Virus record (IMG/VR): IMGVR_UViG_3300009378_000016
Coordinates: 1-45,154 of that record
From: a virus
Direction: 5' to 3' (one strand)
Length of the DNA stretch: 45,154 bases
Part shown: positions 1-45,154 of the stretch, in pieces
Numbering within the stretch: position 1 is the first letter of the stretch
How the letters are laid out: each line of letters starts with the position of its first letter
Program-made: the position numbers and the translations under genes
Notes under the pieces: model-generated
What the model was told of the DNA's origin: nothing
What the model saw: only the letters and a program-made list of their open reading frames with translations
Database searches by the model: none

Positions 1-80
1 GTTATTTTGCCAAAGAAGAAGATGCTCGTCAAGTATATCTAGTTGCTAAAGAAAAATATCATATTATTGAAAAAAGATGA
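1..80 (+). CDS. C-terminal end of a probable HNH/AP2-type homing endonuclease (partial)
   Basis: The window opens inside a gene. Reading from base 3, 25 codons run to a TGA at 78-80. The peptide contains the stretch YFAKEEDARQVYLVAKEKYH, which resembles the end of the AP2-like DNA-binding domain found at the C-terminus of many phage HNH endonucleases (pattern: aromatic-F, acidic pair, A, then AYxxAKxxxH). Only this tail is visible, so the nuclease domain itself cannot be checked. It lies just upstream of a new promoter, so it probably ends a separate transcription unit. The family assignment rests on a short match and is tentative. Confidence 0.5.
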   Translation, partial: YFAKEEDARQVYLVAKEKYHIIEKR

Positions 81-99
81 AAATAAATGAAAATAAACC

Positions 100-128
100 T
101 TGACATTGAGGTGAAATTGTGAGATAAT
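100..128 (+). promoter_or_regulatory. sigma70-type promoter
   Basis: TTGACA at 100-105 is followed by exactly 17 bases and GATAAT at 123-128, five of six matches to the -10 consensus. It sits between the end of the partial endonuclease gene and the first complete gene at 181, the expected place for an early promoter that uses host RNA polymerase. The predicted start of transcription is near 135. Confidence 0.75.
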
Positions 129-146
129 ATCACTGTGGTTTGGGGG

Positions 147-171
147 TTTTTAGTTTTTTTAGTTTTTTTAG
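147..171 (+). repeat. T-rich tandem repeat in the 5' leader
   Basis: Three copies in a row: TTTTTAG (147-153), TTTTTTTAG (154-162) and TTTTTTTAG (163-171), preceded by GGGGG. They would form a U-rich leader between the promoter and the start codon at 181. The final AGG (170-172) may act as a weak ribosome binding site. No hairpin precedes the T tracts, so this does not look like an intrinsic terminator. Confidence 0.6.
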
Positions 172-180
172 GTAATAATC

Positions 181-348
181 ATGTTAATTTTATTAGTTTC
201 TATCATTTTTGTTCTTTTTTTGATATTGGTAATACGATATTTAAGACATCTATCAAAAATAGATACTACTAGATATATAATGGATGATGAGGATCATGTT
301 GATGATGAGTTTGTTGTTGTTTACACTAAACCATGGGATGTTTTATGA
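181..348 (+). CDS. small single-pass membrane protein (55 aa), hypothetical
   Basis: ATG at 181 opens a 55-residue frame ending at TGA 346-348. Residues 2-20 form one strongly hydrophobic segment (starting MLILLVSIIFVLF), followed by a basic patch (RYLRH). The C-terminal tail is acidic and rich in Asp. The expected topology is an N-terminal membrane anchor with a soluble tail. The stop overlaps the ATG at 345 of the next gene (ATGA), which supports both being real and translationally coupled. It is the first gene behind the 100-128 promoter. No family is recognised. Confidence 0.6.
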   Translation: MLILLVSIIFVLFLILVIRYLRHLSKIDTTRYIMDDEDHVDDEFVVVYTKPWDVL

Positions 349-968
349 TAAAGGATAAAGTGATATTGGTTGATGTGGATGGGGTACTCTTAGATTGGGA
401 GTATTCATTTCATAAATGGATACGAACTACAAAACCTCATTTACATTTAGTTAATGAAAATGCGTATAAAATTGAAGATAAGGTAGTATATTCAGGTTTG
501 GGTATATTAGATAAATATTTTGGTGATCCTATAACACGATATTATGGTAAAGAATTGTCTAGAGAATTTAATTCGTCATCTGATATTGGGTTTTTATTAC
601 CACTAAGAGATTCAATTAAATATGTGAAGAAATTACATAACGATCATGGGTATATGTTTCAAGTAATATCATCACAATCTGATAGAATTTCTGCACAAAA
701 ACTTAGAATATCTAATCTTGAACGAATATTCGGTAATGTATTTGTTGGATATACTATATTAGGTACTGGTGATGATAAAGATGAAGAGTTATCAAAATAT
801 AAAGATTCTGATACATATTGGATTGAAGATAAACCAGAAAATGTTGATATTGGTATTTCATTAGGGTTGTCTGGTATTTTAGTTGCTCATTCACATAATG
901 CTGATTACGTGGGAGATGCGGCTAGACTTGATAGTTGGAAAGAAATTTACGAACATATAACAGGATAG
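345..968 (+). CDS. HAD-superfamily phosphatase, 5'(3')-deoxyribonucleotidase-like
   Basis: The protein begins MIKDKVILVDVDGVLLDW. The DVDGV segment is HAD motif I, with D10 as the presumed nucleophile and D12 as the acid/base. ISSQS around residue 112 fits motif II. The IEDKPENVD segment near residue 165 fits the acidic Mg2+-binding motif IV. The length (207 aa) suits NT5C-type nucleotidases or related small-molecule phosphatases. In a phage, such an enzyme would most likely dephosphorylate nucleotides; this is inferred from the family. ATG 345 is chosen over the in-frame ATG 333 because it forms an ATGA overlap with the upstream stop, and neither has a strong Shine-Dalgarno sequence. The substrate is unknown. 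Confidence 0.7.
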   Translation: MIKDKVILVDVDGVLLDWEYSFHKWIRTTKPHLHLVNENAYKIEDKVVYSGLGILDKYFGDPITRYYGKELSREFNSSSDIGFLLPLRDSIKYVKKLHNDHGYMFQVISSQSDRISAQKLRISNLERIFGNVFVGYTILGTGDDKDEELSKYKDSDTYWIEDKPENVDIGISLGLSGILVAHSHNADYVGDAARLDSWKEIYEHITG

Positions 969-977
969 GATTATATT

Positions 978-1175
978 ATGGTGTGGTGTGATGAGGGTCG
1001 AGATATTATAAAGACAGATGATACGGTTTATGCAACATTTAATTCTGATAAAGATACCAGGGGAAGGGAGTCAACATATATAAATGATGCTCCTTGTGTG
1101 GGATGTGATTTATCAGATGGTTGTACGACTGAATGTAATGATTTTAATACGTATGTTCTACTTGGAAAGTGGTAA
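978..1175 (+). CDS. small Cys-rich protein (65 aa), hypothetical
   Basis: This 65-residue acidic protein carries a compact cysteine cluster, CVGCDLSDGCTTEC (residues 40-53), giving four Cys in CxxC-x5-CxxxC spacing, plus C4 near the N-terminus. The spacing suggests one bound metal ion, probably zinc. It starts 9 bp after the HAD gene and ends 6 bp before the next gene, so it is part of the same operon. No known family is recognised and no function is proposed. Confidence 0.65.
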   Translation: MVWCDEGRDIIKTDDTVYATFNSDKDTRGRESTYINDAPCVGCDLSDGCTTECNDFNTYVLLGKW

Positions 1176-1181
1176 TATATT

Positions 1182-1832
1182 ATGAATATGAAGAACAAAA
1201 TTAGAGCAAAATGGGCAACTGATTTGGTCGAACCTGTATTGTCGGAAGATTATACACAATTTGAACTTGTGTCTGCCTTGAGTTGGTATGCCGCAATGGT
1301 TGATACCAAAAAGAAAGAAAAATACCTATCAGATTATCTTAAATCTAGAGGATTGGATAAGGTTGTTGATGAGAAAGTGTCTTATCTAACATCATCAGTT
1401 GTTGCACGATTGATTGATAGAGGGCAAGTCACCGATACCAAGACAATTAAATGGATGAATGAGTGGGTAGATAAGTTAAAAGATAAAGAACCTATTAAGA
1501 ATCCAATTAAACGTATTACAATTCAAGAAAGAATGCGTATCAAGGGTGATTCGTATGTTGATGGATTAGATGATGCATTTGAAGAGTTTTTAGAATCTGG
1601 TATGACACAGAAGTTTGATATGAAATCATATTTAAAAACATCTGAAATCAAACCATCATATAAAAAGTATTTAATTAAATGGATTGATGAGAAACATTCT
1701 GAATTTCTGTTGTCTAAGACAGATCCAGAGATGAAAGAGGGGTATTCTAACTATACTACTAGACAAAAGAATAAGATTATTAAGTTCTTTGAACATATGC
1801 ATAAGTCGGTAGATGTATACTATTCTAAATGA
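1182..1832 (+). CDS. conserved T4-like phage protein of unknown function
   Basis: A 216-residue, highly charged, mostly helical soluble protein. The C-terminal part (around DPEMKEGYSNYTTRQKNKI, residues 183-201) resembles a motif in a conserved hypothetical protein of marine T4-like phages, where Asp-Pro, Glu-Gly-Tyr and a following basic helix are kept. No enzyme motif, membrane segment or signal peptide is seen. ATG 1182 is used; ATG 1188 (MKNKIR) is an alternative start. It ends the first small-gene operon, since a late-promoter octamer follows at once. Function cannot be deduced. Confidence 0.65.
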   Translation: MNMKNKIRAKWATDLVEPVLSEDYTQFELVSALSWYAAMVDTKKKEKYLSDYLKSRGLDKVVDEKVSYLTSSVVARLIDRGQVTDTKTIKWMNEWVDKLKDKEPIKNPIKRITIQERMRIKGDSYVDGLDDAFEEFLESGMTQKFDMKSYLKTSEIKPSYKKYLIKWIDEKHSEFLLSKTDPEMKEGYSNYTTRQKNKIIKFFEHMHKSVDVYYSK

Positions 1833-1840
1833 TATAAATA
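1833..1840 (+). promoter_or_regulatory. T4-type late promoter octamer
   Basis: TATAAATA, followed by TA, lies directly after the stop codon of the upstream gene and 32 bp before the ATG at 1872. This is the exact octamer recognised by the T4 late sigma factor gp55 with co-activator gp33, and a gp33 homologue is encoded in this window. In DNA this AT-rich the octamer also occurs by chance inside genes, but here it is in one of the few intergenic gaps. It would place the holin-like gene, and perhaps ppsA-ftsH, under late control. Confidence 0.55.
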
Positions 1841-1871
1841 TAACTCAACTATTAACAATATAGAGTGGTAT

Positions 1872-2096
1872 ATGAAAATAGAAGATAGAGTTTTATTAGA
1901 ACGTCATGAGTGGCACTTATCTGAACATGATGAAGATATACAAGAATTAAAAGAAGCAAATAAAGCTTTATCTGATGCTATAGATGGGGTTAATTATACA
2001 TTAGTACAGATTAAACATATGGTTTATGGTGCTTGCTTGTTGTATGTGTTGACTTCATTTGGGATACTTGAAGTGATTAAAGGTATTATACTATAA
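1872..2096 (+). CDS. XhlA/holin-like small membrane protein with coiled coil
   Basis: In this 74-residue protein, residues 1-45 form an amphipathic, Glu-rich helix (HLSEHDEDIQELKEANKALS) with heptad-like leucines. The C-terminus has one hydrophobic segment at about residues 52-73 (YGACLLYVLTSFGILEVI). This order, coiled coil then C-terminal membrane anchor, is that of the haemolysin XhlA family, cell-surface proteins in phage lysis cassettes that work with a holin and an endolysin. A late promoter octamer sits just upstream, which suits a lysis role. No endolysin is visible next to it, so a lysis function is inferred from architecture only. A simple membrane adaptor remains possible. Confidence 0.6.
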   Translation: MKIEDRVLLERHEWHLSEHDEDIQELKEANKALSDAIDGVNYTLVQIKHMVYGACLLYVLTSFGILEVIKGIIL

Positions 2097-2114
2097 TATA
2101 TTTGGAGGTTGTTT

Positions 2115-4505
2115 ATGCCCGAAATTGATAATAGTTTTTCATATATTAGAAACTTTGGTGAATTAAATATATCTGATGTTTCTTTGGTTGGTGGTAAGAA
2201 TGCATCATTAGGTGAAATGTATTCTGAACTTACCAATTCTGGTATTAATGTGCCTAATGGGTTCGCGGTTACTGTTGATGGGTATTGTGATTATGTAGAT
2301 TATAATCACTTATCATCTAAAATTGAGGATATATTAGAAACTATTGATGTCGATGATGTGGATTCCTTATCTGATGTGGGTACAACCATTAGATCTTGGT
2401 TTATTAATGGTGATATGCCACCAGGATTAGAATCTGAGATATTAACATCATATCACGAATTAGGTGGTTCTGTTGCCGTTAGATCCTCGGCTACTACTGA
2501 AGATTCAATATCAAATTCATTTGCCGGACAATTAGAAACATATCTTAATGTATTTGGAGATGTGGATATAATACATGCGTGTAAATTAGTATTTGCTTCA
2601 TTATTTACTGATAGAGTTATATCATATAGAGTATCTAATGGATATTCTCATAAAGATATAAGAGTGTCAATAGGTATTCAAAAAATGGTGCGTTCCGATA
2701 GAGGTACCGCTGGTGTTATGTTTACATTGGATACTGAATCAGGATTTGAGGATGTAGTATTTATTACTGGTGCATATGGGTTAGGTGAAAATGTAGTATC
2801 TGGTAATGTCAACCCCGATGAGTTTTATGTATTTAAACCAACATTGAAAGATGGTTATAATTCTATTATACAACGACATCTTGGTACTAAATTAGTCAAA
2901 ATGATATATTCTGAGTCTAATAGAACAAATAATATAGAAGTTGATAAATCATTACAACAAGAATTTTGTTTATCGGATGAGGAAGTTATATCATTAGCCA
3001 GATCAGCAGTAATCATAGAAGAACATTATTCTAAGAAATATGGTAAAAAAACTCATATGGACATAGAATGGGCAATTGATGGTTTAACCAATGAAATCTT
3101 TATAGTTCAATCACGTCCAGAAACAGTCCATTCTGTGGATTCTGGGTGTGCTGACGAGGTGTTTACACTTCAACGTATGTCAGATGTGATTACTACAGGT
3201 AAACCTATTGGTTCTAAAATTGGATCTGGTAAAACATCTATAATTAATGATGTGTCGGATATGAATCAATTTAATGATGGTGATATATTGGTAACTGATA
3301 TAACAGACCCAGATTGGGAACCAATAATGAAGAAATCTTCTGGTGTCATTACTAATAGAGGGGGGAGAACTTGTCATGCTGCTATTATAGCAAGAGAATT
3401 AGGTATCCCAGCAGTGGTGGGGTGTGATGATGCCACTTCTACCATAGCTAATGGCGAAGATGTAACAATATCTTGTGCCCAAGGTGAAATTGGGTATGTT
3501 TATAATGGAATATTACCATATACTACAGAAAAAACTGATTTTTCATCATTCAAACCAACAAAAACTAAAATAATGCTTAATCTGGGTAATCCTGATATGG
3601 CATTCAAAGTGTCAAAATATCCAAATGATGGTATCGGACTGGCCAGATTAGAATTTATTATTAATTCACGTATCGGTATACACCCAAATGCAATACTTAA
3701 TTGTGAACTCTTATCTGATGAGATGTATGACTATATAATGGAAAAAACAATTGGGTATTCACGACCAACAGAGTTTTATCGAAGTAGACTAGCAGATGGT
3801 ATTGCCACTATTGCTGCTTCAGTATACCCTAAACCGGTTATATTTAGACTATCTGACTTCAAATCTAATGAATACTCTCATTTATATGGTGGACAACTCT
3901 ATGAACCAATAGAAGAAAATCCTATGATTGGGTTTAGAGGTGCATATAGATACAATTCACCTGAATTTGAAGTTGCATTTGAGTTGGAATGCTCTGCGAT
4001 AAGAAAGGTTATCCTAGAATATGGATTAAATAATATACAAGTTATGGTTCCTTTTATCAGAACTGTAAATGAGGCAAAAAAAGTAGTACAATTATTAGAA
4101 GATAATGGTATAAAATCAGGGGAAAATGGTATTAAAATCATATTTATGTGTGAAATACCAGCAAATGCACTATTGGCGGATGAGTTCTTAGAATATTGTG
4201 ATGGTTTCTCTATAGGTTCTAATGATTTGACTCAATTAACACTTGGTGTTGACAGAGATTCTTCTAATATTGAAGGATGTGACGAAAGGAATGAAGCAGT
4301 GATTAAATTAATGGAAATGGCAATAAAATCATGTAAAAAACATGGTAAGTATATAGGTATTTGTGGACAAGCACCATCAGATTTTCCAGAAATAACTTCG
4401 TGGTTAGTTAATCAAGGGATTGATTCTCTATCACTTAACTATGACTCTATTTTAACAATGAATAATGTTATTAGATCAGTAGAATCAGAAATATTTGAAA
4501 TATAG
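2115..4505 (+). CDS. ppsA: phosphoenolpyruvate synthase (pyruvate, water dikinase)
   Basis: PpsA converts pyruvate, ATP and water to phosphoenolpyruvate, AMP and phosphate (EC 2.7.9.2), the entry step to gluconeogenesis. The 796-residue product is the length of the bacterial enzyme (about 790) and aligns along its whole length with the E. coli protein as I remember it. The N-terminal ATP-grasp domain starts with VGGKNASLGEM and has the VRSSATTED segment. The swivelling phospho-histidine domain has GGRTCHAAIIARELGIPAVV with catalytic H421. The C-terminal PEP/pyruvate domain has IGSNDLTQL and ICGQAPSD with the acid/base Cys near residue 750. ATG 2115 is chosen because GGAGG lies 6 bp upstream; an in-frame TTG at 2109 is less likely. 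It lies 9 bp upstream of ftsH. A phage copy could raise PEP supply for nucleotide or cell-wall precursors, or reverse glycolytic flux; this role is inference. Confidence 0.96.
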   Translation: MPEIDNSFSYIRNFGELNISDVSLVGGKNASLGEMYSELTNSGINVPNGFAVTVDGYCDYVDYNHLSSKIEDILETIDVDDVDSLSDVGTTIRSWFINGDMPPGLESEILTSYHELGGSVAVRSSATTEDSISNSFAGQLETYLNVFGDVDIIHACKLVFASLFTDRVISYRVSNGYSHKDIRVSIGIQKMVRSDRGTAGVMFTLDTESGFEDVVFITGAYGLGENVVSGNVNPDEFYVFKPTLKDGYNSIIQRHLGTKLVKMIYSESNRTNNIEVDKSLQQEFCLSDEEVISLARSAVIIEEHYSKKYGKKTHMDIEWAIDGLTNEIFIVQSRPETVHSVDSGCADEVFTLQRMSDVITTGKPIGSKIGSGKTSIINDVSDMNQFNDGDILVTDITDPDWEPIMKKSSGVITNRGGRTCHAAIIARELGIPAVVGCDDATSTIANGEDVTISCAQGEIGYVYNGILPYTTEKTDFSSFKPTKTKIMLNLGNPDMAFKVSKYPNDGIGLARLEFIINSRIGIHPNAILNCELLSDEMYDYIMEKTIGYSRPTEFYRSRLADGIATIAASVYPKPVIFRLSDFKSNEYSHLYGGQLYEPIEENPMIGFRGAYRYNSPEFEVAFELECSAIRKVILEYGLNNIQVMVPFIRTVNEAKKVVQLLEDNGIKSGENGIKIIFMCEIPANALLADEFLEYCDGFSIGSNDLTQLTLGVDRDSSNIEGCDERNEAVIKLMEMAIKSCKKHGKYIGICGQAPSDFPEITSWLVNQGIDSLSLNYDSILTMNNVIRSVESEIFEI

Positions 4506-4514
4506 GATAAGACT

Positions 4515-6326
4515 ATGATAAAAAAACTATTAGTTTGGGCCGTTATTGGATTTTTCTTTATTTCATTCTTAGGGAATATGAATAAAGGACAAATGGGTCA
4601 AGAGGTGTCATATGCTAAATTCATAGATTTAGTGAATGATGGGCAAGTAATGAAAGTTGTAGTAGATAAGAGAGGAATTGTTGTTGGTGAATATCGTGAT
4701 GGTGGACAGTTTGTAACATATTCACCATATGATCCTCATATGGTGGATGATTTATTAGAAAATGGTGTAGATATTATTGCAAATCCACCAGAAGAATCAT
4801 CACTTTTGGGTTCTATATTTATTTCTTGGTTTCCTATATTATTATTGATAGGTGTGTGGATATGGTATATGAAAAGAATGGGGGGTGGAGGACCAAATAA
4901 ATTGGGGAAGAATAAATCTAAGAAATTAGAACAATCAAAAATTAAAGTTACCTTTGCCGATGTTGCAGGGGTGGAAGAAGCACTTGATGAAGTGTCTGAA
5001 ATGGTAGATTTCTTAAGAAATCCTCCCAAATATGTGAAATTAGGTGCGAAAATACCTAAAGGGGCATTAATGGTTGGACCTCCAGGTACAGGTAAAACAT
5101 TATTGGCTCGTGCAATTGCAGGTGAAGCAAAAGTACCATTCTTTTCTATATCTGGATCTGATTTTGTGGAAATGTTTGTTGGTGTCGGTGCATCTAGAGT
5201 TAGAGATATGTTTACTGAGGCAAGAAAATCGTCACCTTGTATTATATTCATTGACGAAATCGATGCAGTTGGTAGACAAAGAGGTGCAGGCCACGGTGGC
5301 GGCAATGATGAAAGAGAACAAACATTAAATCAATTATTAGTGGAAATGGATGGTTTCGATGATAGAGATGGTATTATTGTATTAGGTGCAACCAATAGAG
5401 CAGATGTATTAGATAAAGCTTTATTAAGACCAGGAAGATTTGATCGAGAAATTAATGTAGGACTACCTGATATTAAAGGAAGAGAACAAATACTTCAAGT
5501 TCATATGAGAAAAGTTCCAACTTCCGATGATATTAAATTAAAATATATTGCTCAAGGTACTACTGGATTCTCTGGTGCAGAATTAGCTAATCTTATTAAT
5601 GAAGCTGCCCTTGCTGCTGCCAGAGGGGATAGAACTAATATTTGTATGTCAGATTTAGAAAAATCTAAAGATAAACTGATTATGGGGGTAGAAAAGAGAA
5701 CTATGGTGATGGGGGAAGATGAAAAACGTATGACTGCATATCATGAAGCAGGACACGCTATCGTAGGTAGATTAACAGAAACTCATGACCCAGTATATAA
5801 AGTGTCTATTATGCCTAGAGGTAGAGCACTTGGGGTTACTATGTTCCTACCAGAGAAAGACGCTTATTCTGCATCAAAGGAAAAATTAGAATCTCAACTA
5901 CAATCATTATATGGTGGACGTATCGCAGAAGAATTAATATACGGTAAAGATAAAGTTACTACTGGTGCATCTAATGATATTGAACGTGCTACTTCTATTG
6001 CTAGAAATATGGTCAAACGATGGGGATTATGTGACGCAGTAGGACCACTTTGTTATGAAGATGAACAGGGAGATCCCTTTATGGGGAGATCAATGGGACA
6101 ACCCGCTCAATCCGTTTCACCTGAAATATCTAAACTATTAGATGAGGAAGTTATTAAATTAACTACTAAAAATTATGATAAAGCTAAGAAAATACTTGAA
6201 GATAATATGGATATTCTACATTCTATGACTGAATGCTTAATGGAATATGAAACTATTGATAAATATCAACTCGACGATTTATTAGAAAGAAAAGACACTA
6301 TTAGAGAACCAATGGGGTATGACTAA
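4515..6326 (+). CDS. ftsH: ATP-dependent zinc metalloprotease FtsH
   Basis: FtsH is a hexameric inner-membrane AAA+ protease that extracts and degrades membrane proteins and short-lived cytosolic regulators. At 603 aa this is full length. Two membrane segments (about residues 4-20 and 97-119) flank a periplasmic domain. They are followed by Walker A GPPGTGKT (188-195), pore loop FVG (221-223), Walker B IIFIDEID (243-250) and the second region of homology with arginine fingers (GATNRAD...RPGRFDR, 291-311). The zinc site is HEAGH (410-414) with a third ligand Asp near 488 (GASNDIE). All catalytic elements are present, so an active enzyme is expected. An AGGATAAG site precedes the ATG. The gene lies between ppsA and a thioesterase. 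Possible roles are removing host membrane or regulatory proteins, or phage-protein quality control; these are inferences. Confidence 0.96.
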
Positions 6327-6341
6327 TAAAGGAGAATCAAA

Positions 6342-6842
6342 ATGGATAACCCAATATCAACTACTATTGTTGTTTCGCCGTCACCACAACAGGCAAATTT
6401 TAATAATAAACTGCATGGGGGAGAACTACTAAAATTATTAGATCAAGTCGCTTCCGCTACGTCTAGAAGATTTTCTAGACTATACTGTATTACCGCTAAA
6501 GTTATTGAAGTACAATACCTTGAACCTATAGATATTGGTTGCCTTCTATCTATTAGAGGAGAAGTTATTAAAGTAGGCAGAACTTCTATGACTATAGATA
6601 TTGTAGCAGTTACTGAAAATATTGAAACTTCGGCTCAAGTGAGATGTATTACCGCACAATTCCTTATGGTAGGGGTAGACGCTAATAAAGTACCTACACC
6701 AGTTCCTAAAATACCAGAACACCATAAAGATAAATGTAAATCATGCGGGCACGTGAAACATAATGTTAATGATAATTGGTTTAATCCTAAAATGAATAAC
6801 CATTATTCTCAATATTTTGAGGAAACTGAAGACAGAGACTAA
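6342..6842 (+). CDS. hotdog-fold acyl-CoA thioesterase (YciA/BACH type)
   Basis: The 166-residue product begins with a 4HBT-type hotdog domain (about 1-115). The helix signature NKLHGGELLKLLDQ (residues 22-35) carries the conserved HGG and catalytic Asp34. A VGRTSM segment follows (78-83), typical of YciA/BACH acyl-CoA thioesterases, which hydrolyse acyl-CoA to free fatty acid and CoA. The C-terminal tail (about 120-166) is not part of the hotdog fold and contains CKSCGH with several nearby His (HHKDKCKSCGHVKH), a possible metal-binding hook. A good GGAG ribosome site precedes the ATG, 15 bp after ftsH. In infection it could alter CoA or fatty-acid pools and thus membranes; this is inference. 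The substrate chain length is unknown. Confidence 0.85.
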   Translation: MDNPISTTIVVSPSPQQANFNNKLHGGELLKLLDQVASATSRRFSRLYCITAKVIEVQYLEPIDIGCLLSIRGEVIKVGRTSMTIDIVAVTENIETSAQVRCITAQFLMVGVDANKVPTPVPKIPEHHKDKCKSCGHVKHNVNDNWFNPKMNNHYSQYFEETEDRD

Positions 6843-6860
6843 TAATCACTAAAATTAATA

Positions 6861-7505
6861 ATGACTATTGAACCATATAATCTATTTAAAATATACCAAT
6901 CTATTAATTACCATTTCTCAAATAATAATTATAATTATCAAAAATATAAAGGAAATATAACTACTACATATAATACTTTCCAAAATAGAAAGGATAAATA
7001 CTCTTTCTATAAATCAGCTAGATACTTCAATAATGAAAATCACGCTAAATTGTTTATACTTGCAACTATAATCGGGAATGGTATCAAAATAGGAAAATCA
7101 TTACCACATATTACTAATCTTATTAATCAAGATAATATTAATACATATAATATATACCAAGGGAAAATAGATAGAATGCAATATATGTACCAAAATGATA
7201 TATCATTCCTATTAGATTATGGGAAACACTATAATATTAATAACATTAATAATATTCTTCATGGGTACGATAAACAATACCCAATCTGGCATAAACTAGT
7301 TGTTAATAATAAAATTAATATAGAATCTATTATTATCCTGGATATTATCCTAAACTTTATTATAAATATAAAAATTAAAGATATTTATTTCGACCAGTTC
7401 ATTTATACTACTAATCAATATAAATACTTCATTAATATTAATAATCAATTCTATCATAAGTTAACTAAATCTATTTTTGAGGTATCTTTAAGTGAACACA
7501 TATAA
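6861..7505 (+). CDS. gp59: gp59-like loader of the replicative DNA helicase
   Basis: T4 gp59 loads the gp41 helicase onto gp32-coated forks. This 214-residue protein is about the size of gp59 (217). It shares its pattern: LFKIYQSINYHF near the start, RKDKYSFYKSARYF (T4: RRDKYFFQKLSEKY), a hydrophobic ILATIIGN helix, then YQGKIDRMQYMYQNDI (T4: YREYIGRLKQIKFKFEEDI), and ESIIILDIILNFI (T4: ETFILLDSFLNII). The neighbours gp33 and gp32 are also its neighbours in T4, which strengthens the call. The gene is unusually rich in Asn, Ile and Tyr and poor in G on its coding strand. It overlaps the next gene by 14 bp. Confidence 0.85.
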   Translation: MTIEPYNLFKIYQSINYHFSNNNYNYQKYKGNITTTYNTFQNRKDKYSFYKSARYFNNENHAKLFILATIIGNGIKIGKSLPHITNLINQDNINTYNIYQGKIDRMQYMYQNDISFLLDYGKHYNINNINNILHGYDKQYPIWHKLVVNNKINIESIIILDIILNFIINIKIKDIYFDQFIYTTNQYKYFININNQFYHKLTKSIFEVSLSEHI

Positions 7506-8349
7506 CATAAATGCATACGCAGTAATACTACTAGGGATTACTCTTTCTATTATTGCCGCATACTTTTCTATTTCAGGACTGACTAAAATCTTTATTAATA
7601 ATAATATTCCTATCATTACTATGGGCATTGGTCTGGAAATAGCTAAACTTACTACCGTCAATTGGATATATATTAAATGGAACGTATATAATATAGCAAT
7701 GAAATTATACTTTATTCTCGCAATCATTGGGATTATGATTATTACTTCATTAGGTATATTTGGATTCCTTTCTCACGCCGCACAAGATACTAATACTAAT
7801 ATTAATAAATCTAATATTACTAATAATATGTACCAATCTCAAATACAGTCTAGAAATAATATTATTAATAATGCTAATATTGCTCTTAAACAATTAGATA
7901 ATACAGTAGATAAACTTATTCAATATGATAGAATAAGAGGGATAGATGGGGCTGTACAAACTAGAGAAAATCAAAAACAAGAAAGAAATCAACTTAATAA
8001 TATTATTAATAATGCTAATAATGATATTAATGATATAGTAGATAAACAATACAATACTAATATTATTAAACAATCAGAGTATTATGAAGTAGGATCACTT
8101 ATTGCTATTGCTAATATATTCGGTAATTCTAATTATAATAATATTCTTAATATGCTTATCTTTTTAGTTATTCTTGTCTTTGACCCTTTGGCTATTCTTT
8201 TAACTCTATCAGGTACTATTGCTATATTATCTATACGAACATCTAATACTAATGATATCATTCCATCTAATATACATAAAGTTACACACGATGATGACCT
8301 TTCACCTAATAAACTAAAAAGATGGAAGTCTTTAAATAATACTAAATAA
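7492..8349 (+). CDS. multi-pass membrane protein conserved in T4-like phages, unknown function
   Basis: The 285-residue product has hydrophobic segments at about residues 8-30, 36-56, 72-94 and 218-248. Between them lies a long soluble Asn/Gln-rich helical region (about 97-210). The N-terminal part (AYFSISGLTKIF and MGIGLEIAKL) resembles a membrane protein found in marine T4-like phages whose function is not established. The GTG start at 7492 overlaps the gp59 stop; a GAGG lies 8 bp before it, which decides this start. A 24-bp in-frame duplication (7855-7878 and 7996-8019) gives a repeated NNIINNAN peptide. It sits inside the gp59-gp33-gp32 cluster, so a link to replication at the membrane is possible but unproven. 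Confidence 0.7.
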   Translation: MNTYNINAYAVILLGITLSIIAAYFSISGLTKIFINNNIPIITMGIGLEIAKLTTVNWIYIKWNVYNIAMKLYFILAIIGIMIITSLGIFGFLSHAAQDTNTNINKSNITNNMYQSQIQSRNNIINNANIALKQLDNTVDKLIQYDRIRGIDGAVQTRENQKQERNQLNNIINNANNDINDIVDKQYNTNIIKQSEYYEVGSLIAIANIFGNSNYNNILNMLIFLVILVFDPLAILLTLSGTIAILSIRTSNTNDIIPSNIHKVTHDDDLSPNKLKRWKSLNNTK

Positions 8350-8443
8350 TACTAATGACAACGATAATATTCCAGAAAATAGAAGAGGGGTTTAATCCCA
8401 GATGAAGGAATGTGCAAAACTAATGAAAATTTTATTAAAACTG

Positions 8444-8462
8444 AATGAGAATCATTATCATT
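8444..8462. promoter_or_regulatory. Fur-box-like palindrome
   Basis: The 19-mer AATGAGAATCATTATCATT contains TGAGAAT-C-ATTATCA (8446-8460). It matches 13 of 14 arm positions of the 7-1-7 Fur consensus TGATAAT-N-ATTATCA. It sits about 55 bp upstream of the main -35 box and about 35 bp upstream of a weaker TATAAT. Fur is the host ferric uptake repressor. Because the DNA is AT-rich, a chance match is possible, but the location in a promoter region favours function. Confidence 0.45.
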
Positions 8463-8515
8463 TGGGTATGCCTCTCATCAATTTTAGTATAAAATAGTAT
8501 AATAGTCGATATGAC

Positions 8516-8544
8516 TTGACAAATACAATATATTATGTTATACT
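8516..8544 (+). promoter_or_regulatory. sigma70-type promoter for gp33-gp32
   Basis: TTGACA (8516-8521), a 17-bp spacer and TATACT (8539-8544) make a near-perfect housekeeping promoter, with transcription predicted to start near 8551. It would drive gp33 and gp32 early, using unmodified host polymerase. Confidence 0.85.
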
Positions 8545-8585
8545 GTCTATGTTAGGTTATATAAATTATATTAACAGGAGCATTA

Positions 8586-8819
8586 ATGGGATTAGATATA
8601 ATCGATTCTAAGAGATTATGTTATGATATAGAGAAGATATATGCGGAGAATCGTAATATATCATATATAGAAATTATATCAGAATATGCAGAAGATAATA
8701 GTATATTAGTAGAGGATGTAGTCGGTTTACTAAGTCCACTATTAATGGATAAGATTAAGTATGAATCTAATAAGTTAAATTTACTAAAGGGGGATAAGAT
8801 AAACGAGATAATAATATAG
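8586..8819 (+). CDS. gp33: gp33-like late-transcription co-activator
   Basis: In T4, gp33 bridges the RNA polymerase beta flap and the sliding clamp gp45 and enables late transcription with gp55. This 77-residue protein is shorter than T4 gp33 (112 aa) but matches its conserved C-terminal part. ISYIEIISEYAEDNSI corresponds to T4 MSYLEATTAFLEENSI, and MDKIKYESNKLNLLK corresponds to IEKIQSEAIDENLLR. Its position beside gp59 and gp32 matches T4 gene order. A strong AGGAG site and a consensus promoter precede it. The extreme C-terminus (NEIII) is hydrophobic, as in the clamp-binding tail. It is consistent with the TATAAATA late promoters found in this window. Confidence 0.8.
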   Translation: MGLDIIDSKRLCYDIEKIYAENRNISYIEIISEYAEDNSILVEDVVGLLSPLLMDKIKYESNKLNLLKGDKINEIII

Positions 8820-8861
8820 ATATAACGATAATAATATACAAAGATAAAAGGATATAAAGAT

Positions 8862-9785
8862 ATGAGTACAGTAAGTAGATTACGTAAGAATAAGATAAAT
8901 GTGCAACGATTGGCAGATGAGTTAGAGAAAACAAGTGGTGCAAAGAAGAGTTATATAGATGAACGCTTCTGGAAGCCAACTACAGATAAAGGGGGGAATG
9001 GTTTTGCGACTATTCGTTTCTTACCCACATTATCTGAGGATGATCCAGTAGCATGGCGACGTATATTTTCACATGGATTTCAAGGACCTGGTGGATGGTA
9101 TTTGGAGAATTGTCCAACGACATTAGGAGATACATGTCCATTATGCCAAGAGAATACTAAGTTATGGGATACAGGTGATAACTCGAAACGCAATATTGCA
9201 AGAGATCGCAAAAGAGTATTAAAGTATATAAGTTATATATACGTGGTGGATGATCCATCTGTTCCTGATAATGATGGTAAAGTATTCTTATATAAGTATG
9301 GTAAAAAGATATATGAGAAATTAAATAACTTAATGATACCTGAGTTCCCTGATGAGATTCCTAGAAATCCATTTGATATAGACGATGGTTGTAACTTCAA
9401 ATTAAAGATCCGTAAGGTAGATGGATATATTAATTATGATAAATCAGAGTTTGCAGAACCTTCTATATTATCTACAGATGATGATTTCTTAGATAATATA
9501 TTAGATCAGGTGAAATCTTTAGATGAATTCACATCTAAGGATAATTTCAAATCATATGATGAGCTCAAGTCTAGATTAACTAAGGTACTTGGGTTAGAGG
9601 ATCGTGTAGATATTGAACCAACACCAACATATGAAACAGTTGATGATACACCTGCAATGGTGTCTGAGGCTGTCTCAGAACCTACTGATGCACCGAAACC
9701 AACAAAATCAAAGGAGAGTAGGGGTGAGAGTGTATCAGAAAGTGATATTAGTTATTTTGAGAAATTAGCTAATACTGATTGGTAA
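8862..9785 (+). CDS. gp32: gp32-like single-stranded DNA-binding protein
   Basis: gp32 coats ssDNA during replication, recombination and repair. The 307-residue product (T4: 301) has a basic N-terminal cooperativity region (SRLRKNKINVQRLADEL). The core follows with FWKPTTDKGGNGFATIRFLP (residues 37-56). The zinc site is H71, C84, C92 and C95, with spacing close to T4 H64, C77, C87, C90. An acidic, flexible C-terminal tail ends in a Trp. T4 gp32 represses its own translation by binding its leader; the 42-bp A-rich leader here (8820-8861) is unstructured and would suit the same control, but no pseudoknot is evident. It lies directly downstream of gp33. Confidence 0.95.
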   Translation: MSTVSRLRKNKINVQRLADELEKTSGAKKSYIDERFWKPTTDKGGNGFATIRFLPTLSEDDPVAWRRIFSHGFQGPGGWYLENCPTTLGDTCPLCQENTKLWDTGDNSKRNIARDRKRVLKYISYIYVVDDPSVPDNDGKVFLYKYGKKIYEKLNNLMIPEFPDEIPRNPFDIDDGCNFKLKIRKVDGYINYDKSEFAEPSILSTDDDFLDNILDQVKSLDEFTSKDNFKSYDELKSRLTKVLGLEDRVDIEPTPTYETVDDTPAMVSEAVSEPTDAPKPTKSKESRGESVSESDISYFEKLANTDW

Positions 9786-9788
9786 TAT

Positions 9789-10121
9789 ATGTTGTCAGTA
9801 TATGCATCAATATTAATAATTAGTGCAGGTATCTTTGGAGTAGCCATATTAGTATGTCTACTCTTTGGATATAACTTATACATGTATTCCAACGGTAAAT
9901 CATATAGTATGCCTGTATATAATATAGATGAATATATACAGAAAGTGAAACGATGGAAATGTATTGTCGACGTGGCTAAAAGTAATAATATGAGGTGGGA
10001 GTCTATGAGAACAGATAATATTAATATATTCAACTATATTATAGCTATATTATTATTACCTATATTAATTGGTATATCGTGTATATTATTAGTATATTAT
10101 ATAGCTACTGATTGGAGATAA
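9789..10121 (+). CDS. two-pass membrane protein (110 aa), hypothetical
   Basis: The 110-residue product has hydrophobic segments at about residues 5-32 and 80-106 and a basic middle region (YIQKVKRWKCIVDVAK). The predicted topology is a hairpin with the loop on one side of the membrane. It begins 3 bp after the gp32 stop with no clear ribosome site, so translation may be coupled to gp32. It is not recognised as a holin or any other family. It is the last gene before a structured RNA element. Confidence 0.55.
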   Translation: MLSVYASILIISAGIFGVAILVCLLFGYNLYMYSNGKSYSMPVYNIDEYIQKVKRWKCIVDVAKSNNMRWESMRTDNINIFNYIIAILLLPILIGISCILLVYYIATDWR

Positions 10122-10133
10122 TTATTATATAAA

Positions 10134-10208
10134 TGGAGGGTTGCCTCTTGACACCTTATATTGGGAAGGTGGGGGTGTCTGTGAGAAAGGGGTAAAGGCA
10201 ACCCTCTG
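10134..10208 (+). ncRNA. large structured RNA element (13-bp stem enclosing inner hairpins)
   Basis: The outer stem pairs 10134-10146 (core GAGGGTTGCCT) with 10196-10208 (core AGGCAACCCTC): 11 Watson-Crick pairs plus two G-U pairs. Inside, GACA (10150-10153) can pair with TGTC (10176-10179) and CCTT (10154-10157) with AAGG (10166-10169). GACACC/GGTGTC and CACCTT/AAGGTG are competing alternatives. The element is far more GC-rich than its surroundings. No U-tract follows, so it is not a simple intrinsic terminator. It could be a leader regulator, a processed small RNA or a stability element for the gp32 transcript. No known riboswitch family was recognised. Confidence 0.55.
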
Positions 10209-10230
10209 TGAAAAAGTGTTTATTTGAAAA

Positions 10231-10283
10231 ATTTCTCAGGGAAAAATATTTCTCAGGGAAAAAATATTTCTTAGGAAAAAATT
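10231..10283 (+). repeat. three tandem ~18-bp repeats upstream of the cyclophilin gene
   Basis: Units are ATTTCTCAGGGAAAAAT (10231-10247), ATTTCTCAGGGAAAAAAT (10248-10265) and the diverged ATTTCTTAGGAAAAAATT (10266-10283). Each unit is a small imperfect palindrome (TTTC...GAAA). They lie between the structured RNA and the cyclophilin start. They could be protein binding sites or a run of small hairpins in the mRNA leader. There are no spacers, so this is not a CRISPR array. Confidence 0.8.
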
Positions 10284-10319
10284 ATAATTATGGCGTTAGC
10301 GTCTGAAAGGAGTAAGGGA

Positions 10320-10832
10320 ATGAAGAAAGTTAGATTAATTACGAATTATGGTGATGTGGTTATAGAGTTGGACACTGAGTCTGCCCCAGTAACCTGTGAG
10401 AATTTCTTAAGTTATTGTACGGAGAATTTCTATGATGGTACAATATTTCATAGAGTAATTCCCGGATTCATGGCACAAGGTGGGGGATTTGATCCTATGG
10501 TCAATGACAATATGTTACAGAAACCAGTAAAATCCCCTATACTAAATGAGGCTGACAATGGATTATCGAATGAAAGGGGAACGATTGCCATGGCAAGGAC
10601 AGGAGTCCCCCATTCAGCAACTGCTCAGTTTTTCATAAATTATGCAGATAATGGTTTTCTGAATCATACTGAGAAAACTCAACAGGGTTGGGGATATGCT
10701 GTATTTGGAAAAGTTATAGAGGGGATGGATATAGTAGATTCTATGTCAGATGCCGAGACACAAACTATAGGTGGTCATCAGAATGTTCCAGTAAATGATA
10801 TTATAATAGAGAGTACAGAAATTATACCATGA
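10320..10832 (+). CDS. ppiB: cyclophilin-type peptidyl-prolyl cis-trans isomerase
   Basis: The enzyme catalyses cis-trans isomerisation of X-Pro bonds and helps proteins fold. The 170-residue product is the size of cytoplasmic E. coli PpiB (164 aa). It keeps the family core: [15 protein letters not shown] with the catalytic Arg, GTIAMART, the [11 protein letters not shown] segment, and [18 protein letters not shown]. There is no signal peptide, so it acts in the cytoplasm. ATG 10320 is preferred over the in-frame ATG 10290 because AGGAG lies 7 bp upstream and homologues begin there. It follows the structured RNA and tandem repeats, which may regulate it. It could assist folding of large virion proteins; this is inference. 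Confidence 0.95.
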
Positions 10833-10842
10833 TTGGGGAGTA

Positions 10843-11334
10843 ATGAAAATGAATGATTTATTAAAGTTATTAAAGAAATTCGGAATAGATATAGTAGTAC
10901 GATTAGGGATGATATTTTGTGGAATACTATGGATACTCTGTATATTGTATATATTAGGAGTAGTTGGAAATGCGGTAGCAGATGACAAAGTAGTCGGACA
11001 AGAAAACATAAATCAATCAATCTATGAAACGGCAGAGCAGTTAATGACGTGTTCATCAGCTATCCGAAATACATGGTCAGTATATGATACAATAAAGGAT
11101 GAGAAATCAGGAAAGGAAATAAAGGTTCATTCAGTTGCCGATGATCTCCGAATATATTCCTCGGCACTATACAAGGAAGTAAATCCGCAGATAACGGATG
11201 ATCATTTAGATAAGATATTGGGTATACGGAATACTATTTTCGCCACTCAGTTGACTCCATCAGAGAGGTCTGAGATAGTAGAAGAATGTATTGAGTTATT
11301 AGATACCTTACAGGGAGTGACGGATGGAGTTTGA
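10843..11334 (+). CDS. single-pass membrane protein (163 aa), hypothetical
   Basis: The 163-residue product has a short basic amphipathic N-terminus (LLKLLKKFGIDIVVRLG), one membrane segment at about residues 19-42, and a mainly helical, charged C-terminal domain of about 115 residues. The N-in/C-out or reverse topology cannot be fixed. It starts 10 bp after the cyclophilin gene, with GGGGAG upstream. No family is recognised. Its stop overlaps the next small gene. Confidence 0.6.
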   Translation: MKMNDLLKLLKKFGIDIVVRLGMIFCGILWILCILYILGVVGNAVADDKVVGQENINQSIYETAEQLMTCSSAIRNTWSVYDTIKDEKSGKEIKVHSVADDLRIYSSALYKEVNPQITDDHLDKILGIRNTIFATQLTPSERSEIVEECIELLDTLQGVTDGV

Positions 11335-11494
11335 TAAATGGGAAAGTCTACATAGGAAATTACTTATAAATCATTTTAAAACATACGATAAAGATGTTGT
11401 TGAGACAGATGAGACTTATAGGAGTTGGGCTGAACTAAGATGGAAGGATAGTCAGAGTACTATGAAAAGGAAAGGTATTATTCCTGATCGGTAA
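11324..11494 (+). CDS. small charged protein (56 aa), hypothetical
   Basis: ATG 11324 overlaps the end of the upstream gene by 11 bp and opens 56 codons ending in TAA 11492-11494. The product (starting MEFDKWESLHRKLLINHF) is rich in charged and aromatic residues and has a basic C-terminus (MKRKGIIPDR). A GGGAG lies about 8 bp before the ATG (11313-11317). The last codons fall in the first copy of a 15-bp direct repeat. It closes the rightward operon. No family is recognised. Confidence 0.5.
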   Translation: MEFDKWESLHRKLLINHFKTYDKDVVETDETYRSWAELRWKDSQSTMKRKGIIPDR

Positions 11495-11580
11495 TAATAT
11501 TGGAAATATCTTAATATATTAGTGAATTATTCCTGATCGGGAATATTATTCCCGTGTAATAATATTGAGAATATCCTTCA
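11477..11580. repeat. duplicated segment at the convergent operon junction
   Basis: ATTATTCCTGATCGG occurs at 11477-11491 and again at 11526-11540. A second shared block, TAATAATATTG followed by a near-identical GAATATC-like stretch, follows the first copy at once (11492 onward). After the second copy it comes only after a 16-bp hairpin-forming insertion (11557 onward). The first copy encodes the end of the 56-aa protein. The second lies at the 3' end of the opposing hydrolase gene. Confidence 0.7.
11538..11554. terminator. perfect hairpin at the convergent gene junction
   Basis: CGGGAAT (11538-11544), loop ATT, ATTCCCG (11548-11554): a 7-bp perfect stem with a 3-nt loop. It lies between two converging operons, where a bidirectional terminator would be expected, and covers the stop codon of the hydrolase gene (11546-11548 on the - strand). 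The flanks are A/T-rich but lack a long pure T-tract, so termination strength is uncertain. Confidence 0.5.
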
Positions 11581-12412
11581 TAATTAATTTATTTGAATTA
11601 AGGAGAAGGTGATATGAATTATTATATTTTATAGTATGAGTATATGGGAGATCCGTTTCCCAATCATTAAGTATTGGGAGGTCGTTGTCAGGATATAGAA
11701 TATGTATATTCTCATCACCTCCCAATTTCATAATAATATTGAACCCTGATTCCATAATATTGATAGAGTGGTAAAGTGTATTAGAATTAATATAATGTCT
11801 AATGAGTTTATCATTGTATCTTATCTCAGTTTGTTCGGTGGAATTAGATACTTTAAATTGTGGTAATAAGTCATAGTATATATTAAAATTAAATGTCTTG
11901 AGAATATATTTGAACGGTGAATATACATAGTGGTGTTTTATGATACCTGGAGAAATAAGAATTACAGTAGGATTTCTACCAGTTTTATTATGTATATATT
12001 TTTTTAATTTCACATAATTATGAAGTATAATTGCTGCCCCCATAGAATTACCTATAAGGGTTATGTGTGTGTTTGGGTAAGATTGAATTACATAATCGAT
12101 TTTATTGAGTAGTTGTTTATTCCATGCATCTATACCGACATTTTTTTCAATATTTTCCCCGAATCCATTAATATCATATGACAATAGATTTACATTATCA
12201 TTAGATAGGAATGATTGTAGATTGGAGAAAGTTGAAGAATGTTCGGAGATACCATGTACAGAAATAACCGTGTGTCCAGTTTGTTCTCCAGTAAATATAG
12301 AAAATGTTGACAGTGTTCTAGAATCTGTATTGTAATAATTTTTTTTATCTTCTTTGGCAATAACATTAGTTAACAACACAGACACCAAAATCAGTACTGA
12401 CAAAGAATTCAT
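11546..12412 (-). CDS. exported alpha/beta hydrolase (lipase/esterase-like)
   Basis: The 288-residue product starts with a clear signal peptide (about residues 1-19, ending VIA before KEDKK) and no lipobox Cys, so it should be released into the periplasm. The alpha/beta-hydrolase fold is indicated by VHGISEHSS (residues 52-60, oxyanion region), the nucleophile elbow GNSMG (121-125, Ser123), an acidic residue at D242 or D244 (YPDNDLP) and a late His268 (NSYHLLL), in the correct order. The N-terminal VHGISEHSSTF pattern recalls monoacylglycerol lipase/lysophospholipase-type enzymes. It is the last gene of the leftward virion operon, 3 bp after the gp29-like gene. An envelope lipid substrate and a lysis or entry role are plausible but inferred. 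Confidence 0.8.
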   Translation of the reverse strand: MNSLSVLILVSVLLTNVIAKEDKKNYYNTDSRTLSTFSIFTGEQTGHTVISVHGISEHSSTFSNLQSFLSNDNVNLLSYDINGFGENIEKNVGIDAWNKQLLNKIDYVIQSYPNTHITLIGNSMGAAIILHNYVKLKKYIHNKTGRNPTVILISPGIIKHHYVYSPFKYILKTFNFNIYYDLLPQFKVSNSTEQTEIRYNDKLIRHYINSNTLYHSINIMESGFNIIMKLGGDENIHILYPDNDLPILNDWETDLPYTHTIKYNNSYHLLLNSNKLIMKDILNIITRE

Positions 12413-12415
12413 TAA

Positions 12416-14980
12416 TTAAAACGCACCGCGTAATCCTTTGTTAGCTTGGTTAAACGAATTTTTAGAAGTATCTATTATATTGGTAATGTTTTGTTTAGAA
12501 TTATTTACATTACTAGTTGGTGCATTAATTATACTGTCTTTAGATTCCTTTTTATTTTTATCTTCGTATTTAAATTTTTCATTGTTTAATTCATTTTGTT
12601 TCAATGCATTATTTTGATTATTGATGGGGTTGTCATATGGTTTAATTTTATCTGATTCAGATGTAGTCAATCCTGTTAAATTAGTTAATGCTCCCAATGG
12701 GGTGTAATCATAAGCTTTACTTGACAGCTCTCCAAGTTTATCTATAGTGCTTTCGTTTTCATATGGTTTTTTTCCTAATTCGTTTCTACCGGTGAACATA
12801 TGTGAGTCGAGTTTAGCTGCATTATTTTCTAATGTATTTTCAGTAAGTAAATCCATTTTAGAATCTAATTCTCTACCAGTAGATTTCGTTAAACCAAGAT
12901 ATTCCATTTCTTTTTGTGTTTGTGTTATATCATTTTCCCGCCTATCGTTTTCGTCATCATCTTTATGACCGACTATTCTATTTCTTTCTGATTCTTTAGC
13001 TTTTACTATTTGTCTATCTGCTTTATGAATATCATCTTGTAGTTTCTTTTTTTCTTTTTGAAGTTTAGGGTCTTTAAATTCTTCAACTCCGTCTAAACCT
13101 AACATGTCGGTGATTTCATTTGATTTTATAACTTTTTCAGCATTAATATTTTCTTTTTCTAAAGTATCTAATTTTTGTTGTGCTGTTTCTTTTTTTTCTT
13201 TACCTTCTTGATAATCTATTGCATTTTTATTTTTTGGATCTGCTATCATTTTAAGAGATTTAAGTGTTTCTGCATCCCAATCGTCATACTCTATTAATGC
13301 TTGTAAGTCTTCTGGTTTTAATTGTTTAATGGCATCCCAATTTAATATAGTAGAATTTCCTATTACATCATGGTCTACTATGCCTTGTTCATCTAATGTA
13401 TCCATTATTTCTTTAGATTCATCAGAACCTCTCATATGATCCCATAAGGCATAACCACCTGCTCCTAGTGCGGCAGCTCCTAATACCGCTGCTCCTATTG
13501 GGTTTGCAGCTGCTAGAGTACCTACTGTTGACATAGCACCAGATGCCATACCACCTAATGCGGTTGCTCCAGAAGATAATGCAGTACCTGCGGTGCCCGC
13601 CATACCGGCAAGACTAGACCCCATAGACCCCATACTAGGTATCATTGTTGCCATTTTACCTACAGAACCTACTTTGCTGCCTATATTTGCGGCAGTACTT
13701 CCTATATTACCAATATTCCCCTTTAGAACATTTGAAATACCACCCCTTTTAAAAAGGTTACCCATGTCACCTAGTTTTTTACCTACTACTTCACCTAGTC
13801 CCTCTTCAAGAATTTCTTCTATAAAACTACCTTCTCCATCTCCACTGTTAGTTTTTATATCATTACCATCATTTAATAATGATACGACTTCGCTTAGATT
13901 TTCATTTATTTTAATTAGTTCATCTTGTTGTTGTTCTTGAGTTCTACTAATTTCTCTAGATTCTTCTATAGATTGATTTTCGTCATCCATACTTGTTGGG
14001 AATATTGATGTTACCTTATCATTATCTGTTTCTGTATTAGATGTTACATTATCTGTTTCTGTGTTAGATGTTACATTATCATTATCTGTTTCTGTATTAG
14101 ATGTTACATTATCTGTTTCTGTATTAGATGTTTCTGTGTTAGATGTTATATTATCATTATTTGTTACGGTGTTAGATGTTACATTATCATTGTCATTCAT
14201 TCCGTATTTTTTTCTTATAGAATCTTCTTCTTGTTTTATTTCTTCATTTTGTTCTTTTATTTTTTTATTTTGAGACGATTGTTCTATAATAGAATCTTTT
14301 AATGAATTTAAATACTCTTCATATGTTGTATTGTTTTCTGTTGCTTTATTTTGTATGTCATTTTCAGTGAGATTAAATTTTTCCTTTACGTCTTGTTCAG
14401 ATACTTGTGTTCTTAAGAATTCGAATTCTTTCGATTTTAATTCTTCATGTTGTTTTATTCTAGATTCTTGTTCTTTTCTTTCACGTTCATTTTCGACATT
14501 TTCTTTAATTCTGTCTGTTACTTTATCTTGAATAAATCCCGCAGCTAAACCAAATGCGGGTGAACCTGTTACTGCCATTACAGCACCAGATATATCAGCA
14601 TTTAATCCTTTATCTGCGATTTCATCTTTTTTATTTGATACGATATTTTTAATTTTAGAAGCAAGTGTTGTGTTGTCTTCAACTATAGTACTTTGTTCTG
14701 ATATGGCGCTTCTAAATGTGTTTTTCTCTGATTCATTAAGTGAATTTGATTTGACTATGGAACTATTTAAATTAGTTAATTTATTATTTAATTTGTTTAG
14801 TCCTTTTTGAGATTTTGTGTCAGATTTATCTATAATATCTTCTAATTCTTTGAGAAAGAATTTTCCAGAGTCTGAGTCTATATTATTTTGTATTTTTAAT
14901 AACTTATCTTGTAAGGAGAGTAATAACTTATCCGTATTTTCTTCTTGTAATCTACCAGTTATATCATTTAATGTAGTCAT
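12416..14980 (-). CDS. gp29-like tape-measure / baseplate hub protein
   Basis: The 854-residue product lies in a gp26-gp54-gp4 neighbourhood. Residues 1-260 are charged and strongly helical (coiled-coil-like). Residues about 264-325 are a low-complexity Asn/Thr/Ser/Asp repeat (units like NVTSNTETDN). Residues about 410-517 are Gly/Ala-rich and hydrophobic, with a possible membrane-inserting helix near 490-516 (NPIGAAVLGAAALGAGGYAL). A charged helical region and a flexible Asn-rich C-terminus follow. T4 gp29 (590 aa) has the same order of helical N-terminus, hydrophobic centre, charged C-terminal part and Asn-rich tail. Tape-measure proteins set tail length and help DNA entry. Sequence identity to T4 gp29 is not obvious, so this call rests on architecture and context. 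Confidence 0.6.
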   Translation of the reverse strand: MTTLNDITGRLQEENTDKLLLSLQDKLLKIQNNIDSDSGKFFLKELEDIIDKSDTKSQKGLNKLNNKLTNLNSSIVKSNSLNESEKNTFRSAISEQSTIVEDNTTLASKIKNIVSNKKDEIADKGLNADISGAVMAVTGSPAFGLAAGFIQDKVTDRIKENVENERERKEQESRIKQHEELKSKEFEFLRTQVSEQDVKEKFNLTENDIQNKATENNTTYEEYLNSLKDSIIEQSSQNKKIKEQNEEIKQEEDSIRKKYGMNDNDNVTSNTVTNNDNITSNTETSNTETDNVTSNTETDNDNVTSNTETDNVTSNTETDNDKVTSIFPTSMDDENQSIEESREISRTQEQQQDELIKINENLSEVVSLLNDGNDIKTNSGDGEGSFIEEILEEGLGEVVGKKLGDMGNLFKRGGISNVLKGNIGNIGSTAANIGSKVGSVGKMATMIPSMGSMGSSLAGMAGTAGTALSSGATALGGMASGAMSTVGTLAAANPIGAAVLGAAALGAGGYALWDHMRGSDESKEIMDTLDEQGIVDHDVIGNSTILNWDAIKQLKPEDLQALIEYDDWDAETLKSLKMIADPKNKNAIDYQEGKEKKETAQQKLDTLEKENINAEKVIKSNEITDMLGLDGVEEFKDPKLQKEKKKLQDDIHKADRQIVKAKESERNRIVGHKDDDENDRRENDITQTQKEMEYLGLTKSTGRELDSKMDLLTENTLENNAAKLDSHMFTGRNELGKKPYENESTIDKLGELSSKAYDYTPLGALTNLTGLTTSESDKIKPYDNPINNQNNALKQNELNNEKFKYEDKNKKESKDSIINAPTSNVNNSKQNITNIIDTSKNSFNQANKGLRGAF
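14005..14190 (-). repeat. in-frame Asn/Thr-rich coding repeat in the gp29-like gene
   Basis: On the + strand this stretch repeats units built from ATTATCTGTTTCTGTATTAG and GATGTTACATT. On the coding strand they give NVTSNTETDN and SNTETDND-type peptides. At least five imperfect copies are visible. Unit length is a multiple of three, so copy-number change would alter protein length without a frameshift. Confidence 0.8.
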
Positions 14981-14991
14981 ATGTTATCTCT

Positions 14992-15216
14992 TTATTTTTT
15001 ATTGCCTGATCCGATGTATAGTCCAAACCAAGCTGCACCTATACCAGTAATTACTGATATAAGTGTAGTCTGTTCTGGAGTTGGTGCATTCAACGACATA
15101 AACCATTGAATTGCATCATATAACAATATCATATAAACAGATATAAATATTCTTGGGAATATTCTAAGTGAATCTATTGACTTTGATATCTCTATTATTT
15201 TAGTTGGTATATTCAT
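14992..15216 (-). CDS. two-helix small membrane protein, holin-like
   Basis: The 74-residue product has two hydrophobic segments, about residues 23-43 (FISVYMILLYDAIQWFMSL) and 51-68 (LISVITGIGAAWFGLYI), and ends in GSGNKK. The motif pair LRIFPRIF and TGIGAAWFGLYI resembles a small membrane protein common in marine phages and sometimes annotated as a holin. Its ATG overlaps the stop of the upstream 42-codon gene (ATGA), so the two are coupled. It sits just before the gp29-like gene. Holin function is plausible from size and topology but not shown. Confidence 0.65.
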   Translation of the reverse strand: MNIPTKIIEISKSIDSLRIFPRIFISVYMILLYDAIQWFMSLNAPTPEQTTLISVITGIGAAWFGLYIGSGNKK

Positions 15217-15341
15217 TTTCTTATCATTTTTTTTTGTTTCTCTAAATCACGTAAATATTCTATTAATAACGTTATATATATGTCTCTTTCATATGGTATC
15301 ATATTTTCTAATTCAGTTAAATTATATTTATGATATTGCAT
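15213..15341 (-). CDS. tiny conserved baseplate-region protein (gp51 position)
   Basis: A short frame of 42 codons starting MQYHKYNLTELENMIPYE and continuing with RDIYITLLIEYLRDLEKQKK. The segment ENMIPYERDIYITLL, followed by a charged helix, matches a pattern I recall for a small protein next to gp26 in T4-like marine phages, where the gp51 hub-assembly gene lies. Its stop TGA overlaps the start of the next gene (ATGA), strong support that it is translated. The frame stays open upstream to 15404 without an ATG, and no ribosome site precedes ATG 15341, so the true start may be a rare codon further up. Function is not established. Confidence 0.6.
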   Translation of the reverse strand: MQYHKYNLTELENMIPYERDIYITLLIEYLRDLEKQKKMIRK

Positions 15342-15391
15342 TAATGAGAAATTTGTTTTATAATGGTTTAATAGATTATCATAATATAAAC

Positions 15392-16102
15392 TTATACGAA
15401 AAAATCAGTAATGCCTGTAATTTTTATGTCTTTATTAAAGTCACAACTTTGACATTTTATATTTGTATTAAATTCTGTTGTTGGTATATTATCAAAAAAA
15501 CGGTATATATCTTTAATTTGTTTTGATGTTAATGCTTCCAAAAAGTCAATAATATCATCATGAGTATAATCTACCGATTCGTGTTTTGTATTTCCATCAG
15601 TGATATAGTCTATAGATTTGGCAAGTATATTGATATCAGAAATGATATTATTAGTTACGTCTATACTTTCTAATGTATTAAACGTTGGGTATCTTAGTGC
15701 GACAGAGATATCATCATTAATTTTGATGATATTATTTGTGTTATTATTTTCTATAGTTACCTTATCTAAGTCAACATTAAATTTTATTTGTTTTTGATCT
15801 TCATTATTTGGACAATCGTGTTCATAATTTAAAATAATTATATTACCTACTGATTTTGAACGTAATTGAATGAATATATATTCTATGTCAAATGTAGATA
15901 GGTTATTTACATTTATATTTGACAGTATGCAGTTTTCAATTATTTGTTTTATAGTTTCAATATTATCTACAATTGAATCGGTCTCTTTTGCCATTAATAA
16001 CAATTTTTCTTCTTTTACTAGAAATGGTCTATATTTTATTGGTTTGTTAGTAGATGGTATTATTAATTTATATGTCGGTGTTACTATAGTAGGTAAAGTC
16101 AT
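15392..16102 (-). CDS. gp26: gp26-like baseplate hub subunit
   Basis: The 236-residue product begins with LPTIVTPTYKLIIPST, then KYRPFLVKEEKLLLMA and FDIEYIFIQLRSKSVG. These are hallmarks of the T4-type baseplate hub family (gp26, Pfam T4_baseplate). A C-terminal CQSCDF-type pair (two Cys) and an earlier CPNN may form a metal site, as also seen in homologues. The protein belongs to the central hub of the baseplate. AAGGAT precedes the ATG on the - strand. It lies between the gp54-like gene and the gp51-position small gene, which fits a hub operon. Confidence 0.88.
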   Translation of the reverse strand: MTLPTIVTPTYKLIIPSTNKPIKYRPFLVKEEKLLLMAKETDSIVDNIETIKQIIENCILSNINVNNLSTFDIEYIFIQLRSKSVGNIIILNYEHDCPNNEDQKQIKFNVDLDKVTIENNNTNNIIKINDDISVALRYPTFNTLESIDVTNNIISDINILAKSIDYITDGNTKHESVDYTHDDIIDFLEALTSKQIKDIYRFFDNIPTTEFNTNIKCQSCDFNKDIKITGITDFFV

Positions 16103-16179
16103 AATTATTTTTTATCCTTGTTGTTTAATTGATATTATTGTTTTCAATGAATAGGTTTTAAATCTAAATCTGCCACTAT

Positions 16180-16857
16180 TTAATCAGGTATATGTGCATC
16201 TTGGTTTTGTGCATCTTGTTTTTGTGGAGTTGCTTTATTATTTACTTCAGAAATGATCTTTCCGGAACGAGACTTATTAACTTTATTATGTGTAGATGTT
16301 GAGTTAACTGGAATTTTTATCCACTTCCTATATGCAAATGTTATTGGTATTGTACTTGCCTCTGCATTGGAATAGGAGTATGAAATTTCTCCTATTCCTG
16401 TAGGATATGCATCTACGAATTTAACTATATGTATTTTTTCATTCTGATTGTTAAGTGTGGTGACCCATATTTCAGTAACATAATCATCGAAATATCTTAA
16501 TTTTGATGAATTGTAATTATATATATAGTCCATCCAATCTGAAATTATATTACGTTCAATCATGTTTTGTGATAATAGTATATTAACTTGAAGATCTTCA
16601 TATGTCATTGCATATGGTATTTTTTTAAATGGTCCGTAATGTTTCACTTCTTTTGTTGAGAGAGATTTTCCTGGTAATTCGAATGAGTCTATGCGTAATG
16701 ACATATGACGTATATCTTCACGGTAACTGAATAGTGGAGATGATATTTCTTCGGACAGTGATCCTTTTGGAGCAATAGTTATGGTATATCTGTTAGAAAA
16801 CGATAGACCAGAACGATTGATATTTGACCTAAAGTTAGTTATAGAGAAATCTGACAT
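16180..16857 (-). CDS. gp54: gp54-like baseplate tail-tube initiator (tube-fold protein)
   Basis: The 225-residue product has the tail-tube/gp19-like fold signature. An early NRYTITIAPKG strand is followed by SFELPGKSL (residues 58-66) and a late AYPTGIGEISYSYSNAEAST segment that parallels WPTNVGELQLDWDSN of T4 gp19. It ends with a β-strand ITFAYRKW. gp54, gp48 and gp19 share this fold. Because gp48 is assigned to 17927-18820, gp54 is the best remaining choice; gp19 is less likely in this position. gp54 caps the hub and starts tube polymerisation. The C-terminal ~35 residues are low-complexity (Lys/Gln/Asp). AAAGG precedes the start. Confidence 0.7.
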   Translation of the reverse strand: MSDFSITNFRSNINRSGLSFSNRYTITIAPKGSLSEEISSPLFSYREDIRHMSLRIDSFELPGKSLSTKEVKHYGPFKKIPYAMTYEDLQVNILLSQNMIERNIISDWMDYIYNYNSSKLRYFDDYVTEIWVTTLNNQNEKIHIVKFVDAYPTGIGEISYSYSNAEASTIPITFAYRKWIKIPVNSTSTHNKVNKSRSGKIISEVNNKATPQKQDAQNQDAHIPD

Positions 16858-16868
16858 TATGTTTACCT

Positions 16869-17432
16869 TTAATTTCTATTCCATATTTTTGATGGAGATG
16901 ATTTTTTAAATTTCTGTACTGGTAGAAAGATTGCAATATCCCATTCGTTTGCGTCTATTTGCATAAAGTTGCTTCTAACATGACTAACCAGATACCGCTT
17001 TAAGCAGGGTTTTATTATATTATATTTAGATATCTTTTGTAATACCGAATAAGATAAAGCTAACTTTGCATTTTTCCCATACCGTTTGTCGTTCACAATT
17101 GTTGATAGTGATTCCATAATCAAAAGTCTGTCCCTCGGAGAAACGTAGTGGAGGTTTATCCCCAAGAACCCTCCCTTATTTATCTCAACGACAAATATTA
17201 GTGGGAACTCGTCGTAATAGGGTAGGGTTTTAGCGTGCTTGGGGTTATAGTAGTAACAATACATTTTCCCTACAGTTATTCTTGACGAAAACCGATCCTT
17301 GTCCATCATTAACGACTTTCTGTTTATTCCAGATTGTCTTACTTTTTTTCTAAACCACTCGCGTGACTTAGTTGTGTTCGCCTTTATACCCGTTGAAGAC
17401 AGGCGGTTGAGTAGTTGTTTAAAATTTTGCAT
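16869..17432 (-). CDS. conserved T4-like protein in gp2 position (possible DNA end protector)
   Basis: The 187-residue basic protein contains KMYCYYYNPKHAKTLPYYD, then FPLIFVVEINKGGFLGINLH, and ends NEWDIAIFLPVQKFKKSS. This pattern (Tyr-rich strand, YYDxFPL, GFLGxNLHY, FLPVQxF) belongs to a protein conserved in marine T4-like phages. In T4, gene 2 (DNA end protector, head completion) adjoins gene 4; here it is directly downstream of gp4, its ATG sharing a base with the gp4 stop (TAATG). A gp2-like role is therefore reasonable, but I cannot confirm homology to T4 gp2 from memory of its sequence. Confidence 0.7.
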   Translation of the reverse strand: MQNFKQLLNRLSSTGIKANTTKSREWFRKKVRQSGINRKSLMMDKDRFSSRITVGKMYCYYYNPKHAKTLPYYDEFPLIFVVEINKGGFLGINLHYVSPRDRLLIMESLSTIVNDKRYGKNAKLALSYSVLQKISKYNIIKPCLKRYLVSHVRSNFMQIDANEWDIAIFLPVQKFKKSSPSKIWNRN

Positions 17433-17863
17433 TATAATATATGTTCTTCAGTTAAAATTTTGAATTCCCAGTTTTTCTTTGCACAGTACTTAAGGGCGTG
17501 TTTCCATTTGGAAGTATTTATTGTCCATGTTCTTATTTCGGACAAGTATGTAGTATTTTTTTTCCTACCCTTCTCTGGTCTTTTTGTTTGACTTGACGGT
17601 TTTATTTCTATCATTATTATTTTTGTTGATTTTTTAGATTTTACTTTTATGATAAAATCTGGGTAGTACCTGTGATATTTATTGTCTATGGGTGAGACAT
17701 AAGGTACATATAATTCCTCTGATGACCATTCAATTATTGATGAGTTGGTATCACAATATTTCATAAATCTTCTTTCCCATGATGAACGGTAAATTATATT
17801 GGTAATATCACCAATGTATTTTTGTTTGTTATGTGGTATATATCTACCTTTGTGGTATTTCAT
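17432..17863 (-). CDS. gp4: gp4-like head completion protein (nuclease fold)
   Basis: The 143-residue product (T4 gp4: 150) is needed to complete DNA-filled heads before tails attach. It shows a PD-(D/E)XK nuclease-like set in order: E30 in SSWERRFMKYCD, D69 in YYPDF, and E86/K88 in MIEIKP. The N-terminal KYHKGRYIPHNKQKYIGD is typical of the family. It is the first gene of the leftward late operon, immediately behind the - strand late promoter (17904-17911). Nuclease activity of gp4 homologues is inferred from fold. Confidence 0.88.
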   Translation of the reverse strand: MKYHKGRYIPHNKQKYIGDITNIIYRSSWERRFMKYCDTNSSIIEWSSEELYVPYVSPIDNKYHRYYPDFIIKVKSKKSTKIIMIEIKPSSQTKRPEKGRKKNTTYLSEIRTWTINTSKWKHALKYCAKKNWEFKILTEEHIL

Positions 17864-17876
17864 AACAGTTATGACT

Positions 17877-17884
17877 TATAAATA
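17877..17884 (+). promoter_or_regulatory. T4-type late promoter, rightward
   Basis: TATAAATA on the + strand, 43 bp upstream of the gp48 ATG, in the 63-bp gap between divergent late operons. It is an exact match to the T4 late octamer. Transcription would begin about 17890 and run through the tail operon. Confidence 0.75.
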
Positions 17885-17903
17885 ATAATAATATTCATAA
17901 TTA

Positions 17904-17911
17904 TATTTATA
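17904..17911 (-). promoter_or_regulatory. T4-type late promoter, leftward
   Basis: TATTTATA on the + strand is TATAAATA on the - strand, 41 bp upstream of the gp4 start. It faces the rightward octamer at 17877, so the two predicted start sites (about 17890 and 17898) lie between the octamers and the 5' ends of the two transcripts would overlap by a few bases. Confidence 0.7.
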
Positions 17912-17926
17912 AAACGGACACATAAG

Positions 17927-18820
17927 ATGCCAGGAACTAATAATGATAAGCCAGAACATGTCATCCATCAATCTCAAGAAAAAAGGAATGTCGACCTTTT
18001 AAGGTATCCAGAAACAATAGGGAGTCCTCATACACCTGATGATGGTTTAGAACAGATTCGTGTTTGGTTGGAGTTTAAAGACTCGGTCGAAAGCCAGTAT
18101 GAGAAATATGCTGGTAAAAAAAGAACACAGTGGATTGATAAGGGAGATGATATATCATTAGGAATAACAAAATCTGCATTAAAGAGTAACATTGCTGTTC
18201 ATTTATATATCCCTCCCGTGATAAATGTAAATGGTGGGGTCAATTGGGGAGAATCTGAGTTTTCTGGTAGTTTTGGTGCCGCGAGGACTAATAAACATGG
18301 TGATTTTGGGGGTTCGGTTGACGCTATGGAAGGAAAAGCAAGGCTCATGGTGGGACAATCTTTCGATAGCGATGAAGCTGGTACTGATTTTCAGAAAAAA
18401 CATGGGGTGATACAAAATATGAACAAACAGTTATTATTTGAAGGTGTGGGCATGAGAACATTTGAGTTTGAGTTTGAGTTTGTACCTAAAAGTAAAAATG
18501 AGGCAGAAGTAGTTTATAAAATTGTTAAGTGGTTTCGTGCTAGAATGTATCCTAATTTTGATAATGTTTGGTATACAGTACCAGATTCAATATCTATAAG
18601 CTTTAAATCACCCGGTAGTATAGATAACGGTCTAGAGAAATTGCCCAGGATTAAAGATTCGGTTATAACTTCGTGTAATATAACATATGGTTCTGATGGT
18701 GTATTTGGTATAATGGAGGGTGATACAGAATACCCCTATAGCACTATCATGACATTATCGGTACAAGAACTTGAAATAATTACGTCAGATGATGTAATGG
18801 GTGAAGACGGGGGTTATTAA
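17927..18820 (+). CDS. gp48: gp48-like baseplate tail-tube cap protein
   Basis: gp48 sits with gp54 on top of the baseplate hub where the tail tube starts. The 297-residue product (T4: 364) matches in the C-terminal half. MRTFEFEFEFVPKSKNEAE and WFRARMYP correspond to the T4 FTWDLTPRS region. The closing CNITYGSDG...STIMTLSVQELEIIT parallels the T4 end (IQSIRFDKT...TFTLEITMREIITLNR). The N-terminal part is diverged and Gly/Ser-rich in the middle (about 95-140). It is the first gene of the rightward late operon. The next gene starts on its stop codon. Confidence 0.75.
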   Translation: MPGTNNDKPEHVIHQSQEKRNVDLLRYPETIGSPHTPDDGLEQIRVWLEFKDSVESQYEKYAGKKRTQWIDKGDDISLGITKSALKSNIAVHLYIPPVINVNGGVNWGESEFSGSFGAARTNKHGDFGGSVDAMEGKARLMVGQSFDSDEAGTDFQKKHGVIQNMNKQLLFEGVGMRTFEFEFEFVPKSKNEAEVVYKIVKWFRARMYPNFDNVWYTVPDSISISFKSPGSIDNGLEKLPRIKDSVITSCNITYGSDGVFGIMEGDTEYPYSTIMTLSVQELEIITSDDVMGEDGGY

Positions 18821-19407
18821 TGTTTATTTATATGCCAGAACTTATACGTCCAGAGTTAAAGTTAAATGCAACTGATATTTCTGGGAAGATGTTATACGGA
18901 TATACTAATTATGATGGTATACCAAGACAAGTTAAAAATATATTTACATCCGTTGATATTAATGATATATGGTTGAATTCATTTGATACTTGGTATGATT
19001 ACACGGTTAAAGATGCGGATACTCCTGAAAGTATATCATCTCATTATTATGATGACCCTTCATTATATTGGGTTATATTAATGTTAAATGATATTAATAA
19101 TATATATGATGAATGGCCTAAACCTGTTAGTGTGATTGTCCGTAGATTAAAATCAAAATTTGGTGATATTAGAAATGCATATACGAATATCCACCATTAT
19201 ACTCATATTATAGAGAAATATGATATAACCGAAACCACATATAAGTTTATAGATGATAAAATTAAAAGGAATGAGTTTAAACCTGTGAGTGAATATGAAT
19301 ATATGATGTATCAGAATGAGAAAAATAGAAAAATACGATTATTACGACCAATGCATATTACCAACTTTATCCTAACACTTCAAGAAACTTATAATTTATA
19401 TGGTTAA
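18820..19407 (+). CDS. gp53: gp53-like baseplate wedge protein
   Basis: The 195-residue product (T4 gp53: 196) has the LysM-like core DTPESISSHYYDDPSLYWVILMLNDI (about residues 67-92, shown in T4 as NAIYGNPQLYWVLLMCND). Its C-terminal helix EYMMYQNEKNRKIRLLRP matches the T4 AVLENEKLRQIKIIAKS region. gp53 joins wedges to the hub and links neighbouring wedges. ATG 18820 overlaps the gp48 stop (TAATG) and has GGGGG upstream. ATG 18832 is an alternative. Confidence 0.9.
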   Translation: MFIYMPELIRPELKLNATDISGKMLYGYTNYDGIPRQVKNIFTSVDINDIWLNSFDTWYDYTVKDADTPESISSHYYDDPSLYWVILMLNDINNIYDEWPKPVSVIVRRLKSKFGDIRNAYTNIHHYTHIIEKYDITETTYKFIDDKIKRNEFKPVSEYEYMMYQNEKNRKIRLLRPMHITNFILTLQETYNLYG

Positions 19408-19413
19408 TATATT

Positions 19414-20658
19414 ATGACAACTCCCAACATTAAATTTAATGCTTATACGTTTTGGGCATTTGACTTGATATCATATGATTCATCTACAATTTATGATTTA
19501 AAAGAATGGTTTAAGGAGGTAAGAATATATGAAAGTATGTTTACATCTTCTATGCATGCTGATATCATCATACAAGATCCTGAGAATATGTTAGTTACAT
19601 TACCAATAGTAGGGCAGGAGACGGTGAATATATGGCTACAGTCAGAACTTAATAGTGCTGAAATTTTAAAGTTGAGTATGAAGGTGTATTCTGTAACTGA
19701 TATAAAATCAGTTAACGAGTCTATAGAATATGTGTTGCAGTTGGTTACTACTGACTTTACTATGAATTTTGAAGAAAAGATATCAAGACATGTATCTGGA
19801 TATGGAAGTTCTATCGCAAGTGATATATTTAACGAAAGTGATATTGATTCAAATAAATTTATATCAGTTGAGCAAAGTATGGACGAACATGATTTAGTGA
19901 TACCTAATATGACTCCCTTTAGGTGTATAAATTGGTTGTCTTCTAGGTGTCATAATGATACTAGTACATCTTATGTATTTTTTGAGAACAATCGTGAATA
20001 TATGTTTAAGTCAATTGAATCATTTTTCTATGAGAGTATTAAATATAAATATCGGGGTTCTGGTAAGAATATTAATAGCTATGGAACTATGAAGAAACAA
20101 GAAGAAGAAAATAGGTCATTAATATCATATAAAGTTATATCCAGATTTAATGTTATAGATAATATAACCAAGGGTATGTATGCATCTGGTGTTATGAGTT
20201 GTGATGTTGTACATAGAAAGGTTAAGAAAACAACACATTCGTGGTATGAAGATTCTGAGAAGTATCAAGTTAAAAAAAGAGAAATAAAGAGTCGGTTATA
20301 CCCATTAATGAGTAAGAATCCAAACGTTATGTTGAAATATTATCCTGATAATGTTATGTTAGTTCCACACAATCAGTTAAATAAATATAATATATCAGAT
20401 AATATTTTAAAATATAATTATGGTAATCAGTTATTTGATAATTTAAAGATGAATATAGAAGTTTCCGGTAATACTTCACTAGCTGTTGGTGACTTATTAG
20501 AAATAGAAATTCCGGTAAAACGTCCTGGAAATGAGGTTGTTCGTGATGAAATTTATGCTGGTAAGTGGTTGATTATAAACATAACACATATAATAACTAG
20601 AGATTCATATATTATGAGTATTGATGTAGCTAAAGACAGAATAGGATTAAATTTATAA
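19414..20658 (+). CDS. gp27: gp27-like baseplate hub protein
   Basis: In T4 a gp27 trimer forms the cylinder that joins gp5 to the tube. The 414-residue product (T4: 391) sits immediately upstream of gp5. The MHADIIIQDPENMLVTLPI stretch and the VIPNMTPFRCINWLSSRCHN segment (about residues 165-184), followed by SYVFFENNREYMFKSIESF, match hub proteins of T4-like marine phages. The last third, with SLAVGDLLEIEIP and RDEIYAGKWLIINITH, is typical of the second tube-like domain of hub proteins. Its stop shares a base with the gp5 start. Confidence 0.82.
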   Translation: MTTPNIKFNAYTFWAFDLISYDSSTIYDLKEWFKEVRIYESMFTSSMHADIIIQDPENMLVTLPIVGQETVNIWLQSELNSAEILKLSMKVYSVTDIKSVNESIEYVLQLVTTDFTMNFEEKISRHVSGYGSSIASDIFNESDIDSNKFISVEQSMDEHDLVIPNMTPFRCINWLSSRCHNDTSTSYVFFENNREYMFKSIESFFYESIKYKYRGSGKNINSYGTMKKQEEENRSLISYKVISRFNVIDNITKGMYASGVMSCDVVHRKVKKTTHSWYEDSEKYQVKKREIKSRLYPLMSKNPNVMLKYYPDNVMLVPHNQLNKYNISDNILKYNYGNQLFDNLKMNIEVSGNTSLAVGDLLEIEIPVKRPGNEVVRDEIYAGKWLIINITHIITRDSYIMSIDVAKDRIGLNL

Positions 20659-21938
20659 TGAATTCTTATATGGGTATGGATAATTTCATATGGTTTCATG
20701 GTATTGTTGAAGATACAGATGATCCATTAATGATTGGTAGGTGTCGTGTACGTGTTATTGGATTACATACTGATAATCGTTCTATTTTGCCAACTGATAA
20801 GTTACCATGGGCGAGTCCTATGATGCCAATAACATCGGCATCAATTGGTGGTATTGGTATATCTCCAACTGGTATTATGTTGGGTTCGTGGGTTGTTGGA
20901 TTTTTCAGAGATGGTGAGAGTGCCCAAGACCCAATAATGATGGGTACTATTCCTGGAATACCGTCTGGACCAGATGAGGATGAATTGGATTATGGTGATC
21001 CAAATTTAGATGGATATCCATATAAAGAAGAAACGTCACAATATAATAGTGTTATTAATGAATCCGATGTTAATAGGTTAGCTAGAGGGGCGACTACTAA
21101 AAAGGTTTTTACGACTAAAATAGAATTAATAGAATATTTTAAAAATATACATGATGGTTTAGGATTTGATTCTCCACTGTTATCGATATTTAACGACTTG
21201 ACTATGAATGATTTGTTTATTGATGACCTTATGAAGTTATTGCATGATAATAAAGATATTAATGACTTGATATTGAGTAATGCATTGGGTAGGCATGACG
21301 AGTCAAGTGTTAGTATAGTGACACTGATGACATCATCTGATAATATGTCCACCGAGGATTTAAGGGAGTTATTATCAAATGATGTACTTTCAGATATACT
21401 TACCACAGTATTGGCGGGTAAGTTAAAGGATGCTGAATTATTATTAGATCTTTTTATGTCATTTGAGAAGTGGGATTGGGTTATTGAAGAAGAGACAACT
21501 GTATCGGAAACTGAAGTTTCCGTTGATACTATAGTAACAAATAAAAAATCATCAGTTATTAATAATTCTTTATTTTCAGAACCACCAACTAAATACGCTC
21601 CTACCTATCCTGATAATAAAGTATTAAGCACTGAGTCAGGTCATCATCAAGAGTTTGATGATACTCGAGGTGCTGAAAGGATTCATACTTATCATAAGAG
21701 TGGTTCTTTTGAAGAATATCATCCAAATGGTGATAGAGTAACTAAAATAGTTGGTAATGACTATGAAATAGTATATGGTAATAAGAATTTACATGTTTCT
21801 GGTAATCTTAATATATATGTTAATGGTTCTGTTAAAATAAAAGTAAACGGATCGTGGGATGCAAAGGTTGGTGGGTCACATACAACTAACAGCGGTGGGA
21901 ATATGAAAAAAACTGCACCGAAAATCAATTTAAACTAG
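20658..21938 (+). CDS. gp5: gp5-like hub/spike protein lacking a lysozyme domain
   Basis: gp5 forms the membrane-piercing spike. The 426-residue product has an N-terminal OB domain (about 8-108, with VEDTDDPLMIGRCRVRVIG and WVVGFFRDGESAQDPIMMG). A helical region follows (about 135-285). The C-terminal β-helix (about 320-426) starts at SGHHQEFDDTRGAERIHTYH and ends in short repeats such as VNGSVKIKVNGSW. In T4 the middle carries lysozyme; here no lysozyme catalytic pattern is seen, and the region is an Asp/Leu-rich helical segment with no recognised fold. The spike may thus act mechanically only, or use another activity. The start overlaps the gp27 stop. Confidence 0.87.
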   Translation: MNSYMGMDNFIWFHGIVEDTDDPLMIGRCRVRVIGLHTDNRSILPTDKLPWASPMMPITSASIGGIGISPTGIMLGSWVVGFFRDGESAQDPIMMGTIPGIPSGPDEDELDYGDPNLDGYPYKEETSQYNSVINESDVNRLARGATTKKVFTTKIELIEYFKNIHDGLGFDSPLLSIFNDLTMNDLFIDDLMKLLHDNKDINDLILSNALGRHDESSVSIVTLMTSSDNMSTEDLRELLSNDVLSDILTTVLAGKLKDAELLLDLFMSFEKWDWVIEEETTVSETEVSVDTIVTNKKSSVINNSLFSEPPTKYAPTYPDNKVLSTESGHHQEFDDTRGAERIHTYHKSGSFEEYHPNGDRVTKIVGNDYEIVYGNKNLHVSGNLNIYVNGSVKIKVNGSWDAKVGGSHTTNSGGNMKKTAPKINLN

Positions 21939-21954
21939 TAAAGTAGTTAATTAT

Positions 21955-22425
21955 ATGAATAAACGATATGACAAAAAATTCCAATATTATGATATTGATT
22001 TAAAATTCAGAAAGTGGGAATCTGTTATGAATAACGGACTGACTGATTGGGAAACTGATTTAAATGAAAAGGGTATATCTAATAATGACATAACCCATAT
22101 GACTTCACATCCATCAATAAATCAATCATTAAGGAATATATTATTAACCAATATATATGAAAGACCATTTGATATCAATTTCGGTGGTAATGTGTATAGT
22201 CAATTATTTGAGAATATAGATGATATTTCTTTAATGTCGCATGTATCTGACATTATACGTGAATTAGTATCACGATATGAAAGACGTGCGGATATTGTTG
22301 ATGTATCGCTTGATGAGGGGAAGTTTCAGAATAATAAACATATTATAAATATTACAATAGCATATGTCATCCCGACATCCGATCACGTAATACGTTTTAC
22401 ATTTCCAATAGAGAGAATAAAGTAA
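21955..22425 (+). CDS. gp25: gp25-like baseplate wedge protein
   Basis: gp25 seeds sheath polymerisation and ties the sheath to the wedge. The 156-residue product (T4: 132) carries the GPW/gp25 signature: SINQSLRNILLTN, then YERPFDINFGGNVYSQLFE (about 67-86), a helix and two closing strands (NNKHIINITIAYVIP and HVIRFTFPIE). Its place between gp5 and gp6 suits a sheath-wedge connector. The extra N-terminal 20 residues are charged and specific to this phage or its relatives. Confidence 0.9.
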   Translation: MNKRYDKKFQYYDIDLKFRKWESVMNNGLTDWETDLNEKGISNNDITHMTSHPSINQSLRNILLTNIYERPFDINFGGNVYSQLFENIDDISLMSHVSDIIRELVSRYERRADIVDVSLDEGKFQNNKHIINITIAYVIPTSDHVIRFTFPIERIK

Positions 22426-22430
22426 CCATT

Positions 22431-24362
22431 ATGTCAAATATAAAACTTACAGAATTAGACTTTGATAATATAAAATCAAGTATAATTAATTATATGAAGA
22501 GTCATCCGGATCAAACATTTAACTCATATGATTTTGAGGGATCTGGGTTAAATACGTTAATAGATTTGTTGGCATATAATACCCATCACCAGGCATTTTA
22601 TTTAAACATGGTAGCTAATGAAATGTTTTTAGATACTGCTAAACTTAGAGAGAATGTAGTATCTAAAAGTAAATTACTTGGATATATGCCGAAATCGAAT
22701 AAGAGTGCAACTGCTATTGTTGATTTAGTTTTTAAAATAAAGGCATCGGTGATAGATGATTTAACTACAGATAGTATGTTTATTTCTGATGAGGTTCTGG
22801 ATATTAATGGCAATCTCAAGAAGATTATTAATAATAAATTCCCAATTAGTACTAGTGATGTATTTACTTTAAATTCTAATACGGGAAAGGGTAATATTCA
22901 TTATTATACTCCTAAGTATGTACAATATGCTAAGAAGGATATTGATATAATGTATGAGGCACCACATGATTATTATGTATATAGATTAGATAATATGGTA
23001 TTGGTTCAGGGTAATCCGGTAGAAGAAGTTTTTATTATTAATAATGAAGATATTAATCAGCATCATCTTATATCTAATCAAGACATTGACACGACAAGTA
23101 TGGTAGTTACGGTTAGACCTAATGAAACCTCAATTGAGTCAAATATATATACATTGGAAGATGATAATATGAAATTGGATTCTGAGTCCAAGGTTTATTT
23201 TTTACAGGAATCATATAATGAACAGTATGAAATATATTTCGGTGATGGTATATTAGGTAAATATATACCAACTGGGTCTATTGTAAATGTTAAATATATT
23301 AACTGTTTGGGTAGTATCGCCAATAATAAATCTGGTGATATGAATTGGGTTACACCACCACAACACGTTACTGCTCCATCCATTTCAGCATCAGTAGTTG
23401 GTAAGACTTGGGGTGGGTATGATAAGGATGATATAAAGACTATTAAACATTCAGCTCCCAGAGAGTTTTCTACACAACGGCGTGCAGTTACTTCTGAGGA
23501 TTATAGAGAAATATTACGACAAATATATCCAAATATAGATTCTATTAATGTTTGGGGTGGTGAAGAAAATGTACCACCCATGTATGGTAAGGTTTTAGTA
23601 TCAATAAAACCAAAGAATTCTTTATACCTATCAGACCATGAACGTGATAATATAGAATTTAAATTAAAGAGAAATCATTCAGTAATTGGCATAGTGCCTA
23701 TGTTAATGAGTCCGACATATATTAAAATTAATATCAATACATTAGTTAAATATGATATACATTCTACTATATTATCGGAGCCTGATATAGTGGAAATGGT
23801 TAGTACTAATATAATGGAATACTCAAATGATGTGTTGAATAGTTTCGGAGACTACTTTAGATATTCTAGGTTTCTATCTATTATAGATGACACTCATCAT
23901 TCAATATCCAATAATGTCACAACTGTGTCTGTATCAATTTCACATGAAATTCATGAATCTAAAATTAGTTATGTATCTAAGTTTTCTAATAGGATTAAAC
24001 GTGGTACTATAACATCTACTAAATTTAAGTTGATCGGTGACGATAGGGAATATTTATTTTCAGATGATAGGGTGGGTAAGTTAGTGGCATATACTCATGA
24101 TGGTGAGGGGAATAGGTATGATAATCCATTTGTGATATCTGATATTGATTATGATACTGGTATAGTAACTATCCGAGATATTATATTACAGAAAGAAGAA
24201 GATGTAACTGATATAACTATTACTTGTGTATTAGAATCACCTGATATTTATGCCAAGGAAAATCAAATATTATATATTGATGTGATTACATTGAATGTTA
24301 GAGCAAAGTCTAATGAGATATATACGTTAGATAACAGTGTACATTCTGTTAAGATATTATGA
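22431..24362 (+). CDS. gp6: gp6-like baseplate wedge protein
   Basis: gp6 forms the inner ring that controls the hexagon-to-star switch. The 643-residue product (T4: 660) starts with the typical region LDFDNIKSSIINYMKSHP, DFEGSGLNTLIDLLAYNTHH and MVANEMFLDTAKLRENVVS. It later has YFGDGILGKYIPTGS and the GYDKDDIKTIKHSAPREFST segment with RAVTSEDYREILRQIYPNI, all conserved in gp6/J-like wedge proteins. The start codon of the next gene overlaps its stop (ATGA). Confidence 0.93.
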   Translation: MSNIKLTELDFDNIKSSIINYMKSHPDQTFNSYDFEGSGLNTLIDLLAYNTHHQAFYLNMVANEMFLDTAKLRENVVSKSKLLGYMPKSNKSATAIVDLVFKIKASVIDDLTTDSMFISDEVLDINGNLKKIINNKFPISTSDVFTLNSNTGKGNIHYYTPKYVQYAKKDIDIMYEAPHDYYVYRLDNMVLVQGNPVEEVFIINNEDINQHHLISNQDIDTTSMVVTVRPNETSIESNIYTLEDDNMKLDSESKVYFLQESYNEQYEIYFGDGILGKYIPTGSIVNVKYINCLGSIANNKSGDMNWVTPPQHVTAPSISASVVGKTWGGYDKDDIKTIKHSAPREFSTQRRAVTSEDYREILRQIYPNIDSINVWGGEENVPPMYGKVLVSIKPKNSLYLSDHERDNIEFKLKRNHSVIGIVPMLMSPTYIKININTLVKYDIHSTILSEPDIVEMVSTNIMEYSNDVLNSFGDYFRYSRFLSIIDDTHHSISNNVTTVSVSISHEIHESKISYVSKFSNRIKRGTITSTKFKLIGDDREYLFSDDRVGKLVAYTHDGEGNRYDNPFVISDIDYDTGIVTIRDIILQKEEDVTDITITCVLESPDIYAKENQILYIDVITLNVRAKSNEIYTLDNSVHSVKIL

Positions 24363-27300
24363 AAAAAATGAACTTTATAAATCATATATCGGAGGGTATT
24401 AGAACACAGTTGCCGATGTGGATGTCGGTAGATAATGGTGAGTATGATAATTTTATACAATTCCTAGAATTGTATTATGAGTGGATGGAACGTGAATATG
24501 GACAAATTGACTTGCTATCACGTATTACTGAATTTTCAGATATAGATTATACTATAGATATATTTATCGATCAATTTAAATCTGAATTGGCATCAACAAT
24601 ACCCGATGTAGTATCTTTACAACGATTTAGAGATGAAGTGTCTCCAAAGAATATATCATCTTCATCTAATCGAACATTTAATAAAATAACATATGAGGCA
24701 GATAATTTCATATCAAATGGTGTGGTGTCAATATATGATTTATCATATTATGAACCATCATATTATGAGGACTTAGATGTTAAAGTTAAAGTTAAACTTA
24801 TTAAGGTGTATGTTAATAGTTATGATTTTATAGATGTTGGTGTATTAAGTAATCAAATTTCAGATACATCAAGTACATATAGTGAAATATCTGATTATAA
24901 CAATAGAATAACGATGGATCGTGATGATATACTTAAATCGTTGTCATTTAATCCTAATTATAAAGTTATAGAGTTGCCAGAATTTATCTTTGAAATAGAT
25001 AAAACGACGATAGTTGATCCATCAGACGATAGTAAGAGTTTAATATTACAAAAAGGTAGTATAACTGATGTTATATATGATGGAGAATCTAGTGGATGGA
25101 CAGATGGTATATTTTATGTTAATGTTGATACTAATAAGGGTGGTGTTTTATCAATTAAAGTAGAGAACTCGTATATAACATCAGTTACTATACTTGGAAG
25201 TGGTGGTGATGGGTATACTGATATTAAAATGACTGATGTAGATTTTTTTAATGTGCAAGATGAGAATGGATATGGTATGCATACTGATTATGCCATAGCA
25301 CCAAAATCATATTTTACATATAATCTAAATGGATCAATTGATACTATTTTTACCGATGGATATAATGGTTATTTTTTAACCGATGGGGTATATTATGTGG
25401 ACGTTAATGGTGGGGATAATAACGGACAAGTAATAATGACGGTAGTAGATGGTGGGGTTAATAGTTATAGTATAGGATATGGTGGTTCTGGTTATACTAA
25501 CGAGACTCCTGCTGAAATTAATTTTCTTTCTGGATATTTGACAGGAACTGTAGTAATATCACATACGAACCCGGGTTCACCACAAAGTGATTTTGAGTAT
25601 GATACTGGAATAGTTATAAGTTATGGTAATGTTTTTAAAATTCAACCAGACAGTATAATTGGTAGTGGGGGTGGAACGAGTGTTGTATATGCTTCATTTG
25701 ATAATGGATCTACATGGTTGAATTTTACTACAAATGAGTTGAATGATCCACGTTTAGTTATACCATATGAGGTTAGAAGTAAATTAAATAATTCCGTAAC
25801 TCTACGTATTAAGGTTGAGAATTCCTTATATTCTTTTATCAGTTTAACGATTAAAATTCTTCAATATCATGGTAGTACCGATTATCAACTTTTAGACGAT
25901 AGTAATTATATAGTAGATGGCAATACTCTCAGGTTTTTAAATGGAAATGATATTGTTACTCTTAAGTCACAAGTAGTATTTAAAGTCGAGTATACAGTTA
26001 ATAGAGAATATTTTAGTGAAGAGTCGGCTTCCACTGATGAGACTACAATGCCGGTGAAGGCTAGCTATAGTAATAAGAAACAATTTCTTAAGTTTATGAA
26101 AGAGTTTTATAGAAATAAAGGTTCAGAGAAATCATACGAATTTATATTTCATGCATTTTATAATAAAGATGTGAATTTTTTCTATCCCAAAAATCATTTA
26201 TTTAAACCAAGTAATAATATATGGGTGTCTGATACAAGTATACGTTGCGTTCCTTATAGGGATGCCGATGGGGTTATGACTAACTATAATAATGTGAATT
26301 ATAATCCAGTTGATGTTGTAGGTGTAGTTAGTGGTACTACGGCAACCGTTGATAGATATGTAACACATAATATAAACGGATTATATGCCATTGAGTATTT
26401 CTTATCTAATATACAACATGGAGAATTTTTTAGTAAAGAAACAGTTATGGTATATTCTTTAGGTGGTGATGAAAAGTTACAAACTCACATTGAACAACTT
26501 TACGAATGTGCTATTGGTGTTGACATACTTAACGGTGGTTCGAATTATCCCATGAATAGATTATTGGATATATATATATCTGACAGTGGAAGTGGGCAGG
26601 GATTTAGTAGTTATATTAGTGATATAAGTAACGGTAACGTTAGTGGGGTGGAGGTTGTAGAAGGTGGTGATGATTACATAGAGGGGGAATTGATATCATT
26701 TATAGAAGATGGAACATTCGGGTCTGGTGCTATAGCTAAAATAGAAAAATGTTCGTCACCGGTTACTGAATATTCTGGGGAGTGGATACAAGACCCATCA
26801 CTTGCAGCTGGTAGATTTGCACAATTTGATATATCCGATATATCTGGTAGTCCTGTGTGGGATATATCCTATTCATACTATACGTCTATTGTTATTACTA
26901 ATATAGACATACATTATAATTCCAACTTATTGTTATTAGATTTTAATGAAGATTCTGGTGTTGCATATTCTAATCATATGAATATGTTTGATTTGCAAAA
27001 GGTTGGTTCATATGTGACAAATCATGGTAATCGTGATGGGTTATGTCATATTGAAGATCCCAATGGTACGTCATTTTCTCAAGAATATACTTTAAATAAA
27101 AATGAATGTATTTCTAATAATAGTGGTTCATATATAAATCCAACCGGATTGGATTCTCATGTGTTTGGTGATCAGACTACTTTATCTTTTGAAAATGGAT
27201 ATTTGTATGTCAAAGGACTTGGAGAGTCATTATCTAAATGTAATAATTCCCCAGCTGATCTTTATCCTGACGATTTTACTATAGACTTTTGGTATAAACC

Positions 27301-30300
27301 TACTAAAATATATATCGCGGGGTCTACGAATAATTATTACCCAACACAATGTACTTTATTTTCATTATGTTCTCTTTTTGATACACCACATACAAATAAG
27401 ATAGTATTATGGCAAGAATGTGCTGAGAATACTACTGATATTGATGGGTTGTGGTTTAGATTGGAAGTAAATGATGCGAGTGGTGGTAGTATTATATTTA
27501 ATGCCACTAACATTCCTGTTATAGATTATGCTAACGTTAATGTTTCACCTGATGATTGGATGCATCTATCTTGTTATATTAATATGAATACTAATAAATG
27601 TAGTTTGCATATTAATGGGGTTGCAACATCAGCAACCTTTGAACAGTCATTTACTCCATTCGCTATAACTTCTGCACCATTTGCTAAAAATCATAATGAT
27701 ATGATATATGGGTGGGGCGAAGCTTTGGAGGCAGTATCCCATGAATTGGGTGGTATTTTAGTTGGTTCTGCACAGAATGATGTTGATTTATATAATTTTT
27801 TACAAGAAGATGTCACCAATCCAATTGACAGTAATACTTATAAAAGAAGTGATATTAATTTTGATGGTAGTACGTCTATATCAGATGTAATTGATTTATT
27901 AAAACATAAGGTATCTTATAAACATTTACGATATTTACATGAATTAATAATTTCACCAATGTTGTTAATTCAGGAATTTGATAGATATTTTGCAAATTAT
28001 GAGTTAACATATGTAGAGGATGCTTTTATTATTGGTGGTAATATAGATTGGGATAATGCACCTAACAGTACTTCTATTGTTTCTGGTATTCCTCCAGTAA
28101 CTGATTTATGTAATGGTATATATGCCACATTTAGGGTATCGGTTGGAAAACGATTTGAAGATTATAATGTTGGTGGGTCTGTTAGTAATATAAAATATTG
28201 GGATATGAATCCTATTAGGACTAATGTTACTCTTGAAGATGATGAGTGGGAAATTGATAATAATATATTGACGTTATGGAAACGGTCTTTTAATGGTGAT
28301 TTTGTTAATAATACGTCATTGATTGCATATACCTTACCTGACTGGCATACTATGAAGATAGTATTTAATAATAAGTCAAGGGGGTCTATAACTAAAGTTA
28401 AAGTTATTTATGGTGGATATGGATATCAATCGTTACCTAGTGCATATGTTTCGAATTGGACTGATGATTATCAGTCAGTTGGATCTGGTGCTATACTTAA
28501 AACCATTGGTAGTAATATCGGTTCTGTGAAAAATGTTAGTGTTTTAAGTATTAAACATTCATTATATACTGATTTTGGTATTGGATATGACATTCCACCA
28601 ACATTTGACTTATCTACGATTGGTAATGGTAAAGCGGTTATAAATGTTAAAACAGGACCGTTATGTGTGAGAGAAGGATATTTTAGTAATCGCAAAGGGT
28701 ATCCGTCATCAGATGATAGAATTCATGATGGGTTGTTGTGGCAAGATTATTCTTATGTATTGAGGTGTGGTGTTGTAATTGATAAATGGCGTGATGTTGT
28801 TAAACAAATACTTCATCCTGCAGGAATGATGATGTTTGGTGAATTTGTTTTGGAGGCGGAAGTTGTAGATAGAAAGGATATTACAATAGCGTCAAGTGAT
28901 ATATTATATGAAATAGTTAAAAATGTAGAATTGACAGTTGATAATATGGATGCTGCAGGGAAATGGACTAGAAACATAACAGTCAACAGTGATACTAATT
29001 TATTAGAAATGTCAGATGGATTAATTGATATTAATGATGTATTGGGAGCAGCACATCACGACATTATGTATTATGATAATTTACAATTTGGTGATGAACC
29101 AATGACAGGGGTTCAGGATACCACACAATATTTAGAAAGTGATACGTCACATACACATTATACAACCGTGGATGGTGTTGATATAGTTGATCCAGATCAT
29201 TTGGCAAGCGATGAGATAACCATGTGGTCAACTGTTGATTCTGGCGGTGGTAGGTATGGGTTGTATAAAGATATTAACCTTTCTGACGTTGGACAAACCC
29301 CAGTTGTTGATAGTGACCCATGGTCGGCAATCACTTTCGTTGCTCTTAACGACAAAGACATGTTTGAAAAATCCATGTTATCTTATTTTAAAAATCATAA
29401 TATTATCGGGTCATATTTTGTTATTTATAAACGACGAGACGTATTTAAATATTATGATAGTAGTTATAATTGGGGTAAGTTCCGTGTTTCTTCTGTAAAA
29501 TTTATGGATGGGTATGTTATTCTGGGTGTGGATTATGTTATATCTATGGGGGAAATACCAGATGGGGAAGGACCGCGGGATGGTGTTGTTTCTGAGATTA
29601 AGTCAGATTATCCGAATGTTGTAGAGATACGATGGGATAGTATCTCTAGGGGTAACGTGGAGTCGCAATCAAATAATTGGGTAGGTTCTGTCGCAAATGG
29701 TGGTGATGCGAGGGATGATAAGTTTGTGATAAGGTTGAATAAGAGGTTGCATCAAATACCAACATTAGGAGTATCTACTAAGTCGTTAGAGAGGACGAAG
29801 TTCAGATTTAGATCTGGGACTGAGTATAAACAACTCATGAAATATAGATATACTAATGTTGATGAAGTGTTAGTGTCACCGTATACTAATTATAAAGTTA
29901 GTGGTGTCATAGATGGGACGACACCTAGACAATATACGTACAATAAGACAAATGTTATTAAATCCATAGTTGATATATCTGATAGATTTATAGATGAGAC
30001 GTTGTGGACTTATTATAATTTAAAACAATTTAATTATAAATATGATACAGTAGATATTAGTGAACTGGTACACGATATTGCATTTGAAATAGTAACTGAT
30101 ATAGTTCATAATCCACCAAGAATTAAGAAACTTAAAAATTTCTTGATGTCAGAAGTTAATGGAGTTGCTAGGTGGGATATTGATAATGACGGTGAGACTA
30201 CAATAAAAGATGTCATGAAGGTTTTGAGACATGGTGCTGATATAGAAAAATATCCAGTTATTGTAGAGAATATAATAACTCCTATGATGAGAATTGAGGA

Positions 30301-30721
30301 ATTCAACCATTATTTCAATAAGAATTTAGGTATAACTGATTATGGTGATCATGTCTGGCCATCGTCTACTATAGAGATAATAGAATCTTTATATGAACGT
30401 AATTATCATGCGGTATTAGATTCAGAGATAGATATATTGCCTAAAATATTGATTGTAACTGAAGAAGATACGGATACTAAATATAATAAGATATCTGGTA
30501 TGACATATAAATCAATAGAACGTATGAAATTTTACAATACACCACAGTGGTTTAAGGATAATGATTTTTTAAACTATAAGATAAATGATATAACTAATTA
30601 TAGTCATGAGAGAGTGAATGTTGGACATGAATCAATAATGACAATATATACCAAAGATACCATCCCACGGTCTACTTGGAAGGTCAATGATTTAAATATG
30701 ATAAAAGAACTAAGAGATTAA
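24359..30721 (+). CDS. gp7: giant gp7-like baseplate wedge protein with LamG-like and dockerin-like modules
   Basis: The 2120-residue product lies between gp6 and gp8, the gp7 position, but is twice the T4 length (1032). The N-terminus (TQLPMWMSVDNGEYDNFIQF, LELYYEWME) and the segment FMKEFYRNKGSEKSYEFIFH (near 576-595) match large wedge proteins of T4-like marine phages. Several GGxGYT-type β modules occur (near 285, 377, 725, 770, 1358). A LamG/jelly-roll-like domain covers about 940-1110 (DDFTIDFWYKP, then WMHLSCYINMNTNKCSLHING). Two 12-residue EF-hand loops follow dockerin rules, DINFDGSTSISD (1165-1176) and DIDNDGETTIKD (1940-1951). Each is followed by a similar helix (IISPMLLIQEFDRYF; IITPMMRIEEFNHYF). 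A degenerate third loop (DGLIDIND) lies near 1555. Calcium binding is inferred. Confidence 0.8.
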   Translation: MKKMNFINHISEGIRTQLPMWMSVDNGEYDNFIQFLELYYEWMEREYGQIDLLSRITEFSDIDYTIDIFIDQFKSELASTIPDVVSLQRFRDEVSPKNISSSSNRTFNKITYEADNFISNGVVSIYDLSYYEPSYYEDLDVKVKVKLIKVYVNSYDFIDVGVLSNQISDTSSTYSEISDYNNRITMDRDDILKSLSFNPNYKVIELPEFIFEIDKTTIVDPSDDSKSLILQKGSITDVIYDGESSGWTDGIFYVNVDTNKGGVLSIKVENSYITSVTILGSGGDGYTDIKMTDVDFFNVQDENGYGMHTDYAIAPKSYFTYNLNGSIDTIFTDGYNGYFLTDGVYYVDVNGGDNNGQVIMTVVDGGVNSYSIGYGGSGYTNETPAEINFLSGYLTGTVVISHTNPGSPQSDFEYDTGIVISYGNVFKIQPDSIIGSGGGTSVVYASFDNGSTWLNFTTNELNDPRLVIPYEVRSKLNNSVTLRIKVENSLYSFISLTIKILQYHGSTDYQLLDDSNYIVDGNTLRFLNGNDIVTLKSQVVFKVEYTVNREYFSEESASTDETTMPVKASYSNKKQFLKFMKEFYRNKGSEKSYEFIFHAFYNKDVNFFYPKNHLFKPSNNIWVSDTSIRCVPYRDADGVMTNYNNVNYNPVDVVGVVSGTTATVDRYVTHNINGLYAIEYFLSNIQHGEFFSKETVMVYSLGGDEKLQTHIEQLYECAIGVDILNGGSNYPMNRLLDIYISDSGSGQGFSSYISDISNGNVSGVEVVEGGDDYIEGELISFIEDGTFGSGAIAKIEKCSSPVTEYSGEWIQDPSLAAGRFAQFDISDISGSPVWDISYSYYTSIVITNIDIHYNSNLLLLDFNEDSGVAYSNHMNMFDLQKVGSYVTNHGNRDGLCHIEDPNGTSFSQEYTLNKNECISNNSGSYINPTGLDSHVFGDQTTLSFENGYLYVKGLGESLSKCNNSPADLYPDDFTIDFWYKPTKIYIAGSTNNYYPTQCTLFSLCSLFDTPHTNKIVLWQECAENTTDIDGLWFRLEVNDASGGSIIFNATNIPVIDYANVNVSPDDWMHLSCYINMNTNKCSLHINGVATSATFEQSFTPFAITSAPFAKNHNDMIYGWGEALEAVSHELGGILVGSAQNDVDLYNFLQEDVTNPIDSNTYKRSDINFDGSTSISDVIDLLKHKVSYKHLRYLHELIISPMLLIQEFDRYFANYELTYVEDAFIIGGNIDWDNAPNSTSIVSGIPPVTDLCNGIYATFRVSVGKRFEDYNVGGSVSNIKYWDMNPIRTNVTLEDDEWEIDNNILTLWKRSFNGDFVNNTSLIAYTLPDWHTMKIVFNNKSRGSITKVKVIYGGYGYQSLPSAYVSNWTDDYQSVGSGAILKTIGSNIGSVKNVSVLSIKHSLYTDFGIGYDIPPTFDLSTIGNGKAVINVKTGPLCVREGYFSNRKGYPSSDDRIHDGLLWQDYSYVLRCGVVIDKWRDVVKQILHPAGMMMFGEFVLEAEVVDRKDITIASSDILYEIVKNVELTVDNMDAAGKWTRNITVNSDTNLLEMSDGLIDINDVLGAAHHDIMYYDNLQFGDEPMTGVQDTTQYLESDTSHTHYTTVDGVDIVDPDHLASDEITMWSTVDSGGGRYGLYKDINLSDVGQTPVVDSDPWSAITFVALNDKDMFEKSMLSYFKNHNIIGSYFVIYKRRDVFKYYDSSYNWGKFRVSSVKFMDGYVILGVDYVISMGEIPDGEGPRDGVVSEIKSDYPNVVEIRWDSISRGNVESQSNNWVGSVANGGDARDDKFVIRLNKRLHQIPTLGVSTKSLERTKFRFRSGTEYKQLMKYRYTNVDEVLVSPYTNYKVSGVIDGTTPRQYTYNKTNVIKSIVDISDRFIDETLWTYYNLKQFNYKYDTVDISELVHDIAFEIVTDIVHNPPRIKKLKNFLMSEVNGVARWDIDNDGETTIKDVMKVLRHGADIEKYPVIVENIITPMMRIEEFNHYFNKNLGITDYGDHVWPSSTIEIIESLYERNYHAVLDSEIDILPKILIVTEEDTDTKYNKISGMTYKSIERMKFYNTPQWFKDNDFLNYKINDITNYSHERVNVGHESIMTIYTKDTIPRSTWKVNDLNMIKELRD

Positions 30722-30749
30722 ATTAAAATACGAATATAAAGGAATAATT

Positions 30750-32480
30750 ATGTCGGCGATTATAACAAATAAATTAAGAATATTTAATGCACAACAATTT
30801 ATAGAATCTATAAAATTGAATGCTCCTCAATGGAGAGCTGCCACCATCTATAACAGTGGTGATACAGTATTACATCAGAAACGACTTTATATTGCAATAG
30901 ATGATATTCCGGTGGATATTGCACCTACACATGCAACAGGAGTTACAAATAATTGGTTATATTATACACAATCACACTATAATAATATTTATTTAGGAAT
31001 AGGTAAGTCTTCACAATGGTGGGATGATGCCAACCCCCCAACCCCAGATGATTCGGTTTCTGGTTCGTTTGATATACTATCTAATTTAACATCTTTAAAA
31101 CGTGTTAACCCTGACAGTATAACATTATCTGCCCCAAGGATAGATTGGACATCTGGTACTGTATATGAAATGTATGATAATACTAGAAGTGAATCTATTA
31201 TTCCTAATGGATATGTGTTGGTTGGTACTGATAATCAATATTCTGTATATAAGTGTCTTAATAATTCTAAGTGGAATGGGACAACCGGTGTCACTAAAGT
31301 GCCGTCAACCATATCCCCTAGTGGGTCTTTGGTAGATGAACCATTTGAAACTGCGGATGGTTACGTTTGGAAATATATGTATTCTATCTTTATGTTAGAT
31401 GCTATTCAATTTTTAACAAAAGATTATATGCCTGTTAAATTTATATCATCAGATCCTGGTTCAATAAATACGGCAGATTATACACAGTGGCAAATAAAAG
31501 AAAATGCACAGTCATCTTTAAATTCTGGACGAATTGATTGGGTTAGAGTATTACCAGATGACGGTAGTGACCCTGATGTATTAGATACAACACAATCTAG
31601 TGGGTATGGATATAATGACAATATAATAGTGACCACCCTAACTTCTTCAATTCTTTCCTCATTAAATACTGGTAGTGGTTCATTACCAGCAAGTGTCGTT
31701 GACGGGGTTGATTTTACTGGATATTCTATATATATTCAAACCACCTCTTCTGTTGATTCAGGGGCATTTAGAGTATTACATACTACTAATGCTGGTATTG
31801 ATAATGTATCGAGTGGTGGGAATCTCACATGGAGTGTAGAAACACCGTTCACGTTTACAACTGCGGAGTTGGGAACTATACAGTCGATAATTATAGCACC
31901 TTCTGTTATTGTAACCGGTGATGGAACTGGATTTTCTGGATACGCACGTATTACTACTAATGAAGTTGATAGGGTGGTAATATTAAATAAAGGTATTGAC
32001 TATACTTATGGTGATGGTAATGTCTCATTAGGGGCAGGTAATGTTACTGAGAATGCTCCGGGGTTTGTTGAGTGCAAAGTTAGACCAATCATATCACCTC
32101 TACACGGACATGGGTTTAATGCTGTCGAAGAGTTGGGGGCATATTATGGTATGATTTCTTTAAAACTAGAGTATGATGAACAGGCAACGTTAGAGGACGA
32201 TTTAAATGTTTCTAAAACTATTCCATTTTTCCCAGTATCTGGTAATGAGTCGGTGTTTAGACAGGTTAGTATTATAAGTGATCCTATAAATTCTTATAAT
32301 AATATGATTGCACAAAATGAAATGTATAGAGGACCAAATCATCCTAATTATGAAACTACTAATGAGAAGTTATTTGACGTAAAACGTGGACGAGGTAAAG
32401 TATTATATATTGAGAATAGACAGCCGGTGTCACGTGCTATAGATCAAATAGAAGATATAAAAGTTGTATTTGAATTCTAA
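30750..32480 (+). CDS. gp8: gp8-like baseplate wedge protein with an inserted CBM5/12-like module
   Basis: The 576-residue product is longer than T4 gp8 (334). It keeps the gp8 landmarks: IYLGIGKSSQWWDDANPPTP (80-99), a TADGYVWKYMYSI segment, GNESVFRQVSIISDPINS and the ending GKVLYIENRQPVSRAIDQIE. Between the start (MSAIITNKLRIFNAQQFI) and the first gp8 landmark lies a module at about 24-74. It has the W-x5-Y-xxGD-x-V-x6-YIA ... P ... W pattern of chitin/cellulose-binding CBM5/12 domains. A second insertion (about 250-400) is β-rich. gp8 connects gp10 and gp7 in T4. AAGGA precedes the ATG. Confidence 0.85.
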   Translation: MSAIITNKLRIFNAQQFIESIKLNAPQWRAATIYNSGDTVLHQKRLYIAIDDIPVDIAPTHATGVTNNWLYYTQSHYNNIYLGIGKSSQWWDDANPPTPDDSVSGSFDILSNLTSLKRVNPDSITLSAPRIDWTSGTVYEMYDNTRSESIIPNGYVLVGTDNQYSVYKCLNNSKWNGTTGVTKVPSTISPSGSLVDEPFETADGYVWKYMYSIFMLDAIQFLTKDYMPVKFISSDPGSINTADYTQWQIKENAQSSLNSGRIDWVRVLPDDGSDPDVLDTTQSSGYGYNDNIIVTTLTSSILSSLNTGSGSLPASVVDGVDFTGYSIYIQTTSSVDSGAFRVLHTTNAGIDNVSSGGNLTWSVETPFTFTTAELGTIQSIIIAPSVIVTGDGTGFSGYARITTNEVDRVVILNKGIDYTYGDGNVSLGAGNVTENAPGFVECKVRPIISPLHGHGFNAVEELGAYYGMISLKLEYDEQATLEDDLNVSKTIPFFPVSGNESVFRQVSIISDPINSYNNMIAQNEMYRGPNHPNYETTNEKLFDVKRGRGKVLYIENRQPVSRAIDQIEDIKVVFEF

Positions 32481-32522
32481 TAAATATTAACTTAATACAT
32501 AGATAACAATGAGAATCAAATT

Positions 32523-35500
32523 ATGACTATAAATTTAAATACTACTCCATATCATGATGATTTTGATAATGATAAAGGTTTTTTGAAAATATTATTTAAA
32601 CCTGGATATAGTGTGCAGGCTAGGGAATTGACACAGATACAGTCGATTTTACAAAAACAAATTTCAAATTTATCCGATTCGTTTTATAAAAATGGGGCAA
32701 TGGTAGTTCCAGGTGGAACTTCTATGGATATTGGAATCTCGTATATAAAGATAATTCGGTCAGTTGGGTTATCATATAATGAGGTGTCAGATTTTGTTGG
32801 TAGAGATATTATAAGTACAATAGGTATTTTGGCCACGGTTATTCACGTAGAATCATCAATTTTGGATGATGATAATATGACCGATACACTTTTTATAAAA
32901 TACAGAACAGGTTCTAATAACGATTCTGGTGATGTGTCATATTCTATAGGGGATATATTAAATACGGTTGATGGTTTTGTTTTAGATGATGATGGAAGAC
33001 CAACAACAATACCATTATCGGCATACCAGTGTGAAATACCCATTGACATACCATCACACGCCCCATCTATTGGGTTGGGGTCTATTGCACATATAGATAA
33101 TGGTATTTATTATATTGACGGTAATTTAGTAAATGTTTTTAGCCAGTCTATATCGTTGGATAGGTATTCAGATAAACCATCATATAAGATTGGGTTATTT
33201 TTACAGGAAGAAATAGTATCAGTATATGACGATAGTTCGTTATTTGATAATGCACAGGGAACAACCAATTATAATTCGCCAGGTGCTGATAGATATAAAG
33301 TGAATTTATTATTTACAACACTACCTTATGATGAGAATTTAACAGAGAATTTTATTCAGTTGTTGGGAGTTAAAAATGGAGTTGAAGAGTTAATAGACCG
33401 CGACAACGGTATGTTTAATTGGATGGAAATATTAGCTAGACGTACATATGAAGAATCTGGACATTATACGGTGTCACCATTTGGATTGGATGTTAGAGAA
33501 TATTTTAATAAAAATACTAATAGAGGTGTTGTCAATATTGATTCTTTAAAATTCATTGACCCATTATTGGCAGAAAAGTTTGTAATTGATAATTTTATTA
33601 ATACTAAATTATTTGATGGTATTAATGATGTACCATTAATTCATAATGTATCATTACAGGATAAAACCAATTATCCTGATCAAAACTTAGAAATAGATAA
33701 TACAATATTTTATCCAGGTAAAACTCATGACGATATGATGGATGTTTTTGATGAGCATTTATCACTTGGTATTGAGAGAGGTAATGCTTATGTTTTTGGG
33801 TGGAATATTAGAAGTAGGAATACAAAGTATATACCATATAAAAAGGCATTAGACAGTGTACAACGGAATAATGAATATATTAATACTGGACTTGGATCTT
33901 TTATATATATATCGGATGTATCTGGCGTACCTGAAGTTGGAACTAAAGTTAATTTTTATAATACTCCAATATTGGATAAAGATTGCCAATTTTATGTAAC
34001 CAAAACCGATTTCGATGTCGGTAACGCATTCACAAATACATTACATACCAATACTAGAATTCATGGTGATTCGGAATGGTGGTATAGTGTATATAATTCG
34101 ACTAACAAATTATCGGATGGTTCTACTAGTAATGGAAATACTTTAGGGGTGCGTGTAGTTGCAAGTGCATGGGTTAAGGGATTTGAATATTTATCTAGTA
34201 GTGGTAGTATTGCTAATGGATTATCTCATTCTAGAACTAGGCCAACTACATCCGATGAGAGAAGTGCTATATTTAAATTATTTATTTCTAATATTCAATA
34301 TGGTTCAGACTTAAATGGTAATAAGTATACTAGTGAACATATTAGATCAGTATCTTCTCGACTTTCTATAGTTGGTACATGGACATTTAGTGCATCAACA
34401 TTAGTATCTTATAATATTGTTAGTAATGGTGTTGGGTCTATTGATGTTGAAAATAAAGCCATAGCGTATAAGAAGTTTGGTCTTAATAATAAAACGGTTG
34501 GAAATATTTATTATTCAGATTCTGGTAATATTATTATCAAACATTTGGGTAGTTCTGAATATAGTACAGGAGAAACAGTTAATACTAATATGTTTAATGT
34601 TGGTGATAATATAGGTTCGGTCGAATATATTGGTTCTGGTGGTGATTGGGTGAGTAATTCGGGGACTATATCAGATCTTATAAAACGTGATACTGGTGGA
34701 ATAATAACATCTAAATCAATTATAGATATATCTGGTTCTGGTTCATTAATACCATTAGAGAGTTCTTATATAAAAACTGTAAGACATGTTGATGAAGTTA
34801 CTGGTAGTGTTTCCATTGATACTTCATATAAATTTCTTAGATTATATTCAAATACATCAGTTGCAAATGGTTCTATCACTTTAACTTTAAGTGATAACTC
34901 CTTTGAAAAATTCATGGCATTTGATGAGCGTTATTATTTTTCATATACCAATAGCAGTACCGGACTTTTGGGAGTAGTTCATAAAATAACGTCATCGATG
35001 GTGACATTTTCTAATAATTATAGAACTGTGGATATATCCAACCCGACAGATTGGAATGATGCGACAATTGATATATATATTCCTATAGTGAAAACGGAAG
35101 CGGTAGAGAAACTTAAACGAAAAGTTTATAATGTTATTGAGTTACCATATTCATTGGTTGATAATAAGGGTGATGGTATAGATGGGTTTTCAGTAACCAA
35201 TTTGGGGTCAGGTAATTCTGACGTATCTTCGGCTATTGCCGCATCGTTTAATCTTGATATGATTAAAACTAATTCAACAACTTATACTACGAGCTCTGGT
35301 ATTATGTATGATGCTGTATCACCGGTTGAGTATCGTGGTGAATATACTATGAAAAATGTACAATTAAAACATTCTGATATATGTGAGGTGGATAGAATAT
35401 ATGATACTGTAAATATTGATAATCTTGTATATAGAATAAATTTAGATAATGAAACTGAATTAATTAATAGTATGTCGGTTGAACAATTACAGTATGCTTC

Positions 35501-36818
35501 TGATGCTTTTAATTATTTTGAAAAAACTGGACTTAACCCTTGGGCATATAGTCCTAGTGCTACTGGTGAATTATCTCCATTTTATGAAGAAATGGAAGAA
35601 CGTTTTTTGGCGAATAATAATTCTATGGATTGGACAGATGACAGTACATCCCCATTACCATTATATGATATTACAGATTCTTATAATTTAGATGACGGAC
35701 AACGGAATGAAGTTATTAATTTGGGATATTTAAATGTAAAACGTGGTTATGACCCTTGTATTGGTAGAATGATAGTTGTGTATTCTTTTTTTGAACATAG
35801 TTCTGGATCATTTGCAATAGTTGACTCGTATACTAATGTCGAATATGATGATGTTCCGACTTATAGAAAACAGAAATTGTCTTCATATTTTGATTTTAGA
35901 CCCGCGGCAACAGCTGGAAAAATCACGAATAGAGTATTGTTAAGTAATGATATATCTACACAAAAGATAGATTATCCATTAAATAATTCTGATATAATAA
36001 CAGATTATAGAGTATATTTACCAAGAAGGGATTTATTATATTTAACTAAAAATGGATTTTTTAAAGTTGCTTACGGAATATCTGCAATAGATCCATTGTT
36101 ACCAGAAACGCCAGATGATGGTATGGTTTTATATGAATTACTTGCTTTACCGTTTACATCGTCAAGTGGTGATGTTATTAAAACAATGATTGATAATAGA
36201 CGATATACTATGCGAGACATTGGTAAAATTGACCAACGAGTTAGTACTTTAGAATATTATACGAGTTTATCTTTATTAGAAAAAAATACTTCTGATATGG
36301 AAATACTAGATGTTAATGGTAATAATAGATTTAAAAATGGATTTTTAGTTGAACCATTTGATGGACATAATATTGGAGATATTTTAGATCCGGATTATCA
36401 GTGTTCTATTGATATGAGAACTTCTGAGTTAAGACCTAAATTCAATGAGAAAAATGTTAATATGACATTTAACCCAAGTGAATCTGAAGGGTTTGTATGT
36501 TTGGATGATGTTGTTATGTTACCATATACACATGAATTAGTAATTGATCAACCAAAATGTTCTAAAACTGTTAATGTTAATCCTTATGCCGTATTTACGT
36601 TTAGAGGTTCGGTTGAATTAAAGCCACCTAATGATGATTGGCGTGACGTTGTAACTAACCCAGATCTTAAAATAGATCGTGATGAATATTCCACATTTAA
36701 AGAATTGGCAGAAATATCAGGTGCATTAGGTACAGTATATGGTGAAGTTGAAGAAGAGAGTCGCACTACTTTAACTACCGTGAATAGTAATGTCACTACA
36801 GTAAAACTACACAGTTAA
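32523..36818 (+). CDS. DUF4815-type large virion structural protein (baseplate/tail fibre)
   Basis: The 1431-residue product starts with NTTPYHDDFDNDKGFLKILF and FKPGYSVQARELTQIQSILQ, the signature of DUF4815 proteins found downstream of baseplate genes in marine T4-like phages. Near residues 1170-1210 is KLSSYFDFRPAATAGKI followed by YRVYLPRRDLLYLTKNG, and later YTMRDIGKIDQRVSTLEYYT, a coiled segment typical of this family. Most of the rest is β-rich. It probably forms a trimeric fibre or baseplate peripheral protein (gp10- or gp34-like role), which is inference. An AATAAATA octamer (7 of 8 to the late promoter) lies upstream at 32480. Confidence 0.75.
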   Translation: MTINLNTTPYHDDFDNDKGFLKILFKPGYSVQARELTQIQSILQKQISNLSDSFYKNGAMVVPGGTSMDIGISYIKIIRSVGLSYNEVSDFVGRDIISTIGILATVIHVESSILDDDNMTDTLFIKYRTGSNNDSGDVSYSIGDILNTVDGFVLDDDGRPTTIPLSAYQCEIPIDIPSHAPSIGLGSIAHIDNGIYYIDGNLVNVFSQSISLDRYSDKPSYKIGLFLQEEIVSVYDDSSLFDNAQGTTNYNSPGADRYKVNLLFTTLPYDENLTENFIQLLGVKNGVEELIDRDNGMFNWMEILARRTYEESGHYTVSPFGLDVREYFNKNTNRGVVNIDSLKFIDPLLAEKFVIDNFINTKLFDGINDVPLIHNVSLQDKTNYPDQNLEIDNTIFYPGKTHDDMMDVFDEHLSLGIERGNAYVFGWNIRSRNTKYIPYKKALDSVQRNNEYINTGLGSFIYISDVSGVPEVGTKVNFYNTPILDKDCQFYVTKTDFDVGNAFTNTLHTNTRIHGDSEWWYSVYNSTNKLSDGSTSNGNTLGVRVVASAWVKGFEYLSSSGSIANGLSHSRTRPTTSDERSAIFKLFISNIQYGSDLNGNKYTSEHIRSVSSRLSIVGTWTFSASTLVSYNIVSNGVGSIDVENKAIAYKKFGLNNKTVGNIYYSDSGNIIIKHLGSSEYSTGETVNTNMFNVGDNIGSVEYIGSGGDWVSNSGTISDLIKRDTGGIITSKSIIDISGSGSLIPLESSYIKTVRHVDEVTGSVSIDTSYKFLRLYSNTSVANGSITLTLSDNSFEKFMAFDERYYFSYTNSSTGLLGVVHKITSSMVTFSNNYRTVDISNPTDWNDATIDIYIPIVKTEAVEKLKRKVYNVIELPYSLVDNKGDGIDGFSVTNLGSGNSDVSSAIAASFNLDMIKTNSTTYTTSSGIMYDAVSPVEYRGEYTMKNVQLKHSDICEVDRIYDTVNIDNLVYRINLDNETELINSMSVEQLQYASDAFNYFEKTGLNPWAYSPSATGELSPFYEEMEERFLANNNSMDWTDDSTSPLPLYDITDSYNLDDGQRNEVINLGYLNVKRGYDPCIGRMIVVYSFFEHSSGSFAIVDSYTNVEYDDVPTYRKQKLSSYFDFRPAATAGKITNRVLLSNDISTQKIDYPLNNSDIITDYRVYLPRRDLLYLTKNGFFKVAYGISAIDPLLPETPDDGMVLYELLALPFTSSSGDVIKTMIDNRRYTMRDIGKIDQRVSTLEYYTSLSLLEKNTSDMEILDVNGNNRFKNGFLVEPFDGHNIGDILDPDYQCSIDMRTSELRPKFNEKNVNMTFNPSESEGFVCLDDVVMLPYTHELVIDQPKCSKTVNVNPYAVFTFRGSVELKPPNDDWRDVVTNPDLKIDRDEYSTFKELAEISGALGTVYGEVEEESRTTLTTVNSNVTTVKLHS

Positions 36819-36825
36819 TGTTAAT

Positions 36826-36833
36826 TATAAATT
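36826..36833 (+). promoter_or_regulatory. possible T4-type late promoter (7 of 8)
   Basis: TATAAATT in the 47-bp gap between the two large structural genes, 33 bp before the ATG at 36866. One mismatch to TATAAATA. It may add a secondary late promoter for the fibre genes; a chance occurrence in AT-rich DNA cannot be excluded. Confidence 0.25.
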
Positions 36834-36865
36834 AATTATAGTTATATAAAAATAAGGAAACAATA

Positions 36866-39481
36866 ATGTCAATAAGATATGATACATATGCGGATGTTAC
36901 TGAGATACAACAGGTAAAGGCACACAAATCTGTTAAGTTTAATTCTATACATGAAAAGAAATACCAAGAACGATATGGTAAACGTGTAGTTAGCACAGAG
37001 TTTGTACCATTTATACGATCTCGTATTGTTAAATTTACAGCAGATACTATGAAACCAAATACGAAGTTGTATGCTTTTTTTGATGGAGAAAATGTAACAG
37101 CATATTGTAGTACTCCTTCTCAAATGATATTACATGATACGGTTGATGCATTAACTGGACAACCATCGGCAGAGTCTGCTGTAAATGATCCAGTTAATGC
37201 TGGATTTTTAAAGGATGATCCTAAAACATATATAACAGGGTCAACTTCAAGTCATACTGTCCGAATAGTAGATATTGCTTGGGATGGTGTTCCCGATGAA
37301 ATTGTGTATACGGTTACTAATAATTTAGATCCTAAGTCGTTTGTAGATGATGAAGAAATGTTTTTGTCTATGTCATTAAAACCTGGAGAAACTTTTAGAC
37401 TCGGAAAATATAAATCCAATTCTTGGATTGATGGTGGTTCTGGTGCTATCACAACAACTAATGAAGGTAGTGTTAATGGTATATTTACTATACCAAATTC
37501 TGAGAGTTTGAGATTTAGAACTGGTGATAGAGTATTTAGATTAACCGATCAAATTAATAATTCGGCAGATGCCGGAACGTCATGTGAGACAGAATATACT
37601 GCAAGGGGTATTTTAGAACATCAAGAAGAAACTGTTGTGAATGTTCGTTCTGCCACCTTTGAAAGTAAAGATATGGGGACTGTTGATGCCAGTTATTTGG
37701 ACTCAACTAGTTTAGGAAGAAAAATGATTTCTACAACTGGTTGGTATGATCCGTTGGCTCAAACATTAGAAATAAAACCAACAGATGGATTTTTTATATC
37801 ACGCGTTGGACTATATTTTGCAACTAAACCACAACCAGGTAGTCCCCAAATTAAAGCTAGAGTACAAATTCGTAATACTCTTGCTGGATTTCCTGGACAA
37901 ATAGTTATGGCAGAAACTCAATTACACCCACGTGATATCACGGTATCTGATGATGGTACGGCTGAAAGTATTTTTACTTTCAAATATCCATTTCATCTTA
38001 AAAGTGGAGTAGAATATTGTATAGTTATCTTAGCGGACACCCAAGATTATAGATGTTATGTTTCTAGATTAGGTGAAGAATCTTTAGACGGTAAAGGTAT
38101 TATATCTGAACAACCATACGCTGGTGTATTTTTTAAATCTCAGAATGCATCTACATGGACTGCTGACCAAATGGAGGATCTTAAATTTAGAGTATATCGT
38201 GCTAAATTTGATATTAATAACACATCCATAGTTACGTATAATAGTACATCTGTCGATGAAAATGATTATGATACTTCTAGTGCCAATTTAGGATTATCAT
38301 CTATACGTATAACAAAGGATAGTTCTAAAGTAATAATAACAGTGCTTAATCACGATTTATATGATAAAATGTCATATAATAATAGATATTATGTTGCAAT
38401 AACTGGATTATATCCAAATACATTATATGGAGGCACTGATACTAATAGTGCAATTAGTGGTGCTGATATTAATGGTGTTCATGAAGTTGTAGAGGCATCA
38501 TTGGATACTTTTACTATTGATGTTTCAAAATCTAAAATGAATTATTATGCGTCTACTGATAAGTCTATTAATGATGCAGTCAGATCGACTTTAGTTGTTG
38601 GGACTTCTAATACACCTTCAAATAGTGGATTATTTACCCCAATTAAAAATAATACTAAGGATTTACCTAGAGTTTATGTAAATTCTAAATATGATATTTT
38701 ATATCCAGCTATACAAAGAGTGATATTAGATGAAACTGATGTTTCATTCTTCTTAAAATCAACATCAGGATCGTCACAACATTCTCAATCACAACCTGGA
38801 ATTCGTGATACTGGTTGGTCACCATTTGTGCCAGATTCGGGCGCTATAGAATTTAATACCCCACGTAATATATTTTCACATGAGAATGAGTATTTTTTTG
38901 GTGGGGAACCATCATTACAATATAAAGCAATATTATCGTCAACCACCGACTACTTGACACCAATGATAGATAATCAAAGGATAAGCGCAACTTGTATATC
39001 TAACAGATTAAATAATCCGACATATAGTATTGACAGTAATGGTGATCAAATCCCATCAAATATTAACGAAGACGGGTATATTGCAAATGATGGGTGGGTG
39101 TCTGAACTAGAACCTAATGGTGGTTCTGCTGATTGTAAATATATCACAAAAGAAGTTGCACTACTTAATCCAGCAACTTCATTAAGGATTGCATTAAGTG
39201 TTCATATACCGTTGGGTAGTGATATTAATGTGTATTATAAACTTAAACACTCTGATGCTGATAATTATAGAGAATTGCAATATACTTTAATAGATAATCC
39301 TGAAGGGTATTATAACATAATATCTAAAGAACCTGATGATTATACTGAATTATCTATGGATATAGGTATGACTACACCATTGCCAGAATTCACATCATTT
39401 GGTATAAAAATAGTAATGCTTGGTATTAATACTTGTGATGTGCCAAAAGTTAAAGATCTTAGAGTCATAGCAACATCATAA
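36866..39481 (+). CDS. large virion structural protein, partner of the DUF4815 protein
   Basis: The 871-residue product starts with basic and charged stretches (residues 1-45), then VPFIRSRIVKFTADTMKPNT and LYAFFDGENVTAYC. The central part has DPLAQTLEI, GFFISRVGLYFATKP, then FPGQIVMAETQLHP and FKYPFHLKSGVEYCIVILAD. This is the conserved jelly-roll-like segment found in large tail proteins of marine T4-like phages, in some of which it is fused to the DUF4815 part. Here the two are separate adjacent genes. No enzymatic motif is seen. A structural role at the tail periphery is inferred. Confidence 0.75.
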   Translation: MSIRYDTYADVTEIQQVKAHKSVKFNSIHEKKYQERYGKRVVSTEFVPFIRSRIVKFTADTMKPNTKLYAFFDGENVTAYCSTPSQMILHDTVDALTGQPSAESAVNDPVNAGFLKDDPKTYITGSTSSHTVRIVDIAWDGVPDEIVYTVTNNLDPKSFVDDEEMFLSMSLKPGETFRLGKYKSNSWIDGGSGAITTTNEGSVNGIFTIPNSESLRFRTGDRVFRLTDQINNSADAGTSCETEYTARGILEHQEETVVNVRSATFESKDMGTVDASYLDSTSLGRKMISTTGWYDPLAQTLEIKPTDGFFISRVGLYFATKPQPGSPQIKARVQIRNTLAGFPGQIVMAETQLHPRDITVSDDGTAESIFTFKYPFHLKSGVEYCIVILADTQDYRCYVSRLGEESLDGKGIISEQPYAGVFFKSQNASTWTADQMEDLKFRVYRAKFDINNTSIVTYNSTSVDENDYDTSSANLGLSSIRITKDSSKVIITVLNHDLYDKMSYNNRYYVAITGLYPNTLYGGTDTNSAISGADINGVHEVVEASLDTFTIDVSKSKMNYYASTDKSINDAVRSTLVVGTSNTPSNSGLFTPIKNNTKDLPRVYVNSKYDILYPAIQRVILDETDVSFFLKSTSGSSQHSQSQPGIRDTGWSPFVPDSGAIEFNTPRNIFSHENEYFFGGEPSLQYKAILSSTTDYLTPMIDNQRISATCISNRLNNPTYSIDSNGDQIPSNINEDGYIANDGWVSELEPNGGSADCKYITKEVALLNPATSLRIALSVHIPLGSDINVYYKLKHSDADNYRELQYTLIDNPEGYYNIISKEPDDYTELSMDIGMTTPLPEFTSFGIKIVMLGINTCDVPKVKDLRVIATS

Positions 39482-39493
39482 GGTGATTTAATT

Positions 39494-39700
39494 ATGATTA
39501 ATAGAAGAAAGGTTGACGGACATTCATCTTTAATTAGAGATATGAATGTTGGGAGTATAGTTAATGTTGATGATAATGAATACAACAAGTATATAATGGT
39601 CAAAAGAAAACGAGAACAAGATGAACAAGAATTTATAAATTTGAAATCTGAAGTATCGGAAATAAAGAATATATTAAACCAATTAGTGGAGAAATTATAA
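39494..39700 (+). CDS. small coiled-coil protein conserved in T4-like tail operons
   Basis: The 68-residue product starts MINRRKVDGHSSLIRDMNVG, followed by a long helix with heptad spacing (EQDEQEFINLKSEVSEIK, then NILNQLVEKL). A similar small protein (basic start with GHxxLxRD, then a coiled coil) occurs among tail genes of marine T4-like phages, as I recall; its function is not known. It lies 12 bp after the structural gene and 1 bp before the fibre gene. It may be a trimerisation or assembly factor for the fibres. Confidence 0.7.
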   Translation: MINRRKVDGHSSLIRDMNVGSIVNVDDNEYNKYIMVKRKREQDEQEFINLKSEVSEIKNILNQLVEKL

Positions 39701-39701
39701 A

Positions 39702-41447
39702 ATGTCAGTTACAGATAATTATACAAAAATATTAAAGGTATTACGTACTGATACATTTGATGATTGGAAGGATAAAACAAATTTATTAAAAGAACATTCT
39801 ATAGAAGTAGAAAAATTATTAGGAGATTGGAAACAGTTACCAACAAAAACTGGACATGGTGACAACTATGATTCTAATAATTTAGTAAGTATAGTAACCG
39901 AATTAGATACTCATTCGGATAATAATACTAAAGAAATAGTTGATATAAATGATAGACTTAAGAATGCATTTAATTATATTGGATTAAATTCACGCGGTAT
40001 ATATAGTTCAGATACCTATAATAGTTATGCCATTAGTAATATAATAAAACAAGATATAAAATTATTAGATGACAAGACTGAAAGTAATTACGATACTATT
40101 GTCTTAACTGATTCTTTACTAACTAAAACTGGTGAAAGATTTAATAATACGTTATCTAATTTGGGATTTGGTTTAGATGGATCTTATGATGGATTGGGAT
40201 TATTAAATAGATCTGTGTCTGGTGATATCGTGTATTTAGATGAACGTATTACTGATAATTTTAATTTAATAAATTCAAAAGATGATGATATACGTGTTTT
40301 AATATCAACTAATGAATCCGACATCAATTTTAATAAAACAAATATTGATGATTTGATATTAAAACAAACTACATCGTTTAATTATATAGGATTAGGTGGG
40401 GATGGTACATATAGTTCTTCTTCCAATAATCTTGTTGCAATAAATGATAATATAAAGAGTGATATTCGTGATATAGATGATGAACTTAAAAATTTACGAA
40501 CAGAACATATTAATGATCAAAATTCTAATGATATTAATTTTGATAATTTAAGACAATATCATATAGATAATTCGAATGGACAAGGTGCTAGAACTATATC
40601 AGAAAATCCTCCAAGCGGTGGTGCTGATGGTGATATATGGTATAGAGTTGGCGGAGCAGTTCCATGTGGTGGTGGTGGTGGTGACGATACACCACATTTT
40701 ACTAATGATAATTTAAGAAAGGCATCTTCAGGACAACTTGGTGCAATTAAAGTTGGTGCCAATTTAACTATAGATTATGATGGAACATTGAATGCTTCTG
40801 GTGGTGACGGTGGAAGTGATTTCGTTCATCCGACAGGGTTACATGTACCGGAACCAGGTAATGCGTTTTCTTCAGGGACAACTAAACATTTAGTTGCGAC
40901 TAGCGTTAATTCAATAGGATGGGAAACTGCATCATCAGGTGGTGGTGGTGGTGGTGGTATATCAATTCAAGATGTGTTTAATACATTTTATCCTATAGGA
41001 TCAATATATCAGAATGCCACGGATGACCGAAATCCCAATGCTATATTTGGATTTGGTGTATGGGTTGCATATGGAATTGGAAGAGTCCTTACTGGTGTAT
41101 CGGTTGGATCTCCTGGATTAGGTTCAGAAGATGAGGGTGGTGCATATCACGTTACATTGACAGATGATAATATACCTGGAGGGAATATATTTACTACCGA
41201 TGATCATAAAAATGCTATTCAATGGAATGTTTACCCTTGGCATTCTACTGATAGCTTCGTGGGACAATCTATAGTACCATCGTTGAGATATACCAATGGG
41301 GTAGAATGGCCAGCTGGTATTTCAAGAGCATCTGATGAATCTTTAGCAACAATATTTAGTGTGAAAACAGGTAATGCTGGTACTGCTGAATCATTTTCCA
41401 TAGTACCCCCATTTAAATGTGTTTATATGTGGAAACGGACAGGATAA
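39702..41447 (+). CDS. tail fibre protein with repeated shaft module and C-terminal tip
   Basis: In the 581-residue product, an N-terminal attachment segment (VLRTDTFDDWKDKTNLLKEH) is shared with the fibre at 43229. Three shaft repeats of the form IGL-x2-(D/R)G-x-Y-S ... IK-x-DI-x2-LDD-x-L occur (about residues 85-128, 145-180 and 222-262). Two oligoglycine hinges follow (about 324-328 and 410-417). The C-terminal tip begins FYPIGSIYQNATDDRNPN and ends FSIVPPFKCVYMWKRT, a tip form common to phage fibres and collar-like proteins. It should bind a host surface receptor. The final codons overlap the next gene by one base (TAATG). Confidence 0.85.
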   Translation: MSVTDNYTKILKVLRTDTFDDWKDKTNLLKEHSIEVEKLLGDWKQLPTKTGHGDNYDSNNLVSIVTELDTHSDNNTKEIVDINDRLKNAFNYIGLNSRGIYSSDTYNSYAISNIIKQDIKLLDDKTESNYDTIVLTDSLLTKTGERFNNTLSNLGFGLDGSYDGLGLLNRSVSGDIVYLDERITDNFNLINSKDDDIRVLISTNESDINFNKTNIDDLILKQTTSFNYIGLGGDGTYSSSSNNLVAINDNIKSDIRDIDDELKNLRTEHINDQNSNDINFDNLRQYHIDNSNGQGARTISENPPSGGADGDIWYRVGGAVPCGGGGGDDTPHFTNDNLRKASSGQLGAIKVGANLTIDYDGTLNASGGDGGSDFVHPTGLHVPEPGNAFSSGTTKHLVATSVNSIGWETASSGGGGGGGISIQDVFNTFYPIGSIYQNATDDRNPNAIFGFGVWVAYGIGRVLTGVSVGSPGLGSEDEGGAYHVTLTDDNIPGGNIFTTDDHKNAIQWNVYPWHSTDSFVGQSIVPSLRYTNGVEWPAGISRASDESLATIFSVKTGNAGTAESFSIVPPFKCVYMWKRTG

Positions 41448-43207
41448 TGACTTTTTATATTCATGACAGTAGATATACTGAATTTAATAGTAAAACGGCA
41501 TCTGCCAATATTGCTTCAGGCACTAAGGTTATTAGTAATTGGACAAAGACACATGTATCTCAAGGATTTAAGAAAGATTTAGTTGTTACATTTGCAGATA
41601 CTAGGGGTGGACATGGACGCAGTAATGAGTTACCCGTAGAATATCGTTCTAAAATGGATATTGATGTAAGTGGGTTAACTAATATAACTATAACTAATAT
41701 ATATACAAAACAAGATAGTTATTCTCAAGAGTGGTCACATGGCGGGAATATGTGGTATAGGTTAAGGGATAAAAATGGCAATCTAGGAAGTTGGGTATTA
41801 AACAATCTATATGATCGTGGTTGGGGATTGTCATTACGAAAACAATATGGATATTTTTCAGATATATCAATAGATAATAGTAGTGGACAATATATTGCAA
41901 TAGACATTAAGGCTTCTGGTTGGATAGAAGAGACTCGCGGACGAGGTAATAGTAAACTTAGCTTTTCTGCAACAGTTTCTTCATGGGTAGATACTTCATA
42001 TGATGAGTCAATTTATACTAGTACAGAAGTTCCGTCAGATGGTAATACACAGACTGAATGTGAAATTGTTCAATCTGGTAGTTATACACAAAGTGATCAA
42101 ATTTGGGTTAAGAAAAAAGGTAAGTGGGAACATGTACATGAGGTATATGTACGTGAAAATAATGAATGGAAACCGGTATTATATGAGGATAAATATAAAT
42201 CGTATACAATACCAGATACAACCGTTGATTATCGGGTTCCACACGGAGTTTTTAATTTAAAATATGATATTATAGGTGGAACTGGTGGTGGACAAACTGG
42301 TTGGAGTCAATCTAATGGTGGGTCTGGTGTTCCTGGTGAAATTAAGTCAGATATAATACCAGTAACACCTGGACAAAGAATTAATTTTAAAGTTGGACGA
42401 GATGGTATAACCAATCCATCTCCACCTCAATCATATGGATATCCAGAAACGTATTGGCCAAATAGATCAACAAACCCTATTTCTTATAGTAAAAACCATT
42501 GGGGAGGAAGTCCTGGTATTTCTTCATATGTTTCTTGGGATGATGGTGCCATACAGACGGTGGTTGCCGAAGGTGGTGCTGCTGGGATTGATTTTAAGAC
42601 ATATATGCACTCTGGTAGTCATACTTTCATTGTACCAAGTGGTGTATATGAATTGTCAATTGATGCTGTTGGTGGTGGTGGTGCTGGGTATGGTACTCAT
42701 GACGGAGATTATGGCAGATTTGCGTTTATTGGTGGTACTGGTGCTGGAGTTACAGATGTTAAGTTATCGGTGACTCCTGGTTCTACAGTAAATATTATAG
42801 TAGGAAGTGGTGGTGGATATGGATATCATTGGACTACTGTGGGTGGTGAGGGCACTAATACTACACTAAGTTATAATGGATCTCTTATATTTACATGTGG
42901 ACATGGCACTTCTCAACACGGAAGTGGTTCATCTTCTATAAAGTCTGGCATTTCCGGTAATATTAAATCTGGTAGTTCATCAGGAGGTCCATTCTATACA
43001 TGTTGTGACAATAATGCATGTGGTGGTAATCCATATCAATTTACTTCATATTGGTGTCAGGTTAACCCACTCAGTTATGTCCATCCATCAGTTATAAATA
43101 CTAGTGTACCGTTAGGTGGTACTGGGTCTCAGGCAGGTTGGGTATCTATAAGATGGGGAGGTGATACCTCTACCGTTGCAACTGCTAAACTAACACAATT
43201 ACCATAA
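41447..43207 (+). CDS. glycine-rich adhesin (gp38/polyglycine-like)
   Basis: ATG 41447 is preferred because it overlaps the previous stop (TAATG) with AGGA upstream; an in-frame ATG at 41417 would only read into the previous gene's tip. The 586-residue product has a β-rich N-terminal domain (to about 200), a linker with the phage motif IWVKKKGKWEHVHEVYV, and then two glycine-rich domains. The first starts at YTIPDTTVDYRVPHGVFN; the second at HTFIVPSGVYELSIDAVGGG. Each contains VTPGxxxNxxVG. Such glycine-rich domains form the polyglycine sandwich of S16-like gp38 adhesins. A C-terminal Cys cluster (CCDNNAC ... WC) is unusual. It likely determines host range with its two flanking fibres. Confidence 0.75.
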   Translation: MTFYIHDSRYTEFNSKTASANIASGTKVISNWTKTHVSQGFKKDLVVTFADTRGGHGRSNELPVEYRSKMDIDVSGLTNITITNIYTKQDSYSQEWSHGGNMWYRLRDKNGNLGSWVLNNLYDRGWGLSLRKQYGYFSDISIDNSSGQYIAIDIKASGWIEETRGRGNSKLSFSATVSSWVDTSYDESIYTSTEVPSDGNTQTECEIVQSGSYTQSDQIWVKKKGKWEHVHEVYVRENNEWKPVLYEDKYKSYTIPDTTVDYRVPHGVFNLKYDIIGGTGGGQTGWSQSNGGSGVPGEIKSDIIPVTPGQRINFKVGRDGITNPSPPQSYGYPETYWPNRSTNPISYSKNHWGGSPGISSYVSWDDGAIQTVVAEGGAAGIDFKTYMHSGSHTFIVPSGVYELSIDAVGGGGAGYGTHDGDYGRFAFIGGTGAGVTDVKLSVTPGSTVNIIVGSGGGYGYHWTTVGGEGTNTTLSYNGSLIFTCGHGTSQHGSGSSSIKSGISGNIKSGSSSGGPFYTCCDNNACGGNPYQFTSYWCQVNPLSYVHPSVINTSVPLGGTGSQAGWVSIRWGGDTSTVATAKLTQLP

Positions 43208-43228
43208 TTTAAATTAACGAGAAATATT

Positions 43229-44629
43229 ATGTCAATACCAATATATCCAGAAATAAACGAAGTTTTACAGACTGATACTTTTGAAGATTGGAGAAATAAA
43301 ACTAATAAAATAAAATTACATTCAGATTATATTGAAGTGGTATTTGGAAATTGGTCAGGATTAAAAACAACAAATAAAGATACATTTGTCAATTCTTTAA
43401 ATGAAACGTATGATTATGTTGTTTCTAATGATAATAGAATACAATCATTAGAAACAAAACAAGCAAATGCATTTAGATATATCGGATTGGAATTAAATGG
43501 TGATTATATTGCAATAGGACCAAATTACACTTCGTCGGATGTTATAAAAACTAATATTAATACACTTGATATAAAACTCAAGGAGACTAATGACACATTA
43601 AATGGTACTATTAATTTATTACATAATACTATTACTAATGTTGATACAATAGAAAGTAATGTTGGGTTAAATTCAGACGGGATATATACGTCAGGTGTTT
43701 ATAATATATATAGTACTACCGATAATATTAAAACTGATATTAATTTACTTGATACTGAAATAGTTGCATTTAGATCAGAATATCATGATAAGGTTGTCAT
43801 TGAACATACTAATAAAATTAATACTATATCTACAGAAAATGGAGTAATTAGAACAAATATTGTTGATATTGACAATCGTATGGATAATATGATAGAATCT
43901 ATAGGGTTAAGTGTTAACACTGTTAATTCAGAGACTGGCACCTATTATTCAGAACCATTAAATGTCATTGCAAATAAAAATAATATCAAAGAAGATATTC
44001 ATGCCTTAGATTATAAATTAAATAATTTACCAACTAGTGGTGATTCTGGAGGTGGTGGTGATCATAATCATGATGTATATTGGCGAGATATAATTAACAG
44101 ACCACCAATTGGTGATAATTCTGAATTTGCATCAGGAACTACTTTGTTATTTTATCAGTCGTTTGTGCCACTTGGTTGGACATTATATACTAATGTAAAT
44201 GATAGTATATTACGTGTTGTCAAAACTACAGCAGATGGTGGTGATACTAATCAAGGTGGTGTATCAGCTTCTACAATTTTCACCCATTCACATTCACATG
44301 ATTTAAAAATGTCTGGTTATACTGATTATCATAAATTAGATGAAACAGAGATGCCAAAACATACACATGACTTTGTAGACGCATTTTGGCCTCAAAATTC
44401 ATTAGATAGTTGGATTGATGTTTTAAAAAGAACTGATTCTAGATCGCCACATGGTGCTAAGTCTTCTGACAGTAATAATTACCATTATTATACACGTGAT
44501 GCAGTAACGGCTGAGTCGGGTTCTGGTGACGGACATAGACATTCGTTAGTCAGTTCTTTAACTGGAAATGTAAAACAGTTAACTATAACCCCTAAATATT
44601 CTAATGTTATTATGTGTGTGAAGGATTAA
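43229..44629 (+). CDS. second tail fibre protein, collar/His-rich tip
   Basis: The 466-residue product is a paralogue of the fibre at 39702. It has the same attachment segment (VLQTDTFEDWRNKTNKIKLH) and three copies of the IGL...IK-x-(D/N)I-x2-LD shaft repeat. The tip differs. After GGGGDHNHDVYWRD come a FYQSFVPLGWTLYT tail-collar-like start and several His motifs (THSHSH, PKHTHDF, DGHRHS). It ends PKYSNVIMCVKD. HxH motifs in T4 gp37 and similar tips bind iron along the trimer axis, so metal coordination is expected but inferred. It probably forms a second receptor-binding fibre or short tail fibre. Confidence 0.85.
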   Translation: MSIPIYPEINEVLQTDTFEDWRNKTNKIKLHSDYIEVVFGNWSGLKTTNKDTFVNSLNETYDYVVSNDNRIQSLETKQANAFRYIGLELNGDYIAIGPNYTSSDVIKTNINTLDIKLKETNDTLNGTINLLHNTITNVDTIESNVGLNSDGIYTSGVYNIYSTTDNIKTDINLLDTEIVAFRSEYHDKVVIEHTNKINTISTENGVIRTNIVDIDNRMDNMIESIGLSVNTVNSETGTYYSEPLNVIANKNNIKEDIHALDYKLNNLPTSGDSGGGGDHNHDVYWRDIINRPPIGDNSEFASGTTLLFYQSFVPLGWTLYTNVNDSILRVVKTTADGGDTNQGGVSASTIFTHSHSHDLKMSGYTDYHKLDETEMPKHTHDFVDAFWPQNSLDSWIDVLKRTDSRSPHGAKSSDSNNYHYYTRDAVTAESGSGDGHRHSLVSSLTGNVKQLTITPKYSNVIMCVKD

Positions 44630-44633
44630 TATT

Positions 44634-44906
44634 ATGATTGATGATGTAATAATTACTTGCCCATTAGGTAGTAAATGTGAAGAAATTAAAGATAATAAAA
44701 TACATAGATGTGCTTGGTATACTAAGATAGTTGGCACAGACCCACAGGACTCTAAAAAAGAATATGATGATTGGAAATGTGCAATTGCATGGATGCCTAT
44801 ATTAGATTTAGAAGTTGCAAATATTAATAGAATAAACACATCAACATTAGCATCTTTTAGAAATGAAGTTGTTGATACCAAACAATCATATATAGAAAAC
44901 AAATAA
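44634..44906 (+). CDS. small conserved phage protein with Cys motifs
   Basis: The 90-residue product contains CPLGSKCEE, HRCAWYTKIVG and DDWKCAIAWMPIL, giving four Cys plus a His and two conserved WYT/IAW segments. This pattern (C-x5-C ... C-x-WYT ... DxWxCAIAWxP ... SFRNE) recurs in a small protein of many marine phages, as I recall. A structural zinc site is plausible. Function is unknown. It lies 4 bp after the second fibre gene. Confidence 0.75.
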   Translation: MIDDVIITCPLGSKCEEIKDNKIHRCAWYTKIVGTDPQDSKKEYDDWKCAIAWMPILDLEVANINRINTSTLASFRNEVVDTKQSYIENK

Positions 44907-44921
44907 GACAGGAAATATTTT

Positions 44922-45154
44922 ATGTCACATGTAGATTCAGTAATATCACCTGAAAATTTATTTAATTATGGTGTATCTAGACAAAGAAGTGGTATTACTT
45001 CTATAGATGGTCCACACGCTTTTATTAATAATGTGGAGTCACCACATCCTAATGCTAGCTTTTTATCATTAATAAAGGCGGATATGACTAGATCATGGGA
45101 ATTATATACTAATGGTAGTGTTACTGGTAACCTTATAACAGATGGAACTAATAA
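44922..45154 (+). CDS. start of a further gene, possibly structural (partial)
   Basis: ATG 44922, with AGGAAA 7 bp upstream, opens a frame that stays open to the end of the window (77 codons seen). The visible part starts MSHVDSVISPENLFNYGVSR and contains GPHAFINNVESPHPNA. It is polar and has no signal peptide or membrane segment. Its place after the fibre cassette suggests a tail or adhesin-related product, but the family cannot be judged from this fragment. Confidence 0.65.
   Translation, partial: MSHVDSVISPENLFNYGVSRQRSGITSIDGPHAFINNVESPHPNASFLSLIKADMTRSWELYTNGSVTGNLITDGTN

Follow-up and report, generated by a model that had tools for sequence, protein, structure and literature searches.

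A predicted lipolytic alpha/beta hydrolase at the end of the tail operon in a T4-like phage lineage with beta-oxidation genes

The hydrolase gene and its operon

The window, by which we mean the whole 45,154-nucleotide stretch of viral DNA analysed here, contains an open reading frame at 11546-12412 that was confirmed as 288 codons from ATG to TAA on the minus strand, the plus-strand reading being ruled out by its many stops. It is the last gene of an operon that runs in one direction through gp4, gp2, the tail tube, the hub, a small membrane protein and a tape-measure-like gene, and the features at and around it are as follows.

10290-10832: cyclophilin-type peptidyl-prolyl isomerase, phage-encoded, in the insertion beside the hydrolase
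10843-11334, plus strand: gene for a membrane protein, convergent with the hydrolase and by synteny within the insertion
11546-12412, minus strand: alpha/beta hydrolase gene, 288 aa, Hydrolase_4 (monoglyceride-lipase/lysophospholipase type), from Pfam, PDB and same-site homologues
11609-11611, minus strand: H268 codon, predicted catalytic histidine, invariant
11681-11689, minus strand: D242 and D244 codons, candidate catalytic acid, invariant
12044-12046, minus strand: S123 codon, predicted nucleophile (GNSMG), invariant, opposite the nucleophile motif (smG) of human monoglyceride lipase in the alignment
12356-12412, minus strand: codons 1-19, a short hydrophobic stretch at the N-terminus (signal-like or membrane anchor), not conserved in sequence
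12416-14980, minus strand: tape-measure-like tail gene, 854 aa (phrog_1533), ending 3 nt before the hydrolase start
14992-15216, minus strand: small membrane protein, 74 aa, conserved, in the same operon as the hydrolase (phrog_10198)
15392-17863, minus strand: upstream operon genes for baseplate hub, tail tube, gp2 DNA end protector and gp4 head closure (phrog_150, 45, 429, 218)
17904-17911, minus strand: T4-type late promoter motif TATAAATA of the hydrolase operon, upstream of gp4

The promoter motif is present on both strands of the 63-bp gap between gp4 and a divergent baseplate gene (17863-17927), where 0.017 sites are expected from its frequency in the window; the divergent twin starts at 17877 on the plus strand. 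The operon-side copy is conserved in the related loci L002, L003 and L005, and the late co-activator gp33 is encoded within the window. The preliminary description of this locus had placed the gene at the end of a virion operon expressed late in infection, and both parts are supported, by synteny and by the conserved motif that precedes gp4 on the operon strand. A search of 10800-12600, an interval that takes in the space between the convergent genes, found no intrinsic terminator. The length of the tape-measure-like gene is hypervariable, running from 854 to 1437 aa in close relatives, and the gene includes an Asn/Thr/Asp-rich low-complexity stretch. We also note that Pfam shows an OB domain only, with no lysozyme domain found, in the gp5 baseplate hub at 20658-21938.

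The hydrolase matches the Pfam family Hydrolase_4 (PF12146) at 7.2e-16, with 58.7 bits against a cut-off of 27, and Abhydrolase_1 at 5e-6, likewise above the curated cut-off. Its best PDB matches, which are weak and cover the N-terminal half only, are to a bacterial alpha/beta hydrolase (2.2e-5) and then to human monoglyceride lipases (~1e-4), so that the lipolytic type first assigned to the protein is borne out. The sole result of an NCBIfam search was a MenH match far under its cut-off, and an AlphaFold (AF2) model built with 7 sequences has a mean pLDDT of 46.5, too poor for any judgement of the substrate pocket. A search for homologues at the same site had been named as a check on the gene, and the nine related loci found in IMG/VR all lie at that site in related phages. 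Among isolate phages a single weak match and no close relative was recovered, and a pattern-based scan of genome contigs gave no close cellular homologue.

Across 7 aligned homologues S123 (in GNSMG), D242, D244 and H268 are invariant, as is the HG oxyanion motif at H53-G54, and the Ser-Asp-His order originally proposed therefore stands. Since the Pfam match stops at residue 221, the C-terminal Asp and His were placed by motif; of the two acids, D244 appears the likelier catalytic residue from its position after the strand ILY. The HG motif, the GxSMG nucleophile and the order and spacing of Asp and His are shared with human monoglyceride lipase (MGL; 3HJU/3JW8) and with the marine enzyme GnMgl, for which a hydrophobic N-terminus or membrane association, another point of likeness, has also been reported. 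Within the same superfamily, an MGL from a marine bacterium is a predicted membrane protein whose nearest characterised enzyme is human MGL (PMC6989442). The phage protein differs from the MGL branch in having GNSMG rather than GHSMG or C(A/S)HSMG, in its weak profile scores and want of a close cellular relative in our scan, and in being phage-encoded within a tail operon. We predict a serine hydrolase, and infer a substrate of the monoacylglycerol-lipase/lysophospholipase type.

Residues 48-288 have pairwise dN/dS values of 0.10-0.30, and this purifying selection indicates that the protein is maintained and is neither a chance ORF nor a relic. Between N-terminal types, residues 1-47 are 32-37% identical, with a synonymous divergence of 0.6-0.9, whereas the core is 91-98% identical in the same pairs; the core has thus probably been swapped by recombination from one phage lineage to another, the break lying near codon 47.

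The N-terminus itself is reliably placed, as the start follows the tape-measure-like stop by between 3 nt (window) and 11 nt (L003). It was inspected for the features of a Sec signal, namely a basic n-region, a hydrophobic core and a conserved cleavage site. A hydrophobic stretch of about 15 residues is retained in all full-length homologues despite sequence divergence, with zero Lys or Arg ahead of it in three N-terminal types, and where the window protein has V-I-A, L002 has VVV and L004 lacks the site. A conserved KK just after the stretch favours a cytoplasmic catalytic domain. The signal peptide originally described is consequently not confirmed, and a periplasmic location is not supported as a fact; export is possible, and a membrane-associated hydrolase with a cytoplasmic domain would fit equally well. 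Two further secreted-looking proteins of a related 115-kb contig, described below, begin with MKK.

A lineage-specific insertion before gp32

Eighty loci around gp2 were compared, with the window's own lineage defined by gp2 at least 82% identical to that of the window; sister phages have 58-63% identity. The hydrolase is present in all 11 own-lineage contigs that reach the slot (the window plus L002-L010 and L157) and absent from all 27 sister contigs that show both the tape-measure-like gene and gp32, in which the end of the operon and gp32 face each other, either directly or with a few small ORFs in between. This gene order identifies a lineage-specific insertion, placed between the tape-measure-like gene and gp32, that consists of the hydrolase, the convergent membrane protein gene and the cyclophilin gene. 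The marine T4-like Pelagibacter phage HTVC008M has the same block of gp2, tube, hub and tape measure on one strand, followed by cargo before gp32, but its slot holds curli and cyclase genes and no hydrolase, and its annotated endolysins lie elsewhere.

The 115-kb contig (IMGVR_UViG_3300028198_000256, pieces L013-L018, hereafter G001) carries the hydrolase at the same site, at 20016-20852 on the plus strand. Between the window and G001 the synonymous divergence (dS) of the hydrolase is 0.29 and that of phosphoenolpyruvate (PEP) synthase, FtsH and the thioesterase is 0.22-0.35; most core genes range from 0.7 to saturation, with gp59, gp32, hub, tube and gp2 at 1.0 to 2.4.

Genes for fatty-acid oxidation in the same lineage

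Two metabolic genes lie within the window.

2109-4505, plus strand: phosphoenolpyruvate synthase (NF005057 and TIGR01418 above cut-off)
6342-6842, plus strand: 4HBT acyl-CoA thioesterase-like gene (PF03061, 4.7e-14)

Their products are 96% and 98% identical, respectively, to the counterparts in G001, which extends the set considerably. G001 encodes a class-3 lipase (Lipase_3), a FadE of 707 aa (53657-55780; NF007000, far above cut-off), a FadJ-like hydratase/dehydrogenase (71466-73463), a thiolase (73467-74771; NF006030, above cut-off), an isocitrate lyase (ICL; 95334-96611; NF011645, above cut-off), a malate dehydrogenase (NF003916, above cut-off), a CitE/malyl-CoA-lyase-like protein, and, at 89062-91344 (L017:9062-11344), an acyltransferase domain (PF01553) fused to a second Hydrolase_4 domain, a fusion conserved in G004 and G005. 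FadE, the FadJ-like protein, thiolase and isocitrate lyase together would make up a full beta-oxidation cycle and the first glyoxylate-shunt enzyme, and thiolase, FadJ, ICL and PEP synthase all have their active-site motifs. Most of this beta-oxidation and glyoxylate set is retained in the sister contigs to G001, namely G003, G004, G005 and G010, with the motifs of thiolase, FadJ and, where covered, ICL intact. The phage-encoded beta-oxidation set is a more surprising find than the hydrolase itself.

Several observations tie these genes to the hydrolase. The rest of a lipid-catabolism pathway, as would be expected around an auxiliary metabolic gene, is found in the same genome in G001; on a second contig of 15 kb (L007/L148) the hydrolase is joined to malate dehydrogenase (97% identical); and FadE and an above-cut-off Hydrolase_4 protein each occur in hydrolase-lineage records and in none of 12 sister records, which include three of 135-204 kb. 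The FadE-bearing contigs G004, G005 and G010 contain no hydrolase homologue, but the slot is apparently not covered there. The window's own genome presumably carries the pathway genes beyond its ends, the genes themselves being seen in relatives. The T4 core genes gp32, gp33, gp59, gp41, gp43, UvsX, gp2, gp4, gp5 and gp6 lie on the same contigs, and bacterial contamination is unlikely given such replication and structural genes. FadE and FadJ matches in isolate phages were set aside as bacterial DNA, coming mostly from 'Acinetobacter phage MD-2021a' records with ordinary bacterial gene sets and from tiny unannotated contigs; Lipase_3 matches in isolate phages are distant.

No acyl-CoA synthetase (AMP-ligase) was found in 19 related records, all of them fragments, and activation by such an enzyme would thus have to be the host's. 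No malate synthase scored above cut-off; a malyl-CoA-lyase-like step is known in some bacteria and could stand in for it. Class-3 lipase domains are found as well in sister phages that have no FadE (G020, 74185-74550; G021, 103718-104080), which indicates that lipases in this group need not serve beta-oxidation and have a wider use. We also note that PEP synthase (2109-4505) stands beside a full-length FtsH protease with AAA and M41 domains (4515-6326). The nearest relatives of the phage FtsH are gammaproteobacterial FtsH proteins (identity up to 65%); as a host marker the phage protein would point to Gammaproteobacteria in general only, and it argues against mycobacteria.

Fatty-acid oxidation by marine viruses has been deduced from reads of viromes and from gene catalogues of whole communities (PMC4053976, PMC11360552). 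Hurwitz et al. (2013) proposed fatty-acid oxidation and a glyoxylate shunt during infection from viral fadB, fadL and aceAB signals; their data were virome reads, with fadL alone of the fatty-acid genes validated by linkage (PMC4053976), whereas FadE, the FadJ-like protein, thiolase, ICL, malate dehydrogenase and the hydrolase are here linked on T4-like phage contigs. Complete pathways in a 2024 ocean catalogue are likewise aggregated signals and not those of a single virus (PMC11360552). The T4-like environmental genome TARA_ERS478052_N000008 has an aceBA operon with malate synthase, as well as LPS genes (PMC5332604), and shares with the present contigs T4-like structural genes and isocitrate lyase; it differs in that ICL here accompanies a CitE/malyl-CoA-lyase-like protein and beta-oxidation genes, with no malate synthase above cut-off. 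Our searches of the open-access literature found no report of the steps of viral fatty-acid oxidation linked in one phage genome. The contigs described here tie these steps to T4-like phage genes and define a lineage, a gene set and a synteny for testing.

Possible roles of the hydrolase

The reading we favour, with slightly less than even confidence, is that an enzyme of the monoacylglycerol-lipase/lysophospholipase type frees fatty acids during infection for a metabolic purpose. Located at or near the host membrane, the hydrolase would cleave acyl-glycerol or lysophospholipid esters late in infection, and would either release fatty acids from them or complete the work of the class-3 lipase on mono-acyl products. 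The freed fatty acids could then pass to the FadE, FadJ-like protein and thiolase of the same phage lineage, and from there to isocitrate lyase, the malyl-CoA-lyase-like protein, malate dehydrogenase and PEP synthase. The side of the membrane on which the enzyme acts and the use made of its product are what we infer in this scheme. With a monoacylglycerol-lipase-like enzyme, a class-3 lipase and beta-oxidation in one lineage, fatty-acid supply is the simplest reading; it is held back by the class-3 lipases of sisters that have no FadE, and by the position of the hydrolase among late tail genes, in an operon that it shares with no metabolic gene. Should the hydrolase supply fatty acids, an abundant kind of marine phage would be able to exploit host lipids, and this would bear on viral carbon flux and on the coordination of lysis with membrane-lipid turnover. 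A broader proposal, which we regard as somewhat doubtful, is that this marine T4-like lineage makes a fat-burning, sugar-making virocell, in which lipases strip acyl chains from the host and the phage pathway turns them into energy and nucleotide precursors; the late timing of the hydrolase would then mean that host membrane lipid is consumed as lysis nears.

The preliminary description had instead likened the protein to mycobacteriophage LysB, largely because no classical endolysin was visible. This is literally true of what was scanned, and is an artefact of the 45-kb window being a fragment: a Peptidase_M15_3 endolysin is present in three relatives, G001, G003 and G004, and a lysis factor argued from the absence of an endolysin is thereby ruled out. 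In G001 the endolysin lies at 43.3-43.8 kb on the minus strand, about 22.6 kb from the hydrolase and in another gene cluster. LysB is a mycolylarabinogalactan esterase encoded beside LysA. The phage hydrolase resembles it as an alpha/beta hydrolase esterase for which a late role has been proposed, but belongs to a different family and is neither in nor next to a lysis cassette in G001; the 27 sister phages with an empty slot indicate, moreover, that it does not belong to the lysis machinery standard in the group, and the LysB-like interpretation is not upheld. No spanin was identified in any piece, in searches that used no dedicated spanin profile, and the HTVC008M endolysins used as queries gave no match. 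An exported or anchored hydrolase might still degrade inner- or outer-membrane lipids and aid lysis or virion release beside the conventional endolysin. The late promoter motif, a predicted co-transcription with tail genes in which the hydrolase starts 3-11 nt past the tape-measure-like stop, the small membrane protein in the operon and the hydrophobic segment kept through sequence divergence all agree with such a role, which we nevertheless consider unlikely given the distant, oppositely oriented endolysin, the empty slot of the sisters, and a weak, unconserved signal followed by KK. As G001 has a fatty-acid-burning set together with an ordinary endolysin, it is more likely that the hydrolase frees fatty acids from host lipids than that it bursts the cell, and since late degradation of membrane lipid could serve both ends, fatty-acid supply and a late envelope role are not mutually exclusive.

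The breadth of Hydrolase_4 and Abhydrolase_1, the MenH match far below cut-off and the weak, N-terminal PDB matches would also suit a small-molecule or acyl-ester esterase apart from lipid mobilisation, acting on a thioester, methyl ester or cofactor precursor as general cargo; we think this distinctly unlikely, as the solved enzymes that match best are monoglyceride lipases and lipid enzymes abound in the genomic surroundings. Modification of the envelope for superinfection exclusion, for example by deacylating a surface lipid or glycan, would accord with late, lineage-specific cargo whose core recombines between phage lineages near codon 47, and seems improbable in that exclusion genes are usually early, export is no more than possible and nothing in the sequence points directly to such a role. 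A virion component or tail-assembly factor translated right after the tape-measure-like gene, as position and tight spacing might suggest, is very improbable for a protein missing at this position from all sister phages with the same tail operon and having an intact catalytic triad under selection.

Apart from the hydrolase, G001 contains a candidate lysis cluster at 42640-43830, where the M15 endolysin lies near a protein of 146 aa with one C-terminal membrane segment that is conserved in G010.
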